Below, piece by piece: positions 1 through 64,000 of a stretch of DNA of 64,000 bases. The position numbers were made by a program, and so were the translations under genes. The notes under the pieces are model-generated. The model saw only the letters and a list, made by a program, of their open reading frames with translations. It was not told the DNA's origin and made no database searches. Origin of the DNA: Jeotgalicoccus saudimassiliensis (GTDB taxonomy: Bacteria; Bacillota; Bacilli; Staphylococcales; Salinicoccaceae); assembly GCF_000756715.1 (NCBI RefSeq), contig NZ_CCSE01000001.1, positions 992,001-1,056,000 of the forward strand, read 5' to 3'. How positions within the stretch are numbered: position 1 is the stretch's first letter; every line of letters starts with the position of its first letter.

Positions 1-2068
1 CCGGTGAAATGTGGTCAGTCGTTACAGAATCTCCAAATTTACCAAGTACTCTGAGACCGTTTAACGGCTCGATTGTACCTGCTTCTTTAGATAGGTTCTG
101 GAAGAATGACGGGTTTTGGATATATGTTGATTCGTCACCGAAGTCGTATAACGGCGCATCAGTCACGTCAATGTTGTTCCATGTTTCGTTTGAATCGAAT
201 ACTGTTTCGTATTCTTTTCTGAATAGTTCAGGTGTCACTGTAGACATTACAGTGTCTCTAACCTCTTTAATTGAAGGCCAGATGTCTTTCATGTAAACGT
301 CGTTGCCGTCTTTGTCCTTACCTAACGGCTCAGTACGAAGATCGATATCAACAGTACCTGCAAGTGCGTATGCCACAACAAGCTGAGGCGAAGCTAAGTA
401 GTTCGCTTTAACTAACGGGTGGATACGTCCTTCGAAGTTACGGTTACCTGATAATACAGATGATACTAGCATGTCGTTATCAACGATTGTTTTCGTTACT
501 TCAGGACGTAGCGGTCCTGAGTTACCGATACATGTTGTACAGCCGTAACCAACTAAGTTGAATCCAAGCTGGTCAAGGTACGGCTGAAGACCTGCATCTT
601 CAAGGTAGCCTGTAACCACTTTAGAGCCCGGTGCTAATGACGTCTTAACGTACTTCGGCACTGTCAGTCCTTTTTCAACTGCTTTTTTCGCGATTAAACC
701 TGCACCCAGCATAACGTACGGGTTGGATGTGTTTGTACATGAAGTGATTGCAGCGATTACAAGGTCACCAGTTTTCAGTTCCTGCTCTTCGCCGTCGTTG
801 TACTTCACAGTACCGGTTTTATCGAATTCTTCTTCAGTCAAGCCGTGGCCGTGGTTGCCGCTCGGAGCTGTCACTGATTTTTTGTATTCTTCTTTCATGT
901 CTGAAAGGTTGATTAAATCCTGCGGACGCTTAGGACCTGCAAGAGATGATTCAACTGTAGACAGATCAAGTTCTACAACGTCAGTGTAAGTCGGTTCTAC
1001 TGCCGCGTCGAAGAATAAATTATTTGCTTTCAGGTATTCACGAACCACTTCAACGTGCTCAGGGTCGCGGCCTGTAAGTGTTAAGTAATCAAGTGTTTCT
1101 TCATCAACTGCGAAGAAACCGCAAGTTGCACCGTATTCAGGCGCCATGTTTGCGATTGTTGCGCGGTCAGCAAGCGGTAATTCTGTTACCCCTTGTCCGA
1201 AGAACTCAACAAATTTACCGACAACACCTTTTTTACGAAGCTCTTCAGTGACTCTTAGAGCAAGGTCAGTTGCAGTTGTACCTTCAGGTAATGCATTGAT
1301 CATCTTCACACCGATAACTTCAGGAACCGGGAAGTATGAAGGCTGTCCAAGCATACTTGCTTCAGCTTCGATACCGCCGACACCCCATCCAAGAACGCCG
1401 AGACCGTTGATCATCGTCGTATGAGAGTCAGTACCTACTAATGTGTCAGGGAAAAGAACCGGCTCGCCGTTTTCTTCTCTTTCATGAACGACGTTAGCTA
1501 AGTACTCAAGGTTAACCTGGTGAACGATACCTGTCGCAGGCGGTACAGCCTGGTAGTTATCGAACGCTTTAGTCGCCCAGCGAAGGAACTCATAACGCTC
1601 CATGTTACGCTCGAACTCTAAATCCATGTTCTTTTGAAGTGCATTCATGCTGCCGTACTCATCAACCTGTACAGAGTGGTCAATAACTAAGTCAACCGGC
1701 ACTTCAGGGTTGATCTTCTGAACGTCTCCGCCCACTGCGTCCATTGCTGTACGAAGTGATGCAAGGTCAACTACTGCAGGTACCCCTGTGAAATCCTGCA
1801 GAATAACGCGGGAAGGTTTAAATGGAACTTCTTTCCCTTTAATGTCCCCTTTATCCCAGTTAGCCAATGCTTCAATGTGTTTATCATCGATAACACTGCC
1901 GTCATACTGTCTTAAAACCGATTCCAGTAATACACGGATTGAATACGGCAAGTTTTCAGACTTGCTCATACCTGAATCTGCTAATGATTGCAGGCTGTAA
2001 TAAGTATAATCTTTACCATTCACTGATAATGTCTGACGTGAATTGTCTTTAACGTTCTTTGACATCAT
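1..2068 (-). CDS. acnA: Aconitate hydratase AcnA, C-terminus cut by window edge
   Basis: Interconverts citrate and isocitrate in the TCA cycle through a [4Fe-4S] cluster. The reading frame is open from the ATG at 2068 to base 1, giving about 689 of the roughly 900 residues normal for the family. The three cluster cysteines are visible: one in SCTNTSNP near residue 444 and two in [11 protein letters not shown] near residue 510. The start has AGGGGG upstream; a second ATG follows immediately, so the start is uncertain by one codon. The gene is divergent from mscL. The missing part is the C-terminal swivel domain. Identity is secure. Confidence 0.96.
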
Positions 2069-2122
2069 TAAAAGCCCCCTCTAAATTTAGTCATCTTAAT
2101 TGTATACTTACTCCTGACGTAA

Positions 2123-2136
2123 AGTAAATGCTTTCA
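2123..2136 (-). promoter_or_regulatory. cre-like site upstream of acnA
   Basis: On the minus strand TGAAAGCATTTACT resembles the CcpA cre consensus TGWAARCGYTWNCW, but the central CG is CA. It lies about 55 bases upstream of the acnA start, just upstream of a TATACAAT sequence that could serve as the -10. Carbon repression of aconitase by CcpA or CcpC is known in Bacillus; here it is only inferred. Confidence 0.3.
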
Positions 2137-2278
2137 CGAAAACTTGTGATATGAAAACCTTACACTTAGATTAACCTTTACTTATCTTAAAGTATAACAT
2201 TCATAACTAAAGATTATGAGAGATATGCTCACAGAAAAAATGTTTAAATATCATTTATATGTAAATTGATACTTGTGC

Positions 2279-2306
2279 TTGTGTTTTTTTCATGTATTAT
2301 TATAAA
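2279..2306 (+). promoter_or_regulatory. Probable mscL promoter
   Basis: TTGTGT, a 16-base spacer and TATAAA lie about 35 bases upstream of the mscL start. Alternative pairings with the nearby TTGATA or TTGTGC are possible, so the exact -35 is uncertain. Confidence 0.45.
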
Positions 2307-2339
2307 ATGTTACTAACTAAAACACAGGAGGTCATATTT

Positions 2340-2726
2340 ATGTGGCAGGAATTTAAAGACTTTATGCTTCGCGGCAATGTTCTCGACCTTGCAGTTGCAG
2401 TAGTTATTGGTGCAGCGTTTGGTAAAATCGTTCAGGCGCTTGTTGAAAACATCATTATGCCTTTGATCGCTTTAATTTTCGGCGATACTGATTTCGCATC
2501 AGACTGGGTATACATGGGTATTACTTACGGTGTGTTCATTCAGGCAATTATCGACTTTATCATTATCGGTGCAGCAGTATTCGTCTTCGTTAAAGTCGTT
2601 AACAAGTTAACGAGAAACAAATTTGTTGAAGAAGAAGCAGAAGACGAGCAGCTTGTTCTTTTACGCGAAATGAGAGACTCATTAAAAGGTCTTGAAGACA
2701 GCAAAAAAGATGGTACTGGTTTATAA
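2340..2726 (+). CDS. mscL: Large-conductance mechanosensitive channel MscL
   Basis: A homopentameric membrane channel that opens under membrane tension and releases solutes during hypo-osmotic shock. The protein has 128 residues, normal for MscL. It begins [20 protein letters not shown], the conserved N-terminal amphipathic helix and start of TM1, followed by the GAAFGKIV segment. TM2 spans about residues 66-88, and an acidic C-terminal helix follows. The ATG at 2340 is preceded by AGGAGG at good spacing; an in-frame ATG at 2292 lacks a ribosome site and would add a non-homologous leader. This is the only recognised plus-strand gene in the window and is transcribed as a single gene with its own terminator. 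Confidence 0.96.
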
Positions 2727-2743
2727 TTTTTATTTATTTTTTT

Positions 2744-2773
2744 GGGAGGGCACATTGAGTGCTCTCTTTTTTT
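2744..2773 (+). terminator. mscL intrinsic terminator
   Basis: The stem GAGGGCAC/GTGCTCTC with an ATTGA loop is followed by seven T, 18 bases after the mscL stop codon. Confidence 0.85.
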
Positions 2774-2833
2774 GTGTATTTTGGAAGATTATGATTGCTT
2801 ATTTACTGCAACGGTGTCTCATGTATACATAAA

Positions 2834-2879
2834 CCTCCCCAAAGGACATAAAATTTTAATCTTACGTCCTTTGGGGAGG
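2834..2879. repeat. Perfect 14-bp inverted repeat with 18-base loop
   Basis: CCTCCCCAAAGGAC at 2834-2847 is exactly complementary to GTCCTTTGGGGAGG at 2866-2879. The loop is AT-rich and no T-run follows on either strand, so it is not a typical terminator. It sits between the mscL terminator and the 41-bp hairpin array and may be part of that intergenic structure. Confidence 0.8.
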
Positions 2880-2922
2880 CAGCCAGGCGGAGCGCGGCAG
2901 TTTTCAACTCTCTATCGAAACT

Positions 2923-3078
2923 TCATTGGGACGAATACAGTTATTCGTTCCATCGTTAATCTCTCAATGGGATGATTAGTATTATTCGTCTCATTGTGCG
3001 GTTCTCATTGGGTTAATAGTTCTTTATCGTCTCAATGTCCCCGTCTCATTGAGCCAATGAGATGTATTCGTCCCAATG
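2923..3078. repeat. Tandem hairpin array A: four 41-bp units
   Basis: Units begin at 2923, 2964, 3005 and 3046, exactly 41 bp apart. Each starts TCATTG or TCAATG and carries a complementary half near its end (for example CGTCTCATTG). Unit 2 pairs CAATG with CATTG, while unit 3 pairs CATTG with CAATG, a compensatory swap. Unit 1 has GGGACGAATA facing TATTCGTTCC. The array lies between the converging ends of mscL and folC. No protein-coding signal was seen in 2727-3127. Confidence 0.8.
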
Positions 3079-3083
3079 AACGC

Positions 3084-3118
3084 AAAATAGCAGCAGAGGA
3101 TTTCTCCCCTGCTGCTTC
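3084..3118 (-). terminator. folC intrinsic terminator
   Basis: On the minus strand the stem GCAGCAGGGGA/TCCTCTGCTGC is followed by TATTTTG, ten bases past the folC stop codon. The T-run is imperfect. Confidence 0.75.
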
Positions 3119-3127
3119 AATACTAAT

Positions 3128-4393
3128 CTATTTATCTCTTAAACCCTGTTTCACTTCGCTGATGAAGTACAGACTGCCTGTAACAAGCAGCAGCTCTCCA
3201 TCGAAGTGCTTCACATAGTCCACATAATCTTTGACAAAATGCTTATTCGGATGATCTATTGAATTAAACAGCACTTCCCCGTCTTCTGCTTTAAAGAAGT
3301 CGAATTCCGTCACATTGAAGGTGTCCGCCAGCATGCCGATTTTATACACCATCGTGTCCAGCGGCTTGCCTTTTACTGCAGAGAACAGCACTGTGATCTT
3401 TTTATCCGGATAATTTTCACGCATCGTATCCACAAGCGCATCCACCGCTTCATTGTTATGCGCTCCGTCCAATATGATAATCGGATCTTCGCTGATTCGT
3501 TCAATACGTCCGGTCCAGAAGGTTTTTTCAACGCCCTGGATCATTTTGTTCACGTCAAGCTTAACGAGGTCGCGTTCCATCATTTCAAGGAGTGCTGCGA
3601 TTGCGATTGATGCATTCTCCTGCTGGTGGCGGCCGAGCATTTCAAGGCGAATATCGTCAAAGTCATATTTGCCGTATTTAAAGCTGAATTCCTCACCGTC
3701 AGTGACTAAAATCACATCGCGTTCAAGTTCAATGCCTTTCGCATTTTTCTCATCAAGCACCTTATAGATATAGTCGCGGCACGTATCGTCTTTTACGTTA
3801 AAGACTAGCGGAATCCCTTCTTTGATTACACCCGATTTATCTTTCGTAATATCGAGCAGCGTATCACCGAGAATATCGATATGGTCCATACCGATACTTG
3901 TCAGTAAAGTCATCACCGGTCTGAAGACATTCGTCGAGTCATGCGTGGCACCGAGACCCGCTTCAACCAGCACATAATCCACCGGGTTTACATTGCCGAA
4001 GTACACGAACATCATCGTCGTAATGATTTCAAATTCCGTCGAGTTGCCTAAATCGGTCTCCTCAACGAGGCGCTCGCTCACCGGGCGCACGATGTTCGCA
4101 AGCATCGCGATATCCTCATCGGGAATCGGCGTGCCGTTCACCGAGATACGCTCGTTGAACACTTCAATATACGGGGACGTAAACGTCCCCACTGTATAGC
4201 CGTTCTCATTCAGTGCATTCCGCATATACGATAACGTTGAGCCTTTACCGTTCGTGCCGACAATATGCACCCCTGTTATTTTTTTCTCCGGATGGTCGAG
4301 TTTCTCTAACATCCATTCCATGCGTTTTACACCGGGTTTAATACCAAATTTCGTCCGTTCGTGTATCCACTGCAGGCTCTCCTGATAATTCAT
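3128..4393 (-). CDS. folC: Bifunctional folylpolyglutamate/dihydrofolate synthase
   Basis: A cytoplasmic ligase that adds glutamate to folates and, in the bifunctional members, makes dihydrofolate from dihydropteroate. The protein has 421 residues, the usual size for the Mur-ligase-like family. The ATP-binding P-loop GTNGKGST is at residues 46-53, and the second-domain motif ILDGAHNNEAV follows near residue 310. The gene starts three bases after the valS stop, so the two are co-transcribed, the same pairing as in Bacillus and Staphylococcus. The preferred substrate, DHP or only folates, cannot be decided from sequence alone. Confidence 0.95.
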   Translation of the reverse strand: MNYQESLQWIHERTKFGIKPGVKRMEWMLEKLDHPEKKITGVHIVGTNGKGSTLSYMRNALNENGYTVGTFTSPYIEVFNERISVNGTPIPDEDIAMLANIVRPVSERLVEETDLGNSTEFEIITTMMFVYFGNVNPVDYVLVEAGLGATHDSTNVFRPVMTLLTSIGMDHIDILGDTLLDITKDKSGVIKEGIPLVFNVKDDTCRDYIYKVLDEKNAKGIELERDVILVTDGEEFSFKYGKYDFDDIRLEMLGRHQQENASIAIAALLEMMERDLVKLDVNKMIQGVEKTFWTGRIERISEDPIIILDGAHNNEAVDALVDTMRENYPDKKITVLFSAVKGKPLDTMVYKIGMLADTFNVTEFDFFKAEDGEVLFNSIDHPNKHFVKDYVDYVKHFDGELLLVTGSLYFISEVKQGLRDK

Positions 4394-4396
4394 CGG

Positions 4397-7027
4397 CTAT
4401 TCCACACCTCTCATGCTTTTCAGGCGCGTCTCAACTTCTTCATACTGCGTCTGGTAGCCCGCTTGTTTTTTACGTTCTTCTTCAACGATTTTTTCCGGAG
4501 CGTTGCTCACAAATTTCTCATTGTTAAGTTTTCCTGATACACGTTTAAGTTCGCCATTTAGACGTTCCAGTTCTTTTTCAAGACGCGCGATTTCTTCTTC
4601 TTTATTAATTAATCCTGCAAGCGGCAGTACGACTGTTGCCCCTTTAACGACATCTGTCTTATCGTCGTCACCTTTATCGATTGATGCAGCAATCGTTAAG
4701 TTTTCTGGATTCGTAAAGCGCTCGATATAATGCTTGTTGCGCTCTACTGCAGCACGGCGGTTGTCATCTTTGACTTCAAGTTTAATATCGATTGGTTTGG
4801 ATAACGGCGTATTGACTTCATTACGCGTCGTTCTCACCGATTTAATAATATTTACTAAGAGCTCCATTTCAGCTGAAGCGTCGTCAAAGTTAAGTGACTC
4901 ATCTACGACCGGCCATTCGCTGACAACGATTGATGTTTCTTTATTGATTGTCTGGTAAATTTCATCCGTCACAAACGGCATAAACGGGTGAAGCATCTTC
5001 AGAATCTTATCCAGCGTATAAAGCAGCACCGAACGTGTCATCTGTTTCTCTTCATCTGTACCGTGAGTCATCGGCACTTTCGCCATTTCGATATACCAGT
5101 CACAGAAATCATCCCAGATAAAGTTGTATAAAGCGCGGCCGACTTCACCGAACTCGTAGTCTTCCGACAGACGGGTTACATCTGCGATTGTCTCGTTTAA
5201 ACGTGTCAAAATCCACTTGTCAGCGAGTGATTTATCGCCTGTTAAATCGATATCTTCCAGCGTAAAGTCTTCACCGATGTTCATTAATGCGAAACGTGAA
5301 GCGTTCCAGATTTTGTTAATAAAGTTCCATACGCTCTCTACTTTTTCATCACTGTAGCGGAGATCCTGACCCGGCGTTGAACCTGTAGACAGGAAGTAAC
5401 GCAGTGCATCCGCACCGTATTTATCAATAACATCCATCGGGTCTACGCCGTTGCCGAGAGATTTCGACATCTTGCGGTTCTGCTCATCGCGTACAAGACC
5501 ATGTAATAACACATCATCAAATGGTTTCTCGCCTGTCTGCTCTAAAGATGAGAAGATCATACGCGCGACCCAGAAGAAGATAATGTCGTAACCTGTAACC
5601 AGGACATTCGTCGGGAAGTACTTGGCAAGGTCCGGCGTTTCGTCCGGCCAGCCCATCGTCGAAAACGGCCATAATGCACTTGAGAACCATGTGTCCAGCA
5701 CATCTTCGTCCTGCGTCCAGTTTTCAATGTCTGCAGGTGCTTCTTCGCCTACGTACAGTTCGCCTGTTTCATTGCGATACCATGCCGGAATCTGGTGTCC
5801 CCACCATAGCTGGCGTGAAATGACCCAGTCGCGGATGTTTTCCATCCAGCCGTTGAACGTGTGTTCAAAACGGTTCGGCACGAAATCGATACGGTTATCT
5901 GTGTTCTGATTTTCCAGACTCTTCTCAGCGAGCGGCTTCATGCTCACGAACCACTGTGTCGATAAGTACGGCTCAACAATTGCGTTTGAACGCTCGGAGT
6001 GGCCGACAGAGTGCACGTGAGATTCGATTTTAATCATAAACCCTTGTGCTTCAAGGTCTTTAACCAGCTGTTTGCGGCAGTCGAAACGGTCCATGCCTTC
6101 GTACTGTCCGCCGAGCTCGTTAATCGTGCCGTCCGGGTGCATCACGTTAATGCGCTCAAGGTCGTGACGGTTACCAATTTCAAAGTCGTTCGGGTCGTGT
6201 GCCGGCGTGACTTTCATCGCACCTGAACCGAAATCTTTCTCAACGTATGAATCTGCGATGATCGGCAGTTCGCGGCCGACGATCGGTAGTGTTACTGTTT
6301 TGCCGATAAAGTCCTGGTAGCGTTCGTCATCCGGGTGAACAACAACCGCTGTATCTCCGAGCATCGTCTCAGGACGCGTCGTTGCGATTTCTAAAAACCC
6401 TGAACCGTCAGTTAACGGATACTTCACGTGGTAAAAGCTGCCTTCGATATCTTTATGAATTACTTCGATGTCGCTCAGTGCAGTCTGAGTTTGCGGATCC
6501 CAGTTAATAATATATTCACCGCGGTAAATTAAATTCTTGTTGTACATATCAACGAATACTTTACGAACCGCTTTAGATAAGCCTTCGTCCAGTGTAAAGC
6601 GCTCTTTATCGTAATCGAGACCGAGCCCCATCTTCGCCCACTGTTCGCGGATGTGCGATGCGTATTCCTCTTTCCAGTTCCACGCATGCTCTAAAAACTT
6701 CTCGCGGCCAAGTTCCGAAGTTTTAATGCCCGCTTCGCGGAGACGCGCATCCACTTTCGCCTGCGTTGCGATACCCGCGTGGTCCATGCCCGGCAGGTAC
6801 AGTACATCGTAGCCCTGCATACGCTTCATGCGTGTAATAATATCCTGCAGCGTCGTGTCCCATGCGTGGCCAAGGTGCAGTTTACCCGTCACGTTCGGCG
6901 GCGGAATAACGATAGAAAACGGTTCTTTGTCGCTGTTTACGTCGGATTTAAATAAACCCTGTTCCACCCACTTGTCGTATTTACCCTGTTCAACTTCAGC
7001 CGGATTATACTTTTTCGGCATTTCCAT
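4397..7027 (-). CDS. valS: Valyl-tRNA synthetase
   Basis: A class I synthetase that charges tRNA-Val and edits Thr-tRNA-Val. The 876-residue protein carries the HIGH-type motif HLGH at residues 51-54, the KMSKS motif near residue 520, a CP1 editing domain between them, an anticodon-binding helical domain, and the C-terminal coiled coil typical of ValRS (about 805-875). An open frame extends upstream to 7135, but that part runs through the T-box terminator. The ATG at 7027 has AGAGGAG at correct spacing and begins MEMPKKYNP, so it is taken as the start. Expression should depend on uncharged tRNA-Val through the T-box leader. Confidence 0.97.
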
Positions 7028-7054
7028 ATCGATCACTCCTCTTAATTTTAAAAA

Positions 7055-7330
7055 CAAAAAAACTCCAGTCCATAAATAGGACGGGAGTTCCGCGGTGCCA
7101 CCTAAATTCAGGCATACTGTCTGCCTGCATCTCAACTTGGTGATTAACGCTCACCGCACGTATTGGATTACTTGTTCATACGGACCGGGTTTGACTTCGG
7201 TGTTCCGCGAACGTTCACACAAAACTTATCATAGTTACTTTCACTGCAGGCACCGGTAAACTTCCACCAGCCGTTTACTCTCTTTTGCGCCTGCCCGCAG
7301 CTACTCTTCTACGTCTCTTGTTATTTATAT
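7055..7330 (-). promoter_or_regulatory. T-box riboswitch, valine specific (valS leader)
   Basis: The minus-strand leader contains the T-box core AGGTGGCACCGCGG (7090-7103). A terminator stem AACTCC/GGAGTT with a run of T follows at 7055-7089. Upstream lie Stem I features, including AGAGAG and GGTGGAAG. The probable specifier is GTC at 7193-7195, within GAAGTCAAACC, a Val codon that agrees with the downstream gene. Confidence 0.93.
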
Positions 7331-7336
7331 AGCTTA

Positions 7337-7365
7337 ATATTATGCGACTTTTAAATAACTGTCAA
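7337..7365 (-). promoter_or_regulatory. valS promoter
   Basis: On the minus strand TTGACA (7360-7365), a 17-base spacer and TAATAT (7337-7342) form a strong sigma-A promoter just upstream of the T-box and just after the stop codon of the AbrB-type transporter gene. Confidence 0.8.
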
Positions 7366-7377
7366 GATTGAAGTGGC

Positions 7378-8451
7378 CTACTGTCTGCCCTGTTTTCTCC
7401 GTATGCTGCTGAGATATTTTAAATAGTAGCCGACGATCGGCACGACGACGATTATAATGAAGAAAATTCTGAAGATGTGATAACTCGAAATCATCGCAAT
7501 ATTACCGCCGGTCTCAATCGCGATAACGATAATCTGGCCGAGCCCGCCCGGTGCGGCACTCAGAAACAGGTCGTTAAACTGATGCGTTGTAAACAGCTGG
7601 AATATAAACACGATAAACATCGTCCCGAAAATGAGCAGCAGGTTCTGAAACAGAATTGCCAGAATCAGACGTCTGTTCAGCTGCGTCATTAACGATGCAA
7701 TCTGCAGCCCGATTCTTATACCGAATAAAATCTGAGCGATGTTAATAAACACGAGATCCAGTGAAAATTCAATGCCCGTCGTTAAATTCCATATGATGAG
7801 CACGATAATCGGACCGAGCATTAAGCTCGCCGGGAATTTTATCTTGTTAAGAATGTATATAAGTGCGAATGCGGCGATGGGAATAATCAGCATTTCCGGT
7901 GTGAAGATTGCCGACAGATAATTGACGGCGACAGGTTCGGCTGTGATATCCGCCGGCGGCGTGAAGATGCGCGCGACGAACGGCACGATCAGGACGATGA
8001 GAATAATGCGCGACATCTGTGTCAGCGTGACGAGTAAAATATCAGCGCGCTTCTCCTCCTCCGCCATAATCAGCATTTGGGATAATGCACCCGGTACCGA
8101 AGCAAGAATTGCCGTTTCCGGTGTGCTGCCGGTTAAATATATAAAAAACCGGGAGAGAATAAGACTGAGTATAAGAACAAGAATGGTCATAAGAAAAATG
8201 TTAAATAAGTCAGCCCGCATATCCAGTAATGCGTCGAGCGTCAGAGTGGAGCCGATTTCGATGGCCATAATGGCAACACCGAGATTACCGAGCCAGCGCG
8301 GAAAAAACAATTCACGCTTAATCAGTCTGAGGTAGAGAATCGTCGCAATCATCGCACCAAAGAGCCACGGCAGAATCATGCCAATTGCAGACAGCCCGCT
8401 TGAAATTAACGCGGCCAGAGCGACGAGCAGCAGAAAACGAAGTACTTTCAT
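7378..8451 (-). CDS. AbrB-family integral membrane transporter
   Basis: The protein has 357 residues and about ten hydrophobic segments arranged as two similar halves. This is the pattern of the AbrB family (PF05145, once called putative ammonia monooxygenase). The paired signature segments are visible: SVPGALSQM near residue 120 and AAPGGLGQI near residue 300. The family's substrates are poorly known; some members have been linked to small organic compounds. No partner gene lies beside it: the valS promoter follows its stop, and a large repeat array lies upstream. Membership is confident; function is not assigned. Confidence 0.85.
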   Translation of the reverse strand: MKVLRFLLLVALAALISSGLSAIGMILPWLFGAMIATILYLRLIKRELFFPRWLGNLGVAIMAIEIGSTLTLDALLDMRADLFNIFLMTILVLILSLILSRFFIYLTGSTPETAILASVPGALSQMLIMAEEEKRADILLVTLTQMSRIILIVLIVPFVARIFTPPADITAEPVAVNYLSAIFTPEMLIIPIAAFALIYILNKIKFPASLMLGPIIVLIIWNLTTGIEFSLDLVFINIAQILFGIRIGLQIASLMTQLNRRLILAILFQNLLLIFGTMFIVFIFQLFTTHQFNDLFLSAAPGGLGQIIVIAIETGGNIAMISSYHIFRIFFIIIVVVPIVGYYLKYLSSIRRKQGRQ

Positions 8452-8560
8452 AAAATCACCTTATCTATTCAAGTGTCATTTATAATAATAACTTATTCTG
8501 GTAATGATATAAAGTAAGTTGCATTTTACACTTTATTCAGAAAATTGGTGGTGGTGATAT

Positions 8561-9110
8561 ACAACCGGGGGCGCCGGTTGCGTCGGTTCTGCCTGTTCAC
8601 AACCGGGGCCGCCGTTGTCATTCGGGGCGGGTCGGTTTACAACGGGGGCGCGCCGTTGTCATTCGGGGTGCGTCGATTCACAACGGGGGCGCGCCGTTGT
8701 CATTCGGGACGGGTCGGTTCACAACGGGGGCGCGCCGTTGTCATCCGGGATGGGTCGGTTCACAACGGGGAATCGCCGTTGTCATTCGGGGCGTGGCGGT
8801 TCACAACGGGGGCGCGCCGTTGTCATTCGGGACGGGTCGGTTTACAACGGGGGCGCACCGTTGTCATTCGGGGCGCGTCGGTTCACAACGGGGGCGCGCC
8901 GTTGTCATCCGGGATGGGTCGGTTCACAACGGGGAATCGCCGTTGTCATCCGGGATGGGTCGGTTCACAACGGGGGCGCGCCGTTGTCATTCGGGGTGCG
9001 TCGGTTCACAACGGGGGCGCGCCGTTGTCATTCGGGATGGGTCGGTTCACAACGGGAAACCGCCGTTGTCATTCGGGGTGCGTCGGTTCACAACGGGAAA
9101 CCACCGTTGT
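8561..9110. repeat. Tandem hairpin array B: fourteen ~41-bp units
   Basis: A GC-rich array in the gap between the MFS gene and the AbrB-type gene. Hairpins start at 8561, 8599 and 8639, then exactly every 41 bp to 9090. The stem is ACAACGG/CCGTTGT, kept in all twelve regular units, with a seven-base loop that varies (GGGCGCG, GGAATCG, GAAACCA). The first unit has CAACCGG/CCGGTTG instead, a compensated stem. Between stems, CATTCGGG and GTCGGTTC recur. Because 41 is not a multiple of three and no stop codon occurs, all three forward frames are open; none has a credible start or homology. The rest of 8452-9249 holds an AT-rich stretch before the transporter gene and the MFS terminator. Confidence 0.9.
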
Positions 9111-9137
9111 CATCCGACCCCGACCCGCCCCACGTTC

Positions 9138-9183
9138 ACAACAAACCCCGCTGCCATCCAAAATTTCCTGGATAACAGCGGGG
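9138..9183 (-). terminator. Probable MFS gene terminator
   Basis: CCCCGCTG and CAGCGGGG flank ATCCA/TGGAT, giving a strong stem about 67 bases past the MFS stop. The T-run after it on the minus strand is weak (TTTGTTGTG), as in the terminator at 58101-58136. Confidence 0.6.
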
Positions 9184-9249
9184 CAAACACAAACTGAGCT
9201 CTAACTCTCAAACCGGGCTCCAAACCTCATCCAGCCACCGGTTTTTATC

Positions 9250-10677
9250 TTACTGATTGTCGGGCTTTTCACTGATTACGCGTTCCTGTTCTTTCAGGAA
9301 CAGCGCGAACACGAGGCCGACGACAGCCAGTACGGACGACGCGATAAAGGTTGCGTTGACGCCGGTGATTTCGTCGGATGGTGTCGGCGAACCGCCGGAA
9401 ATGTTGAACGCGACCCCCGTCATAATTGTGATCAGCAGCGCGGTGAAGAGCGACCCGCCGATCTGGCGCATCGTATTGTTCAGCGATGTGCCGTGGGCTA
9501 TCATATGATTTTCGAGCGCGTTCATCGCATACGTGGTGAGTGCCATCATCGACAGTCCGACGCCTAAAAAGCGCACGGTGTAAACGATAACGATATACGT
9601 AAATGTTGTTTCTGTGCTTAAAAACGACATCAGAACGGAGGTGATCAAAATCAGTATCAGGCTGGTAAATGTAAGGATCCGGATGCCGTATTTGTCAAAC
9701 AACCAGCCGGCGACGAGCGACATGACGCCCATCACAATCGCGCCGGGCAGTAGTGCGAGTCCCGACTGGAATGCGGTAAATCCTAACATGTCCTGCATTA
9801 ATACAGGCACGATGTTGTTCGCGCTGACCATCGATACGAAGACGATGATTCCGATCAGTGTGGCCATCAGGAAGTAACGGTTTCCGAGCACCCGGATTTC
9901 CAATATCGGCTGCACGAGTTTAAATTGTCTCCGCACAAAAAATCCGACGATAACGAGACCGGCAGCAATCGGCAGGATGACTTCCATACTTCCCCACCCC
10001 GTCACACCGGCAACGGAAAATCCGTACAGCAGTCCGCCGAACCCGAGTGTCGACATGACAATGGATAATATATCGACTTTCGGGTTCGTCTGTTCGGTGA
10101 CGTTCCGCATAAAGAAATATGCGAATAAAATGTTCAGTCCGGCGAGCGGTGCGATGATGATAAACAGCGTGCGCCACGGCCAGAATTCCACTATGTACCC
10201 TGACAATGTCGGCCCGATTGCCGGTGCAAACCCGATAATTAAGCCGAACAGTCCCATCGCTTTACCGCGGTTTTCAACAGAGAACATCTGCATTAAGATG
10301 ACCTGCGACAGCGGCATCATAATACCGGCACCGGATGCCTGGAGTATGCGCCCGGCTAAAAGCACCGGAAATTCTGTGGACAGTGCAGCGACAACGGTCC
10401 CTGCTGCAAACAGAATCATCGCGGTCATGTATAATTTCCGAGTCGTAAATTTATTGATTAAAAATGCGGATATCGGAATCATAATTCCGTTCACTAAAAA
10501 GAATCCGGTCGTCAGCCACTGCGCTGTACTGAACGGAATATCGAGATCCGCCATAATGACCGGCACTGCGGTCACGAGCAGTGTCTGGTTTAATATCGAC
10601 ACAAATGCACCGACGATTAATATCGCAATGACGAGATTGCGGCTGGACGTGCTTCCCCTGTCTTTTTTTCTGTTCAT
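9250..10677 (-). CDS. MFS drug exporter, DHA2 (EmrB/QacA) family, 14 TM
   Basis: A proton-coupled efflux transporter of the cytoplasmic membrane. The 475-residue protein has about 14 hydrophobic segments. It also has DHA2-type motifs: LNQTLLVTAVPVIMADL in TM1, QWLTTGFFLVNGIMIPISAF in TM2, and GAGIMMPLSQVILMQMF around TM4. The loop after TM4 contains ENRGKAMGLFG, and antiporter motif C appears as GFAPAIGPTLSG near residue 155. GGGAG precedes the ATG at moderate distance. It is a single gene bounded by terminators on both sides. Multidrug export is the common role in this family; the true substrate is unknown. Confidence 0.88.
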   Translation of the reverse strand: MNRKKDRGSTSSRNLVIAILIVGAFVSILNQTLLVTAVPVIMADLDIPFSTAQWLTTGFFLVNGIMIPISAFLINKFTTRKLYMTAMILFAAGTVVAALSTEFPVLLAGRILQASGAGIMMPLSQVILMQMFSVENRGKAMGLFGLIIGFAPAIGPTLSGYIVEFWPWRTLFIIIAPLAGLNILFAYFFMRNVTEQTNPKVDILSIVMSTLGFGGLLYGFSVAGVTGWGSMEVILPIAAGLVIVGFFVRRQFKLVQPILEIRVLGNRYFLMATLIGIIVFVSMVSANNIVPVLMQDMLGFTAFQSGLALLPGAIVMGVMSLVAGWLFDKYGIRILTFTSLILILITSVLMSFLSTETTFTYIVIVYTVRFLGVGLSMMALTTYAMNALENHMIAHGTSLNNTMRQIGGSLFTALLITIMTGVAFNISGGSPTPSDEITGVNATFIASSVLAVVGLVFALFLKEQERVISEKPDNQ

Positions 10678-10711
10678 AATAATTCGTCTCCCAATCCCCT
10701 TGGTTATATAG

Positions 10712-10748
10712 AAAAAGACAAACTCATGCGATGCGAGTTTGTCTTTTT
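10712..10748. terminator. Bidirectional-looking terminator after the cytochrome c gene
   Basis: AAAAAGACAAACTC and GAGTTTGTCTTTTT form a perfect 14-bp stem. On the minus strand it lies 15 bases past the cytochrome c stop and ends in TTTTT. It also separates that gene from the MFS gene. Confidence 0.88.
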
Positions 10749-10762
10749 ATCTCAACTATAAA

Positions 10763-11254
10763 TTATTCAGTAAAGAACTGGTATAAAGCAGTCAGTTCTT
10801 CATCAGCAATCTGGTCTGCACTGAATGCAGGCATAGATCCCTGACCGTCACGAACGATTGAAGTGAACTCGTCTTCAGCAAGACTTGTACCTGCTAAAGC
10901 CGGACCCATAGCTCCTGAGAAATCCTGACCGTGACATGATGCACAGTTGTCGCGTGCGATACCTTCAGCATCAACGTCGCCGCTTGAAGCTGTTTCTTCG
11001 CCGCCGCCTTCTTCACCTGATTCTTCTCCAGAATCTGCTGTTTCTTCTGTTGCAGTTTCTTCTTCAGCAGTGTCGCTTCCGCCGCCGCTGCCTAAGTGGA
11101 AAATAAGTAAAGGAACGATTAGGAACACAACAAGTACAGGAATTAACCAGTAAATGTGCTTAGTGCCTTTAGAGTTCGGTTCCGGATTTCTTTCGATGTA
11201 GCGAGGCTGGCCATCTACTTTTACTCCGCGTGAACGTTTTTTATTATCACTCAT
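10763..11254 (-). CDS. Membrane-anchored c-type cytochrome
   Basis: A small electron carrier on the outer face of the membrane. The 163-residue protein has a basic cytoplasmic N-terminus and one TM anchor (about residues 33-53). A flexible acidic linker rich in Glu, Thr and Gly follows (60-95), then a cytochrome c domain. The haem-binding motif is CASCH (C104, C107, H108), and M141 in GQGSMPAF is the likely sixth ligand. It resembles Bacillus CccA/CccB-type c550/c551 proteins. The gene lies directly downstream of the haem operon. Classical staphylococci generally lack c-type cytochromes, so it is informative about the organism. Its partner oxidase is not in the window. Confidence 0.9.
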   Translation of the reverse strand: MSDNKKRSRGVKVDGQPRYIERNPEPNSKGTKHIYWLIPVLVVFLIVPLLIFHLGSGGGSDTAEEETATEETADSGEESGEEGGGEETASSGDVDAEGIARDNCASCHGQDFSGAMGPALAGTSLAEDEFTSIVRDGQGSMPAFSADQIADEELTALYQFFTE

Positions 11255-11287
11255 TATGTCTACCCCCCATTTAAACTATCACTCACT

Positions 11288-11293
11288 ATTATA
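11288..11293 (-). promoter_or_regulatory. Possible -10 of the cytochrome c gene
   Basis: A perfect TATAAT on the minus strand lies about 35 bases upstream of the cytochrome c start, in the 75-base gap after hemL. No good -35 is visible, and no terminator separates the gene from hemL, so read-through from the haem operon is also possible. Confidence 0.4.
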
Positions 11294-11329
11294 CACATAT
11301 TCTATAACTCATGAAGTACAAAATTTAAA

Positions 11330-12616
11330 TTATTTACCCGTAACTTTACTTAATGCATTATCAAACGCATTAATTGTCGTCTGGATATCGTCTTCTGTAT
11401 GTTTAGTTGACAGGAACATGCCTTCAAATTGTGACGGCGGCAGGTAGACTCCTTCTGCCAGTAATGCCTGGTACATTGCTCTGAACAGCTCCAGGTCACT
11501 TGTGTTTGCACTGTCGAAATCCGTTACCGGTCCTTCTGTTAAGAAGAATCCGATCATTGAGCCTGCACGGTTAATCGTGATCGGCGTATCGTGTTTTTCG
11601 AATACTTCTGTCAGCCCTTCTTCAAGCATGTCTGCGAGTTTACCGAAGTACTCGTAGCTTTCAGGTGACAGCTGGCTTAACGTCGCAAGGCCTGCACTCA
11701 TCGCGAGCGGGTTGCCTGACAGCGTTCCGGCCTGATAAATATCTCCTGCCGGTGCGATGCGTTCCATAATTTCTTTTTTACCGCCGTAAGCGCCGACCGG
11801 CAGTCCGCCGCCGATTACTTTACCGAGACACGTTAAGTCCGGCTTAATACCGAAGTGGCCCTGTGCACAGTTGTAGCCGACGCGGAATCCTGTCATCACT
11901 TCATCGAAGATTAACAGCGTGTCGTTTTGTTCTGTAATGTCGCGCACGAACTGCAGATAACCTTCAACGGGAGGCACTACACCCATGTTCCCTGCAACGG
12001 GTTCCATGATGACTGCAGCGATGTCGTCGCCGAATTTATCGAATGCTTCTTTAAGACTTTCTTCGTCGTTGTACGGGACAGTGATTGTGTTTTTCGCAGT
12101 GCCTTCGGGTACGCCCGGAGAGTCCGGAAGACCAAGTGTCGCAACACCTGAACCCGCTTTAATTAATAATGAGTCACTGTGGCCGTGGTAGCATCCTTCA
12201 AATTTAAGAATTTTGCTCTTTCCTGTGTAACCGCGTGCGAGACGGAGTGCCGCAAGCGTTGCTTCAGTACCTGAAGAAACCATACGCACCATTTCGATTG
12301 ACGGTACGCGTTCCATAACAAGTTCAGCCATCGTAGTTTCAAGTTCTGTCGGTGCACCGAATGATGTGCCCTTAACTGCAGCGTCCTGTACGCTTTTTAC
12401 AACTTCATCGTCAGCGTGGCCGAGAATTAACGGACCGAAACTTAATGAATAGTCGATGTACGAGTTGCCGTCCACGTCGTATAAACGCGCGCCTTTGGCG
12501 TGGTCGATAAATAACGGATGGTCCCCTACTGATTTAAACGCACGTGCCGGAGAGTTGACTCCGCCCGGCATGACTTTAACCGCGTCAGCATAAAGTTCTT
12601 TTGACTTGTTATACAT
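11330..12616 (-). CDS. hemL: Glutamate-1-semialdehyde 2,1-aminomutase
   Basis: A PLP enzyme that converts glutamate-1-semialdehyde to 5-aminolevulinate, the second step of the C5 haem pathway. The 428-residue protein is of normal length. It shows [10 protein letters not shown] at the N-terminus, the PLP-site segment [11 protein letters not shown], and the Schiff-base lysine segment [16 protein letters not shown] near residue 265. It is the last haem gene of the operon and starts two bases after the hemB stop. No terminator is obvious after it. Confidence 0.97.
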
Positions 12617-12618
12617 AG

Positions 12619-13599
12619 TTAAATTTCTCCCTTATTAATTTTTTCCGCAAGATCTTTCGCGAAATAAGTAATAATCATGTCTGCGCCTGCGCGCTTCATT
12701 GAAATCATCTGCTCGGCAATCACTTCTTCATCTACAAGACCCTGATCGATTGCGTTGCGTGTCATTGCGTACTCACCGCTCACGTTGTAAGCGACGATCG
12801 GCATGTTCGAGTTGTTGCGCACGTCGCGGATAATATCGAGGTACGATAACGCCGGTTTAACGATCATCATGTCCGCACCTTCAAGCGTGTCGCTTTCCAG
12901 TTCGCGGAGTGCTTCAAGACGGTTCGCCGGATCCATCTGATACGTGCGGCGGTCTCCGAATGACGGTGTCGATTCCGCTGCATCCCTGAACGGACCGTAG
13001 AACTTCGACGCATACTTAATGCCGTAGCTCATAATTGGAATATGTGCATAGCCTGCACTATCCAGACCCCGACGGATTTCTGTCACGAAACCGTCCATCA
13101 TGTTGCTCGGCGCAATAATATCTGCGCCCGCTTTCGCCTGAGATACTGCAGTCTGTACTAAGAGCGGCAATGTTGAATCGTTGTCGACATCTTTTGTGAC
13201 CGGGTCAATTAAGCCGCAGTGGCCGTGGTCTGTGTATTCACACAGGCACGTGTCCAGTATAACGAGCAGTTCTGGATAATGTTCTTTCGACAGGCGGCAT
13301 GCTTCCTGCACGATACCGTGATCGTGGTAGGCACCTGTGCCCTCAGCGTCTTTGTCATTCGGAATACCGAAGAAAATAACACTTTTAATGCCGAGTGCAA
13401 CGACTTCATCCAGCTCTTCTTTAAGCAGGTTTAATGAAATCTGGTATACACCTTTCATCGATGACACTTCCTGTTTTACGTCCGGTTTTTCAACGACAAA
13501 AATCGGATAGATTAAATCATCTTTTGATAGTTTCGTTTCGCGCACCATGTCGCGCATAAAACCGCTTTGTCTTAAACGGCGATGTCTGTCAAAATTCAT
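12619..13599 (-). CDS. hemB: Delta-aminolevulinic acid dehydratase (porphobilinogen synthase)
   Basis: Condenses two 5-aminolevulinate molecules to porphobilinogen in the cytoplasm. The 326-residue protein has the two active-site lysine segments, [18 protein letters not shown] near residue 195 and [11 protein letters not shown] near 250. It also has a cysteine cluster, [15 protein letters not shown], which indicates the zinc-dependent type. Its ATG overlaps the hemD stop by one base (TAATG), implying translational coupling. Identity is secure. Confidence 0.97.
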
Positions 13600-14288
13600 T
13601 ATTCCATACTCTCCTTAATAAAATTAATCATGTGTCCGAGCGTTTCATGCTCCGGCTTTGATGCCGTCAGTCCGTATTGATTTAATCTCGACTCGGTCAC
13701 GTGACCGATCGCTATAAAATGAATACTCTGTAACTCGTCCGGTGTAAAGTGTCCCATTAAGCTGTCGACCGCTGACGGTGATGACAGCGTTAAATAATCG
13801 ATGTCATCCAGATTCTCACGGATTTTCTGAATAGAGCCTTCGTGAACTTTCGGGTAATACAGTTCGATTTCCGTCACTTCTCCTCCGCACTTACGCATAT
13901 AGTCGCGCATTAACGGACGCTTTTTACTGCTTGCGGGATAGAGTATTTTATCGCCGGGATGAATGGTACACTCCTCGATAAACCCTTCCTGCGTATACGT
14001 CGACGGTTCAAAGTCCACATCGATGCCGTGGGCATTCAGCGCCTCGGTCGTCTTCACGCCGATGCTCGAAATGTGCTCTGTCTTCACGCGCTCAAAAAAC
14101 GGCAGAAAATGTTTCACCGTATTTTTGCTCGTCATGACGAGCCACGTATAATGCTCTTCGAGCAGACTCTCATCAAACGGCAGTATTTCGGTCGTAATGA
14201 GCGGTGCGTGGACGAGTGTTAAATCCTCATCCTCACCCAGCCCGAACGTCGACTGCGTAACGTAAACCACCGGTTTACTTGCCGGCAT
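13599..14288 (-). CDS. hemD: Uroporphyrinogen-III synthase
   Basis: Closes and inverts ring D of hydroxymethylbilane to give uroporphyrinogen III. The 229-residue protein is divergent, as the family usually is. It keeps [10 protein letters not shown] near residue 48, [14 protein letters not shown] near 115 and [13 protein letters not shown] near 168. It overlaps the end of hemC by 14 bases and touches hemB, so all three are translated from one message. The assignment rests on these segments and on operon position. Confidence 0.92.
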
Positions 14289-15207
14289 TATTCTCGTTAA
14301 TCATGTCGATAATATCTTTTGCACCGATTTTTTCCATCTCGTCTGCAACGAGGTTACCAAGCTGTACCGGATCCGGGTGTGATTTTTTAACGACATAGCG
14401 TTCGTTGCCGTCTTCTGACATAATTAATCCTGTTAAATACAGTTCTCCGTCTTCAAGCGTCGCATAACCGCCGATCGGCACCTGACAGCTGCCGTCCATA
14501 CGTTTTAAGAATGTGCGTTCCGCTGTCGTACATGTCGCATCATCTGTTGAATGGACAGTCTGCAGCATTTCGATTAATTCGTGGTCGTCATCGCGCACTT
14601 CGATACCGAGGGCACCCTGTGCGATTGCCGGGATGAACTCTTCGGGGTCGAAGTATTCAGTCACGACATTGTCGCTCCAGCCCATGCGTTTCAGGCCGGC
14701 CGCTGCAAGTAAAATTGCATCGTATTCGCCGGATTCCATCTTCTTAATACGCGTGTCGATGTTACCGCGAACCCAGTTTACTGTAATGTCGTCGCGCATC
14801 GATAACAGCTGTGCGCCGCGGCGTAAGCTTGACGTGCCGACGATGCTGCCTTTTGGGAGATCTTTAAACAATACTTTGTTGTTCGATAAAAACGCATCGC
14901 GCATATCTTCACGTTCAGGTACACATGCGATAGTGAACCCTTCAGGCAGTTCGCTCGGAACGTCCTTTAAGCTGTGAATCGCCATGTCGATTTCCTTATT
15001 TCTGAGCGCTTCTTCGATTTCTTTCACGAAAAGCCCCTTACCGCCGACTTTCGATAACTGTACATCGACGATGCGGTCACCTTTAGTGACGATTTCCTTT
15101 ATTTCAATTTCCGCTTCCGGGAACTGTGCCTCAAGCTTCTTAATAAACTGTTTAGACTGTGTTAAGGCAAGCCCGCTTCTCCGTGAACCTACGATAATTT
15201 TTCTCAT
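14275..15207 (-). CDS. hemC: Porphobilinogen deaminase (hydroxymethylbilane synthase)
   Basis: Polymerises four porphobilinogens into hydroxymethylbilane using a dipyrromethane cofactor. The 310-residue protein begins [17 protein letters not shown]. It carries [13 protein letters not shown] near residue 82 and the cofactor-binding cysteine in [12 protein letters not shown] near residue 240. It is third in the hemAXCDBL operon. The overlap with hemD suggests coupled translation. Confidence 0.97.
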
Positions 15208-15221
15208 GATTTATACTCTCC

Positions 15222-16046
15222 TTAAAGTGACCAAAAATGAAAATTCGATATTTCGGACAGGATTAAATAATTCAGCATAACGAGGACAAAAATTGCGATG
15301 CTGTACACGGCAAACTTCGTCGTCTCCTGCTTTAATTTAACACCGGCCAGAATAAAACTGTACAAAATAATGACACATACTGTGCCGATAACTTTCGGAT
15401 CAAAGAGGACATTCGGACCGATAATCTGAAGCCCCCACACGATTCCTATTATAATACTTATACTCATCAAAATCACACCGATAAAGGTCAGCCTGAGCAT
15501 AACTTTTTCAGCGGTGCCGATACTGAAAAGCGAAAAGAAACTTCTGTTGAACTTCTTCTGTTTTAAATTCCGGCGCTGCACGAGGTAGATGACCGCGTTC
15601 AGCATGCCGATAAAGAACGTTACATACGCTGCGAGCGCACTGCCCACGTGGACGATTAAGAGCTCGTTCACTATTTCAAGCGTCAGCGCTGTTGAACTGA
15701 AGTTCAATGAAGAAAATGTATAGACGGTCATTAAAAATATCGTAATGATTAAGTAAAACAATAATATAAACTCGGACTTCGTCTTCATAAAGTGAATAAT
15801 GCCGAGCAGTATGAATACGAAACTCAGACTGAATATGCTCTCAGCGAGTGTCAGAATCGGAATCCGGCCAAGCTGGACACCGAGCTGCACGACTGACAAA
15901 AAGTGCAGCACTACTGCCGGTGTGAGCACATACAGAGAAACCTTTCTGACTTGTCGATTTCTTAAAAACAAATCATATGACAGTGCAGAAAGGCTGATAA
16001 AATATAAAAGTAATATAATTTCTTGAATGCGGAACATCATATCCAT
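15222..16046 (-). CDS. hemX: HemX, CcsA-like integral membrane protein
   Basis: The 274-residue protein has about eight hydrophobic segments and resembles the cytochrome c assembly protein family (CcsA/ResC-like). In Bacillus subtilis HemX affects the level of the HemA enzyme; its exact activity is not settled. Here it sits in its usual place between hemA and hemC. Because this genome also carries a c-type cytochrome at the end of the cluster, a link between HemX and haem delivery is tempting, but nothing in the sequence proves it. Confidence 0.9.
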   Translation of the reverse strand: MDMMFRIQEIILLLYFISLSALSYDLFLRNRQVRKVSLYVLTPAVVLHFLSVVQLGVQLGRIPILTLAESIFSLSFVFILLGIIHFMKTKSEFILLFYLIITIFLMTVYTFSSLNFSSTALTLEIVNELLIVHVGSALAAYVTFFIGMLNAVIYLVQRRNLKQKKFNRSFFSLFSIGTAEKVMLRLTFIGVILMSISIIIGIVWGLQIIGPNVLFDPKVIGTVCVIILYSFILAGVKLKQETTKFAVYSIAIFVLVMLNYLILSEISNFHFWSL

Positions 16047-16061
16047 AAGATATCCACCCTG

Positions 16062-17408
16062 CTAATTAAGGTTAAGCTGTTCTTTACGCGCCTGCAGTTT
16101 CTCTCTAGTTTTGGAACTGGATACTTCTTTTGCTGCTTCCACTTCTTCTTCGATGTGGAACATCTTCATAATATCTTCGAGTTTTTCATCGCGCTTTTTA
16201 TCGCCTGCGATTTCTTTCGTGAAGATAATCGGGTCGCGCAGCATCTGGTTAATAATACTCTTCATATGTTTTGAAATGACCGTACGCTCACGCTCGGACA
16301 TGTCCGGCAGCTTACGCTCCAGCGAGTCAAACGTTTCGTCGTGAATTTTCAGTGCGTTCGTGCGCATCGCCTGAATGACAGGCACGACACCCTGCACCCG
16401 GAGCCAGTCTTCAAACTCCGCAGTCGTGCCGTCGATCATCGCCATAATTTTCTCTGCTTCCTGTTCGCGTGAAGCGAGGTTCGAGTCAACGAGCCCCTGC
16501 AGATCGTCGACGTTGTACATATATACATTGCCGTCCGTATCGATTGCAGGATCGATGTCTCTCGGCAGCGCGATATCGATCAGGATTAGCGGAGACCCGC
16601 CGCGCGTTTTGTTCACCGCATCGATCATGTCTTTTTTAATGACATAGTCCGGTGACGATGTGCTTGAAATAACAATGTCAGCTTCTTTCATTTCGGACTC
16701 GAGTGCATGAAGGTTTGCAGCACGTCCGTTAAAACGCTCTGCCAGTGCTTCGGCCTTTTCAATTGAACGGTTTAACACGACAACATCTTCGATGCCGTTT
16801 GATGTTAAGTTTAACAGCGATTCTTCGGCCATTTCACCTGCACCGATAACGAGTACTCTGCTCTTTTTAACGTTCGCAAATATACGTTTCGCGAGTTCAA
16901 CCGCAGCATATGAAATAGATACTGCGTTTTTTGAAATATCCGTTTCGTTATGCCCGCGTTTCGCGACAGTAATCGCCTCTTTAAACAGCTTGTTAAAGAT
17001 CGTCCCTGTCGTATGTTCTTCCTGTGCCGTTAAAAACGCGTCTCTGATCTGTCCGAGAATCTGCGTTTCGCCGAGCACCATTGAATCGAGACCGGCAGTC
17101 ACTTTAAACAGATGTGAAATCGCGTCGTCGGCAATTTTCATATCCGTCATATCTTTAATTTTTTCGTATTCCACGTCGAACCAGTCAGCAAGAAACTTAC
17201 GCGAATAATACGCACCCGTATGTTCCTGATCACTCACGACGTACAGCTCAGTACGGTTACATGTCGATAACAGTGTCGCTTCCAGTATACTTTTCTGTTC
17301 GCGTAATTTATGAAGCGCCTCTACGACTTCATCATCCTGGAATGTGACCTGTTCGCGTTCTTCCACGCCGATTTTTTTATAATTTAGACTTAATGCAATG
17401 ATATGCAC
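16062..17408 (-). CDS. hemA: Glutamyl-tRNA reductase
   Basis: NADPH-dependent reduction of Glu-tRNA to glutamate-1-semialdehyde, the committed step of the C5 haem pathway. The 448-residue protein has the catalytic cysteine C50 in STCNRTELY, the catalytic-domain segment FKVTAGLDSMVLGETQILGQ and the Rossmann motif VIGAGEMAEE near residue 190. The C-terminal dimerisation helix is also present. It is the first gene of the operon, with a promoter about 70 bases upstream overlapped by a PerR-like box. Confidence 0.97.
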   Translation of the reverse strand: MHIIALSLNYKKIGVEEREQVTFQDDEVVEALHKLREQKSILEATLLSTCNRTELYVVSDQEHTGAYYSRKFLADWFDVEYEKIKDMTDMKIADDAISHLFKVTAGLDSMVLGETQILGQIRDAFLTAQEEHTTGTIFNKLFKEAITVAKRGHNETDISKNAVSISYAAVELAKRIFANVKKSRVLVIGAGEMAEESLLNLTSNGIEDVVVLNRSIEKAEALAERFNGRAANLHALESEMKEADIVISSTSSPDYVIKKDMIDAVNKTRGGSPLILIDIALPRDIDPAIDTDGNVYMYNVDDLQGLVDSNLASREQEAEKIMAMIDGTTAEFEDWLRVQGVVPVIQAMRTNALKIHDETFDSLERKLPDMSERERTVISKHMKSIINQMLRDPIIFTKEIAGDKKRDEKLEDIMKMFHIEEEVEAAKEVSSSKTREKLQARKEQLNLN

Positions 17409-17476
17409 TATAATGCCCCCTCAAAACTTTAGCCGCACATAAACGTTCACAATATGCGAATTTAACTATTCCCTAT

Positions 17477-17507
17477 TTATACTAATTATAAATTAGGGAT
17501 ATATCAA
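17477..17507 (-). promoter_or_regulatory. hemA promoter overlapped by a PerR-like box
   Basis: On the minus strand TTGATA (17502-17507), a 17-base spacer and TAGTAT (17479-17484) make a promoter. TTATAATTAGTATAA at 17477-17491 matches the Bacillus PerR consensus TTATAATnATTATAA at all but one defined position and covers the -10. The hemAXCDBL operon is a known PerR target in B. subtilis, so peroxide-responsive repression is a reasonable inference. Confidence 0.72.
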
Positions 17508-17512
17508 GCGTT

Positions 17513-18100
17513 CTACACAAACTTTTGTAAAGCTGTCATAATTTCAGGCAGATTACGCTTGTCCAGTGAAGAAAACGCGAAAATCTGGTCTTCCGGTTCC
17601 ATTTCAAGTTCTTTTTTAATGACGCTGATATGTTTTTGTATTTTACCGCGGGCAATCTTGTCCGCTTTTGTCGCCACGACAATAACCGGCATTTCGTAAT
17701 ATTTCAGGAAATCGTACATTGAAATATCGTCTGCTGTCGGCGGATGGCGCAGATCCACAAGCTGCACGACACATGTCAGTGTTTCGCGTTTTGTCAGGTA
17801 GCCCTCGATCATGGCGCCCCACTTTTCGCGTTCGGATTTCGACTGTTTGGCGTAGCCGTATCCCGGAACGTCGACAAAGACGAACTTGTTGTCCGCGTTG
17901 TAAAAGTTCAGCGTAATTGTTTTACCTGGTTTCGATGACGTACGCGCCACACCTTTACGGCCGCACATTGCATTAATAAATGATGATTTTCCGACGTTTG
18001 AACGTCCGCTTAATGCGATTTCCTTTAAACCTGTTTCCGGATAATGCTCCGGTTTTACTGCAGATGTAATAATATCCACGTTACCTGGATTAATTTTCAT
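17513..18100 (-). CDS. engB: Ribosome biogenesis GTPase EngB (YsxC/YihA)
   Basis: A TrmE-Era-EngA-EngB superfamily GTPase needed for assembly of the 50S subunit. The 195-residue protein shows G1 [10 protein letters not shown]3 DVPGYG and G4 TKAD (within VVATKADKI). The frame can be extended to a TTG at 18133, but that lies inside the clpX terminator. The ATG at 18100 has AAGGAAGTGA upstream and is preferred. It follows clpX with a terminator between them and ends just upstream of the hemA promoter, the usual order in staphylococci. Confidence 0.95.
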
Positions 18101-18115
18101 TCTGGTCACTTCCTT

Positions 18116-18143
18116 TAAAAAAGGCTGTCGCAATGACAGCCTC
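18116..18143 (-). terminator. clpX terminator
   Basis: AGGCTGTC/GACAGCCT with a five-base loop, followed on the minus strand by a run of T, seven bases past the clpX stop. Some read-through into engB is likely because the engB ribosome site is only a few bases further. Confidence 0.85.
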
Positions 18144-18149
18144 TATTTT

Positions 18150-19406
18150 TTATGCACTTTTCTTGTCTTCGTTAATTTCATTGCCTTCCGCATCGTAAAT
18201 CAGCGGATCTTTTTCGTCGACGATTGTTTCGCGTGTAATGACCACTTTCTTAATGTCATCGTTTGACGGCACTTTGAACATGATGTCCACCATGCGTTCT
18301 TCAATAATAGAACGCAGTCCGCGGGCGCCTGTTTTACGTTCGATTGCAAGTTCACTGATTGCATCGAGTGCGTCTTCTTCGAACACAAGTTCAACGTCGT
18401 CGATTTCCATCATTCTCGTGTACTGTTTAACGAGCGCGTTTTTCGGCTCCGTTAAAATAGATTTCAGGGCGTCAACATCAAGCTCTTCCAGATAGCTGAT
18501 AATTGGCACACGACCGATGAATTCAGGAATCAGACCGTAGCTCTGAAGGTCATCCGGACGGACTTTCGCCATCAGCGCGTCTTTATCCGAGAAGTCTTCT
18601 GTCGCACCGCCGAAACCGATCACTTTATCGCCTAAACGGCGTTTAATGATGTCTTCCATGCCGTCGAACGCTCCGCCTAAAATAAACAGAATGTTCGTCG
18701 TATCAATCTGAATCGATTCCTGGTTCGGGTGCTTGCGTCCGCCCTGCGGCGGTACGCTTGCTGTTGTTCCTTCAAGGATTTTAAGAAGTGCCTGCTGCAC
18801 CCCTTCACCTGATACGTCACGTGTAATCGATGTGTTTTCGCTCTTACGTGCGATTTTATCGATTTCGTCGACGTAAATGATGCCCTGTTCGGCACGTTCA
18901 ACATCGAAGTCCGCTGCCTGGATTAAACGGAGCAGAATGTTCTCCACGTCGTCACCCACGTAACCTGCCTCTGTCAGACTCGTCGCATCCGCGATTGCAA
19001 ACGGCACGTTCAGAGAGCGTGCAAGTGTTTGCGCAAGCAGTGTTTTACCGCTTCCTGTCGGTCCGATCAGCGCGATGTTACTCTTCGCGATTTCAACTTC
19101 ATCTTCATTGATGTTGTTAATGCGCTTGTAGTGGTTGTAAACAGCTACACTTAATGCACGTTTCGCATTAAGCTGTCCGATTACATACTCATCAAGCGAT
19201 TCGAGGATTTCCTGAGGCTTCGGAATATAATCGAATACTGCAGTATGATCCATCTTAAGTTCTTCTTCTATAATTTCATAGCAGAGCTCGATACATTCGT
19301 TACAAATGTACACACCGCTGCCGGCAATAAGTTTTTTGACCTGTTCCTGATCTTTACCGCAGAAAGAGCAGGTTAAATCAGTATCGTCTTCGTTAAATTT
19401 AAACAT
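18150..19406 (-). CDS. clpX: ATP-dependent Clp protease ATPase subunit ClpX
   Basis: An AAA+ unfoldase that feeds substrates to ClpP. The 418-residue protein has an N-terminal C4 zinc domain (C13, C16, C35, C38). It also has Walker A GPTGSGKT near residue 115, Walker [12 protein letters not shown], the pore loop GYVGDDVE and the IGF loop that docks ClpP (KVIGFGG near residue 265). It stands between tig and engB with its own promoter and terminator. Confidence 0.98.
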
Positions 19407-19437
19407 TTATATACACCTCATTATTTACTTCCAATAA

Positions 19438-19466
19438 AATATACTAGAAACCGTGCCTGAAATCAA
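19438..19466 (-). promoter_or_regulatory. clpX promoter
   Basis: TTGATT (19461-19466), a 17-base spacer and TATATT (19438-19443) on the minus strand, about 30 bases upstream of the clpX start and just after the tig terminator. Confidence 0.7.
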
Positions 19467-19483
19467 TTGAGCTGCATATTGAT

Positions 19484-19515
19484 GAAAAGCTCTACACAAA
19501 CGTGCAGAGCTTTTC
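19484..19515 (-). terminator. tig terminator
   Basis: GAAAAGCTCTGCAC-type stem (AAAAGCTCT/AGAGCTTTT with CAC/GTG inside) directly downstream of tig; its right arm ends in TTTTC on the minus strand. Confidence 0.75.
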
Positions 19516-19538
19516 ATGTATGAGGTTCACTTTATTGA

Positions 19539-20828
19539 TTACTCAGCTTTTTTACGGTTGTCTACCAGTACGTTTAAAGCTTTTTGGATTTTAACATCTT
19601 CTTTAATCATCGTTGCATCGCCAAGTGCTTTTTTCACATCTTCAACAGGCATGCCGAACTGTTCAGCCAGACGGTTGATTTCTGCGTCTACATCTTCGTC
19701 AGTCACTTCGATGTTTTCTTCTTCAGCGATTTGTCTTAATGTTAAGTTCGTGCGGACACGTTTAAGCGCATCTTCTTTCATTTGTTCACGCAGTGCGTTT
19801 TCGTCCTGACCTGACAGCTGTGTGTAAAGTTCAAGGTTTAAGCCCTGCTGTGATAAGTTCTGTTCGAATTCCTGAAGCATGCGTGAAGTTTCAGTGTCCA
19901 CCATTGCATCCGGAACGTCGATGTCAGCGTTGTCAGCTGCTCTAGCAACTAAGCTCTCTTTAAGCGTTACTTCGTAGTCGTTTTCTTTCTGTGCTTTAAC
20001 CTGCTCTGTAAGTTCAGCTTTAAGCTCGTCTACAGTGTTCGCTTCGCGGCCTTCAAGGTCAGCAACGAACTCGTCAGTTAATTCAGGTGTTTCTTTAACT
20101 TTAAGTGCGTTCACTTTAACCTGGAATACTGCTTCTTTACCAGCTAATTCCTCAGCGTGGTATTCTTCAGGGAAAGTAACGTTAACGTCTTTCTCTTCGC
20201 CGATTGCCATGCCGACCATCTGCTCTTCGAAACCTGGGATGAATGAGTTCGATCCTACTTCGATTTCGTAGTCGTGAGCGTGTCCGCCTTCGAAAGCTTC
20301 GCCGTCAACGAATCCGTGGAAGTCGATCGTCGCAACGTCGCCTTCTTCTACAGCGCCTTCTTCTTTAACAACTAAGTCAGAGTACTCTGTAAGGATGTGA
20401 TCGATCTGGTGATCAACTTCTTCGTCAGTCACTTCTGTGTCGATTTCTTCACCTTCAAGGTTTTTGTATTCGCCGAGTTTAACTTCAGGCTCAACTGTAA
20501 CAGTTGCTTTAAGAATAACATCTTTACCTTTTTCGATTTGTTCAACATCCACGTCAGGCTGAGCTACCGGCGTAATACCAGCTTCGTCAACAGCTTTTGA
20601 GTAGTGTACAGGTAAAAGAATGTCTAATGCATCCTGATAAAGTGATTCTACGCCGAAACGTTTTTCGAACATTTGACGGGGTACTTTACCTTTTCTGAAT
20701 CCAGGCATGTTGATATCCTTGGAAACTTTTTTAAATGCTTCATCTAAAGCAGTGTTTAATTCTTCAGCAGGAATTGTGATTGTTAAAATTCCTTCGTTAC
20801 CTTCTTGTTTTTCCCATGTTTGAGACAT
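19539..20828 (-). CDS. tig: Trigger factor
   Basis: A ribosome-associated chaperone and peptidyl-prolyl isomerase. From the ATG at 20828 (GGAGG ten bases upstream) the protein has 429 residues. The ribosome-binding domain carries the signature [17 protein letters not shown] near residue 44. The FKBP-type PPIase domain covers about 160-245 ([20 protein letters not shown]), and the C-terminal helical arms follow. An in-frame ATG at 20861 has no better ribosome site. Its neighbours clpX and a ysoA-like gene match the arrangement in Bacillus and Staphylococcus. Confidence 0.97.
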
Positions 20829-20872
20829 AATACATTTTCCTCCATTAAGTCGTTTTTTCAATTAACCTGTAT

Positions 20873-20900
20873 ATTATAACACATACAAATATTGATTCAA
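20873..20900 (-). promoter_or_regulatory. tig promoter
   Basis: TTGAAT (20895-20900), a 16-base spacer and a perfect TATAAT (20873-20878) on the minus strand, 45 bases upstream of the tig start. Confidence 0.75.
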
Positions 20901-20909
20901 ATGATTGAT

Positions 20910-21857
20910 TTACAGCGAGTTACGGGCAATATCAAGCTCGATTTCGTTCAGCCAGTGTTTAACTTCCGGATCCGCATCGTATGACGCGGGCATACCGAGC
21001 ATTTCTTCAATGCGTTCAGCATAAGCCTTAATCACCGCATCCGCAGTAAAACCGGGCTGCACCGGATACATATATATCGCGTGTCCCATAATGAGCTCTG
21101 TAGCCGCTTCTTTAAATGACGGGTTGAACTGTTCAACTTCCTCCGTCACTTTCGGCAGTACATCCTTAACGATAAAATACTGTTCCAGATTGTCGAGTTC
21201 AGACGGCCTGACCGTCAACTCCACGCCGCATTTCTCAATGGTTAGCGTACCATTAGCGCGCACGCTTCGCAAATATAAAAGCATCGCAGTCTGCAATTCA
21301 TTCCGTTCAGTTTCAAGAAACGATTCCAATATCATGTTCATATACGTAATATCGTTCGTCTCGGTAATCTTCTGAACGAATTCCAGCTGCTGAAAGAGAT
21401 TCATTCTATCGAACTCATCTTTACCGATGGCCGGCTCCTGTTCTTTAAACATGCCGCGGAGTTTGTTCGCCGCATTCTGCCTTAAGCTTAAAATGTCGAC
21501 GCGGAACCCCTGCGGAATGGGTTCATCGAGCAGATGACCTGAGAACTCGAGCACTTCTTCGTAGTTGCCCATATCGGACAGTGCCTGCAACATATAGACC
21601 ATATGCGTTTCGTAATCTCCGTCGCCGTTGTTCATCTGTTCGAGCGAGTAATCGACGAGTTCTGCCGGACGCCCTGCACGAAGCAGCGTTTCATACAGCA
21701 GCTCTTCTGCATGTTCGGACGGTTTTGTGAGTCCGGTATATCTGTTGAACGTTTTTAAAAAACGCGCGTTATCCCCTGCATCGTAATGCGCTTTTAAATC
21801 ACGCTCGAACTTCTTAATAAAACGGTGATGCGTTGTGACTTTACTGTCCATAAGCAT
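20910..21857 (-). CDS. YsoA-like helical-repeat protein, function unknown
   Basis: A 315-residue soluble protein, predicted mostly helical, with TPR-like helix pairs in its first half (for example AEELLYETLLRAGRPAELVDYS and VYMLQALSDMGNYEEVLEFS). A similar gene, ysoA, sits beside tig in Bacillus subtilis, and the position supports that relationship. No catalytic motif was seen. The start overlaps the NUDIX gene by 17 bases. ATG codons at 21857 and 21851 are both possible and neither has a strong ribosome site, so translation may be coupled to the upstream gene. Confidence 0.75.
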   Translation of the reverse strand: MLMDSKVTTHHRFIKKFERDLKAHYDAGDNARFLKTFNRYTGLTKPSEHAEELLYETLLRAGRPAELVDYSLEQMNNGDGDYETHMVYMLQALSDMGNYEEVLEFSGHLLDEPIPQGFRVDILSLRQNAANKLRGMFKEQEPAIGKDEFDRMNLFQQLEFVQKITETNDITYMNMILESFLETERNELQTAMLLYLRSVRANGTLTIEKCGVELTVRPSELDNLEQYFIVKDVLPKVTEEVEQFNPSFKEAATELIMGHAIYMYPVQPGFTADAVIKAYAERIEEMLGMPASYDADPEVKHWLNEIELDIARNSL

Positions 21858-22455
21858 CCCGGATAATTAATTCGCTCCACGATTCATAAGGAGACATCGT
21901 TTCAAGAACATCGTTCTTGACCCACTCAAGAGCAATCGTGTCCGCTTCGTTGTTAATAATTTTATCTTTTTCAACATCGATTTTAAGCACGAGACCGATG
22001 TGGACTTTGCCGACATCGTTGCCGTCGTCGTTAATCAGGCCGTGGATTTCGATATTCTTAACGTCGTCGTCTTTCAGGCCCACTTCCTCTTCAAGCTCAC
22101 GCGCAGCATTCACACGCAGCTTGCCGTCGATATCCGCTTCATCTTCAACGTCATTCATATGACCGCCGACACCGATTGATAACAGGCCGTGCAGACGGGC
22201 CTCACCGCCGCCTTCAAGGCGTTTGTAAACAAGCGTCTCGTCTTCGTTCGTAATGATGCAGTAGCTGATCAATTGCTTGAAGCCTGGATCCTCTTCCATA
22301 TCACCGCGGCGCTTCACCTCGAAATCGCCGAATGATTTCACAATCTCCTTGTAGCGGTTATCGTCTTTGGAAATAAAACCGTTAAACGCATTCTCCTCGC
22401 TGTTGAATAACGTCTCGCGATTTACAACTAAAATCTGTTCATCAAATTTACTCAT
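21841..22455 (-). CDS. NUDIX-domain hydrolase/phosphoesterase (COG4112-like)
   Basis: The 204-residue protein has a NUDIX helix, AARELEEEVGL, near residue 115, preceded by the glycine-rich GVGGHMNDV. NUDIX enzymes cleave nucleoside diphosphates linked to another group, with Mg bound by the REXXEE glutamates, which are present. The region between the conserved Gly and the helix is longer than the standard 23-residue box, as in the predicted phosphoesterase subgroup. The substrate is unknown. The ribosome site GAGGAG precedes the ATG at 22455. A perfect 12-bp inverted repeat lies 230 bases upstream. Confidence 0.82.
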   Translation of the reverse strand: MSKFDEQILVVNRETLFNSEENAFNGFISKDDNRYKEIVKSFGDFEVKRRGDMEEDPGFKQLISYCIITNEDETLVYKRLEGGGEARLHGLLSIGVGGHMNDVEDEADIDGKLRVNAARELEEEVGLKDDDVKNIEIHGLINDDGNDVGKVHIGLVLKIDVEKDKIINNEADTIALEWVKNDVLETMSPYESWSELIIRDAYGQ

Positions 22456-22681
22456 GATTAATCTCCTCGCAGGCTGAAATTTATCTATATTTAATAATTA
22501 GAAAAGCTCTCACTTAAAGCCGTTTTAATTAATATCCGCCATCGTTCTTTTCAACTACTATAATATTTAAACTTTCAAATTCCATAATAGTTATTCACTC
22601 ATGGAAGTTTACACAAAAATAAGGGCGTTTTCAAGGGTGGATAATTACAATCTTTTAGAATATTTAGATTTCTGCCTGTTC

Positions 22682-22710
22682 GATTATATTACATCCGGTG
22701 TAATATAATC
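22682..22710. promoter_or_regulatory. Perfect 12-bp inverted repeat, possible operator
   Basis: GATTATATTACA and TGTAATATAATC are exactly complementary around the spacer TCCGG. It lies between the terminator of the LPXTG gene and the NUDIX gene. There is no T-run, so it is not a terminator; the length and symmetry suit a dimeric repressor. It does not match the Fur, PerR, Rex or CtsR consensus as I know them. Apart from this site and the terminator beside it, 22456-22765 shows only AT-rich sequence. Confidence 0.6.
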
Positions 22711-22721
22711 CGAGAAATATT

Positions 22722-22755
22722 AAAAGCCCCCATTCCCTGCTAAGGAATGAGAGCT
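22722..22755 (-). terminator. Terminator of the LPXTG amidase gene
   Basis: AGCTCTCATTCC pairs with GGAATGGGGGCT (two mismatches), followed by TTTT on the minus strand, about ten bases past the stop codon. Confidence 0.8.
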
Positions 22756-22765
22756 GAGCTGTCAC

Positions 22766-25700
22766 TTATTTTTCAGTTGTTTTTCTTCTTTTAACCAGGA
22801 AGCCTAATCCAAGTGCCGCTAAGATCGCAGCAAAGATTGTTGTATTTTGTGCAGGTGTTCCCGTATCAGGGAGTACTTCCTGCTCCTCTACTTCATCAGC
22901 AGTGTTTTGAACATTGTCGTTTGATGCTGCCGGAGCTGTTTCTGTTGAAGCTGATGATTCCGGTTGTTCTGCTGTTTCAGCTGTATCAACATCCTGCTCA
23001 GTGTATACCTTCTGATGTTCGTTTGTTTTATCAGCCGAACTATCACCGCCGTCACTGCCGTTGCCACTGTCAGCCGTCAGTACAGGCAGTGTTGTATTGT
23101 CTTCGTTCTGCACGCCGTACACGACTGCATACTGACTGAAGCTGTTTACGTTAAATACGACATAGCCGTCTTCAACTCTGAAGTCCACCGCTTCAAGCGT
23201 CTCACCGATGTCTCCTAAATAGTAAACATTCGATACGTAGCCGTTGGCCGGCAGGTACACAGTGACCTCACCCTGCAGGTTGTACAATGAACCGTTCTCA
23301 TCAAGCACATGGATATCGTACAGATCATGCGCTGCACCGATTGCATTTGAAGGATTCAATGTCGTCACAGCTAAAGACTTGCCATCAAGCTCACCCGACT
23401 CACTTACCACGCGGATGCCTGTCGCCGCATCTTCAACAGAAGATGAAACTTCTCCATCCGTATCAACGTCCGCTTCTGCAGGTTCTTCGTTGTCATCTGA
23501 TTCAGTTTCAGTGTCCTCGCTGTTGTCATCTGATGCTTCCTGTTCAGGTTCGTCAGCGTTGTCGTCAGCATCATCTGATTCACTGTCGCTGCTTTCCTCT
23601 GCGTCGTCATCAGCGTCAGCGTCTACAGCTTCAGTTGAAGTATCTTCGGAGTCGTCATCCTCTTCAGGTGTTGTTGACTCATCGTTATCATCACTGTCAG
23701 TTTCTTCTGTGTCGTCCGCGTCAGATTCCGCCGGTTCCTCCGGAGTTTCAGGTTCTGCAGGTTCATCCTGCTCCAGGTTTTCATCGTCTGAAACTTCTTC
23801 TGTGTCGTCGTCAGTGTCCTGTTCAGGTGTTTCTTCCTGTTCTTCAGTATCATCTACTGATTCATCCTGTTCAGGCGTTGGTTCATTATCATCTGACGTA
23901 TCTTCTTCAGGCTCCTGCGGCGTTTCAGTTTCCTTATCCGTATCTTCCGGAACATATTCCGCTGTCGTTAAGTCACCCGCATACATCCAGCCGAGTGCAA
24001 CGCCGTTCTCGTCTTCAAGCAGGTAATACTGATCGTAGTTGTAAGTCGCTGTTCTCACCACGCGGAACTGTTGGCCCAGCAGACTGTCGGCATTTTTCGT
24101 TCTGACATCGGTAACACTCTCATATAAACCGAGGTTATTTTCATTTACCTCAGCAACAAGATTCGTCTCGCCCTCATTAATTGGCATTGAAATCTGCGGC
24201 GTCGTGACCTTATTGTACATATCATTGTAGCGCTGACCGATTAGGCTGATTACATCGTTGTACTCATAATCGTAACGCGCAAAGTATTCGTACGGGTCAG
24301 GCGAAGCCGTTCCGCCAAGGTGGTTTGAAACTGCAACGTGAGAGTACAACGTCCCTTCGCCAGTTTCTTCAGCACTCACTACAGGCAGTTTATATTTGTA
24401 TAACAGGTTCGCAATGTAATCCGCGTAGTTATTAATTGATTTGGCAAAATCATGCTTATTATCGTAACGCATTAATTCAACATGCATATGCATATCATTT
24501 GATACAGGCCCCGCACCGTATGCAAGGTAGTCCGTATCCGCTACCTGAATGATGTTATCCGCATCTACGAACGCGTGAACAAATGCATTCTCCCAGTTAC
24601 GGGTCATGTATTCAATTTCACCGTAAATAGTTGAGTTCTCGTTACCAACATCGTGAAGTACGACACCTGAAGGTTTACCGACTTCACCATTTTCAGGCTC
24701 CCAGCCGTAATCAGAGCCGTACGCCAATTTAGGCAGATCCTGAATATAATCATATTGAATGTCTGCAACTTCGAAATTATTATCAGCAATATACTGATTA
24801 ACGTCTGTAATTGCCTGAGATAACGACATTGTGCTCATCGTGCTTGCAGTAAAGATCTCATCAGCATTTATCTCTTCATTCTCTGCAGCAAGTGAGTGAG
24901 TTAACTCAGTTAACAACTCTTCATCCGCTTCAATATTGTCAGCATTCTCTTCTAAGAAAGCAGCCTGTTCTTCAGCAGATAAATCAGCAAGTTCCTCATC
25001 CAGATTATCAGAATTATATTTGTATGTAACAGGTTCTTCTGATTGAGGTGATTCTGTTTGTGTTTCAGCTGCAGGTTCTTGTTCAGTTGATTCTTGAGTT
25101 TGTGTGGTTTCTTGTGGTTCAGTTTCTTCTACTTCAGGTTCTTCTGCGTCAGCTGGTTCTTCCTGAGCTGACTCTGTTTCAGTTGAAGCAGGCTCTTCAG
25201 TGACTTCTTCAGTATCCACTGCCGTTGTTTCTGTTTCTACAGCTTCTGATTCCTGTTCACCCCCTGTTGATTGCACTTCAGGTTCTGCAACTTCTTCTTC
25301 GACTGCAGGTTCTTCTTCAACAGTTTCCACTTGTGGTGCTTCTTCAGGCTCAACCGGTGCTTCCTCAACTTCAACAGGCTCTTCGACAACTTCCTGTTCT
25401 GTTGTTTCACCAGCCGGCTCTTCAGCGACTGCCTCTGTTGTTTGTGTTTCCTCAACAGGTTCCTCTTTTACTGCAGTTTCTTCTGTTTCAATTTCTTCAA
25501 CCGGTGTTTCCGCCTGTTCTTCAACCACTTCAGTAACGGCTGGTTCTTCCGTAACTTCCTCAACAGGTTCTGCTGTTTCTGTTGCTGCAGCTTCCTCTGT
25601 TTGAGTTTCTTCAACAGGAGCTTCTGCGGATTCCTCTACAGGCTCCGTCGGTTCTTCAGTGACTTCTTCAACATTACTTTCATCTAATTCATTTTCAACG

Positions 25701-25984
25701 ACTTCTTCAGCCTGCGCTGTTTCAGTCTCTTCTGTAACTTCTTCTTCAGCAGTTTCTGCATCAGTTTCATCTGAAGCTTCTTCACTGCTCTCTCCCGATA
25801 CTTCCTCGGATTCAACCATGTCCAGTTCTGTTTCTGACGTTTCTTCACTAGTCGCGTATTCTGCTGTCTCCGGATTTGAATACTGTGTATCCTGATCTAC
25901 TTCTTCTGCATTTGCCACCATTGCTGAGGCAATCAGACTCGTCGAAACGAGTGTCGGTACAATTAAACGATTCTTATACTTCAT
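22766..25984 (-). CDS. LPXTG-anchored, acidic-repeat N-acetylmuramoyl-L-alanine amidase
   Basis: A 1072-residue cell-wall protein. The signal peptide covers about residues 1-26 (cleavage near ANA-EE). A Glu/Val/Pro-rich low-complexity stalk (27-360) precedes an Amidase_2 domain of the staphylococcal Atl type (about 410-600). Its likely zinc ligands are H444 in VLHDVG, H554 in SNHLGG and the Asp of ASPDP. A GW/SH3-like domain follows (about 615-690, ending GWMYAGDL), then an Asp/Glu/Ser-rich stalk (690-890) and a beta-rich module (895-985). The sortase signal LPDTG is at 1038-1042, followed by a hydrophobic segment and KRRKTTEK. It probably cleaves the peptide from muramic acid at the cell surface. 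Most Atl-like amidases are secreted and held non-covalently, so sortase anchoring is unusual. Confidence 0.9.
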   Translation of the reverse strand: MKYKNRLIVPTLVSTSLIASAMVANAEEVDQDTQYSNPETAEYATSEETSETELDMVESEEVSGESSEEASDETDAETAEEEVTEETETAQAEEVVENELDESNVEEVTEEPTEPVEESAEAPVEETQTEEAAATETAEPVEEVTEEPAVTEVVEEQAETPVEEIETEETAVKEEPVEETQTTEAVAEEPAGETTEQEVVEEPVEVEEAPVEPEEAPQVETVEEEPAVEEEVAEPEVQSTGGEQESEAVETETTAVDTEEVTEEPASTETESAQEEPADAEEPEVEETEPQETTQTQESTEQEPAAETQTESPQSEEPVTYKYNSDNLDEELADLSAEEQAAFLEENADNIEADEELLTELTHSLAAENEEINADEIFTASTMSTMSLSQAITDVNQYIADNNFEVADIQYDYIQDLPKLAYGSDYGWEPENGEVGKPSGVVLHDVGNENSTIYGEIEYMTRNWENAFVHAFVDADNIIQVADTDYLAYGAGPVSNDMHMHVELMRYDNKHDFAKSINNYADYIANLLYKYKLPVVSAEETGEGTLYSHVAVSNHLGGTASPDPYEYFARYDYEYNDVISLIGQRYNDMYNKVTTPQISMPINEGETNLVAEVNENNLGLYESVTDVRTKNADSLLGQQFRVVRTATYNYDQYYLLEDENGVALGWMYAGDLTTAEYVPEDTDKETETPQEPEEDTSDDNEPTPEQDESVDDTEEQEETPEQDTDDDTEEVSDDENLEQDEPAEPETPEEPAESDADDTEETDSDDNDESTTPEEDDDSEDTSTEAVDADADDDAEESSDSESDDADDNADEPEQEASDDNSEDTETESDDNEEPAEADVDTDGEVSSSVEDAATGIRVVSESGELDGKSLAVTTLNPSNAIGAAHDLYDIHVLDENGSLYNLQGEVTVYLPANGYVSNVYYLGDIGETLEAVDFRVEDGYVVFNVNSFSQYAVVYGVQNEDNTTLPVLTADSGNGSDGGDSSADKTNEHQKVYTEQDVDTAETAEQPESSASTETAPAASNDNVQNTADEVEEQEVLPDTGTPAQNTTIFAAILAALGLGFLVKRRKTTEK

Positions 25985-26085
25985 TTTTTGACCTCCATAA
26001 AAGTGTATTCTTACCTATCGTACTAAACTTTTCACAAAAATGTTGGAATTTACTGAATTTTAATAAATTTTTTTACCTGTTATCG

Positions 26086-26123
26086 ATAAAAAGCTCTCAA
26101 ACCCGTTGAGGCATGAGAGCTTT
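26086..26123 (-). terminator. Terminator of the small basic protein gene
   Basis: AAAGCTCTCA/TGAGAGCTTT stem followed by TTTTTA on the minus strand, about 45 bases past the stop of the gene at 26167. Confidence 0.8.
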
Positions 26124-26166
26124 CAAATATTCAGTATTTATTTTATTACCTAGATTACCTTTATCA

Positions 26167-26364
26167 TCATTTATGTTCTAATTTAAATTCTCGATTCCGC
26201 ATCTCTTTTAGAATTTTCTCTTTATCAGGATTTTCACGCGGTTTTTCGAATGTGCGCATACCCGGTACAAAATCAGGATTAACACGTCTGGCTGCTCGAA
26301 GACCACGCTCTCTTCGTTCTGCATTTCTTTTACGTATATCTGACAGCTTTGCAGTTTTCACCAT
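26167..26364 (-). CDS. Small highly basic protein, function unknown
   Basis: A 65-residue protein dominated by Arg, Lys and Glu (MVKTAKLSDIRKRNAERRER at the N-terminus), probably helical and without a membrane segment. AGGAGG lies just before the ATG, a TATAAT-like promoter sequence is close upstream, and a good terminator follows, so it looks like a real expressed gene. I do not recognise a family. Nucleic-acid or ribosome association would fit the charge but is only a guess. Confidence 0.6.
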   Translation of the reverse strand: MVKTAKLSDIRKRNAERRERGLRAARRVNPDFVPGMRTFEKPRENPDKEKILKEMRNREFKLEHK

Positions 26365-26633
26365 GACCCCTCCTAATTTTTATAATGTATATATTTTATT
26401 ATACAACACTAGGGATATTATCGGACATTTACATTATTAGTCATGAAACACCTCAGATTACTAAGCCATGCGCAATTTATTTTGTAAGCAGCCGTCCTGA
26501 CTTTCCCGGTTCATTTTTATTTCTAATTTTTCTATCCATTTTGTGTAATTTCTATTATGCAAGAAAATCCCTGTAATCATAAAATATACACCATTATAAA
26601 CAGCGGTGAATATTTACAATTTTAACATTCACA
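26365..26633. other. Non-coding gap between the small basic gene and the tRNA terminator
   Basis: AT-rich sequence with no convincing gene, RNA or repeat. It must contain the promoter of the 65-residue gene (an AT-rich TATAAT-like stretch near 26380-26400). A 63-codon plus-strand frame here has no ribosome site. Confidence 0.5.
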
Positions 26634-26680
26634 TAAAAAAATAAGCTCTCCCACCTTTTTCAAAGTAGAAGAGCTTATTA
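26634..26680 (-). terminator. tRNA-Arg terminator
   Basis: AATAAGCTCT and AGAGCTTATT pair around a short loop and run into seven T on the minus strand, directly after the tRNA gene. Confidence 0.85.
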
Positions 26681-26688
26681 AACATTAA

Positions 26689-26762
<74 letters not shown>

Positions 26763-26785
26763 ACGTCTTAATTAACACAATAGTT

Positions 26786-26815
26786 ATTATAACCAGGATG
26801 CATATATAAAGTCAA
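26786..26815 (-). promoter_or_regulatory. tRNA-Arg promoter
   Basis: TTGACT (26810-26815), an 18-base spacer and TATAAT (26786-26791) on the minus strand, 24 bases upstream of the tRNA. Confidence 0.75.
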
Positions 26816-26843
26816 TGCATTTTTCGGTTTTTTTAATAAAATG

Positions 26844-27389
26844 TTAATTTAACGTTAACCACTCCGGTTTTAGCATACGATAAAGTGCGCAGTCATGGTA
26901 ATGGTCGTATAAAAATTCATAATCTTTCATAACAGCTTCCTGCTTAAATTTCAGCCGTTCCGGAATTTTTCTGCTCTTTTTATTCTCCACACCCGCAACA
27001 ATTTCAATCCGGTGCAGTCCCATTTTATCAAAACCGTAATCAATCAGTCCCGTAACCGCCCGGTTCATTATTCCTTTACCGGTATACGCCTCCGCCAGCC
27101 AGTAGCCGATTTCCGCTCTTCTGCTGAGTCCGACAATTCTGTTGAAACCGCACATACCTGCGAGTTCCCCGTTGTAATACACGCCGAGTGTCTTCGATTC
27201 ATGTGCATCGTTCATTTCAATCCAGTCTTTAATTATCGGCACGTACTGCCCGGGTGACGACATATAGTCCACCCACGGCAGCCATTCGCGGAGCTGTGTT
27301 CTGTTGCTGTCAACCAGCTTGTACAGCGCCTCATATTCGTCAGTCTGAACCTGTTTTAATTCCAGCGTATCGTCAATTTTGATAGTCAT
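26844..27389 (-). CDS. GNAT-family N-acetyltransferase (RimJ/RimL type)
   Basis: A 181-residue acetyl-CoA-dependent transferase of the RimL/Acetyltransf_3 type. It has LREWLPWVDYM near residue 34 and the typical beta4-alpha3 segment AEIGYWLAEAYTGKGIMNRA near residue 92, which binds acetyl-CoA. The C-terminal segment LKFKQEAVMKDYEFL follows. Homologues act on ribosomal proteins or small amines; the substrate here is not predictable. It may be co-transcribed with the upstream phosphodiesterase, rdgB and murI genes (gaps of 24 and 12 bases). Confidence 0.85.
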   Translation of the reverse strand: MTIKIDDTLELKQVQTDEYEALYKLVDSNRTQLREWLPWVDYMSSPGQYVPIIKDWIEMNDAHESKTLGVYYNGELAGMCGFNRIVGLSRRAEIGYWLAEAYTGKGIMNRAVTGLIDYGFDKMGLHRIEIVAGVENKKSRKIPERLKFKQEAVMKDYEFLYDHYHDCALYRMLKPEWLTLN

Positions 27390-27413
27390 GATGCACAGCT
27401 CCCCTGTTTTTAA

Positions 27414-27899
27414 TCAGCTGCCGAGATTGAATTCATCCATCAGCTTGTGCTTACGGTTGTAATAAGATGCGATTTTCGTATCCGTATCGATTACTAAATA
27501 ACTTTCCGGATATTCATTGCGTGATGATGTAATACTGCCGGGGTTTATCGCGTAAACGCCCTGGATCTTTTCGATTTTAGCGACGTGTGAATGACCGTAT
27601 AATGCATATTTCGCACCTGTTTCAGCCGCTTTTTCAGCAAGCGTATTGCGGTCTGACTTGATGCCGAACAGATGGCCGTGTGTATAGAACATGCCCGTTT
27701 CTTCATGAAGTCCCGTTTCAGGATAGTTGCTGTCGCGGTCCGTATTGCCCGTCACGCGCAGAAATTTCTCCATTTCCGGATCATCATACGGAAATTCGCT
27801 GTCGCCGAGATGAATCGCCGCGTCCGGTTTTACCGTGTCGTACACTTCAGTTAAAATGTTTCTCTCACTGTGATTGTCGCTGATAACTAAAACTTTCAT
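27414..27899 (-). CDS. YfcE/YsnB-like metallophosphoesterase
   Basis: A 161-residue calcineurin-like phosphoesterase. Metal-binding motifs are in order: SDNHS (residues 7-11), HLGDSE near 30, a GNTD segment near 51, THGHLFG near 74 and YGHSHVAK near 100. Homologues hydrolyse phosphodiester bonds with Mn; the physiological substrate is unknown. The gene follows rdgB by 12 bases, the same pairing as in B. subtilis (ysnA-ysnB) and S. aureus. Confidence 0.9.
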   Translation of the reverse strand: MKVLVISDNHSERNILTEVYDTVKPDAAIHLGDSEFPYDDPEMEKFLRVTGNTDRDSNYPETGLHEETGMFYTHGHLFGIKSDRNTLAEKAAETGAKYALYGHSHVAKIEKIQGVYAINPGSITSSRNEYPESYLVIDTDTKIASYYNRKHKLMDEFNLGS

Positions 27900-27911
27900 C
27901 TTTGAATCCCC

Positions 27912-28502
27912 CTATTTTTTCAGCTTACTGAATACTTCAGTATCATTCATTAGTTTTTCCAGCGCTTTCCCTCTGTGACTGATTTTCCCTTTTTCATCAG
28001 AAGTAATCTCACCGAGGTAAATTCCTTTAAGCGTCTTAAACAGAGGATCGTAGCCGAAGCCGCCTGCACCATGTGATTCTGTTAAAATTTCACCTGCTAA
28101 AGTGCCTTCGTAAGTGAGCGTTTCCTCACCCGGAATCGATAAAGCCAGCACACATGTGAAGTACGCCGCACGGTTTTCAATCCCTTTTAATTCTTCAAGC
28201 AGTTTCGCGTTGTTCGATTCATCCGTCGCATTTTCACCCGAATAACGTGCCGAATATACGCCCGGTCTGCCTTCCAGCGCTTCCACCGACAGTCCCGAAT
28301 CATCGCTGATTACCGGTAAATTTAACGCTTCAGCCGCCGCTTCTGATTTCAGAATCGCATTTTCCCTGAATGTCGCCCCTGTTTCCTCCACGTCGAATTC
28401 CGGCAGAATGTCTTTAATGCCGACCACTTCAAAGTCTGAGAAAATCGCTTTAAAGTCGTTGATTTTTCCCTTATTGCCGCTTGCTATTACAATTTTTGTC
28501 AT
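27912..28502 (-). CDS. rdgB: XTP/dITP diphosphatase (RdgB/HAM1 family)
   Basis: Removes non-canonical purine nucleotides (XTP, dITP, ITP) from the pool and so prevents their incorporation into DNA. The 196-residue protein begins with the substrate motif IASGNKGKI and carries SDDSGLSVEALEGRPG near residue 66 and GFGYDPLF near residue 148. It starts at the last base of murI and is translationally coupled to it. Confidence 0.96.
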   Translation of the reverse strand: MTKIVIASGNKGKINDFKAIFSDFEVVGIKDILPEFDVEETGATFRENAILKSEAAAEALNLPVISDDSGLSVEALEGRPGVYSARYSGENATDESNNAKLLEELKGIENRAAYFTCVLALSIPGEETLTYEGTLAGEILTESHGAGGFGYDPLFKTLKGIYLGEITSDEKGKISHRGKALEKLMNDTEVFSKLKK

Positions 28503-29311
28503 TAGTAACTCTCCTGTAAATAAATATTCTCTATTTTATAATCTATATCCGGAATCCAGCTGTTTAACACTTTTTCAAACCTGTTATTATCTCCGTGGAT
28601 AAAAATACGGTGTGCGGGCGTTTTATCGTGTGCACTAAGCAGCTGCTTTTTATGTAACTGCACCAGTGCCACCGAAACCGCTTCAAAGCCCGCATCAATA
28701 ATATGTTTCCTGCCGTTGAAGAACTCGTCGATAAACGGCTCGATAATGGGAAAATGCGTACAGCCGAGAATCACCGTATCAGCTGCCGTATTTTTGTAGG
28801 GTGCAAGTTTGTCTGCGACCGCTTTTCTCGTAATATCCGAATTTTCAAAATCAAGGCTTTCGATTAAGTCTACAAACTCCGGGCATGGTAAATTATGGAT
28901 TTTAACGTCTGAGTCAAAGCTCAGAATTCCCCGCTCGTATGCTCCCGATTTAATCGTTCCTTCTGTCGCAAGCAGCAGCATTTCGTTGTTGTCGCTTTTA
29001 CGCAGCGCACCGAGTGATCCCGGGTTAATAACACCGTAAACAGGAATATCGATTTCGTCACGAAGTGCCGGCATCACTGCCGCCGTAGCCGTATTGCATG
29101 CGATAATCACAGCTTTGACGCCTTTATCGATTAAAAACTGCACAGCCTCTTTCGTGTATTGTTTAACGTCTTCCTGACTTTTCGGTCCGTACGGACAGCG
29201 CATACTGTCCGCGAAATAATACACTTCCTCGGAAGGCAGCGCGTGAGTAATTTCCTTCATCACCGTCAGCCCGCCGACGCCCGAGTCCATAATACCGATC
29301 GGTCTATTCAT
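28502..29311 (-). CDS. murI: Glutamate racemase
   Basis: Makes D-glutamate for peptidoglycan. The 269-residue protein has MDSGVGGLTV at the N-terminus, the first catalytic cysteine in IIACNTATAAV near residue 72, and the second in ILGCTHFPII near residue 182. It overlaps the marR stop by eight bases and meets rdgB, forming a marR-murI-rdgB-phosphoesterase-GNAT cluster. Confidence 0.97.
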   Translation of the reverse strand: MNRPIGIMDSGVGGLTVMKEITHALPSEEVYYFADSMRCPYGPKSQEDVKQYTKEAVQFLIDKGVKAVIIACNTATAAVMPALRDEIDIPVYGVINPGSLGALRKSDNNEMLLLATEGTIKSGAYERGILSFDSDVKIHNLPCPEFVDLIESLDFENSDITRKAVADKLAPYKNTAADTVILGCTHFPIIEPFIDEFFNGRKHIIDAGFEAVSVALVQLHKKQLLSAHDKTPAHRIFIHGDNNRFEKVLNSWIPDIDYKIENIYLQESY

Positions 29312-29747
29312 ATGTCAGTCGCTCACTTTCCTCTAAAACATGTTCAAGTGCCGCCGGAAGAATTTTTCGCTCGTCTTCTCCCAGATTTTTAGTAATTTTC
29401 GCAATGTAATCGATACGTTTATCGATAACCTGCTGAATCACCTCTTTGCCCTTGTCCTCCATGCTGACAAGCACGAGGCGCTTATCCTTGTCTGAACGGT
29501 CGCGCCTCACGTAATTGCCGGACTCGAGCTTGTCGACAATATCCGTCGTCGTCGAATGCGCGAGGTATAACCTGTTCGCAAGCTCGCCGATCGTAATGCC
29601 GTCCTTGTCGCCCACCCATTGCAGCGCAACAAACTGCAGCGGGGAAATATCATGATGCTTTAAAATCTCCCTGCCGTTCACCCTGACGTGCGACGCGATG
29701 TAGCGCAATGATTTTTCAATTGATTTAGTCTCATGCTCATCATACAT
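29304..29747 (-). CDS. MarR-family transcriptional regulator
   Basis: A 147-residue winged-helix DNA-binding protein. The helix-turn-helix covers about residues 48-75 (ITIGELANRLYLAHSTTTDIVDK) and the wing is RRDRSDKDKRLVLVSM. MarR proteins usually sense small phenolic or oxidative signals and often control their own operon. The frame extends to 29897, but the ATG at 29747 with AAGGGGA upstream gives a normal MarR length. It is the first gene before murI, an unusual leader for that operon. Confidence 0.85.
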   Translation of the reverse strand: MYDEHETKSIEKSLRYIASHVRVNGREILKHHDISPLQFVALQWVGDKDGITIGELANRLYLAHSTTTDIVDKLESGNYVRRDRSDKDKRLVLVSMEDKGKEVIQQVIDKRIDYIAKITKNLGEDERKILPAALEHVLEESERLTYE

Positions 29748-29830
29748 AGTAGCCAGTCCCCTTAAAAATCCTTTATAAATATAATAACGTAAATTTGAAA
29801 AAAAAAATAGGAAGATGAAACATTGAAGCA

Positions 29831-29849
29831 CACAGACTTTTGGTCTGTG
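29831..29849. promoter_or_regulatory. Hairpin in the marR upstream region
   Basis: CACAGAC/GTCTGTG around a five-base loop, about 85 bases upstream of the marR start, with no T-run. A second symmetric site, ACAATAATTGT, lies at 29917-29927. Either could be an operator for the regulator; nothing proves it. Confidence 0.35.
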
Positions 29850-30007
29850 CGTTAATCGTGAAATCTCCAGTTGCATTGTTTGGCGGGGTTTTATCATCTG
29901 AAACGCGGGAAGTCCGACAATAATTGTTAATATTATGATGATAAAATGCTGCGCGCCGGTGATTGAGCGGCTGAACGTGAGCGGGACTTAAGTTGGCAGC
30001 CGGATTT

Positions 30008-30452
30008 GGTGATAAGTCGGGGGAAATCTCACCACTTATCACCGAAAAGGATCAAAACGGTGATATGTTGGCGGAAACTTTGGGACTTATCACCAAAAGA
30101 GAGCAAATCGGTGATATGTCAGCAGAAATCGCGGGACTTATCACCAAAAAGGAGCAAATCGGTGATATGTCAGCAGAAATAACAAGACTTATCACCAAAA
30201 AGGAGCAAAACGGTGATATGTCAGCAGAAATCGCGGGAATTATCACCAAAAGAGAGCAAAACGGTGATATGTCAGCAGAAATCGCGGGACTTATCACCAA
30301 AAAGGAGCAAATCGGTGATATGTCAGCAGAAATCGCGGGACTTATCACCAAAAGAGAGCAAAACGGTGATATGTCAGCAGAAATAACAAGACTTATCACC
30401 AAAAAGGAGCAAATCGGTGATATGTCAGAAAAAATAACGAGACTTATCACCA
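30008..30452. repeat. Tandem hairpin array C: nine 51-bp units
   Basis: Units begin at 30008 and then exactly every 51 bp to 30416. Each has GGTGATATGTC, eleven variable bases, then GGGACTTATCACC or a close variant. GGTGATA pairs with TATCACC. The first unit has GGTGATAAGT/ACTTATCACC, a fully paired 10-bp stem. The inter-hairpin segment is A-rich (AAAAAGGAGCAAAAC). Since 51 is 17 codons, both strands keep long open frames that encode a 17-residue repeat, with no ribosome site. The array lies between the sdhB terminator and the marR promoter region; nothing else was recognised in 29850-30480. Confidence 0.92.
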
Positions 30453-30487
30453 AAAACGCGGCATGACGTCCTGCAAACACCCAACAC

Positions 30488-30513
30488 AAAAAAGCCCCGC
30501 TCGTAAGCGGGGC
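30488..30513 (-). terminator. sdhCAB terminator
   Basis: GGCCCCGCTTACGAGCGGGGC followed by TTTTTT on the minus strand, about 24 bases past the sdhB stop. Confidence 0.92.
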
Positions 30514-30536
30514 CTTTCGATCTATCTATCATTCAA

Positions 30537-31316
30537 TTAGTTAACTTCGTGGTCGCTTCCGAAGAATGATTTGAACATGTGGAATGTTGTTTCGCGCTGC
30601 ATTGATGCGATTGATGTCGTTAAAGGAATTCCTTTTGGACATGCTTCGACACAGTTTTGTGCCATTCCGCATTCTGCGATTCCGCCTGTACCCATTAGAG
30701 CGTCAAGACGTTCGTTCTTTGTCATGCTGCCTGTCGGGTGAAGGTTGAAAAGGCGTACCTGTGAAATTGGTGCAGCACCCATGAATTTAGATTTGTCGTT
30801 AACGTTCGGACAAACTTCCAAACATACGCCGCATGACATACATTTAGATAATTCATAAGCGATCTGACGTTTTTTCTCAGGCATTCTCGGTCCGGGACCA
30901 AGGTCGTATGTACCGTCGATCGGTACCCAGGCCTGTACGCGTTTTAAGTTGTCGAACATGAATGAACGGTCTACCTGTAAGTCTCTGACTACAGGGAAAG
31001 TGCTCATCGGTTCTAATTTGATCGGCTGCTGGTACTGGTCAACAAGCGCAGTACATGACTGGCGCGCGTTGCCGTTAATTACCATTGAACAGGCACCGCA
31101 GACTTCCTCAAGACAGCTTGCGTCCCATGTTACTGCAGTTGTTTTCTGTCCTTTTGCATTTACCGGGTTTCTCTGGATTTCCATAAGCGCACTGATGATG
31201 TTCATGTTCGGGCGGTATGGAATTTCGAAGTCTTCCCAATAGCTGCTAGCTTCCGGATTTTCCTGGCGTCTGATACTTAGCTTTATAGTTTTTGTTTCAG
31301 TTGCTGTAGTACTCAT
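30537..31316 (-). CDS. sdhB: Succinate dehydrogenase iron-sulfur subunit
   Basis: Carries electrons from the flavoprotein to the membrane anchor. The 259-residue protein has the [2Fe-2S] cysteines in CLEEVCGACSMVING and QSC near residues 68-88. The [4Fe-4S] and [3Fe-4S] ligands are in CMSCGVCLEVCPNV (near 158) and CGMAQNCVEACPKG (near 213). It is the last gene of sdhCAB, as in Bacillus and Staphylococcus, with a strong terminator. Confidence 0.97.
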   Translation of the reverse strand: MSTTATETKTIKLSIRRQENPEASSYWEDFEIPYRPNMNIISALMEIQRNPVNAKGQKTTAVTWDASCLEEVCGACSMVINGNARQSCTALVDQYQQPIKLEPMSTFPVVRDLQVDRSFMFDNLKRVQAWVPIDGTYDLGPGPRMPEKKRQIAYELSKCMSCGVCLEVCPNVNDKSKFMGAAPISQVRLFNLHPTGSMTKNERLDALMGTGGIAECGMAQNCVEACPKGIPLTTSIASMQRETTFHMFKSFFGSDHEVN

Positions 31317-31339
31317 TTATATTTAGCCATCCCCTTCTA

Positions 31340-33091
31340 CTAATGTTTAGCTGAGTAGTCACGAACACGCGGCGGAATTAAGCTCACGTCAACGTCTTCG
31401 TATTCGAATCTCGGTGCTTCAAGTGCGCCTTCAAAGTATGCTTTAGTAGTTTTCAGCCATTCTTCGTCGTTACGTTCCGGGAAGTCCGGTTTGTAGTGCG
31501 CACCGCGTGATTCGTTTCTGTTGTATGCACCGATTGTAATTACGCGTGCAAGGACAAGCATGTTCCATAACTGGCGTGTAAAGAATGCCGCCTGGTTACT
31601 CCACTTCTTAGTATCGTTAATGTTGATTTTTTTATAGCGTTCCATTAACTCCAAGATTTTCTTGTCAGTTTCTAAAAGTTTATCGTTGTGACGTACTACT
31701 GTTACGTTAGCCGTCATAATTTCACCGAGTTCTTTATGGATAACATATGCGTTTTCCGTACCGTCCATCGCAAGGATGTTATCGAATTTCTCCTGCTCAG
31801 CCTGTGTATGTCTTTCGTACAGTGCTTCGTCAAGATCTTCGTATGAAGTTTCAAGTGTTTTCACGTAGTCGATCGCTTTCGGTCCTGCAACCATACCGCC
31901 GTAAATTGCCGACAGTAATGAGTTGGCACCTAAACGGTTACCGCCGTGCTGTGAGTAATCACACTCACCTGCAGCGAACAGTCCCGGAATTGATGTCATC
32001 TGGTCGTAGTCCACATACAGTCCGCCCATTGAGTAGTGTACCGCAGGGAAAATCTTCATCGGTACTTTACGCGGGTCGTCTCCTGTGAATTTCTCGTAGA
32101 TTTCAATGATTCCGCCGAGTTTAATATCAAGTTCTTTTGCATCTTTATGAGATAAATCAAGGTAAACCATGTTTTCTCCGTTAATACCGAGTTTCTGGTT
32201 TACACACACGTCAAAGATTTCACGTGTTGCGATATCGCGGGGTACGAGGTTACCGTAGTCCGGATATTTTTCTTCAAGGAAGTACCACGGTTTACCGTCT
32301 TTATAAGTCCAGACGCGTCCGCCTTCCCCGCGTGCAGATTCACTCATGAGACGGAGTTTATCGTCTCCCGGAATTGCTGTCGGGTGGATTTGGATAAATT
32401 CACCGTTAGCGTAAACTGCACCCTGCTGATAAACGATCGATGCCGCTGATCCTGTGTTGATCATCGAGTTCGTCGATTTACCGAAGATAATACCAGGGCC
32501 GCCCGTCGCCATAATTACAGCGTCAGCTTTGAATGTTTTAATTTCTCCGCTTGTGATTTCCTGTGCTGTAATTCCGCGTGCGCGTCCTTCGTCGTCTACG
32601 ACAACGCCTAGGAATTCCCATCCTTCGTACTTGTCAACCTGACCTTTAACTTCAAAGCTTCTTACCTGCTCATCAAGAGCGTACAGTAACTGCTGGCCTG
32701 TCGTAGCACCTGCGTATGCTGTACGGTGGTGAAGCGTTCCGCCGAAACGGCGGAAGTCTAAAAGACCTTCAGGTGTTCTGTTGAACATTACTCCCATACG
32801 GTCAAGCAGGTGGATGATCTTCGGTGCTGCTTCAGTCATTGCCTTTACAGGCGGCTGGTTCGCTAAGAAGTCTCCGCCGTATACTGTATCGTCAAAGTGA
32901 ATTAATGGTGAGTCTCCCTCACCTTTTGTGTTTACTGCACCGTTGATTCCGCCCTGTGCACACACCGAGTGTGAACGCTTAACCGGAACGATTGAAAATA
33001 AATCTATGTTAGCACCAGATTCTGCTGCTTTGATCGTTGCCATGAGTCCTGCAAGGCCCCCGCCGACAACGATTACTTTATTATCCGCCAT
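31340..33091 (-). CDS. sdhA: Succinate dehydrogenase flavoprotein subunit
   Basis: Oxidises succinate to fumarate with covalently bound FAD. The 583-residue protein has the dinucleotide-binding motif VVGGGLAGLMA (residues 7-17) and the flavin segment RSHSVCAQGGINGA near 40. The active-site region includes HPTAIPG and ESARGEGG near residues 235-255, and GANSLLSAIYGG lies near 385. It sits between sdhC and sdhB with short gaps. Confidence 0.97.
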   Translation of the reverse strand: MADNKVIVVGGGLAGLMATIKAAESGANIDLFSIVPVKRSHSVCAQGGINGAVNTKGEGDSPLIHFDDTVYGGDFLANQPPVKAMTEAAPKIIHLLDRMGVMFNRTPEGLLDFRRFGGTLHHRTAYAGATTGQQLLYALDEQVRSFEVKGQVDKYEGWEFLGVVVDDEGRARGITAQEITSGEIKTFKADAVIMATGGPGIIFGKSTNSMINTGSAASIVYQQGAVYANGEFIQIHPTAIPGDDKLRLMSESARGEGGRVWTYKDGKPWYFLEEKYPDYGNLVPRDIATREIFDVCVNQKLGINGENMVYLDLSHKDAKELDIKLGGIIEIYEKFTGDDPRKVPMKIFPAVHYSMGGLYVDYDQMTSIPGLFAAGECDYSQHGGNRLGANSLLSAIYGGMVAGPKAIDYVKTLETSYEDLDEALYERHTQAEQEKFDNILAMDGTENAYVIHKELGEIMTANVTVVRHNDKLLETDKKILELMERYKKININDTKKWSNQAAFFTRQLWNMLVLARVITIGAYNRNESRGAHYKPDFPERNDEEWLKTTKAYFEGALEAPRFEYEDVDVSLIPPRVRDYSAKH

Positions 33092-33105
33092 TATTTACAC
33101 TCCTT

Positions 33106-33717
33106 TTATACAAACGCAAAAATTGCCATTAGTCCGATAGTAGAAACTGCTAAGAAAATAAAAATTGCCACGTAACTCATAATCTGCTGCGATTTCGGTG
33201 ACTGTGTAATACCCCATGTAATCATGAACGTCCATAAACCGTTTGCAAAGTGGAAAACTGTCGCTAAGACACCGACAACCCAAAATACAAGCCAGAACGG
33301 ATTGGCAACGATCTGCTCAACCATCTGGAAGTTTACTTCAGCGCCAAGGAACACCTGGAAGCGCGTCTGGTAGACGTGAACTGCGATGAATATAAATGCA
33401 ATCACACCTGTAATTCTTTGGAGAACGAACATCCAGTTGCGGTAAGTTGCGTATCTGCCCACGTTGTTTTTAGCAGTAAATGCGATGTAAACACCGTAAA
33501 TACCGTGGAACAGAATTGGTAAGTAAATGATGAAAATCTCAAGCAGAATAACGAACGGCAGGTTACCCATAATACCTGCAGCGAAGTTAAATGCTTCCTC
33601 ACTGTATGTAGCCGTAAAGTTAACAAGCAAGTGCTGGATTAAAAAGACCCCCAGCGGTAAAACTCCGAGCAATGAATGTAATCTGCGAATGTAAAAACCT
33701 GAATCTTGATTCGACAC
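33106..33717 (-). CDS. sdhC: Succinate dehydrogenase cytochrome b558 subunit
   Basis: The di-haem membrane anchor that passes electrons to menaquinone. The 203-residue protein has five hydrophobic segments of the B. subtilis SdhC type. Candidate haem-ligand histidines are in LHSLLGVL and LIQHLLVNF (TM1), LFHGIYGVY (TM2), FIAVHVYQTRF (TM3) and VFHFANGLW (TM4). It is the first gene of the operon, with a promoter 45 bases upstream. Confidence 0.96.
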   Translation of the reverse strand: MSNQDSGFYIRRLHSLLGVLPLGVFLIQHLLVNFTATYSEEAFNFAAGIMGNLPFVILLEIFIIYLPILFHGIYGVYIAFTAKNNVGRYATYRNWMFVLQRITGVIAFIFIAVHVYQTRFQVFLGAEVNFQMVEQIVANPFWLVFWVVGVLATVFHFANGLWTFMITWGITQSPKSQQIMSYVAIFIFLAVSTIGLMAIFAFV

Positions 33718-33758
33718 AAAAGACCCCCCTAACTATTTGTCAACAAACTTTAACTCTT

Positions 33759-33787
33759 ATTTTACCCGTAATAATTTTACAAATCAA
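33759..33787 (-). promoter_or_regulatory. sdhCAB promoter
   Basis: TTGATT (33782-33787), a 17-base spacer and TAAAAT (33759-33764) on the minus strand, just after the end of uvrC. Confidence 0.7.
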
Positions 33788-33830
33788 GACAGCGTTTAAT
33801 CTTTTACACTTTTCTTATACATTCGCCGCC

Positions 33831-35606
33831 CTACTGCTGTTCGCTTAGTTTTCTAACTATGTTTTCCGCGACATTTTTCGGAATGCCAATCTCTGTGAAA
33901 TCGGTCACATTCTTTTCTTTCATCCGTTTGACTGAGCCGAATTTTGAAAGTAATTTTCGCTTCCTCGCCGGCCCGACACCTTCGATATTATCGAGCTGCG
34001 AGACGACAGACGTTTTGCGGCGTGTATTGCGGTGAAATGAAATTGCGAATCTGTGTACTTCGTCCTGAATCCGCTGGAGTAAATAAAAACTCTGCGAGTT
34101 CTTTTTCATCGGCACGATTTCCGCCGGATCGCCGTACAGCAGCTCCGCCGTCGAGTGTTTGTCATCTTTTGCGAGTCCCGCGACCGGAATATCGAGTGAC
34201 AGTTCGTTTAATAATACGCTTTTCACCGTATTCATATGTCCGACTGCCCCGTCTACGATAATTAAATCAGGGAGCGGCAGCCCTTCTTTTAACACGCGCG
34301 TATAGCGGCGTCTGACCGCTTCAGCCATAGACGCATAGTCATCCGGCCCTGTCACCGTTTTAATTTTATATTTGCGGTAATCCTTTTTGGACGGTTTGCC
34401 GTCGATAAACGACACCATTACACTGACCGGGTCCACACCCTGAATGTTCGAGTTGTCGAACGCCTCGATGCGGCGGGGCGTTTCGATGTTCATGACGTCA
34501 CCGAGCGTTTCAATCGCTTTAATCGTACGCGCTTCATCGCGGGCGATAATTTCAAATTTATTTTCGATCGCAATGCCGGCATTTTTTGTCGCGAGCTCCA
34601 CCATTTCGCGTTTGCCGCCCCGGAGCGGCGCTTTCACTGCTGCCGGCAGTGCCTCGTCGAGAAGTGCTGCGTTAAATTCTTTTGGAATGTGCACTTCTTT
34701 CGGCATTAAGTTCGAGCTGAGATCGTAAAAGTGCACGATGAATCTGAAGAACTCCTCTTCCGCCGAGTCGTTCATCGGAAACATTTCCGCTTTCTTTTCG
34801 ATCAGTTTACCGCTTCTGATAAAGAGCACGGACACCGACATCCAGCCGTTATCCACCGCGTAGCCGAAACAGTCGCGGGCAGTCATATCCGACGTCAGCA
34901 CGTTCTGCTTCAGCATCGTGTTCTCTATATGGCCCATTAAATCGCGGTACTCCTTCGCCTTTTCGAACTCGAGTTCTTCGGCTGCAGCGTGCATTTTTTC
35001 TTCCAGTTCTTTCATGACTTCATCGGTTTCGCCGTTTAGAAAGTCCGTGATGCCGTCAATCATCTTCTGGTTTTGTTCTTCTGTCACGTTAAATACGCAC
35101 GGGCCGAGACACTGTCCGATATGGTAATACAGACACAGTTTGTCCGGCATCGTGTTGCATTTTCTCAGCGGATAAATACGGTCCAGCAGCTTTTTTGTTT
35201 CGTGCGCACTGTACGCATTCGGGTACGGCCCGAAATATTTGCCCGACTTCGGCTTAACCGTCCGCGTAACGACGAGTTTCGGGTGCTTCTCCTTCGTAAT
35301 TTTAATGAAGGGATAGCTCTTGTCGTCTTTCAGTAAAATATTATATCTCGGAAGGTGTTTTTTAATTAATGTGTTCTCGAGCAGCAGCGATTCGATTTCC
35401 GAACCCGTGACGATAAAGTCGAACTCGGTAATATCGGCAACGAGGCGCATCGTCTTTTCATCGTGCGCACCGGTAAAGTACGACCGCACCCTGCTCCGGA
35501 GGTTTTTCGCCTTCCCGACGTATATAATTTCCCCGTCTTTATTTTTCATCAGATAACAGCCGGGTTCCACCGGCAGCACTGACAATTTCAATTTCAGTTC
35601 AGACAT
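33831..35606 (-). CDS. uvrC: Excinuclease ABC subunit C
   Basis: Makes the dual incisions in nucleotide excision repair with UvrB. The 591-residue protein has an N-terminal GIY-YIG nuclease domain ([20 protein letters not shown], residues 15-34) and a cysteine cluster in [21 protein letters not shown] near 150-170. The UVR motif is near 205, the RNase H-like domain near 370-520, and helix-hairpin-helix motifs lie at the C-terminus ([13 protein letters not shown]). It follows trxA after that gene's terminator and precedes sdhCAB, as in S. aureus. Confidence 0.97.
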
Positions 35607-35623
35607 ATATATCCCTTCTTCTA

Positions 35624-35655
35624 TAAAAAAAGCCGCCCAAAAATGGCGGCTTTAA
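35624..35655 (-). terminator. trxA terminator
   Basis: AAAGCCGCC/GGCGGCTTT stem followed by TTTTTT on the minus strand, in the 58-base gap between trxA and uvrC. Confidence 0.88.
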
Positions 35656-35664
35656 AAATTTCAA

Positions 35665-35979
35665 TTATGCATGTTTTTCTATTAATGCAGCAAGCTGCTC
35701 TTTAGGCTGGAATCCAACTACTTTATCAACAGGTTCGCCGTCTTTGAAAAGAATAAGAGTCGGAATACTCATTACTTCGTACTCGCTTGCTGTTGCCTGG
35801 TTTTCATCAACATTTAATTTAGCAATGTTTGCTTTACCTTCAACTTCAGGCGCTAATTCTTCAAGAATTGGAGCAATCATTTTACAAGGCCCGCACCAAG
35901 GTGCCCAGAAGTCTACTAATGTAAGTCCACTACCAATTTCTTCTTTAAATCCTGCATCGTTCACATCATATAATGCCAT
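35665..35979 (-). CDS. trxA: Thioredoxin
   Basis: A general protein disulfide reductase. The 104-residue protein carries the redox motif WCGPC (C29, C32) after FWAP, the cis-proline segment SIPTLILF near 72 and the C-terminal VGFQPKEQL. It has its own strong promoter and GGAGGT ribosome site. Confidence 0.97.
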
Positions 35980-36010
35980 ATAAAACTACCTCCATATTTG
36001 TGTTGTGTTT

Positions 36011-36039
36011 ATTATACAACAATTCATTTTGTCACTCAA
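36011..36039 (-). promoter_or_regulatory. trxA promoter
   Basis: TTGAGT (36034-36039), a 17-base spacer and a perfect TATAAT (36011-36016) on the minus strand, 32 bases upstream of trxA and just after the small membrane ORF. Confidence 0.8.
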
Positions 36040-36048
36040 CGGTATTGC

Positions 36049-36147
36049 TTAAGCGATAAACATCAGGTAGACAATGCCGCTTAAAAACATTATCACGCTG
36101 ATCACGATAAGCACCTTCGCGAGTTTATACATATCAAAGTTATCCAC
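36049..36147 (-). CDS. Predicted 32-residue single-pass membrane peptide
   Basis: A short frame between mutS2 and trxA starting with GTG. It begins MDNFDMYKLAK and continues into a hydrophobic helix of about 20 residues (LIVISVIMFLSGIVYLMFIA). AGGTGA, which includes the end of the mutS2 stop region, lies at ribosome-site distance before the GTG. Position right after mutS2 suggests coupled expression. No family was recognised. The hydrophobic stretch and ribosome site support it, but short length keeps confidence moderate. Confidence 0.5.
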   Translation of the reverse strand: MDNFDMYKLAKVLIVISVIMFLSGIVYLMFIA

Positions 36148-36157
36148 CGGGATTCAC

Positions 36158-38485
36158 CTACTTCATTTCAACTATCGTCACACCGAAGCCGCCTTCACTC
36201 GGCATACCGCCGCGGAATGATGATACTTTCGGGTGGCGTTTTAAATACTGCTGCACGCCTTTTTGCAGTGCGCCGGTGCCTTTACCGTGAATAATCTCGA
36301 CATCCGAGTAGTTCGACAGGAGCACCTGGTCGAGGTAATGCTCGAGACGGATCAGCGCATCTTCGTAACGTTCGCCCCGTAAATCGAGCGAACGGCTGAC
36401 ATGTGTTTTGTTCTGGCGTATCGTTACCGGCTTTTGCGGTTTCGACGCCTTACGTTTCTTCACTTCGGACTTGTCAAGCTTCATTTTAATAATGCCCATC
36501 TGCACAGTCACTTCGTCACCGTTCAGACCGATAATCTCACCCTTCTGACCGTACGTCAGCACGTCGACCTCATCGCCGACATTCAGTGTCTCAACTTTTT
36601 CGTTCCGCACATCTTTTTTAATGTCGCGCTGGTAATAGCTGTCCGACAGTTCTTTTTTCGCTTTGATGATTTCGTGTTCCTGAATGCTGTCGGCACCCAG
36701 TTCCTTCATCATTTCAAGTTCTTTTATAATTTCAGCCGCTTCCAGTTCGCGCTGTTTGACGATGCGGTTCGCTTCGTCTTCCGCGTTTTGGATCAGCTTA
36801 TCTTTAAATTTCGTAAACTGCTCGTTCGATTCTTTCAGCTCTTTTTGCAGTGCTTCCGCCTCACGCATCAGCTCGTGTGTGTCCTGTTCGTGTTCGCGCG
36901 CGAGTGTCGTATGGCGTTCGAGCGCAGTAATCATGTCATTGACTTCCATATTGTCGCGGCCCGTTAAGCTGCGCGCGCGGTCGATGACGCCGTGGTCGAG
37001 GCCGAGCTTATTGGAAATTTCAAAGGCATTCGATTTACCCGGTATGCCCATTAATAATCTGTACGTCGGCGATAAAGTGCTCACGTCAAACTCCACACTC
37101 GCGTTAATAACGTCGTCACGCGTATAACTGAACGACTTCAGCTGCGGGTAGTGCGTCGTTGAAATAATCTTCGCATCTTTATCGAGCAGATACTCGATAA
37201 TACTGATTGCGAGTGCCGCCCCTTCTTCAGGGTCCGTCCCCGCGCCGAGCTCATCGAGAATGACAAGTGATTCATCGTCGACACGCTTCAGTATGTCGGC
37301 AATATTTGTCATGTGGCTCGAGAACGTCGACAGCGACTGTTCGATCGACTGCTCGTCACCGATATCAGCGTACACATTTTTAAAGACCGCGATGGATGAA
37401 CCGTCGCGTGCCGGGATCGGAATTCCCGCCTGCGCCATTAAGACCGACAGACCGACCGTTTTAATCGTCACTGTCTTACCGCCGGTGTTCGGTCCTGTTA
37501 TAATGACCGCTTTCGTTTCCGGTTCAACGACGATGTCGTTTTTCACGACCGTTTCGCTGTCGATTAACGGATGGTACGCACCGATTAAACGGATGGAATC
37601 GTCTTCTGAAATTAACGGCTTCGTTCCTTTAATGTGTGCACCGTACTTCGCTTTTGCAAAGACGAAATCGATGTGGTGCAGGTTAGTATTGTATTCATAT
37701 AAATCATGCGCGACTTCGTTGACTCTTTCTGTCAGTTCGCTCAGGATGCGCGTGATTTCCGCTTCTTCCTGCTCTTTTAAGCGCGTAATGTTGTTGGTCA
37801 TATCGACGATCGCTGACGGTTCGACATAAATCGTCTGACCGCTTTGTGATGAATCGTGAATAATCCCTTTAAACTCGCTGCGGTAATCCACGTTAACCGG
37901 AATCACGTAGCGGCCGTTACGCATCGTAATGATACTGTCTGACAGCTTGCGCTGATTTTTTCTGACGATATCGTTTAAACGTTCGCGGATTTTCTGTTCC
38001 TCAGAGCCGATTTTACGGCGGATGCGGAGGAGTTCCGGCGACGCATGGTCGAGCACAGTTACTTCATCGACTGTTTCCGTAATGCGTTTGTACAGAAAAT
38101 GAATGTCTTCAAGTTCTGTAATGTACGGCTTAATATTCGAAAGAAATACTTCATCTTCTTCAAACGCATTGATCAGCGTATGAAGCATCTGTTTTCTGTT
38201 TAATATCGATTTAATTTTATTGAAGTCGCTGACGCCTAAAATACTGCCGATTTCAGCTCTTTTGACGAACGGCTTAATGTCGCTGATGCCGCCGAGTTCC
38301 ACATGGCGGTATCGGAGCATTGAAGACGCGTCGTCGACTTCCTCTATGTTCTTAACGATTGTACCGGGGTCGGTTTCGACGATGGAGAAATTTAACTCCG
38401 CCTTCGTCTTATCACTGACCGCGAATGCTTTTACCGATTCGAGAATTTTATCGAATTCCAGTTTCGTGAATGTCTTATCATTCAT
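36158..38485 (-). CDS. mutS2: Endonuclease MutS2 with Smr domain
   Basis: A MutS-like ATPase known from other bacteria to limit recombination and to act on collided ribosomes. The 775-residue protein has the Walker A motif GPNTGGKT near residue 332 and DELGAGTDPEEG near 410. A long coiled coil covers 510-620 and a C-terminal Smr nuclease-like domain begins near 700 (LDLRGERYEDAL, HGKGTGAL). It lacks the mismatch-recognition domain of MutS, as expected for MutS2. It overlaps polX by eight bases. Confidence 0.96.
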   Translation of the reverse strand: MNDKTFTKLEFDKILESVKAFAVSDKTKAELNFSIVETDPGTIVKNIEEVDDASSMLRYRHVELGGISDIKPFVKRAEIGSILGVSDFNKIKSILNRKQMLHTLINAFEEDEVFLSNIKPYITELEDIHFLYKRITETVDEVTVLDHASPELLRIRRKIGSEEQKIRERLNDIVRKNQRKLSDSIITMRNGRYVIPVNVDYRSEFKGIIHDSSQSGQTIYVEPSAIVDMTNNITRLKEQEEAEITRILSELTERVNEVAHDLYEYNTNLHHIDFVFAKAKYGAHIKGTKPLISEDDSIRLIGAYHPLIDSETVVKNDIVVEPETKAVIITGPNTGGKTVTIKTVGLSVLMAQAGIPIPARDGSSIAVFKNVYADIGDEQSIEQSLSTFSSHMTNIADILKRVDDESLVILDELGAGTDPEEGAALAISIIEYLLDKDAKIISTTHYPQLKSFSYTRDDVINASVEFDVSTLSPTYRLLMGIPGKSNAFEISNKLGLDHGVIDRARSLTGRDNMEVNDMITALERHTTLAREHEQDTHELMREAEALQKELKESNEQFTKFKDKLIQNAEDEANRIVKQRELEAAEIIKELEMMKELGADSIQEHEIIKAKKELSDSYYQRDIKKDVRNEKVETLNVGDEVDVLTYGQKGEIIGLNGDEVTVQMGIIKMKLDKSEVKKRKASKPQKPVTIRQNKTHVSRSLDLRGERYEDALIRLEHYLDQVLLSNYSDVEIIHGKGTGALQKGVQQYLKRHPKVSSFRGGMPSEGGFGVTIVEMK

Positions 38486-40190
38486 TTATATCACTCTGCT
38501 TACTTTTATTAATAAATGCTTTAAATTCTTCTCTCGTCATTGCGTTCAGCACCTGAGATTTTTTCACAAATGCTTTTTGCAGCGTGTCGACGCCATACTT
38601 CATAAAGTCGAGATGGTCGGTATGGTGCGCGTCCGTGTTTACTGTAAACATGACGTCGCGGTTTGCGATCACATCGCTCGATAAGTCGAGGCGCTGCGGG
38701 TTGGCGTTGATTTCAAGTACCGTATTGGTCTGTTTCGCGTAATCGAACAGTTCATCCATGTTTACCGGATAGCCGTCGCGGACACCGATAAGGCGTCCCG
38801 TCGGGTGCGCAATGTGCCGCACGTACGGATTGTCCATCGCCGCTTTCAGACGTTTCATAATATCTTCTTCCGACTGCTGAAAACTCGAATGAATCGCTGC
38901 GATTACGTAGTCGAGCTGACTGAGTATATCGTCCGGATAGTCGAGCGTGCCGTCTGCGAGTATGTCCATTTCCGTGCCGCTGTACACATCGATGTCGTCG
39001 TACTCCTTGTCGATGGCACGGATTTCCGCGAGCTGCTCAAGCAGACGTTCGTCGCTTAGGCCGTTGGCCACGCGCAGACTTTTCGAGTGGTCGGTAATGA
39101 CGATGTAGCTGTAGCCTTTCCGACGCGCCGCTTCCACCATGTCGCGCACACTGTACGCACCGTCACTGTAGACCGTGTGCATGTGCAGGTCCCCTTTGAT
39201 ATCACTGTGCTTAATAATTTCCGTCACGTCGATATCGGTTTCCTGCCCCGTTTCACGCATTGCCGGCGGAATGTACGGCAGCTCAAAGTAGTTGTAAAAC
39301 TCTTCTTCCGAGCTGAACGTCTTGACGCCGTCATGCGTTTCCACACCGTACTCGCTTATTTTCTCTCCACGCGCTTTAGCGATCTGACGCATTTTCACGT
39401 TGTGGTCCTTTGAACCTGTAAAGTGCTGCAGCGTTGAAATATACTCATCGCCGTTTACAAATCTGAAGTCGACGTTAATTTCATCGAAGTCATGTTCAAT
39501 TTCAACCGAGAGCTTTTTATCCCCCTGTGCAACGACGTGTTTTACAAACGGCTGGCTGACCATCGTTTCCGTAAACATTTCATAGTCTTCCACTTTGACG
39601 ATAAAATCCAGATCCCGCGACGTTTCCTTCGTCCGGCGTCCGCTCCCTGTCATGTCGTAACGCTCCACGCCCGGAATCGTCTCGATAACGTCCGTTATGA
39701 CTTTTTGGAATTTCAGGACGCGTGCGATCGGATAGCGTTCCGGTCTGTTTAATACCGTTTCAATCGATTTTAAAATGTTCTCTTCGGTCTTTTTGCCAAA
39801 GCCCGGCAACGCGCTGACTTCCTGATTTTCACATGCTGTTTTTAAATCTTCCAGTGTGCTGATGCCGAGTGCATCGTGAATTTTCGCGATTTTCTTCGGT
39901 CCGAGCGTCGGCAGCTTCAGCATGCGGACGAGGCCCGACGGAACTTTATCTTCCAATTCTTTTAATACCGGTGATTCGCCTGTCCGGACAAATTCGGTAA
40001 TGACTTCGTTCGTCCCTTTACCGATACCTTTCAGTGCACTGAAGTCCTCAATCTCATCGAGAGTTCTGCCGTCAGTTTCAAGTGACGCCGCCGCTTTCCG
40101 GTATGCAGAAACCTTGAAAGGATTCTCCAGATTTAATTCCATATATACTGCGATTTTCTCTAGCAGTCTGATAACATCTTTTTTATTCAT
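38478..40190 (-). CDS. polX: DNA polymerase X with PHP domain
   Basis: A repair polymerase with 3'-5' exonuclease activity. The 570-residue protein has N-terminal helix-hairpin-helix motifs (LKGIGKGTNEV near 50, LPGFGKKTEENIL near 128). The catalytic DxD-type segment is RDLDFIVKVED near 190. The C-terminal PHP domain carries GDLHMHTVYSDG near 333, the histidine AAIHSSF and the later NTDAHH segment. It sits between cvpA and mutS2, as in Bacillus and Staphylococcus. Confidence 0.95.
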   Translation of the reverse strand: MNKKDVIRLLEKIAVYMELNLENPFKVSAYRKAAASLETDGRTLDEIEDFSALKGIGKGTNEVITEFVRTGESPVLKELEDKVPSGLVRMLKLPTLGPKKIAKIHDALGISTLEDLKTACENQEVSALPGFGKKTEENILKSIETVLNRPERYPIARVLKFQKVITDVIETIPGVERYDMTGSGRRTKETSRDLDFIVKVEDYEMFTETMVSQPFVKHVVAQGDKKLSVEIEHDFDEINVDFRFVNGDEYISTLQHFTGSKDHNVKMRQIAKARGEKISEYGVETHDGVKTFSSEEEFYNYFELPYIPPAMRETGQETDIDVTEIIKHSDIKGDLHMHTVYSDGAYSVRDMVEAARRKGYSYIVITDHSKSLRVANGLSDERLLEQLAEIRAIDKEYDDIDVYSGTEMDILADGTLDYPDDILSQLDYVIAAIHSSFQQSEEDIMKRLKAAMDNPYVRHIAHPTGRLIGVRDGYPVNMDELFDYAKQTNTVLEINANPQRLDLSSDVIANRDVMFTVNTDAHHTDHLDFMKYGVDTLQKAFVKKSQVLNAMTREEFKAFINKSKQSDINE

Positions 40191-40219
40191 GTCCTACCTC
40201 CGAAAAAAGAGCCATATCT

Positions 40220-40747
40220 CTATGACTCTACTTGTATCCATTCTATTAATTTGTCCGATACTATAAATGTGTGTTCAACGATAAATGACGCAATGCCCGA
40301 CTCCGCCAGCGCTTCCTGAACCGGCATGTATGGAATCGTTGCGACGAAAAACAAAATGACAACGAGGACGTACACGACTTCGATTAAGCCGAGCACAGTA
40401 CCGATTATGCCTGGAATGAGTCCTGCAGAAGTAATCTGCTGCAGGTAATCAAATCCGCTGACGATAATCTGAATAATAATTTTACTGACGATAAAAATTA
40501 GAAAGAATGCAAACATATAATAATAAGCATATTCAGAATTGCTCACGTCTGACAGCATAATATTCCCCTGTGCTGTCGACGGGTACGGCATCACTAAATA
40601 AAACCTGCTGCCGAGCGCTTCATAATTTAATGAAGCAATGATGATCGCGGAAATCGTCCCGATAAAGTGCATAAACTGCAGCACTGCACCGCGGCGGTAA
40701 CCGGCAATCAGCCCGATTATAAGTATAATTAGAAGTATCAAAGTCAT
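40220..40747 (-). CDS. CvpA-family membrane protein
   Basis: A 175-residue protein with four hydrophobic segments and the CvpA-family N-terminus (GLIAGYRRGAVLQFMHFIGT). Homologues were named for colicin V production in E. coli; the role in Gram-positives (yshB in B. subtilis) is not established. It follows zapA by three bases and precedes polX, a conserved order in Firmicutes. Confidence 0.88.
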   Translation of the reverse strand: MTLILLIILIIGLIAGYRRGAVLQFMHFIGTISAIIIASLNYEALGSRFYLVMPYPSTAQGNIMLSDVSNSEYAYYYMFAFFLIFIVSKIIIQIIVSGFDYLQQITSAGLIPGIIGTVLGLIEVVYVLVVILFFVATIPYMPVQEALAESGIASFIVEHTFIVSDKLIEWIQVES

Positions 40748-40750
40748 AAA

Positions 40751-41014
40751 CTAGTTTCCTTTTTTAAGCGCACTGTGTTCTTTTTCCAGCGCCTCGTATT
40801 TTTCTTTTAACTTTATATAATCATCCATAATATTACAAGCCGTAAGCACCGCTTTTCTCGTCGTGTCGAGCCCCGGACTGTTTGAAGCAATCGCTGTAAT
40901 ATTGCTGTCGACTTCCTCCGCAACCTTCCTGAGGTGCTCCTCACTGTCTGTGCCGACCAGCGTATAATATTCGTTATATATTTTTACAGCAATGCGTGTT
41001 TTTCTCTCGCCCAT
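40751..41014 (-). CDS. zapA: Cell division protein ZapA
   Basis: Binds FtsZ and bundles filaments at the Z-ring. The 87-residue protein has the ZapA start ERKTRIAVKIYNEYYTLVG, then TRKAVLTACNIMDDYIKLKE and a C-terminal coiled coil. An upstream TTG in frame at 41035 would add seven residues; the ATG at 41014 with GGGGG upstream is preferred. In many staphylococci rnhC lies between pheT and zapA; here that gap holds only a repeat array. Confidence 0.92.
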   Translation of the reverse strand: MGERKTRIAVKIYNEYYTLVGTDSEEHLRKVAEEVDSNITAIASNSPGLDTTRKAVLTACNIMDDYIKLKEKYEALEKEHSALKKGN

Positions 41015-41195
41015 ATTACATTGCCCCCATGTCAATAAAATTTCTCACACATTTATCTATTTCATTAGTTTATTATACTTATCATGGAATGTTAATACAA
41101 GCAATTAAAATGGTGCGGTTATTGGGGTTTCGGCGTGTTTTTGAGATGTTTGCATGCCGGGTTTGTGTGTTGTGGGGAGCGGGTGGTTGGCGAGT

Positions 41196-41691
41196 GGTGA
41201 TAAGTTCTGGGAGTTTGTGGGACTTATCACCGGTTGGGGTGCTTTTGGTGATATGTCGGGGGAGTTTGAGGGACTTATCACCGGTTGGGAGCGTTTTGGT
41301 GATATGTCGGAGAATTTTGAGGGACTTATCACCGTTTCGGGCAGTTTTGGTGATATGTCGGAGAATTTTGAGGGACTTATCACCGTTTCGGGCAGTTTTG
41401 GTGATATGTCGGAGAATTTTGAGGGACTTATCACCGTTTGAAGGTGTTTTGGTGATATGTCGGGGGAGTTTGTGGGACTTATCACCGTTTGAGGCAGTTT
41501 TGGTGATATGTCGGAGAATTTTGAGGGACTTATCACCGGTTGAAGGCGTTTTGATGATATGTCGGGGAATTTTGAGGGACTTATCACCGTTTGAAGGCGT
41601 CTTGATGATATGTCAGCAGATTCCAGGACACTTATCACCATCCGGGGCACTTCAGGTGATATGCCAGCAGATTACAGGACACTTATCACCA
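41196..41691. repeat. Tandem hairpin array D: ten 51-bp units, same stem as array C
   Basis: Units begin at 41196 and then exactly every 51 bp to 41655. The stem is GGTGATATGTC ... GGGACTTATCACC, matching the array at 30008-30452. The loops (GGAGAATTTTGA) and the inter-hairpin segments (GTTTCGGGCAGTTTT) differ. The first unit again has GGTGATAAGT. Units 8 and 9 begin GATGATATGTC, and the last two have CAGCAGATT loops resembling the other array. The array fills the gap between the pheT terminator and the zapA upstream region (41036-41758); no gene was seen there. Confidence 0.92.
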
Positions 41692-41702
41692 AAAACAAAC
41701 AC

Positions 41703-41736
41703 AAAAAAAGCAGAGACACCCTCAGGCGCCTCTGCC
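41703..41736 (-). terminator. pheST terminator
   Basis: GGCAGAGGCGCC/GGTGTCTCTGC stem, then seven T on the minus strand, about 20 bases past the pheT stop. Confidence 0.88.
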
Positions 41737-41758
41737 AACTTCAACAATCTCAATAAAT

Positions 41759-44161
41759 CTATCCTCTTAAAATATAGCCCGCTGCTTTCAATGCGTCTTC
41801 CACCGGAGTGTGAAGGGCTTCGATGTCTTTATCTGTCAGCGTTTTTTCTCTGTTTAAATATGTTAAGTGCAGCGCAACGGATTTCTTACCGTCTGCCATG
41901 TGCTCGCCGTCGTAAATATCAAACGGATAAACGTCTTCGAGATATTTCGGCGCAGCTGCACGGATCTCCGAAATAATTTCAGATACGTTCACGTCGCTCG
42001 AAACTTCAAGCGCCACGTCGCGTGATACTGACGGATATTTAGGCAGGATGTCGTAAAGAATGCTGCCCGTCTTGACTTTCAGTACTTCCGCAAGATTAAT
42101 TTCGAATACTGCTGTCTGTCCAAGGTCATGGTCTTCAGCGTACTGCGGGTGCAGTTCACCTGCGAAACCGATCACTTTATCATCTAAGAGTACGTCTGCC
42201 GTACGTCCCGGATGCAGTTCATCGTGTGCCGCCGACTGTTTGTAAGTCACGCGGTCCACGAGACCGAGTTTTTCAAACAATGATTCCAGCACACCTTTCA
42301 CAGTGTAGAAATCAGACGGCACCGACGTGTTCGTCCATGCAGTTTTGTGCTGTTCGCCGGTCACAATTCCCGCGAGCATTTCGATTTCGTCCGGCAGCTG
42401 ATCCTGGCCGTTCGTATCGAAAATTTTGCCGATTTCAAACAGCGATACATTTTTCTGCTGGCGGTTCACGTTGTACGTCGCGTTGTCCACAAGGTGCGGC
42501 ACAAGCGACGTGCGGAGTACTGCGCGGTCTTCACTCATCGGCATTAATAATTGAAGAGACTCCGTCAGCGGCGAGAATTCACCGATGCGCTTTTTGCTCG
42601 TTAACGCGTAGTTTATCGCCTGAGAGAATCCCTGTGCGTTCAGCTGGCGTTTAATGACGCGGACTTCGTGCTGCTCATCCGATAAACGGCCCGGTGTAAT
42701 CGTCGAGTATTCTGGGAGCGTTGACGGAATGTTGTCGTAACCGAAAATACGCGCCACCTCTTCAGAAATGTCTTCCGGAATTTTCAAATCGTCGCGGCGT
42801 GACGGAATAATCACGTCGATTGCGCCGTTCTCTTCCTCGGCACCCAATCCAAGTTTCTGCAGTGTGCCGAGAATTTCAGCCACTGTCAGTTCAGTACCGA
42901 GGCGGTTATTGATAAAGTCCGCAGATGTCCGGATGACACCCGGCTCAAGGTTCAGTTCACCGTCTGATGCGATGCCTTTAAGCGTCTTACCGCCTGCATA
43001 TTTTTCAAGTAAATACGCCGCGCGGTTTACCGCCGGTAAAATAAATTCGTGTGACACGCCTTTTTCAAAACGCTGTGATGCTTCACTGCGTAAGTTCAGA
43101 CGGCTGCTCGTCTTACGGATTTTAACGGGTTCGAATAATGCAGACTCAATTACAACGTTCACTGTGTTATCCGTTACTTCCGAATCGAGACCGCCCATAA
43201 CACCTGCAAGTGCAATCGTCGCGTCGCCGTTTGTGATTACGATATCTTCAGCTGTCAGCGTGCGTTCCTTACCGTCGAGCGTCGTGAACTTCTCGTCTTC
43301 ACGCGCTTTACGCGTAACAATTTTGTCAGAACCAATCTGATCGCGGTCGAACATATGAAGCGGCTGACCGTATTCCATTAACACGTAGTTTGAAATATCA
43401 ACGACGTTGTTAATCGGACGGATGCCCGCTTTGATTAAACGGATCTGCATCCATAACGGCGCAGGTTTAATTTCAACGCCGCGCACTTCACGTGCCGCAT
43501 AAAACGGTACGGCTTCAGCGTCTTCGTTTTCAATAGCAACAGTGACGACATCATCGATTTCCGAAACTGCCGTTTCAGGTACTTCCACTTCCCCGCCGAA
43601 TAATGCACGTGTTTCGTAAGCTGCACCGATCATCGACAGCGCATCTTTACGGTTTGGCGTTAAGTCGAACTCGAGCACCTGGTCGTCCAAATACAGCGCT
43701 TCAAGTGCTTCGGTACCAGGTGCCGGTTCACCGTTGAACATGAAAATGCCGCCCTGGTATTCAGCCGGTACGTATTCTTCTTTCACACCGATTTCTTCCA
43801 GTGAACAGATCATGCCTTCTGACACTTCACCGCGGAGTTTCGCGCGTTTAATTTTAATGCCGCCCGGCAGTCTGCCGCCGACTTTTGACACGATGACGTA
43901 GCTGTCGGCTTTAACGTTTGGCGCACCGCAGACAATCTGCGTCGTTTCTTCGCCTGTATCGACTTCGCATAAGTTTAAACGGTCCGCTTCCGGGTGCGGT
44001 TTAACCGACTTCACATAGCCGACAACAAGTTTTTTAATATCTGCTGTGTAATCGATAATATCGTCGACTTCAATCCCGCCGCGCGTAATGCTTTCAGCAA
44101 GTTCGTTCGTCGGCACGTTAATATCGATAAACGTCTCAAGCCACTCTCTAGATACTCTCAT
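41759..44161 (-). CDS. pheT: Phenylalanyl-tRNA synthetase beta subunit
   Basis: With PheS forms the heterotetramer that charges tRNA-Phe. The 800-residue protein has an EMAP-type tRNA-binding domain (about residues 40-150, VGYVKSVKPHPEADRLNLCE), the B3/B4 editing domain, B5, a catalytic-core-like domain, and a C-terminal ferredoxin-fold anticodon-binding domain (FDX-ACB, PKYPSVSRDVALEV near 708). Its ATG overlaps the pheS stop by one base (TAATG). Confidence 0.97.
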   Translation of the reverse strand: MRVSREWLETFIDINVPTNELAESITRGGIEVDDIIDYTADIKKLVVGYVKSVKPHPEADRLNLCEVDTGEETTQIVCGAPNVKADSYVIVSKVGGRLPGGIKIKRAKLRGEVSEGMICSLEEIGVKEEYVPAEYQGGIFMFNGEPAPGTEALEALYLDDQVLEFDLTPNRKDALSMIGAAYETRALFGGEVEVPETAVSEIDDVVTVAIENEDAEAVPFYAAREVRGVEIKPAPLWMQIRLIKAGIRPINNVVDISNYVLMEYGQPLHMFDRDQIGSDKIVTRKAREDEKFTTLDGKERTLTAEDIVITNGDATIALAGVMGGLDSEVTDNTVNVVIESALFEPVKIRKTSSRLNLRSEASQRFEKGVSHEFILPAVNRAAYLLEKYAGGKTLKGIASDGELNLEPGVIRTSADFINNRLGTELTVAEILGTLQKLGLGAEEENGAIDVIIPSRRDDLKIPEDISEEVARIFGYDNIPSTLPEYSTITPGRLSDEQHEVRVIKRQLNAQGFSQAINYALTSKKRIGEFSPLTESLQLLMPMSEDRAVLRTSLVPHLVDNATYNVNRQQKNVSLFEIGKIFDTNGQDQLPDEIEMLAGIVTGEQHKTAWTNTSVPSDFYTVKGVLESLFEKLGLVDRVTYKQSAAHDELHPGRTADVLLDDKVIGFAGELHPQYAEDHDLGQTAVFEINLAEVLKVKTGSILYDILPKYPSVSRDVALEVSSDVNVSEIISEIRAAAPKYLEDVYPFDIYDGEHMADGKKSVALHLTYLNREKTLTDKDIEALHTPVEDALKAAGYILRG

Positions 44162-45213
44162 TACTGTTCGCCTCCATCTTCTGTCGGAATAAATTGATCA
44201 ATGAATCGTAAATCGTTCGTATATAAATGACGGATATCTTCGATACCGTATTTCAGCATTGCCACGCGGTCAGGTCCCATTCCGAATGCAAATCCGGAAT
44301 ACTCTTTCGAGTCGAATCCTGCCATTTCAAGTACGTTCGGGTGCACCATGCCGGCACCTAAAATTTCAATCCAGCCCGTCTGCTTACACACGTTACAGCC
44401 GGAACCTTTACATTTGAAACATGAAATATCGACTTCAACACTCGGCTCTGTGAACGGGAAATAACTTGGACGAAGACGAACTTCTCTTTCGCTGCCGAAA
44501 ATTTCTTTCGCGAATAATTCAAGCGTTCCTTTTAAATCGCTGAGGCGGATGTTTTTATCGACTACAAGCCCTTCAATCTGTGTGAACTGGTGTGAATGCG
44601 TCGCGTCATCGCTGTCGCGGCGGTACACTTTACCGGGGCAGATAATTTTAACCGGCCCTTCACCTTTTTGCGCTTCAAGCGTACGCGCCTGCACCGGAGA
44701 TGTGTGCGTACGCAGGAGAATATCTTCAGAAATGTAGAAACTGTCCTGCATGTCGCGCGCCGGGTGTGATTTCGGCAGATTCAGCGCCTCGAAGTTGTAG
44801 TAATCCTGCTCGACCTCATAACCTTCTTTAATTTCATAACCTAAGCCGATAAAGAAATCTTCAATATCCTCAACGATGCGGTCAATCGGGTTTGAGCCGC
44901 CGATTTCAAGCGTGCGTCCCGGTAATGTAACGTCGATTGTTTCAGCAGCAAGTTTTTCTTCAAGTGCTTTTTTAGACAGTTCCGCTTCAAGTTCAGCGAT
45001 CTGTCCTTCGATTGTGTTACGAAGTTCGTTGACCTTTTGACCGTATGCCGGACGTTCTTCGTTTGAGAGATTTTTCATCTCTTTCATTAACCCTGTTACT
45101 TTACCTTTTTTACCTAAATATTCAACACGCAGTTCGTTCAATGCTTTACTGTTATCAATTGCGCTTAATTTTTCGCTGAATTCAAGCTGCATTGTTTCCA
45201 TCACCTGTGTCAT
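44161..45213 (-). CDS. pheS: Phenylalanyl-tRNA synthetase alpha subunit
   Basis: The catalytic class II subunit. The 350-residue protein has an N-terminal coiled coil (about 1-90), motif 2 near [19 protein letters not shown] (residues 199-217), and motif 3 [17 protein letters not shown] near residue 312. An upstream GTG at 45222 lies within the ribosome-site region; the ATG at 45213 with GAGGAG eight bases before it is preferred. A T-box leader precedes it. Confidence 0.97.
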
Positions 45214-45254
45214 GCCCGTCACTCCTCATATGTTAAAAGTTTAATATTTAAAAA

Positions 45255-45487
45255 ACAAAAAACCCCGTCCTCAATAAAAGGACGGAGTTCCGTGGTACCA
45301 CCTAATTTTCTGCATATGCAGACACTTACTGCGTCTATATGGTGACGCATATCCCGTATACTTCATCAATCAGGTGAACACTGATTAAAACCAGACATTA
45401 ATTTTCAGCTGATATTAATGTTCTCTGTGACTGGTCTCGATAATCATTTATTCCTAACTTCAACCGAAGCAGATTTATAATATTGTT
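45255..45487 (-). promoter_or_regulatory. T-box riboswitch, phenylalanine specific (pheS leader)
   Basis: The T-box core AGGTGGTACCACGG is at 45290-45303. The terminator AACTCCGTCC/GGACGGGGTT plus a T-run is at 45261-45289. The probable specifier is TTC (45376-45378) in GTGTTCACCTGAT, a Phe codon; the same ACCTGAT context follows the specifier of the Thr T-box. Confidence 0.93.
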
Positions 45488-45493
45488 ACATTC

Positions 45494-45521
45494 ATTATAG
45501 CTGAAATCCGCTTAAAATCAA
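45494..45521 (-). promoter_or_regulatory. pheST promoter
   Basis: TTGATT (45516-45521), a 16-base spacer and TATAAT (45494-45499) on the minus strand. The -35 overlaps the end of the TrmH-family gene. Confidence 0.75.
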
Positions 45522-46261
45522 GATTTAAAATGATGCATCATGATAGCACCGGCAATTGCGACGTTTAAGCTCTCGCTTGAACCGGGCATATTAATCTTCG
45601 CGTTGATATCCATCATACCGAGTGTTTCATCTGACAGGCCCTGGCCTTCATTGCCGAGTACGAGCATAATATCACCGTCCGGCTTGTTGAAGTCGTCGAT
45701 GTACACAGCATCGTTCAGCGACGTGCCGATTTTAATACCTTTAAATGCTTCGGCTGCTTCCGCTGCTTCACGCTGTAAAATATTCAGGTGGAAATGACTC
45801 CCCTGCGCACCGCGCAGTACTTTCGGATTGTACGGGTCTGCACTTTTCGGCGTAACCAGTACTGTTTTAAAACCGAATGCGTCAGCTGTCCGGATCAGTG
45901 TGCCGAGGTTCCCCGGATCCTGTATATCTTCAAGCAGCAGCACTCTGTTGTAGTCCACTTTGCCCGGTTTCTGCTGATTCACAACAGCAGCAATTCCCGG
46001 CGGCGTGTCCAGTGTCGATAAAGTTTTCATGACGTCACGGGACACGTAGAGCACTTTAAATTTATCGATATTTAATTCGTGATTAAATCCGTCTTCGATA
46101 ATAATCACATCGACCGGCTGGTTATAATTAACCGCTTCTTCAACTAAATGAACACCTTCGATTAAAAACTGTTCTGACTTTTTGCGTCCTTTTGCCGTGT
46201 GCAGCTTACGGTAATTTTTAATGCGCGTGTTATCTTTTGAAGAAATTACTTCTTTTACCAA
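45518..46261 (-). CDS. TrmH/SpoU-family RNA 2'-O-methyltransferase (YsgA-like)
   Basis: An S-adenosylmethionine-dependent RNA methylase of the SPOUT class. The 247-residue protein has an N-terminal L30e-like substrate-binding domain (FLIEGVHLVEEAV) and the three SpoU motifs: LEDIQDPGNLGTLIRTADAF near 112, MLVLGNEGQGLSD near 197 and INMPGSSESLNVAIAGAIM near 221. The Bacillus homologue beside pheST is YsgA, thought to modify rRNA; the target base is not known from sequence. The start overlaps the M42 gene by seven bases. Confidence 0.9.
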   Translation of the reverse strand: MVKEVISSKDNTRIKNYRKLHTAKGRKKSEQFLIEGVHLVEEAVNYNQPVDVIIIEDGFNHELNIDKFKVLYVSRDVMKTLSTLDTPPGIAAVVNQQKPGKVDYNRVLLLEDIQDPGNLGTLIRTADAFGFKTVLVTPKSADPYNPKVLRGAQGSHFHLNILQREAAEAAEAFKGIKIGTSLNDAVYIDDFNKPDGDIMLVLGNEGQGLSDETLGMMDINAKINMPGSSESLNVAIAGAIMMHHFKS

Positions 46262-47331
46262 ATGATTTCGTCCACCTTATCGTCGTTTAATGATTTGACT
46301 ACTTCAGTTACGAGTTTAACCGCGTTGTTGTAGTCTTCTTTATGCATAATTGATACGTTTGAATGCATGTAGCGTACCGGAACACCAATGACAACCGACG
46401 GAATGCCGTCATGTGATACGTGGAATGAACCGGCGTCAGTACCTCCGCCCGTTATCACCTGTAATTGTACAGGGATATCTTTGTCTTTGGCAACTGCCAT
46501 AACGTGTTTTCTGAAAGGAACATGTCCGATCATCGAACCGTCCATTAATAATACCAGCGGCCCTTTGCCGAGATCGCCTGTACCGTTTGATGATTTCATT
46601 CCAGGTGTATCCATCGCGAGACCGACGTCCACCGCGATTGCAAGATCCGGATTTACTTTATTCGCACCGACTTTTGCTCCGCGTAAACCGACTTCCTCCT
46701 GCACTGTTGCACCGCCGACAAAGTTAATGTCGATATTTTCTTTTTCAAGGTTTTTCATTACGTCAATTGACAGCGCCACACCGTAACGGTTATCCCACGC
46801 TTTAGCGAGCAGGTAGTTTTTGTTTGTCATTTCTTCAAACTCAGATGCCGGCGTGACCATGTCTCCAGGCATAATACCCGCTTCCTCCACTTCCTCTTTT
46901 GAAGCGACACCGATATCGATAAACATATCTTTAATTTCAACCGGCTTCTTGCGCTCGGATGCCGACAGTACGTGCGGCGGTTTAGAACCGATTACACCGG
47001 TAATTATTTTACCTTCACCCGTCGTAATGTGCATGCGCTGTGACAGCATGACCTGGTTCCACCAGCCGCCGACCGGCGTAAATTTCAGGAAGCCGTTTTT
47101 GTCGATTTCAGTAACCATAAAGCCGATTTCATCGAGGTGACCCGCAACGAGAATCGTTTTGCTGCCGTTCTTCGCATTCTTTTTGCCGTACACGCCGCCA
47201 AGGTTATCTTCTATAATTTCATTGCTCACCGGCTCGAGGTAGTTTTTCATCTTCTGTTTTACTTCGCTTTCAAATCCTGCGATGCCGTTCACGTCTGTTA
47301 AATCTTTTAGCATTTCAAGCTGTTTATCCAT
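46255..47331 (-). CDS. M42-family metallo-aminopeptidase
   Basis: A cytoplasmic di-metal aminopeptidase of the glutamyl aminopeptidase/cellulase family (PepA/YsdC/FrvX-like). Metal and catalytic residues are visible in order: AGHLDEIGFMV near residue 65, WDNRYGVAL near 182, the catalytic glutamates in VQEEVGLRGA near 212, and VRYMHSNVSIMHKED near 325. The protein has 358 residues. These enzymes form large dodecamers and trim peptides; the residue preference is uncertain. It overlaps the methyltransferase gene and is probably co-transcribed with it. Confidence 0.92.
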   Translation of the reverse strand: MDKQLEMLKDLTDVNGIAGFESEVKQKMKNYLEPVSNEIIEDNLGGVYGKKNAKNGSKTILVAGHLDEIGFMVTEIDKNGFLKFTPVGGWWNQVMLSQRMHITTGEGKIITGVIGSKPPHVLSASERKKPVEIKDMFIDIGVASKEEVEEAGIMPGDMVTPASEFEEMTNKNYLLAKAWDNRYGVALSIDVMKNLEKENIDINFVGGATVQEEVGLRGAKVGANKVNPDLAIAVDVGLAMDTPGMKSSNGTGDLGKGPLVLLMDGSMIGHVPFRKHVMAVAKDKDIPVQLQVITGGGTDAGSFHVSHDGIPSVVIGVPVRYMHSNVSIMHKEDYNNAVKLVTEVVKSLNDDKVDEIIW

Positions 47332-47408
47332 TTAAAATTCCCCTTTAAAAATTGATGTTAAAATTATTTTACCATATAGTATTTCAGGTTTCGAAATAAT
47401 AATACTGC

Positions 47409-47440
47409 GAAAGAAAGCACCCTCTATTAAGAGAGTGCTG
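47409..47440 (-). terminator. AGCS symporter gene terminator
   Basis: AGCACTCTCT/AGAGGGTGCT stem followed by TTCTTTCG on the minus strand, about ten bases past the stop. Confidence 0.75.
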
Positions 47441-47448
47441 CAGTTAAA

Positions 47449-49002
47449 TTAATTTCTGTCCGGATAGTCATAGCCTTCTTCATTTCTTCTTGGATATTCA
47501 TCCACCCAGAAGTTGTGATCTTTAAATTCATCGCGAGTCGGCTCAAAGACAATCTCGTCAATTTTGCCCTGCTTCTGCAGTTTATACTGACGCTCGTAAT
47601 CTCTGAATGCTTTGAGTGCCGGTTTTTGCAGGATGAGTATCGCGATAACGTTAATCCACGCCATCAGTCCTACACCGAGGTCACCCATCTGCCATGCGAG
47701 GTCTGCTGTTGAAACCGTACCGTAGAACGCTGAACCGATTAATACAATCCCAAGTACAATTTTCAGCCACGGCATTCTGCCTTTAAGCATATATACCAGA
47801 TTCGTCTCTGCTATATAGTAATACGCGAGCATCGTCGTATAACAGAAGAACAGAAGCGCGAATGCGATGAAGTATGAACCGAATCCAATAAAGCCTTCCT
47901 GGAAGTTATCCATGCCGTGGAACGCGCTGTCGATACCAGCTTGAGTAAATGTAACCGTACCGGAAACATCTTTCTCGCCTTCAGCGTTCGTCTGATACAC
48001 ACCGTTATCTATAATGAGTCCGCCGTCGCCGTCAGACACGTTATACATACCTGTCATTAAAATCATCAGTGCTGTTGCTGTACATACGAATAAAGTATCG
48101 ACGTATACAGAGAATGACTGAACAAGACCCTGTTTCGCCGGGTGAGATACTTCAGCAGCACCTGCTGCGTGAGCGCCTGTACCCTGACCTGCTTCGTTTG
48201 AGTACAATCCGCGTTTGACACCGATCATAATCATGGCACCAACTGTACCTGCGAACTGCTGTTCAAGACCGAATGCACTTCTGAAGATTAAACCGAATAA
48301 AGCCGGTACTTCTGAAATGTTCATAATTACGATTGTTACCGCCACGATGATATATGCAATTGCCATAAACGGCACTGCTGCTGTCGCAACGTTTGCAATT
48401 GAACGGATACCGCCGAAAATAACTACTGCCAGAATGACGATTAAGAATACACCAATCATCCAGCCATCAAGCATCGGCAGTGCGTTTGTTGCTGCACTTG
48501 AAATTGAGTTGGACTGAATACCTGGAAGTAACAGACCGCACGCAAGTACTGTTACTACTGCGAAAAGCAAAGCGTAGTACTTACCAAACGTTCCACCGAT
48601 CCCCTTTTCGATGTAGTACGCCGGCCCCCCGCGGTACTGTCCATCCTCTTTCTGTTTGTAAATCTGTGCCAGTGTCGACTCTACGAATGCACTGCCTGCA
48701 CCAAGGAAGGCGATGAGCCACATCCAGAATACTGCACCTGGACCCCCGATAAAGATTGCCGTAGAAACACCGACGATGTTACCTGTTCCAACACGCCCTG
48801 CCAATGATACAGCAATTGCCTGGAAACTTGAAATTCCATCAGCTGATTTCCCGCCTTTAAACATTAAACGGACCATGTCGACTATGTATCGCACCTGAAA
48901 CAATCTCATGCGAATTGAGAAGTACAACCCTGTGACAACGAGAAGTATGACGAGTGCCGCACTCCAGACGATGTCGTTAAAAAACGTTACAACTGTCTCC
49001 AT
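47449..49002 (-). CDS. alsT: AGCS-family sodium:alanine/glycine symporter
   Basis: Imports small neutral amino acids with Na+ (or H+). The 518-residue protein has about ten to eleven TM segments and the family signature in AGRVGTGNIVGVSTAIFIGGPGAVFWMW near residue 68, plus SNEAGQGTGAHAAGAAE near 273. The frame extends to 49047, but the ATG at 49002 with AAAGGGGA upstream is the likely start. The promoter and a consensus cre site lie upstream, suggesting CcpA control. In B. subtilis AlsT has been linked to glutamine uptake, so the substrate is uncertain. Confidence 0.93.
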   Translation of the reverse strand: METVVTFFNDIVWSAALVILLVVTGLYFSIRMRLFQVRYIVDMVRLMFKGGKSADGISSFQAIAVSLAGRVGTGNIVGVSTAIFIGGPGAVFWMWLIAFLGAGSAFVESTLAQIYKQKEDGQYRGGPAYYIEKGIGGTFGKYYALLFAVVTVLACGLLLPGIQSNSISSAATNALPMLDGWMIGVFLIVILAVVIFGGIRSIANVATAAVPFMAIAYIIVAVTIVIMNISEVPALFGLIFRSAFGLEQQFAGTVGAMIMIGVKRGLYSNEAGQGTGAHAAGAAEVSHPAKQGLVQSFSVYVDTLFVCTATALMILMTGMYNVSDGDGGLIIDNGVYQTNAEGEKDVSGTVTFTQAGIDSAFHGMDNFQEGFIGFGSYFIAFALLFFCYTTMLAYYYIAETNLVYMLKGRMPWLKIVLGIVLIGSAFYGTVSTADLAWQMGDLGVGLMAWINVIAILILQKPALKAFRDYERQYKLQKQGKIDEIVFEPTRDEFKDHNFWVDEYPRRNEEGYDYPDRN

Positions 49003-49050
49003 TAAATGATTCCCCTTTGTTTTCTTTATATAATAAGAAATTACCACTCA

Positions 49051-49079
49051 AATATAGTCTATTTATATATCCTTGTCCA
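49051..49079 (-). promoter_or_regulatory. AGCS symporter gene promoter
   Basis: TGGACA (49074-49079), a 17-base spacer and TATATT (49051-49056) on the minus strand, about 50 bases upstream of the start codon. Confidence 0.65.
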
Positions 49080-49095
49080 TACTTTTTTGTAAATA

Positions 49096-49109
49096 TGTTA
49101 ACGCTTACA
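49096..49109. promoter_or_regulatory. Consensus CcpA cre site
   Basis: TGTAAGCGTTAACA on the minus strand fits the cre consensus TGWAARCGYTWNCW at every position. It lies 16 bases upstream of the -35 of the AGCS gene, a position from which CcpA may activate or repress. Confidence 0.7.
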
Positions 49110-49164
49110 AAACCGCCGTATCAGCTTTATCGGCTATAACCGTTGGGGTGTAAAGGCTCAGGGA

Positions 49165-49198
49165 ATTAAAAACACCTTATCCAGTTAATGGATAAGGC
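49165..49198 (-). terminator. Terminator of the YhfC-type protease gene
   Basis: CCTTATCC/GGATAAGG with a seven-base loop, then TGTTTTTAA on the minus strand, about 60 bases past the stop. Confidence 0.8.
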
Positions 49199-49257
49199 TG
49201 AATTATCAGTATATTTATTTGAGTGTGTGATTTAGTGAACTTTTGTGTCAATATACT

Positions 49258-50040
49258 CTACAGTGAATAAACACTTTTTCTGTAGTACTTGACGAGGCGC
49301 ACTGCTATCGAAATTATTACTGCACTCATCACGATAAAACCTGAATACATTAAGTACATATTCGTGAGGAGACCTGCCTGCATCATCGCCGCCGTCGTAT
49401 TTGCGAGCGCGTGCAGAAGAATCGCTGCCGGGAAAAGCCACCATCTGCCTTTCATCATTACGGATGCGAACACGATAATTGACAGTCCGATGTGCAGACT
49501 GATTGCGAGAATCCGTTCAGCGATTGCGATTGCGTACATGTACCAGGGCTGGCTCGCGATTATGTCCTCCTGTGCGACGGGGAGCGAGCTGAGTGCGTCC
49601 GATCCTGAATTTATGAGGATTGACAGGATGATTCCATTTAACATGCCGAGACCGACGACTGCAAACGCTTCGATGCCGCCGTGGCCGATGCCGTATGATA
49701 CGGCGCTGTCGATATCCTTGTAACGCCTTTTCGTGAGGAGGAAGGCAAGCAGGCGGCCGGTCTCTTCAAAAATCCCGGCGGCAAATATGCCGTACAGTAC
49801 GTAGAGCCACGGTGATTGGCTGATCAATGCAATTGTACCGTCCGGTTCCGGCTGCAGCACTAAAACATGCATAATCTGTTCAAGTACCAGCGCGAACAGG
49901 ATAAACACCGCGATTCCCAGTAGCAGCGGTAGCCATCTGATTTTGAATTTACGTCTTAATATCAATATAAAAATAAACGGCAGCAGCACCGCTGCGATGC
50001 CCGTTACTGCCATAATTATAATTTCCGACTGTGAAATCAT
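49258..50040 (-). CDS. YhfC-family glutamic-type intramembrane protease
   Basis: A 260-residue membrane protein with about seven to eight TM segments. The motif GIFEETGR (E92, E93, R96) and GIGHGGIEAF (H120, E124) match the YhfC family, distantly related to PrsW and CAAX (Abi) intramembrane proteases. Such proteins may cleave anti-sigma factors or process peptides; no substrate is nearby. It has its own terminator, and a hairpin array lies upstream. Membership is fairly sure; activity is unproven. Confidence 0.82.
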   Translation of the reverse strand: MISQSEIIIMAVTGIAAVLLPFIFILILRRKFKIRWLPLLLGIAVFILFALVLEQIMHVLVLQPEPDGTIALISQSPWLYVLYGIFAAGIFEETGRLLAFLLTKRRYKDIDSAVSYGIGHGGIEAFAVVGLGMLNGIILSILINSGSDALSSLPVAQEDIIASQPWYMYAIAIAERILAISLHIGLSIIVFASVMMKGRWWLFPAAILLHALANTTAAMMQAGLLTNMYLMYSGFIVMSAVIISIAVRLVKYYRKSVYSL

Positions 50041-50116
50041 AGTTTACACGTCCTTTTTGTTAATATTGTATCGGTAAATTGGGAGCGGGGCAATGGTGCT
50101 ATTAGCAAACGAAAAA

Positions 50117-50279
50117 CTCATCTGCCAGTAAGACGTTGTCACAGGACGATGAACCTGTTTCTTCTGCTTGCAAGATGGTCTTACAGGTCAATGAGTATAC
50201 TTCTTCTGCTTGTAAGACGTTGTCACGGGCAGATGAGTCTACTTCAATTGCCAGTAAGACGTTGTCACGGGCAGATGAG
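50117..50279. repeat. Tandem hairpin array E: four 42-bp units
   Basis: Units begin at 50122, 50164, 50206 and 50248, exactly 42 bp apart. The typical unit carries CTGCCAGTAAGACGTTGTCA and CGGGCAGATGAG. The array opens with CTCATCTGCC and closes with GGCAGATGAG, a perfect 10-bp inverted pair. Within units GAC GTT GTC pairs, and in unit 2 AAGA TGG TCTT replaces it, keeping complementarity. It lies just past the NERD gene stop and upstream of the YhfC-type gene. No terminator is visible for the NERD gene, so the array itself may end its transcript. Confidence 0.8.
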
Positions 50280-50290
50280 CATATAATCTG

Positions 50291-51283
50291 CTAGTTGCTG
50301 TTAGTAATTTTATCCTTATACCTGTTTAATATCTCATGAACCTGATACGCTTCGTCAAAATCACGATATCGAAATTCATAGTATGTCCATTTGCCTTTAG
50401 TAATCTGATTACAGTATTTATTTAATAATCGGAACACAGTCCGTTCACTGACTTTGTAATCGATAAACTCCATAAACCGCTGCTTCGTTAATTTATCATT
50501 TAAAAACAGTGATTTATAATCACTAATCGCTCTAAGTACATGCGTTTCTTTCTTCTCGGTCTTCCCGCATTTTTGACATGTCATATAAAAGTGATTCGTT
50601 TCCAATTCAAATCTCCCGCAGCCGCCGCAGTACAGTCCTTTTCGCAGCGAATCAAAATCGGCGGATTTGTCGAGAAATGGATTGGGAATGATGTGCTGGC
50701 GGATTACTTCAGCAATGTTTTCTGCGACGCGGCCGGCATACATATTTTTGAATTGCATGAGGTAATTGCGCAAGCCGGCCCGCATGACGATATTGTTCCA
50801 GAGCTCTTCGTCCGAACTTTGCAAACGGAACTCGATATTTGGAAATATGATCTTCCCGGAAATATCGAACGCGCCCCTCACCTCGTAGCGCATCTTGACC
50901 AGCCTGCCGATGGCCCGGCGCAATTGGGACAGCGCGTCTTCGGAGACTTCGGATTTTCCTATAAACCATTTGCCTGCTTCGTACCGGTAAAGCCCGGAGT
51001 AGTTTTTAATCTCGTTAACGACAATCCCGTCATCGTTGACAATTAAACAATCGTATTGTACAGTCTTCCCGTCAATCCGCAGATAAATATCGCGGAATAC
51101 GAACACCGAACTGTGGCCTGCTTCGTCAAACACCCGGTCGTATTCGCACTCCCCTGCAAATCCTTTCTCCTGGACAGTCAGACTTTTCGCGTCCTGTCCA
51201 GATAGAACAATCCGTTTCTTCAACGCACGGTAATACGCTAATTCTCCGCCAATAAATCTTTCATTCAGTATCATGAATTTCAT
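50291..51283 (-). CDS. NERD-domain protein with C4 zinc ribbon
   Basis: A 330-residue soluble protein. The N-terminal part (about 38-155) is a NERD nuclease-related domain: GECEYDRVFDE, then YDCLIVNDDGIVVNEIKNYSG, where the D...E-x-K pattern matches the restriction-endonuclease-like core. A zinc ribbon follows near residues 218-240 (CGGC...CQKC). The C-terminus is helical and may be a winged helix. NERD proteins occur near DNA-processing and defence genes, but their role is undefined. Here it stands alone, so neither repair nor defence can be assigned. Confidence 0.8.
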   Translation of the reverse strand: MKFMILNERFIGGELAYYRALKKRIVLSGQDAKSLTVQEKGFAGECEYDRVFDEAGHSSVFVFRDIYLRIDGKTVQYDCLIVNDDGIVVNEIKNYSGLYRYEAGKWFIGKSEVSEDALSQLRRAIGRLVKMRYEVRGAFDISGKIIFPNIEFRLQSSDEELWNNIVMRAGLRNYLMQFKNMYAGRVAENIAEVIRQHIIPNPFLDKSADFDSLRKGLYCGGCGRFELETNHFYMTCQKCGKTEKKETHVLRAISDYKSLFLNDKLTKQRFMEFIDYKVSERTVFRLLNKYCNQITKGKWTYYEFRYRDFDEAYQVHEILNRYKDKITNSN

Positions 51284-51411
51284 CCTCCCTAAAATAGCTC
51301 TTTACCTATATATAGGGAAAAACGGCGTTTTATTTTTTTATCGTACAGGTTAATTTAATTATTTAACAAAACGAAAATAAATGGAAAAATTTCCCGAACC
51401 CCCCAAAAAAC

Positions 51412-51444
51412 AAAAAAGGCACCCAACTCTATGGGTGCCCTTTT
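51412..51444 (-). terminator. infC-rpmI-rplT terminator
   Basis: GGCACCCA/TGGGTGCC with a six-base loop and six T on the minus strand, about ten bases past rplT. Confidence 0.92.
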
Positions 51445-51453
51445 AAGTACTTC

Positions 51454-51813
51454 TTATTTGTCTAAAGCTTTTTTAGCCTGGTCTACGATTTGACCGAAAG
51501 CAGCGTCGTCAGCGATAGCAATTTCAGAAAGCATTTTTCTGTTGATATCGATTCCTGCAACTTTAAGTCCGTTCATCAGACGGCTGTAGCTGATGTCGTG
51601 CTGACGTGCAGCAGCGTTGATACGTGAGATCCATAATTTACGGAATTCACGTTTCTTCTGTTTGCGGTCACGGTATGCGTACTGACCTGATTTCATTACA
51701 GCCTGTTTAGCTGTTCTATATAAAGTGCTCTTCGCACCAAAATAACCTTTTGCCTGTTTTAATACTTTTTTACGTCTCTTACGAGATGTTAATCCATTTT
51801 TTACGCGAGCCAT
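51454..51813 (-). CDS. rplT: 50S ribosomal protein L20
   Basis: An early-assembly protein of the large subunit that in B. subtilis also represses its own operon by binding the leader RNA. The 119-residue protein has [19 protein letters not shown] at the basic N-terminus and [20 protein letters not shown] near residue 60. It is last in infC-rpmI-rplT. Confidence 0.98.
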
Positions 51814-51833
51814 TTCTAACTCCTCCTTTTATA

Positions 51834-52037
51834 TTATTTAGCAGCTTTAGCTAATAAGTGAACTAATCTTTTTGCATCTGATTTGGCAACTAAAGCAGAT
51901 CCTCTTAACTGACGTTTCTGTTTAGTTGTTTTGTTAGCGAATAAGTGGCTTGTGAACGCTTGTGAGCGTTTGAATTTGCCTGTACCAGTTTTTTTAACAC
52001 GTTTAGCATAACCTTTATGCGTCTTCATTTTTGGCAT
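51834..52037 (-). CDS. rpmI: 50S ribosomal protein L35
   Basis: A 67-residue basic ribosomal protein with the family start [20 protein letters not shown] and the segment [25 protein letters not shown] precedes the ATG. It sits between infC and rplT with gaps of about 20 bases. Confidence 0.97.
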
Positions 52038-52060
52038 GATTAATTCCTCCGATTAATTAA

Positions 52061-52582
52061 TTATTTTTTCTCTGCAAATGGTGCAACGACTAAGAACATG
52101 GAACGTCCTTCCATCTTCGGTCTCTGTTCGATCTGGCCATCTTCCTTAAGTGCTTCAGCGAAACGCTCAAGTACTTTACGTCCGATATCTTTGTGCGTGA
52201 TTGCACGGCCTTTGAATCGAATGGAAACTTTTACCTTGTCTTCTTTAGCAAGGAATTTTTTTGCGTGACCTAACTTAGTGTTAAAGTCATGCTCTTCGAT
52301 TGTCGGTGACAAACGAATCTCTTTAAGGTTAATAACCTTTTGTTTCTTACGAGCCTCTTTGTCTTTCTTCTGCTGCTCGTACTTAAACTTACCGTAATCC
52401 ATAATACGTGCAACAGGCGGTTTAGCGTTTGGTGCAACAAGTACAACATCCAGGTTGGCGTTTTCAGCCATCTCGATTGCTTCTCTAGTTGCTTTAATAC
52501 CCAGCTGTGAACCATCTTCTCCGATTAAACGAACTTCTTTTGCGCGAATACGATTATTGATCAATGTCTGATCTTTAGCTAT
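52061..52582 (-). CDS. infC: Translation initiation factor IF-3, probable AUA start
   Basis: Binds the 30S subunit and checks start-codon pairing. The protein has IF3-N ([20 protein letters not shown]) and IF3-C ([16 protein letters not shown]) domains and 173 residues. The only conventional start in range is a GTG at 52591, but its first base overlaps the GGAGG ribosome site. An ATA at 52582 lies exactly eight bases after GGAGG and gives the usual length. Non-AUG starts (AUU, AUA, AUC) are known for infC and allow autoregulation, so the ATA is chosen. Confidence 0.9.
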
Positions 52583-52591
52583 GTTTAGCAC

Positions 52592-52757
52592 CTCCAGAAA
52601 TATTTAACGAACAAAAAAGGCGGGAGCATTACTGCACCCGCCTTAGAAGTTGCAGGCCCAATAGTTACTGAGCCTGCATTTCCCAATTTACCCGGTCACC
52701 ACTAAAAGCGTTTGCGGGCGTGAAGCGGGAGCTTCAACTTGTCCGTTTCTTTCAACT
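52592..52757 (-). promoter_or_regulatory. infC leader, L20-type autogenous attenuator
   Basis: A leader of about 165 bases with a strong terminator, GGCGGGTGCA/TGCTCCCGCC plus TTTTTT (52613-52643), just before the infC ribosome site. Upstream complementary segments (GCAGGCTCAG/CTGGGCCTGC type around 52655-52680) could form an alternative fold. This matches the layout of the Bacillus L20 leader, where L20 binding promotes termination. Confidence 0.8.
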
Positions 52758-52763
52758 CTTAAT

Positions 52764-52792
52764 ACTATACAGCACTAAATATCATTTGTCAA
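52764..52792 (-). promoter_or_regulatory. infC operon promoter
   Basis: TTGACA (52787-52792), a 17-base spacer and TATAGT (52764-52769) on the minus strand, right after the thrS stop. Confidence 0.8.
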
Positions 52793-52794
52793 AC

Positions 52795-54726
52795 TTATTT
52801 CTTTAATCTTATTTCGTCGATTAACTGGTACAGGAAGTCTTCCTTGTCGAAGCTCTCCTGTTTTTCTTCGCCGTACTTGCGGACGTTAACGAGCGATTCG
52901 TCTTTTTCTTTATCGCCGACAACGATCTGATACGGTATTTTCTTCATTTGAGCTTCGCGGATCTTGTAGCCCATCTTCTCGTTGCGGTCATCGATATGAA
53001 CGCGGATGCCCTGGCTCTTCATTTCGTCGTGAATTTCACGCGCGTAATCGTAGTGCAGGTCAAGATTTACCGGAATAATTTCCACCTGATTCGGTGCAAG
53101 CCATAACGGGAAGTTGCCTTTGTATTCTTCAGTCAGGAATGCAACAAAGCGTTCCATCGTCGACACGACACCGCGGTGAATAACAACCGGACGGTGTTCT
53201 TCGCCGTCTTTACCGATGTAAGTTAAGTCGAAGCGTTCAGGTAACAGGAAGTCGAGCTGTACTGTCGATAAAGTTTCTTCTTTACCAAGTGCAGTTTTCA
53301 CCTGGACGTCCAGTTTCGGTCCGTAGAATGCCGCTTCGCCTTCTTCTTCAACATACTCAAGGCCCATTTCATCAACGGCTTCTTTCAGCATGTTTTCAGC
53401 GCGCTGCCACATTTCATCGTCATCGAAATACTTCTCTTTGTCTTCCGGATCGCGGTAGCTTAAACGGAATGAGTAGTCTTCGAGTCCGAAGTCTTTATAC
53501 ACTTCCTGGATCAGTTCCACTACGCGGATAAACTCCTCTTTAATCTGATCCGGACGCACGAATACGTGTGCATCGTTTAACACCATGCCGCGTACGCGCT
53601 GCAGGCCGCTCACGGCACCGCTCGCCTCGTAACGGTGCATCGTGCCGAGTTCCGCGATACGGATCGGTAGCTCACGGTATGAGTGGCGTTCGTTTTTGTA
53701 GATCATCATATGGTGCGGGCAGTTCATCGGGCGAAGCACTAATTCCTCATTACCCATTTCCATCGGCGGGAACATGTCGTCCTGATAGTGTTCCCAGTGG
53801 CCGCTTGTTTTGTACAGGTTCGTGTTGGCCATAATCGGCGTATACACGTGGTCGTATCCGAGTGAAATTTCTTTATCTACTATATAACGTTCGATTTCGC
53901 GGCGGATTGTCGCACCGTTCGGCAGCCACAACGGCAGACCTGCACCGATCAGCTGGTTGTTTTCAAAGAGTTTCATCTCTTTACCGATCTTGCGGTGGTC
54001 GCGTTCGCGGCGCTCTTCAAGGAGCTGCATGTGGGCAGCAAGCTCTTTTTTATCGAAGAATGCAGTACCGTAAATACGCTGAAGCATCTTGTTGTCAGAG
54101 TTACCGCGCCAGTATGCGCCTGCTGTTGATAACAGTTTGAAAACTTTAATCTTCGAAGTTCTCGGCACGTGGACACCGCGGCACAGGTCTGTAAATTCAC
54201 CCTGCGAATAAACAGTCACCTGCTCGTCTGCCGGAATCGCATCGATTAATTCCTGTTTGTACGGGTCGTCTGCGAATAATTCCTTCGCTTCATCGCGTGA
54301 CAGGACGCGGCGCTCGATCGCAACGTTCTCATCGACGATGCGTTTCATTTCTTTTTCTATTTTAGCGAAATCTTCAGAAGAGATGCTCTCGTCCATATCA
54401 AAGTCGTAGTAGAATCCTTCTTCGATTACCGGACCGACACCGAAGTGCACTTTGCCGTACAGACGTTTTAACGCCTGGGCCATTAAGTGTGCTGTCGAGT
54501 GGCGCAGAATTTCGATCGCTTCTTCGCTTTTATTTGTAATTAATTCCACTTCGCTGTCAGTTTCAAGCGGACGTGTCAGGTCGTAGTACTCCCCGTCCAC
54601 TTTTGCAGCAAGTGATGCTTTTTTAAGTCCCGGGCTGATTGAGCCTGCGATTTCTTCCGGCGTTACACCGAAATCAAATTCTTTTACGTTCCCGTCCGGG
54701 AATCTTACTTCGATTTTTTCAACCAT
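52795..54726 (-). CDS. thrS: Threonyl-tRNA synthetase
   Basis: A class II synthetase for tRNA-Thr. From the ATG at 54726 it has 643 residues: TGS domain (1-60), the N2 editing domain with [16 protein letters not shown] near 73, and the catalytic core with zinc ligands in [11 protein letters not shown] near 335 and in the later [13 protein letters not shown]. The anticodon domain follows from about 540. An in-frame ATG at 54750 lies upstream of the ribosome site AGAGGA and is not favoured. A T-box leader controls it. Confidence 0.97.
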
Positions 54727-54769
54727 GCTGAACATCCTCTCAGTTTCCAATATTTTGTAACAATAAATA

Positions 54770-55012
54770 AAAATAAAAAGCCGTCCCTATTAATTAAAAT
54801 AGGGGCGACTTTACCGCGGTACCACCCTGATTTACACAGAAATGTTCCGTGTCTCAAGTTTGGAGATATCGGTCCATCCGGCTTTCGATTAGGAAAGCAT
54901 CCGTCATCAGGTAGTAACAATCCGCGGTTTATATGCATGTCTCAGCAAATCATGCACTCTCTTAAATAAACTTTTAGAAATTGTCTTGTCCATTGGATTA
55001 TTAATGAAATAT
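54770..55012 (-). promoter_or_regulatory. T-box riboswitch, threonine specific (thrS leader)
   Basis: The T-box core AGGGTGGTACCGCGG is at 54814-54828. The terminator CGCCCCTATT/AATAGGGACG with a T-run is at 54778-54812. The likely specifier is ACT (54913-54915), followed by ACCTGAT as in the Phe leader; ACT is a Thr codon. Confidence 0.93.
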
Positions 55013-55018
55013 AGCTTT

Positions 55019-55047
55019 ATAGTACACGAACATTTACACAAAATCAA
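55019..55047 (-). promoter_or_regulatory. thrS promoter
   Basis: TTGATT (55042-55047), a 17-base spacer and TACTAT (55019-55024) on the minus strand, just after the dnaI stop. Confidence 0.65.
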
Positions 55048-55048
55048 G

Positions 55049-55969
55049 TTATGAATTCCTGAGATTGTCGCCTGTCAGCTGCACTTCTTCGCACAACGCA
55101 CGGATTCTTTCGATCATACGGAGTGCTTTCGTTTCCTCTTTGCCGTTCGTTTTCGTATAACTGTATCGGCCCTTCAGTTCGTTAATTGCAAAGTTTGAAC
55201 TGATAAACGTCGGCAGCTGCTCGACCATACGGTAGTTTAGAATACTCGTAATGACTTCGTCCCTGCTCCACGCGGTGACGTCCTCGGCACCGAGGTCGTC
55301 GAGAATCAGCACTTCCGCGTTCCGGATTGCATCGTAGCGCTCGTTCGTCGTGCCGTCGTTAAATCCGGATTTTAAGTCGCGGAATATTTCGGGCACGTAG
55401 ATCATCATCGATGAAATTGACTTCTCTTTTAATTCGTTGGCAATACAGCCGAGAATATACGATTTACCGATTCCGAATTCACCGTAAATATACAGCCCGC
55501 GGAAGTCTTCCCCGCGCGCAATTTTACCGGCTTTCTGAATGGCATTTTTTAAAATGTCCCTTCTGTCTTCGTTCAGGAAAATCGTGTCGAACGTCGCCTC
55601 GCGCACGTCGCGCGGAATGTGGAAGCTCTGAATGAGGCTTTCGCGTTTTAGGAATTCTTCATGTTTTGCTTTAATCGGACATTTCGAATAGATCATGTTA
55701 AAGCGTCCCTGGCGGATTTCAATATTAATTATGAAACCGTCCGGATGGCTCAGGCATTTGCCCTCGCCCGCCGATTCGCATTCCGCCGGCTGGTTGATAT
55801 AATGTTTTAAAATCATCAGATCGTTTTGAATCATCGAGCGGGTAACTTCACCTTCGTGCGCTTCCATAAACGCTTTCATCTTCGGATGACTGATAATCTC
55901 GTTATAAATACGTTCGTTGTTTTCCCTGATTCGTTCGTTATTTTTAACGAAACTGCTTATCGGTTCCAT
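55049..55969 (-). CDS. dnaI: Primosomal protein DnaI (helicase loader)
   Basis: An AAA+ ATPase that loads the replicative helicase with DnaB and DnaD. The 306-residue protein has an N-terminal helicase-binding domain with a likely zinc site (C83, C88 region and CPIKAKH), Walker A GEFGIGKSY near residue 165 and Walker B VLILDDLGAED near 225. It follows dnaB with an eight-base gap. Confidence 0.95.
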   Translation of the reverse strand: MEPISSFVKNNERIRENNERIYNEIISHPKMKAFMEAHEGEVTRSMIQNDLMILKHYINQPAECESAGEGKCLSHPDGFIINIEIRQGRFNMIYSKCPIKAKHEEFLKRESLIQSFHIPRDVREATFDTIFLNEDRRDILKNAIQKAGKIARGEDFRGLYIYGEFGIGKSYILGCIANELKEKSISSMMIYVPEIFRDLKSGFNDGTTNERYDAIRNAEVLILDDLGAEDVTAWSRDEVITSILNYRMVEQLPTFISSNFAINELKGRYSYTKTNGKEETKALRMIERIRALCEEVQLTGDNLRNS

Positions 55970-55977
55970 CGCCTCAC

Positions 55978-57321
55978 CTAATTTTCTCTAAATTTATTAA
56001 TCAGTTCGCTGAAATCTTCATCGTCTTTCAGCGTCTTCATCGGTTCTTTGTTTTTCTGTTTCGGCTTCGTTTGTGCCGTCCGTTTTTGCTGCGGCGAATT
56101 TTCAGCCGTTTTTTCTTTCAGCCATGCCGGCTGCTCCTCGCCCGGTCCTGCGTATTTAAACTGGCGTTTCCGGCGTTTTTCTTCCTGAGCTTCGCGGAAT
56201 TCCATAATGGACTGATACGCTTCTGCGGCAGTACGGTAGCCTTCCTTCTCCCAGTTTTCCGCAATCGTCATCGCATAGCGGAGCGGCAGTTCGCCGTCTT
56301 TCATCTGTATTGCGTATTCCAACAGCACGTTGATGACCCCGTTTTCGAGACCGGTTTTAACGATTAACTCCGTGACAACTTTTAAGTCGTTCTCCGACGG
56401 TTTGTAGCTTCTGAGATCGTTAATTCTGTCGAGCGGGCTGACCTTGTCCAGGCTGTCGAGGTACGACTCGTCCCCCGCCGGCTTCACCGCTTCTTCGGCC
56501 GTCGTGAAACTCGGCACCACTTCGCCGTATTCCTTTTGATAATACTTGCGCGCTTCAGTCTTCAGCCGGTCTTTATCGATTCCAAACTGCGGACTCGTCG
56601 ACTGGAGCAGAATCTGCTTTATGTCGTACGCGTTCAGTTTAAACAGCTGGCTCAGCTGCACGACCAGCACTTTCACTTCCTTCGTAAAAAACTGCCGGTC
56701 GATTCTCGTACCTTTTAAATGGGTGAACAGCACTTCAAAATCGAAGTCGTCGAGGTCGATCGACGGGCCGCGCGACACATCGTTCTGCTTAAAGTTGTCA
56801 TTCGGTGTGCGGAATGACTCGTCTCTCGAATGATAAAAGACCTCGGTGAACTTCTTCGTCACTTCGGTAATATCTTCCGGGAGCTCCGGGTAAATGAGCC
56901 GGTCTTTTTTATCGTTAAACTTCTGAGAGCCGACCTGCGAGTATAAATACATCGACAGCATCGGATCCTTGAAATACATTTCTGCCGTCAACGGCTGCAG
57001 CAATCTGTAGACGAACAGATCATCGTGTTCTTTATTGGATACGTACGTGCGCACGAGCCCGATTGCCTCGAGTTTGTCGAGCGACTGCTGATAATCAGAT
57101 AAATTCAGCGCGAGCTCGTCCATCAGTTCCCGGTGGAAGCGGACAGCAAGCTTATCGTGCACCTTCGTCGATTCTGCCAGATACAGGTAAATACCGAAGG
57201 CCTCTGTGCCGATTACCGGTAAATACAACGCATTCAGAATCTCGTAATTATCGTTCGACAGCGTCCCCGGCTGGTACACGATAAACTCCGTATTCGGTTT
57301 TAAACGTTCGTTAAATTTCAT
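55978..57321 (-). CDS. dnaB: Replication initiation and membrane attachment protein DnaB
   Basis: A Firmicutes-specific protein that helps load helicase at oriC and restart sites (not the E. coli DnaB helicase). The 447-residue protein has two DnaD/DnaB-like domains: an N-terminal winged-helix part and a C-terminal DDBH2 region near 330-390 (VINVLLEYAIQMKDGELPLRYAMTIAENWEKEG, in pieces). A basic, low-complexity tail follows. The order nrdR-dnaB-dnaI is conserved in Bacillus and Staphylococcus. Confidence 0.94.
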   Translation of the reverse strand: MKFNERLKPNTEFIVYQPGTLSNDNYEILNALYLPVIGTEAFGIYLYLAESTKVHDKLAVRFHRELMDELALNLSDYQQSLDKLEAIGLVRTYVSNKEHDDLFVYRLLQPLTAEMYFKDPMLSMYLYSQVGSQKFNDKKDRLIYPELPEDITEVTKKFTEVFYHSRDESFRTPNDNFKQNDVSRGPSIDLDDFDFEVLFTHLKGTRIDRQFFTKEVKVLVVQLSQLFKLNAYDIKQILLQSTSPQFGIDKDRLKTEARKYYQKEYGEVVPSFTTAEEAVKPAGDESYLDSLDKVSPLDRINDLRSYKPSENDLKVVTELIVKTGLENGVINVLLEYAIQMKDGELPLRYAMTIAENWEKEGYRTAAEAYQSIMEFREAQEEKRRKRQFKYAGPGEEQPAWLKEKTAENSPQQKRTAQTKPKQKNKEPMKTLKDDEDFSELINKFREN

Positions 57322-57322
57322 C

Positions 57323-57781
57323 TTAAGCCTTACCCTTTTCCAGTTTTTTCATAATATCCATCAGCTGATCGATATCTTTAAACTCTCTGTACACCGATGC
57401 AAAACGCACGTATGCCACCTGATCGAGAGTAATTAATTCATTCATGACACATTCGCCGATATCATTGGATGAAATTTCCGCCTTGTTTAAATTGCGGAGC
57501 GCCGCTTCAATCTTATCCGCGCGCTTTTCAATTTCATCATAGGGAATCGCCCGTTTCTCACACGCTTTTAACAGACCGTCCAGCACTTTCGACCTGTCGA
57601 ACACTTCACGTGTCCCGTCTTTTTTTATAACGACAAGGGGTGATAGTTCAATACGCTCGAACGTCGTAAAACGCGTCTGACAATCGTCGCACTCACGGCG
57701 TCTGCGGATCGCATTCATCTCATCTGCATGACGCGAATCGATAACCCTCGAATTCGTATGCTGACACTTTGGACATCTCAT
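57323..57781 (-). CDS. nrdR: Transcriptional repressor NrdR
   Basis: Represses ribonucleotide reductase genes in response to ATP/dATP. The 152-residue protein has the zinc ribbon (C3, C6, C31, C34) with RRRREC between the pairs, and an ATP-cone domain ([20 protein letters not shown] near 50). No NrdR box was noticed beside it, so its targets are elsewhere. dnaB starts one base after its stop. Confidence 0.97.
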
Positions 57782-57940
57782 GTGATGTTCACCTCATTTA
57801 GTAATAGATTAGTTGCAATTATTATAACATCGAAACCACTAAACATAAAAAAAGAAAGACGATTGGCGGGATTTGGTGCGGTTTGGTGTGGTTTGAGGGA
57901 GATAAAAATCGCGGTGCCGGTTGAATGGGCGTGCTGCTGT

Positions 57941-58066
57941 GCCATTGTCGAAACTACAGTGGCACGGTGGAGGCCCCGCTGCGCCATTGTCGAAGTCACA
58001 ATGGCACGATGGAGGTCCTGCTGCGCCATTGTCGAAACCACAAGGGCACGGTGGAGACGCAGCAAC
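57941..58066. repeat. Tandem hairpin array F: three 42-bp units
   Basis: Units begin at 57941, 57983 and 58025. Each has GCCATTGTCGAA followed by a complementary half (ACAGTGGC, ACAATGGC, ACAAGGGC). The middle unit has a perfect 8-bp stem, GCCATTGT/ACAATGGC, and the third has a mismatch. GTGGAGG and CTGCTGC recur between hairpins. The array lies between the terminator of the ABM gene and the start of nrdR; the rest of 57782-58100 contains no gene I can support. Confidence 0.8.
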
Positions 58067-58100
58067 CAAAACAACCAAAACAACCCCCAGCAACCACAAC

Positions 58101-58136
58101 AAACCCCGCCACCTCACAACGGAGGCGGCGGGGTCC
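58101..58136 (-). terminator. Terminator of the ABM monooxygenase gene
   Basis: ACCCCGCC and GGCGGGGT with CCTC/GAGG inside, then TTTGTTGTG on the minus strand. The same weak tail follows the MFS terminator at 9138-9183. Confidence 0.7.
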
Positions 58137-58152
58137 CGGTTAATCCGGATTT

Positions 58153-58572
58153 TTATCCTTCAACGCTGTAGTTTTCACGTACCGGCATTGCTTCCAGGTA
58201 GTTGCTGCCCTGTGATTTTACACGTTGTTCTTTTTTTACGTGGGAGTTTTGGAATGCTTCTGATTCCACCCATGCTGTGAAGTCTTCTGTTGTTGCCCAG
58301 CCTGTCAGGACGGACATTTTGCTGCCGTTTTGAACGAGCATAAACCCGGCGAAGCCGTCGTACCGGTCGACGTTGCCTTTACGGGATTTAAATCGTTCGA
58401 TCATTTCCGGAATGTATTCTTCTTTTACGATGAAGTTGTTCGTCGCAACGTGGCCGGCAGCTGATACGTCCCCGTCGTGGATAAGGATGTCCCAGTTTTC
58501 TCCTTTATACGCTGCTGTGTTGCCTTCGATAATCAGTTCTGTGTTTTGTCCTTCTTTGTTTACTAATTTCAT
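58153..58572 (-). CDS. Antibiotic biosynthesis monooxygenase (ABM) fold protein, HmoA/HmoB-like
   Basis: A 139-residue protein whose second half (about 45-125) is a ferredoxin-like ABM domain: NNFIVKEEYIPEMIERFKSR, GFAGFMLVQN and VLTGWATTEDFTAWVES. Similar Bacillus proteins HmoA/HmoB degrade haem, and the staphylococcal TRAP protein has the same fold. A haem role is plausible, but the haem-ligating residue cannot be fixed from sequence alone. It is a single gene between gapB and nrdR. Confidence 0.78.
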   Translation of the reverse strand: MKLVNKEGQNTELIIEGNTAAYKGENWDILIHDGDVSAAGHVATNNFIVKEEYIPEMIERFKSRKGNVDRYDGFAGFMLVQNGSKMSVLTGWATTEDFTAWVESEAFQNSHVKKEQRVKSQGSNYLEAMPVRENYSVEG

Positions 58573-58612
58573 GTCAGCACTCCTTCGTTCGTATTGTCAG
58601 TTTTATTGTAAC

Positions 58613-58641
58613 AAAAAAGAGGACAGCATGAACTGTCCCCT
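58613..58641 (-). terminator. gapB terminator
   Basis: GGGGACAG/CTGTCCTC stem with six T on the minus strand, about 20 bases past the gapB stop. Confidence 0.88.
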
Positions 58642-58662
58642 TGTGACTGTATTGTTAAATTA

Positions 58663-59667
58663 TTAAATATCGCGTGCGATCATTTCAGCTAATTCAACAC
58701 ATCTTGTAGAGTAACCCCACTCGTTGTCGTACCATGAAAGTACTTTAACTTTGTTGTCACCCATAATCATTGTAAGGTCTGAATCTACGATCGAGCTGCG
58801 CGGATCAGTATTGTAGTCGCTTGATACCAACGGTGCATCGCTCACGCCTAAAATACCTTTCATTGCGTCGCTTTCAAATTTCTTAAACGCTTCGTTAACC
58901 TCTTCTTTAGTCACTTCTTTTTCAAGGTCCACTACAAGGTCAACCAGCGAAACGTTTGATACCGGTACGCGCAGTGCCATACCGTCTAATTTACCTTCAA
59001 GCTCAGGAAGCACTAAAGCTGTTGCTTTTGCAGCACCTGTTGAAGTCGGGATAATGTTTTCTGCAGCTGAACGCGCACGGCGTAAGTCTTTGTGCGGGTT
59101 GTCGATGTTCAGCTGGTCGTTAGTGTACGCGTGTACTGTCGTCACAAGACCGTTTTTAATGCCGAACTCATCGTTTAATACTTTAGCTACAGGTGCCAGA
59201 CAGTTTGTCGTACATGATGCATTAGAGAATACATCGTATGATGACGTGTCGAGTGTTGCACAGTTCACGCCGCGTACAAGTGTCTGTACATTGCCGCCGC
59301 CCGATGGTCCTGTTAATAATACTTTCTTCGCACCGGCATCGATGTGAGCCTGTGCTTTGTCTCCGTGGTTGAATACCCCTGTTGCTTCGATAACGATATC
59401 GACGCCAAGGTCAGCCCATGGTAAGTTTGCAGGGTTGCGGTCGCTTGTTACAGTAATTTCTTTACCGTCGACAACAAGGTTGTCCCCTTTAACCTCAACT
59501 TTTTTATCCCACGTACCGTGAGTAGTATCGTGGTTAATTAAGTGTGCGATTGTTTCCGCAGGTGATGTTACGTTAACTGCAACGAGTTCAAGGTCTTTTG
59601 ATTCGTTGACGATACGAAACACCATTCTTCCAATTCTACCTAAACCATTAATAGCAACTTTTTTCAT
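58663..59667 (-). CDS. gapB: Glyceraldehyde-3-phosphate dehydrogenase GapB, probably NADP-linked
   Basis: Catalyses the reversible oxidation of glyceraldehyde-3-phosphate; GapB-type enzymes work mainly in gluconeogenesis. The 334-residue protein has NGLGRIGR at the N-terminus and the catalytic Cys in SNASCTTNC near residue 152. After the second beta strand it reads AVNVTSPAET, without the Asp that fixes NAD specificity in glycolytic GapA (VNDLTD), which fits NADP use. It lies between coaE and nrdR, where staphylococci carry gapB. Regulation is likely by a gluconeogenesis repressor such as CcpN in relatives; no site was identified. Confidence 0.93.
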   Translation of the reverse strand: MKKVAINGLGRIGRMVFRIVNESKDLELVAVNVTSPAETIAHLINHDTTHGTWDKKVEVKGDNLVVDGKEITVTSDRNPANLPWADLGVDIVIEATGVFNHGDKAQAHIDAGAKKVLLTGPSGGGNVQTLVRGVNCATLDTSSYDVFSNASCTTNCLAPVAKVLNDEFGIKNGLVTTVHAYTNDQLNIDNPHKDLRRARSAAENIIPTSTGAAKATALVLPELEGKLDGMALRVPVSNVSLVDLVVDLEKEVTKEEVNEAFKKFESDAMKGILGVSDAPLVSSDYNTDPRSSIVDSDLTMIMGDNKVKVLSWYDNEWGYSTRCVELAEMIARDI

Positions 59668-59740
59668 GACTAGAGCTCCTTTGAAAGTTCTTTTTTCATT
59701 TAATAGTGTAACACATTAAGGCTTACGTTTGTACACGTTT

Positions 59741-60334
59741 TCACAGACTTTCCAACTCTTCTGTAAATTTATCAATCTGTTCATATAATTTCTCTACAGA
59801 ACCGTTGTTATCAAGACGGTATTCACTTCTCTCCACCTTTTCAGTTAAAGGCATCTGGCTGTTAATGCGCGCCTCTGCCTCTTCAATCGTCAGGTCATTT
59901 CTTGCAGTCAGGCGTCTGATCTGCGTATCGCGGTCGACGAATACGGTGACGACCAGGTCGCACCGTTCGTTCAGCCCGTTTTCAAACAGGAGCGGAATAT
60001 CCAGAAACACATGGCCTTTTTTGATAAACTCCGCTTCATCCGCATTCATCATATCCCTGATCAGCGGGTGGACGATTGCGTTCAGCTCCCGGCGTTTACC
60101 GGCATCGTTAAAAATAATACTCCCGAGTTTTTTACGGTCGAGTTCACCGTCCGCATCAACGATATCTTCACCGAATGCTTCGATAATTGCAGGTATCGCC
60201 GGACCGCCTTTTGCGGTCGTTTTTCTCGAATAGGCATCCGCATCGAGCACCGTGTAGCCGTGCTCTTTTAAATAATCGCTTACCGTCGTTTTACCGCTCG
60301 CGATACCGCCTGTCAAACCGATCACTTTATACAT
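59741..60334 (-). CDS. coaE: Dephospho-CoA kinase
   Basis: The last step of coenzyme A synthesis. The 197-residue protein has the P-loop GLTGGIASGKTT (residues 6-17), DADAYSRK near 34 and the lid segment TARNDLTIEEAEARINSQMP near 145. An open frame extends upstream to 60418, but the ATG at 60334 has AGAGGTGA before it and matches the family start MYKVIGLTGG. It follows mutM by five bases in the polA-mutM-coaE operon. Confidence 0.96.
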   Translation of the reverse strand: MYKVIGLTGGIASGKTTVSDYLKEHGYTVLDADAYSRKTTAKGGPAIPAIIEAFGEDIVDADGELDRKKLGSIIFNDAGKRRELNAIVHPLIRDMMNADEAEFIKKGHVFLDIPLLFENGLNERCDLVVTVFVDRDTQIRRLTARNDLTIEEAEARINSQMPLTEKVERSEYRLDNNGSVEKLYEQIDKFTEELESL

Positions 60335-60339
60335 GGACA

Positions 60340-61203
60340 TCACCTCTGGCATGTTGTGCAATAAAATGTATTGCGCGTACTGATTACTTTCGTTTTCAGC
60401 TCGTGCCCGAGCGGACATTCCTTCCGCTGGTACACGTTAAAGCTGTTCTGCATTTCGCCCTTGCCGCCCGTGACGCTCCGGTAGTCGGAAATTGTCGAGC
60501 CGCCGTGTGATAACGACAGTTCGAACACTTCCGTAATCCGGTCGAACAGTTCACGGAGACGTTTATCAGACACGTTTTTAACTTTTCTCGCCGGCAGAAT
60601 ATGTGCAAGGTACAGTGCTTCCACAGCGTAAATATTACCGACGCCCGGAATGACCTCCCCGTCCATAATCGCGACTTTAACTGCTTTCTCTTCGTACTTT
60701 TTCGTCCGGAGCATCTTCATGTAATGAGCGAAGCTCAGCTCATCCGTATACTCCGGCGCCATACGCGCAAACGGCGGGAAATCATGCAGGCTTTCATGCG
60801 TATGCATTTCACCGAACCGTCGGATATCCGAATAGACGAGTTTCTGCCCGTTATCGAATGAGAAAATCACCTGCCAGTGTTTTCTGAAGTTATGCTCTTT
60901 AATATCATCGAAATTATTCACGATAAAGTACGCCCCCGACATGCCGAGATGGCTGACGAGATGCGTCGTTTTATATTCATCGTTGATCAGGAAATATAAA
61001 TACTTCCCGCGGCGTCCGATATGTGTAATCGTCTTGCCGGTTACGATCTCCTTAAATGCGTCGAGATCGTCTTTTACAATTGTTCGTTTATTTGTTTTAT
61101 GCCCGTTATATATGTGCTGCGACAGCTCGACGTCCGTAATCTTTAAATTGATTACGGGCGTGAGTTCGCGCTTAACGAGTTCTACCTCCGGCAGTTCCGG
61201 CAT
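60340..61203 (-). CDS. mutM: Formamidopyrimidine-DNA glycosylase, atypical zinc finger
   Basis: Excises 8-oxoguanine and Fapy lesions. The 287-residue protein begins MPELPEVE, with the catalytic Pro and Glu, and has HIGRRGKYLYF near residue 62 with the conserved Lys. The H2TH domain is near 170-230. The C-terminal zinc finger normally has four Cys (CxxC...CxxC). Here the first pair reads CPLGH (C263, H267) and the second CTTC (C282, C285), so one Cys is missing and His may replace it. It lies ten bases after polA. Confidence 0.94.
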   Translation of the reverse strand: MPELPEVELVKRELTPVINLKITDVELSQHIYNGHKTNKRTIVKDDLDAFKEIVTGKTITHIGRRGKYLYFLINDEYKTTHLVSHLGMSGAYFIVNNFDDIKEHNFRKHWQVIFSFDNGQKLVYSDIRRFGEMHTHESLHDFPPFARMAPEYTDELSFAHYMKMLRTKKYEEKAVKVAIMDGEVIPGVGNIYAVEALYLAHILPARKVKNVSDKRLRELFDRITEVFELSLSHGGSTISDYRSVTGGKGEMQNSFNVYQRKECPLGHELKTKVISTRNTFYCTTCQR

Positions 61204-61212
61204 TTATTCCAC

Positions 61213-63816
61213 CTACTTCACTTCATACCAGTCCGTACCGTACCCTGCGTCTACTTTCAGCGGTACGTCGATGTCTATGGCGTTTTCCATAATATCTTTA
61301 ATAACCGGAATGAATGCTTCCACTTCACTTTCCGGAATATCAAAGATGAGCTCATCGTGGATCTGTAATAATAATTCTGCATTGAATTTCTGTGCTTCTT
61401 CGCTGTTCGCGTATTTGACCATCGCGAGTTTGATTATATCAGCAGCACTCCCCTGAATCGGCGAGTTCATCGCTGTGCGTTCCGCGAACGAACGCGCGTT
61501 AAAGTTTCTGCTGTTTACGTCCGGCACGTAACGGCGGCGGTGCAGCAGTGTCGTCACATAACCGTCGCGTTTCGCATCCTGCACGATATCATGCATAAAC
61601 TGTTTCACTTCTTTAAATGATTCGAGATACGTGTCGATAAACTGACCGGCTTCCTTACGCGTAATGCCGAGGTTTTGGCTGAGTCCGTAATCACTGATGC
61701 CGTAAACGATTCCGAAGTTAACCGCCTTGGCGTTACGACGCATTAACGGCGTCACCTCATCGAGTGCAACACCGTACACTTCCATCGCCGTCTTCGTGTG
61801 AATGTCGATATCGTTCGTAAACGCTTCGAGCATCGATTCATCTTTCGTAATCGCTGCGAGTACGCGCAGTTCAATTTGCGAATAATCCAGTCCGAGCAGC
61901 ACATTTCCTTCTTTTGACGGCACGAACGCCTGACGGATTTTACGCCCTTCTTCAAGGCGAATCGGGATGTTCTGCAGATTCGGTTCCACACTTGATAAAC
62001 GTCCCGTCTGAGCGAGTGTCTGGTTAAAGCGCGTATGAATACGCGAATCTTCAGTCACTTCACCCTGCAGGCCGATGACATACGTCGACTGCAGTTTGCT
62101 GATTGTACGGTACGTTAAAATGTGTTCTATAATCTCGTGCTTGTCTTCCAGCTGTTCGAGCACATCGACCGCTGTGGAGTACCCTGTCTTCGTCTTTTTA
62201 ATGACGGGCAGTTCAAGCTTTTCAAATAAAATGACACCGAGCTGCTTCGGTGAATTGATATTGAATTCTTCACCGGCCATGCCGTAAATCTTCTCTTCGA
62301 TTTCTGTTAGGCGTCCGCTCAATTCCTCTTCCATCTCTTTCAGACGCTCTGTTTTAATTTTAATGCCTTTAAGTTCCATCTGGACGAGCACTTTCGATAA
62401 TGGAATTTCCAGGTCATGCCATAAATCGTACATTTCATCCGCGCGCAGTTTGTCCGCCACAGGTCCGGCGACTTTTTCAATCGCCTGGACTTTATCGGCT
62501 ACGAAGTCTTTCGTCTCGTCAGCTGAAGGATCTTTCCTGTTACGCCCTTTGCCGTAATGGAAATCATCACTGTTGATAGACACGTTAAAGTCGGCTGCGG
62601 TTTCCGCCACATCGATAATTTTCTTAGACGGGTTTAACAGGAAACTGCCGAGCATAATGTCTTCATTAAAGCCGTCGAACTCGACGTTCAGATGGTTTAA
62701 CAATGCCACCTGGCGCTTCAGATCGTACGTCGTTACGTTGCCGCGCGTGTTTAAAAACTGGCTGAGTTCGTCTGCATCAAATTCCGCTGCTTCTTTTACC
62801 AGCACAAAATCTTTATCTGCAATACCGATAAACTCCGGCTTCGCTTTTAAGTAGTTGTCATCGTGCACTTCCAGATATATGCTGATATCGTCCCCTAAGT
62901 CGTTCAGGGTGTCCGTACGCTCCGCTGTAAACGAAGCGACTTCGTCAACTTCCGCCGCTTCCATATTGTCGAGCAGCGAATTGAACTCAAGCTCTTTAAA
63001 CAGCTCGTACTTCTCTTCTGAATCTTCGTTGTTAAATTTCAGCTCTTCCAGTTTAAAATCAAACGTCATATCCCGGTAAATTGTTGCGAGATCTTTACTC
63101 ATCAACGCAATCTCCTGATTGTTCGTTAAGTTCTCGTTTAATTTTTTCGCGGTAATCTTATCGAGACTGCCGAGCACGTTCTCGACACTGCCGTATTCTT
63201 TTAATAATTTAACCGCCGTTTTCTCGCCGACACCGGGCACACCCGGAATGTTATCCGATTTGTCGCCCATCAGACCTTTTAAGTCGATAATCTGGTTCGG
63301 AACGAGACCGTCGTAAACTTCCGCCACATGTTCAGGTGTAAACACTTCAATATCCGTGACACCTTTTTTCGTAATGTAGACTTTCGTATGTTCACTTGCC
63401 AGCTGCGTTAAGTCCTTGTCGCCTGTAATAACGATCGTTTCGAACTTCTCTTCATCGGCAAGTTTCGTCCATGTGCCGATAATGTCATCGGCCTCGTAGT
63501 CTTCGTGCTCGAAACGTTTAATGCCGTATGCATCGATCAGCTTTCTGATCGGTGCGAACTGCTCCCCGAGCTCCGGCGGAGTTTTCTGTCTGCCGCCTTT
63601 ATATTCTGTGTACTGCTTATGTCTGAACGTCGATTTACCCGCGTCAAACGCCACTAAAAAATAATCGGGCTGTTCTTCTTTAATTACTTTTTCCAACAGG
63701 CGTGCGTATCCGAAAATCGCATTCGTATGCAGCCCGCTCTGATTTGTTAACAGCGGCAGTCCGTAAAACGCGCGGAATGCGATACTGTTTCCATCCATGA
63801 GAATTAACTTAGCCAT
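61213..63816 (-). CDS. polA: DNA polymerase I
   Basis: Gap filling and primer removal. The 867-residue protein has an N-terminal 5'-3' exonuclease (residues 1-290, with DGNSIAFRAFYGLP, DYEADDIIGT and GVPGVGEKTA). The middle domain resembles a 3'-5' exonuclease but lacks the DxE catalytic motif (ISIYLEVHDD), as usual in Gram-positives. The polymerase domain has motif A LGLDYSQIELRVLA near 685, motif B RRNAKAVNFGIVYG near 733 and motif C QIHDELIFD near 823. It heads the polA-mutM-coaE cluster. Confidence 0.97.
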   Translation of the reverse strand: MAKLILMDGNSIAFRAFYGLPLLTNQSGLHTNAIFGYARLLEKVIKEEQPDYFLVAFDAGKSTFRHKQYTEYKGGRQKTPPELGEQFAPIRKLIDAYGIKRFEHEDYEADDIIGTWTKLADEEKFETIVITGDKDLTQLASEHTKVYITKKGVTDIEVFTPEHVAEVYDGLVPNQIIDLKGLMGDKSDNIPGVPGVGEKTAVKLLKEYGSVENVLGSLDKITAKKLNENLTNNQEIALMSKDLATIYRDMTFDFKLEELKFNNEDSEEKYELFKELEFNSLLDNMEAAEVDEVASFTAERTDTLNDLGDDISIYLEVHDDNYLKAKPEFIGIADKDFVLVKEAAEFDADELSQFLNTRGNVTTYDLKRQVALLNHLNVEFDGFNEDIMLGSFLLNPSKKIIDVAETAADFNVSINSDDFHYGKGRNRKDPSADETKDFVADKVQAIEKVAGPVADKLRADEMYDLWHDLEIPLSKVLVQMELKGIKIKTERLKEMEEELSGRLTEIEEKIYGMAGEEFNINSPKQLGVILFEKLELPVIKKTKTGYSTAVDVLEQLEDKHEIIEHILTYRTISKLQSTYVIGLQGEVTEDSRIHTRFNQTLAQTGRLSSVEPNLQNIPIRLEEGRKIRQAFVPSKEGNVLLGLDYSQIELRVLAAITKDESMLEAFTNDIDIHTKTAMEVYGVALDEVTPLMRRNAKAVNFGIVYGISDYGLSQNLGITRKEAGQFIDTYLESFKEVKQFMHDIVQDAKRDGYVTTLLHRRRYVPDVNSRNFNARSFAERTAMNSPIQGSAADIIKLAMVKYANSEEAQKFNAELLLQIHDELIFDIPESEVEAFIPVIKDIMENAIDIDVPLKVDAGYGTDWYEVK

Positions 63817-63913
63817 AACAATCTCCTTAAGTGTTCATACTTACTTTAAATTATACAGTTCATGCGTATATTAGCCAATTAAAAAACTACTGTCACCGGT
63901 GCCGATCATCCGC

Positions 63914-63949
63914 AAAAAAGACACCTGACTTCGTTTGAAGTCAGGTGTC
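63914..63949 (-). terminator. Terminator of the gene upstream of polA
   Basis: GACACCTGACTTC/GAAGTCAGGTGTC, a perfect 13-bp stem with a four-base loop and six T on the minus strand. Confidence 0.92.
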
Positions 63950-63967
63950 CAAATATGTTTTTGTATT

Positions 63968-64000
63968 TTAGTAATGTACCGGTGAATCCGGACCTAACGG
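63968..64000 (-). CDS. 3' end of an unidentified gene at the right edge
   Basis: The last ten codons of a minus-strand frame, reading PLGPDSPVHY and a TAA stop at 63968-63970, are followed 20 bases later by a strong terminator. The ending faintly resembles the xGP...Y tail of citrate synthases, which lie near polA in some relatives, but ten residues cannot establish that. Confidence 0.35.
   Translation of the reverse strand, partial: PLGPDSPVHY

Follow-up and report, generated by a model that had tools for sequence, protein, structure and literature searches.

Helically spaced palindrome arrays at operon ends of Jeotgalicoccus carry half-sites that differ between species

Two palindromic arrays (a and b) in a 64-kb stretch of Jeotgalicoccus DNA, referred to here as the window, belong to a larger class of arrays, with periods of 41, 42, or 51 bp, found at operon 3' ends. 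Judged by comparison of units, constraint appears to act on a pair of half-sites in double-stranded DNA, together with three A/T tracts and the spacing of these elements. The explanation we favor, with somewhat better than even confidence, is that these are cooperative binding arrays for a putative family of sequence-specific proteins, with a specificity that turns over between species, and that they perhaps act as barriers at operon ends.

Array a (30008..30451) consists of nine 36-bp palindromes (10-N16-10) in 51-bp steps with the half-site GGTGATA[A/T]GT, and array b (41196..41690) of ten such palindromes with the same step and half-site; neither is assigned to a strand. The first-pass annotation had recognized both exact 51-bp periods, placing the array ends one base too far. 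Both arrays fit the frame 10-N16-10-N15 with half-site GGTGATAWGT, so that inverted 10-bp half-sites stand 26 and 25 bp apart from center to center and A/T tracts fall at fixed places, and the center and linker of array b differ from those of array a. The opening unit is fully paired in both arrays, as first described (GGTGATAAGT...ACTTATCACC), and these two sequences are restricted to arrays a and b within the window. The halves originally quoted for all units, GGTGATATGTC and GGGACTTATCACC, hold as a consensus but not as a universal sequence: the former is exact in 7/9 units of array a and 6/10 of array b, the latter in 4/9 and 8/10. Long open frames run through the repeats and were not accepted as genes. 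Rfam covariance models applied to the window at gathering score returned one match, a tRNA outside the arrays.

Across the source genome, a search with 20 fixed bases and up to 3 mismatches found 46 matches to motif A per strand, all inside four arrays of the GGTGATAWGT type (a, b, c, and d), and the reversed control pattern gave no matches genome-wide. Scattered single copies of the stem motif were absent from this search; because motif A has no isolated operator in the genome, there is no autoregulated gene to point to. Identity within these four arrays compared with identity between them, the latter taken as the better of two orientations, was 0.725 versus 0.468 for centers, 0.799 versus 0.597 for linkers, and 0.971 versus 0.953 for half-sites. 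The nearest neighbor of a unit came from the same array in all 41 cases (9.8 expected), and in a unit tree arrays b, c, and d each fall on one side of a branch, with array a needing two changes. All of these statistics exclude the unit with 3 mismatches that opens the 870-kb array, and the linker count, nearest-neighbor test, and tree also exclude the last unit of each array. The figures uphold the original proposals that loops and inter-hairpin segments are homogeneous within arrays and different between them, that units group by array through concerted evolution, and that the stem sequence is constrained. The claim that only the stem is constrained went too far, as spacing and the three A/T tracts are constrained too. 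Recognition of the stem by one factor is consistent with the conserved half-sites, but a cognate protein was not found.

The same design extends well beyond motif A. When tandem arrays with a period of at least 30 bp were collected from the Jeotgalicoccus sequence sampled, 35 of 38 had a period of 41, 42, or 51 bp or a multiple, and many of the half-sites were unrelated. Three further arrays in the window, none assigned to a strand, include a 41-bp-period member (8595..9097, ACAACGG-N7-CCGTTGT), a 42-bp-period member (57936..58056, CCATTGT-N7-ACAATGG), and a possible 42-bp-period member (50121..50283) with weak palindromy and no terminator found beside it; palindromy in the 41/42-bp class was assessed by eye, without a null. 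Off-rule periods also occur, at 50, 30, and 72 bp in A sites of other species (L047, L050, and L053, respectively), at 81 bp at nth in G002, at 52 bp in G016, and at 50 bp in G011. The A half-site was present at 18 separate loci in six genomes, with mostly different intervening sequence, and reversed controls in the motif searches across genomes gave 0 matches. Ordinary variable-number tandem repeats, in which slippage of an arbitrary unit would make palindromy and shared half-sites incidental, would account for the homogeneity of units within arrays, but this explanation conflicts with half-sites shared among loci of otherwise different sequence, with the narrow choice of periods, and with the empty controls, and we find it scarcely credible.

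Comparison of the ends of eno, pheT, sdhB, and nth revealed that array-bearing species retain the 51-bp frame, often with a different half-site. Because other species use other half-sites at the same loci, the arrays need not share one ancestral array, and the common origin first suggested for a and b is not required. Within one species, the half-site tends to match across unlinked loci: with the source genome excluded, motifs agreed in 19 of 22 within-species pairs of loci, compared with a mean of 8.4 in within-locus shuffles, which reached 19/22 in 2 of 20000 trials. This agreement depends on the mismatch limit. In J. coquinae, five degenerate B-like units (4 to 6 mismatches) occur at sdhB against four C units, and five at nth against three C units; scoring both loci as B lowers agreement to 15/22, with a shuffle mean of 10.5 and that value reached in 424/20000. 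By motif, G000, J. marinus, and J. meleagridis group as A, G002, G004, G007, and G008 as B, and J. coquinae as C. Two genomes, G004 and G006, have mixed motifs across loci, and relics of motif A adjoin B or C arrays. Arrays appear dispensable at pheT and sdhB, because J. marinus and J. meleagridis have none at either locus. Single palindromes in other species were, by eye, mostly at gene ends.

Family A has N16 in 83 cases and N15 in 59, family B has the same spacings in 57 and 55, and homotypic dyads lie 51 bp apart in 204 of 207 instances. A/T tracts occupy the same places in families A and B, and the A/T rhythm of 10.2 bp was equaled by position shuffles in 2/2000 trials for A, 44/2000 for B, 26/2000 for C, and 156/2000 for E, a family with a loose consensus that is weak in the phasing test. 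Heterotypic neighbors, which cannot be produced by tandem duplication, stood 40 to 42 bp apart in 9 of 16 pairs and otherwise at 51 to 52 (two), 61, 72 (two), 91, and 125 bp. These distances fall near whole helical turns (Rayleigh p ~6e-6 for all 16, some of them orthologous junctions and 9/16 dependent on a weak unit call; p 0.008 for the seven pairs with members at no more than 4 mismatches). An A/T rhythm at operon ends could also mark DNA that is bent or strongly targeted by topoisomerase and takes up supercoils, like E. coli BIME-2, and gyrase favors a phased composition and DNA that follows transcribed loci, according to the available text of PMC6379681. Invariant 10-bp half-sites, strict dyads, and a half-site that differs between species within one frame are not predicted by such sites, making this an improbable explanation. 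Somewhat short of even odds, in our estimate, is the more specific proposal that the protein family would form phased filaments on operon-end palindrome arrays and its code would change from one sister species to the next; arrays at several unlinked loci would then be rebuilt with a new half-site, keeping their place, dyad symmetry, and helical spacing.

If the units were transcribed as stem-loops that end transcription or protect mRNA ends, stems should be maintained by paired changes; two-sided changes were not in excess of independence in any of four families, numbering 1 versus 1.5 expected in A, 10 versus 11.6 in B, 1 versus 3.0 in C, and 5 versus 6.0 in E. The sides do match each other in 11 of these 17 changes (A 1/1, B 5/10, C 0/1, and E 5/5), four folded window units beat their shuffles (z -3.2 to -5.4), and the arrays come after genes, all as RNA hairpins would have it. 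However, a T-T mismatch is present in the stem of most units in the window, arrays a and b each follow a distinct terminator, and hairpins leave dyad phasing unexplained, so we consider this reading very improbable. Based on the two-sided changes, we rejected units functioning as hairpins or RNA as well as REPINs with selected pairing, and the separate terminators and missing pairing constraint led us to reject the units as intrinsic terminators (GC-rich stem plus T tract).

All 33 placed arrays, which include several orthologous ones, lie between predicted genes, and none occupies a divergent gap (6.1 expected, p 0.0025); in the source genome alone the count is 0 of 16 (3.0 expected, one-sided p 0.04). 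Outside this sample, one site in J. psychrophilus (L057) has a minus-strand gene on one side and a short plus-strand ORF on the other, and may be divergent. Gene-end placement is also expected for arrays that are merely tolerated. Operators of a regulon were rejected, as every motif A match of the source genome is in an array and none of the 33 placed arrays of the class is in a divergent gap. A terminator-like hairpin was present on a tested gene side of 24 of 26 arrays, where shuffles give 6.6. The 3' end of sdhB, encoding the succinate dehydrogenase iron-sulfur subunit (30537..31316, minus strand; NF006391, 460 bits), faces array a across the intrinsic terminator of its operon (30488..30517, minus strand), which was read from the sequence, missed by a consensus terminator scan, and recovered in the 26-array hairpin test; positions 30485-30525 fold to -21.8 kcal/mol. 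Across array a from sdhB lies a minus-strand gene (29304..29897) for what we take to be a MarR-type regulator; BilQ, HpaR, and FabT are among the models that it matches below cutoff, and its true start is probably further in. Likewise, the 3' end of pheT (41759..44161, minus strand; TIGR00472, 817 bits) faces array b across an intrinsic terminator (41709..41736, minus strand), with zapA (40751..41035, minus strand; NF010724, 89 bits) on the far side. A cognate protein encoded beside the arrays was considered and rejected: the nameable ones among 19 different neighbors are ordinary (sdhB, pheT, zapA, eno, nth, PBP1A, and others), and for two (L044:2513-3949 with NCBIfam and L051:4081-6096 with Pfam) the applied limits yielded no match. 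A NERD-domain protein adjoins the eno array.

Extragenic placement is equally a property of selfish REPIN-like satellites, palindromes that a putative enzyme would copy and disperse in families that rise and fall, harmless at operon ends. The enzyme's requirement for a paired substrate would account for half-sites and spacing, and such satellites fit the coexistence of several motif families in a genome, some occupying multiple loci, the occupation of the same sites by successive families, and the similarity, by eye, of J. meleagridis centers at unlinked loci. Yet the source genome has no match to the Y1 (RAYT) transposase model PF01797, found in 5 of 14 controls, and RAYT-driven REPs were rejected on this basis. 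Centers and linkers of its arrays vary between loci when half-sites do not, so recent copying alone is insufficient, and phasing between different families requires a reason beyond copying; we judge satellites unlikely, though well within consideration. Sites for a tyrosine recombinase were considered, given that the 41-bp class resembles core sites, and rejected; the source genome has three Phage_integrase matches, of which one, with a type I restriction specificity gene on either side, is probably an hsdS inverter and the other two are presumably XerC and XerD. Also rejected were a phage origin (exact palindromes of motif A or B occur in 0 viral contigs), a plasmid origin (array a has no plasmid match), and a CRISPR array (linkers repeat within arrays, with no cas gene among nameable neighbors).

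According to the cooperative-binding model, a different member of a putative DNA-binding protein family would recognize each half-site family on double-stranded DNA. Dimers would sit on each palindrome, and dyads would stay on one helix face (four turns at 41 bp, five at 51 bp) because neighboring dimers touch. Arrays may grow and homogenize via unequal recombination or slippage, and a change in specificity of the dominant protein would turn old arrays into relics as new ones grew at the same sites. The likeliest use, which we hold more weakly, would be a protein barrier behind the terminator against read-through or convergent RNA polymerase.

We found no published description of these arrays in the open-access literature, which does not prove absence. 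The REP/BIME elements of enterobacteria and pseudomonads, as generally described, are similarly short palindromic units of alternating orientation and regular spacing, extragenic, species specific, and located at 3' ends of transcription units; Jeotgalicoccus half-sites also alternate, in arrays that lie between predicted genes. Unlike REP/BIME, with their associated Y1 transposase family, the Jeotgalicoccus arrays have 36-bp units with simple 10-bp half-sites in long runs at a fixed 51-bp step, in a frame that recurs at the same loci with another half-site. One end of a REP bears a GTAG or CGTC tag, in the available text of PMC3733652. REPINs, as far as the excerpted account goes (PMC3116915), share two inverted conserved ends, a variable middle, extragenic location, and several families per genome, but are hairpin-forming and RAYT-linked, with commonest inter-REP spacings in SBW25 of 71 or 110 bp, compared to arrays with no pairing constraint seen in a genome lacking RAYT. 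The gyrase sites of E. coli BIME-2 are likewise intergenic palindromic arrays with helical-phase composition, and the available text makes no mention of a species-differing half-site code in one frame (PMC6379681). Stem-loop repeat families of Firmicutes, such as Sta-1 to Sta-4 of S. aureus, also consist of structured sequences that recur in low-GC Gram-positives, and several are intergenic; the accessible part of that report lists them as sequence families with size and copy number (PMC2267715). Transcriptional roadblocks, in the excerpts of PMC10310618 and PMC4132739, provide an analogy only, in that a bound protein stands in the way of RNA polymerase; for Jeotgalicoccus both barrier protein and blocking are hypothetical.

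If the model is correct, these arrays would provide a natural series in which sites and spacing rules were conserved and the protein-DNA recognition code was exchanged, and at least one genome would have gene-end palindromic arrays where no Y1 transposase is present. The arrays could also bring a class of transcription barriers to light. Co-evolution of binding proteins and repeat arrays is usually followed in centromeres or recombination hotspots; here it would be open to study in a bacterium, and several species of the array-bearing group are kept in culture collections. By analogy, the arrays may represent a bacterial counterpart of fast-evolving binding satellites.

The two window arrays are members of a class, not an isolated pair. 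Both were present as the first-pass annotation described, with exact 51-bp steps: array a (30008-30451), beside the 3' end of sdhB, has nine palindromes of 36 bp each, and array b (41196-41690), beside the 3' end of pheT, has 10. Each unit consists of a 10-bp half-site and its inverted copy, separated by 16 variable bases and followed by 15 more. Searching the organism's own genome (GCF_000756715.1, one contig of 2.19 Mb) for this palindrome, motif A, with up to three mismatches in 20 fixed bases gave 46 matches per strand, all within four arrays and none elsewhere; a reversed control pattern gave none. Across these four arrays, identity was 0.953 in half-sites, 0.468 in centres, and 0.597 in linkers. 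The earlier view that only the stem is constrained held for the half-site word, but conservation extends to the spacing and to three A/T tracts, one at positions 7-10 of the centre and two in the linker (2-4 and 12-14).

Tandem Repeats Finder was run on the window, on twenty 20-kb stretches spaced evenly along the own genome, and on twenty stretches of other Jeotgalicoccus genomes, several of these picked for containing sdhB or pheT. Once overlaps were removed, 38 arrays had periods of 30 to 200: 35 with a period of 41, 42, or 51 or a multiple, and three (periods 33, 36, and 60) that look like coding repeats; periods of 30, 50, 52, 72, and 81 were met outside this sample. Sequences vary widely across the class; judging by eye, palindromes are common among the units, and in many of those of 41 and 42 bp the half-sites lie on both sides of 7 bases. 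The 400 kb of own-genome stretches held 11 arrays, which very roughly extrapolates to 60 genome-wide. Separately, two genes with below-cut-off matches to type I restriction specificity subunits flank a Xer-like tyrosine recombinase gene (stretch L180, own contig near 107,700-108,230); this is likely a phase-variable hsdS inversion locus.

Selection on base pairing would be expected to produce paired changes. Four units of the window gave better folds than their shuffles, as palindromes generally do, but two-sided changes did not exceed independence in any of the four families compared, and the proposed hairpin was not borne out. Family A (78 distinct 36-mers) showed 70 one-sided changes and 1 two-sided against 1.5 expected were the sides independent; the corresponding values were 140 and 10 against 11.6 for family B (81 36-mers), 34 and 1 against 3.0 for C (17), and 56 and 5 against 6.0 for E (25). 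Two-sided changes matched each other in 1/1, 5/10, 0/1, and 5/5 cases, respectively. The units are better read as paired sites on double-stranded DNA, the half-sites of which would probably be read by a candidate sequence-specific protein as a dimer.

Of 207 distances between homotypic neighbours, 204 were 51 bp, a step that duplication by itself would keep. Tandem duplication cannot make neighbours of different families. The 16 heterotypic distances (40, 40, 41, 41, 41, 41, 42, 42, 42, 51, 52, 61, 72, 72, 91, and 125 bp) lay near whole turns (R 0.87; Rayleigh p ~6e-6; 0 of 20,000 uniform draws as high), the effective number of junctions being below 16 because some are orthologous. In the seven pairs with both members at four or fewer mismatches, p was ~0.008 (9 of 20,000 draws as high). 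Within the unit, a 10.2-bp A/T component was equalled in 2, 44, 26, and 156 of 2,000 position shuffles for A, B, C, and E. Neighbouring dimers of the candidate protein probably cooperate along one helix face.

With genes called by a simple longest-ORF rule, 33 of the 35 arrays of these periods could be placed, several orthologous to each other: 21 fell in co-directional, 12 in convergent, and none in divergent gaps (6.1 divergent expected, p 0.0025). The own genome alone gave 10, 6, and 0 (0/16 against 3.0 expected, one-sided p 0.04). An A/B site at L057, not part of the sample, may lie in a divergent gap. A terminator-like hairpin and T tract stood on a tested gene side of 24 of 26 arrays, against 6.6 expected from mononucleotide shuffles; both sides were tried for most co-directional arrays, and likewise in shuffles, and seven placed arrays were omitted. 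A consensus terminator scan missed the sdhB terminator. In the six own convergent cases, just one of the two genes has a terminator, and the array separates that terminator from the end of the other gene. The arrays may act as a protein barrier at operon ends. By eye in three own arrays (window 30059-30451 and 41247-41690; stretch L036, 3685-4332), the A-to-T half-site variant mostly faces away from the terminated gene, and full pairing is seen in the unit most distant from that gene. The eno array adjoins a convergent NERD-domain protein gene (L036, 4371-5273) with 53-55% identity to two relatives, against 92-93% for eno.

In the genomes scanned, motif A was confined to the genus. Across 84,980 species, each represented by a single genome (the own genome perhaps excluded), its exact matches were 15 stretches, all from J. 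coquinae (G003), J. marinus (G005), J. meleagridis (G006), and J. psychrophilus (G008), congeners of the own genome; at up to one mismatch it occurred in 6 of 33 family genomes, every one in Jeotgalicoccus. Downstream of sdhB, three other species carry arrays with TGAGCAAGGT (family B) in place of GGTGATAAGT (A) in the identical 10-N16-10-N15 frame, as do G007 and, in part, J. coquinae. In family B the spacings are N16 (57) and N15 (55), with A/T tracts placed as in A; on fewer data, the families C (TGAGACAGAT), D (GCATTAGT), and E (GTCTATAAGT) conform to the frame. At three or fewer mismatches, A units numbered 46 in the own genome, 17 in J. marinus, 23 in J. meleagridis, 4 each in J. coquinae and J. 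psychrophilus, and 1 in G007, with lone 3-mismatch matches in G002, G004, and G009. B units numbered 47 in G002, 48 in G007, 27 in J. psychrophilus, 15 in G004, 5 in J. coquinae, 1 in G009, and 0 in the own genome, J. marinus, and J. meleagridis; C units numbered 21 in J. coquinae, 5 in the own genome, and 0 in the other genomes scanned.

We compared eno, pheT, sdhB, and nth, selected because the own genome carries A there, in nine genomes, scoring families A-E at up to four mismatches (five for D). Units of the frame followed eno in 9/9: A in the own genome and J. marinus, B in four genomes (G004 with only 2 units), C in J. coquinae, D in G009, and E with one A unit in J. meleagridis. Arrays occurred at pheT and sdhB in 6 of 8 genomes examined, with none in J. 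marinus or J. meleagridis, and at nth in 4 of 8. J. coquinae, whose pheT is the nearest to that of the own genome (95% identity), has C as its commonest motif at all four loci; at up to six mismatches, its degenerate B-like units outnumber C units by 5 to 4 at sdhB and by 5 to 3 at nth. Within-species locus pairs agreed in motif in 19 of 22 cases with the own genome excluded, since its agreement is by construction (within-locus shuffle mean 8.4; as many in 2 of 20,000), and in 25 of 28 with it included. Recoding J. coquinae as B at sdhB and nth gave 15 of 22 (as high in 424 of 20,000). As related species are not independent, this agreement is description more than test. Lone A palindromes that resemble relics adjoin B or C arrays at pheT in J. 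coquinae and J. psychrophilus and at nth in G007. A probable order of events is that arrays decay once the specificity of the candidate protein turns over and others grow in their place.

Outside Jeotgalicoccus, two genomes of genus g3 have 51-bp arrays at eno, and arrays with a 41-bp period occur in G025 (eno), G001 (nth), and two g6 genomes (pheT). No array of 41, 42, or 51 bp was present in eight stretches taken from a single g6 genome. By eye, the g3 arrays (L199, 1187-1379; L204, 2887-3177) have a CGCTATAAGT-like half-site sharing ATAAGT with families A and E. Inverted repeats also occur in 52-bp-period arrays of G016, from g4, another genus of the family (L127, 850-1178 and 7968-8219). 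Within Jeotgalicoccus, nth of G002 has an array (L212, 1081-1379) whose period of 81 bp is outside the 41/51 rule and which contains a long internal inverted repeat.

An open-access literature search found no description of these arrays, and the portion of PMC12306157 available does not mention Jeotgalicoccus. Like BIMEs and REPINs, they are extragenic alternating palindromes, but we do not class them there because the Y1 transposase of those elements is absent from the own genome and no pairing constraint was seen. The main rival holds that the arrays are a selfish satellite spread by a putative enzyme; this and the reading as binding arrays are compatible, not mutually exclusive. As binding arrays, they would be read by a candidate protein the specificity of which probably differs from species to species.
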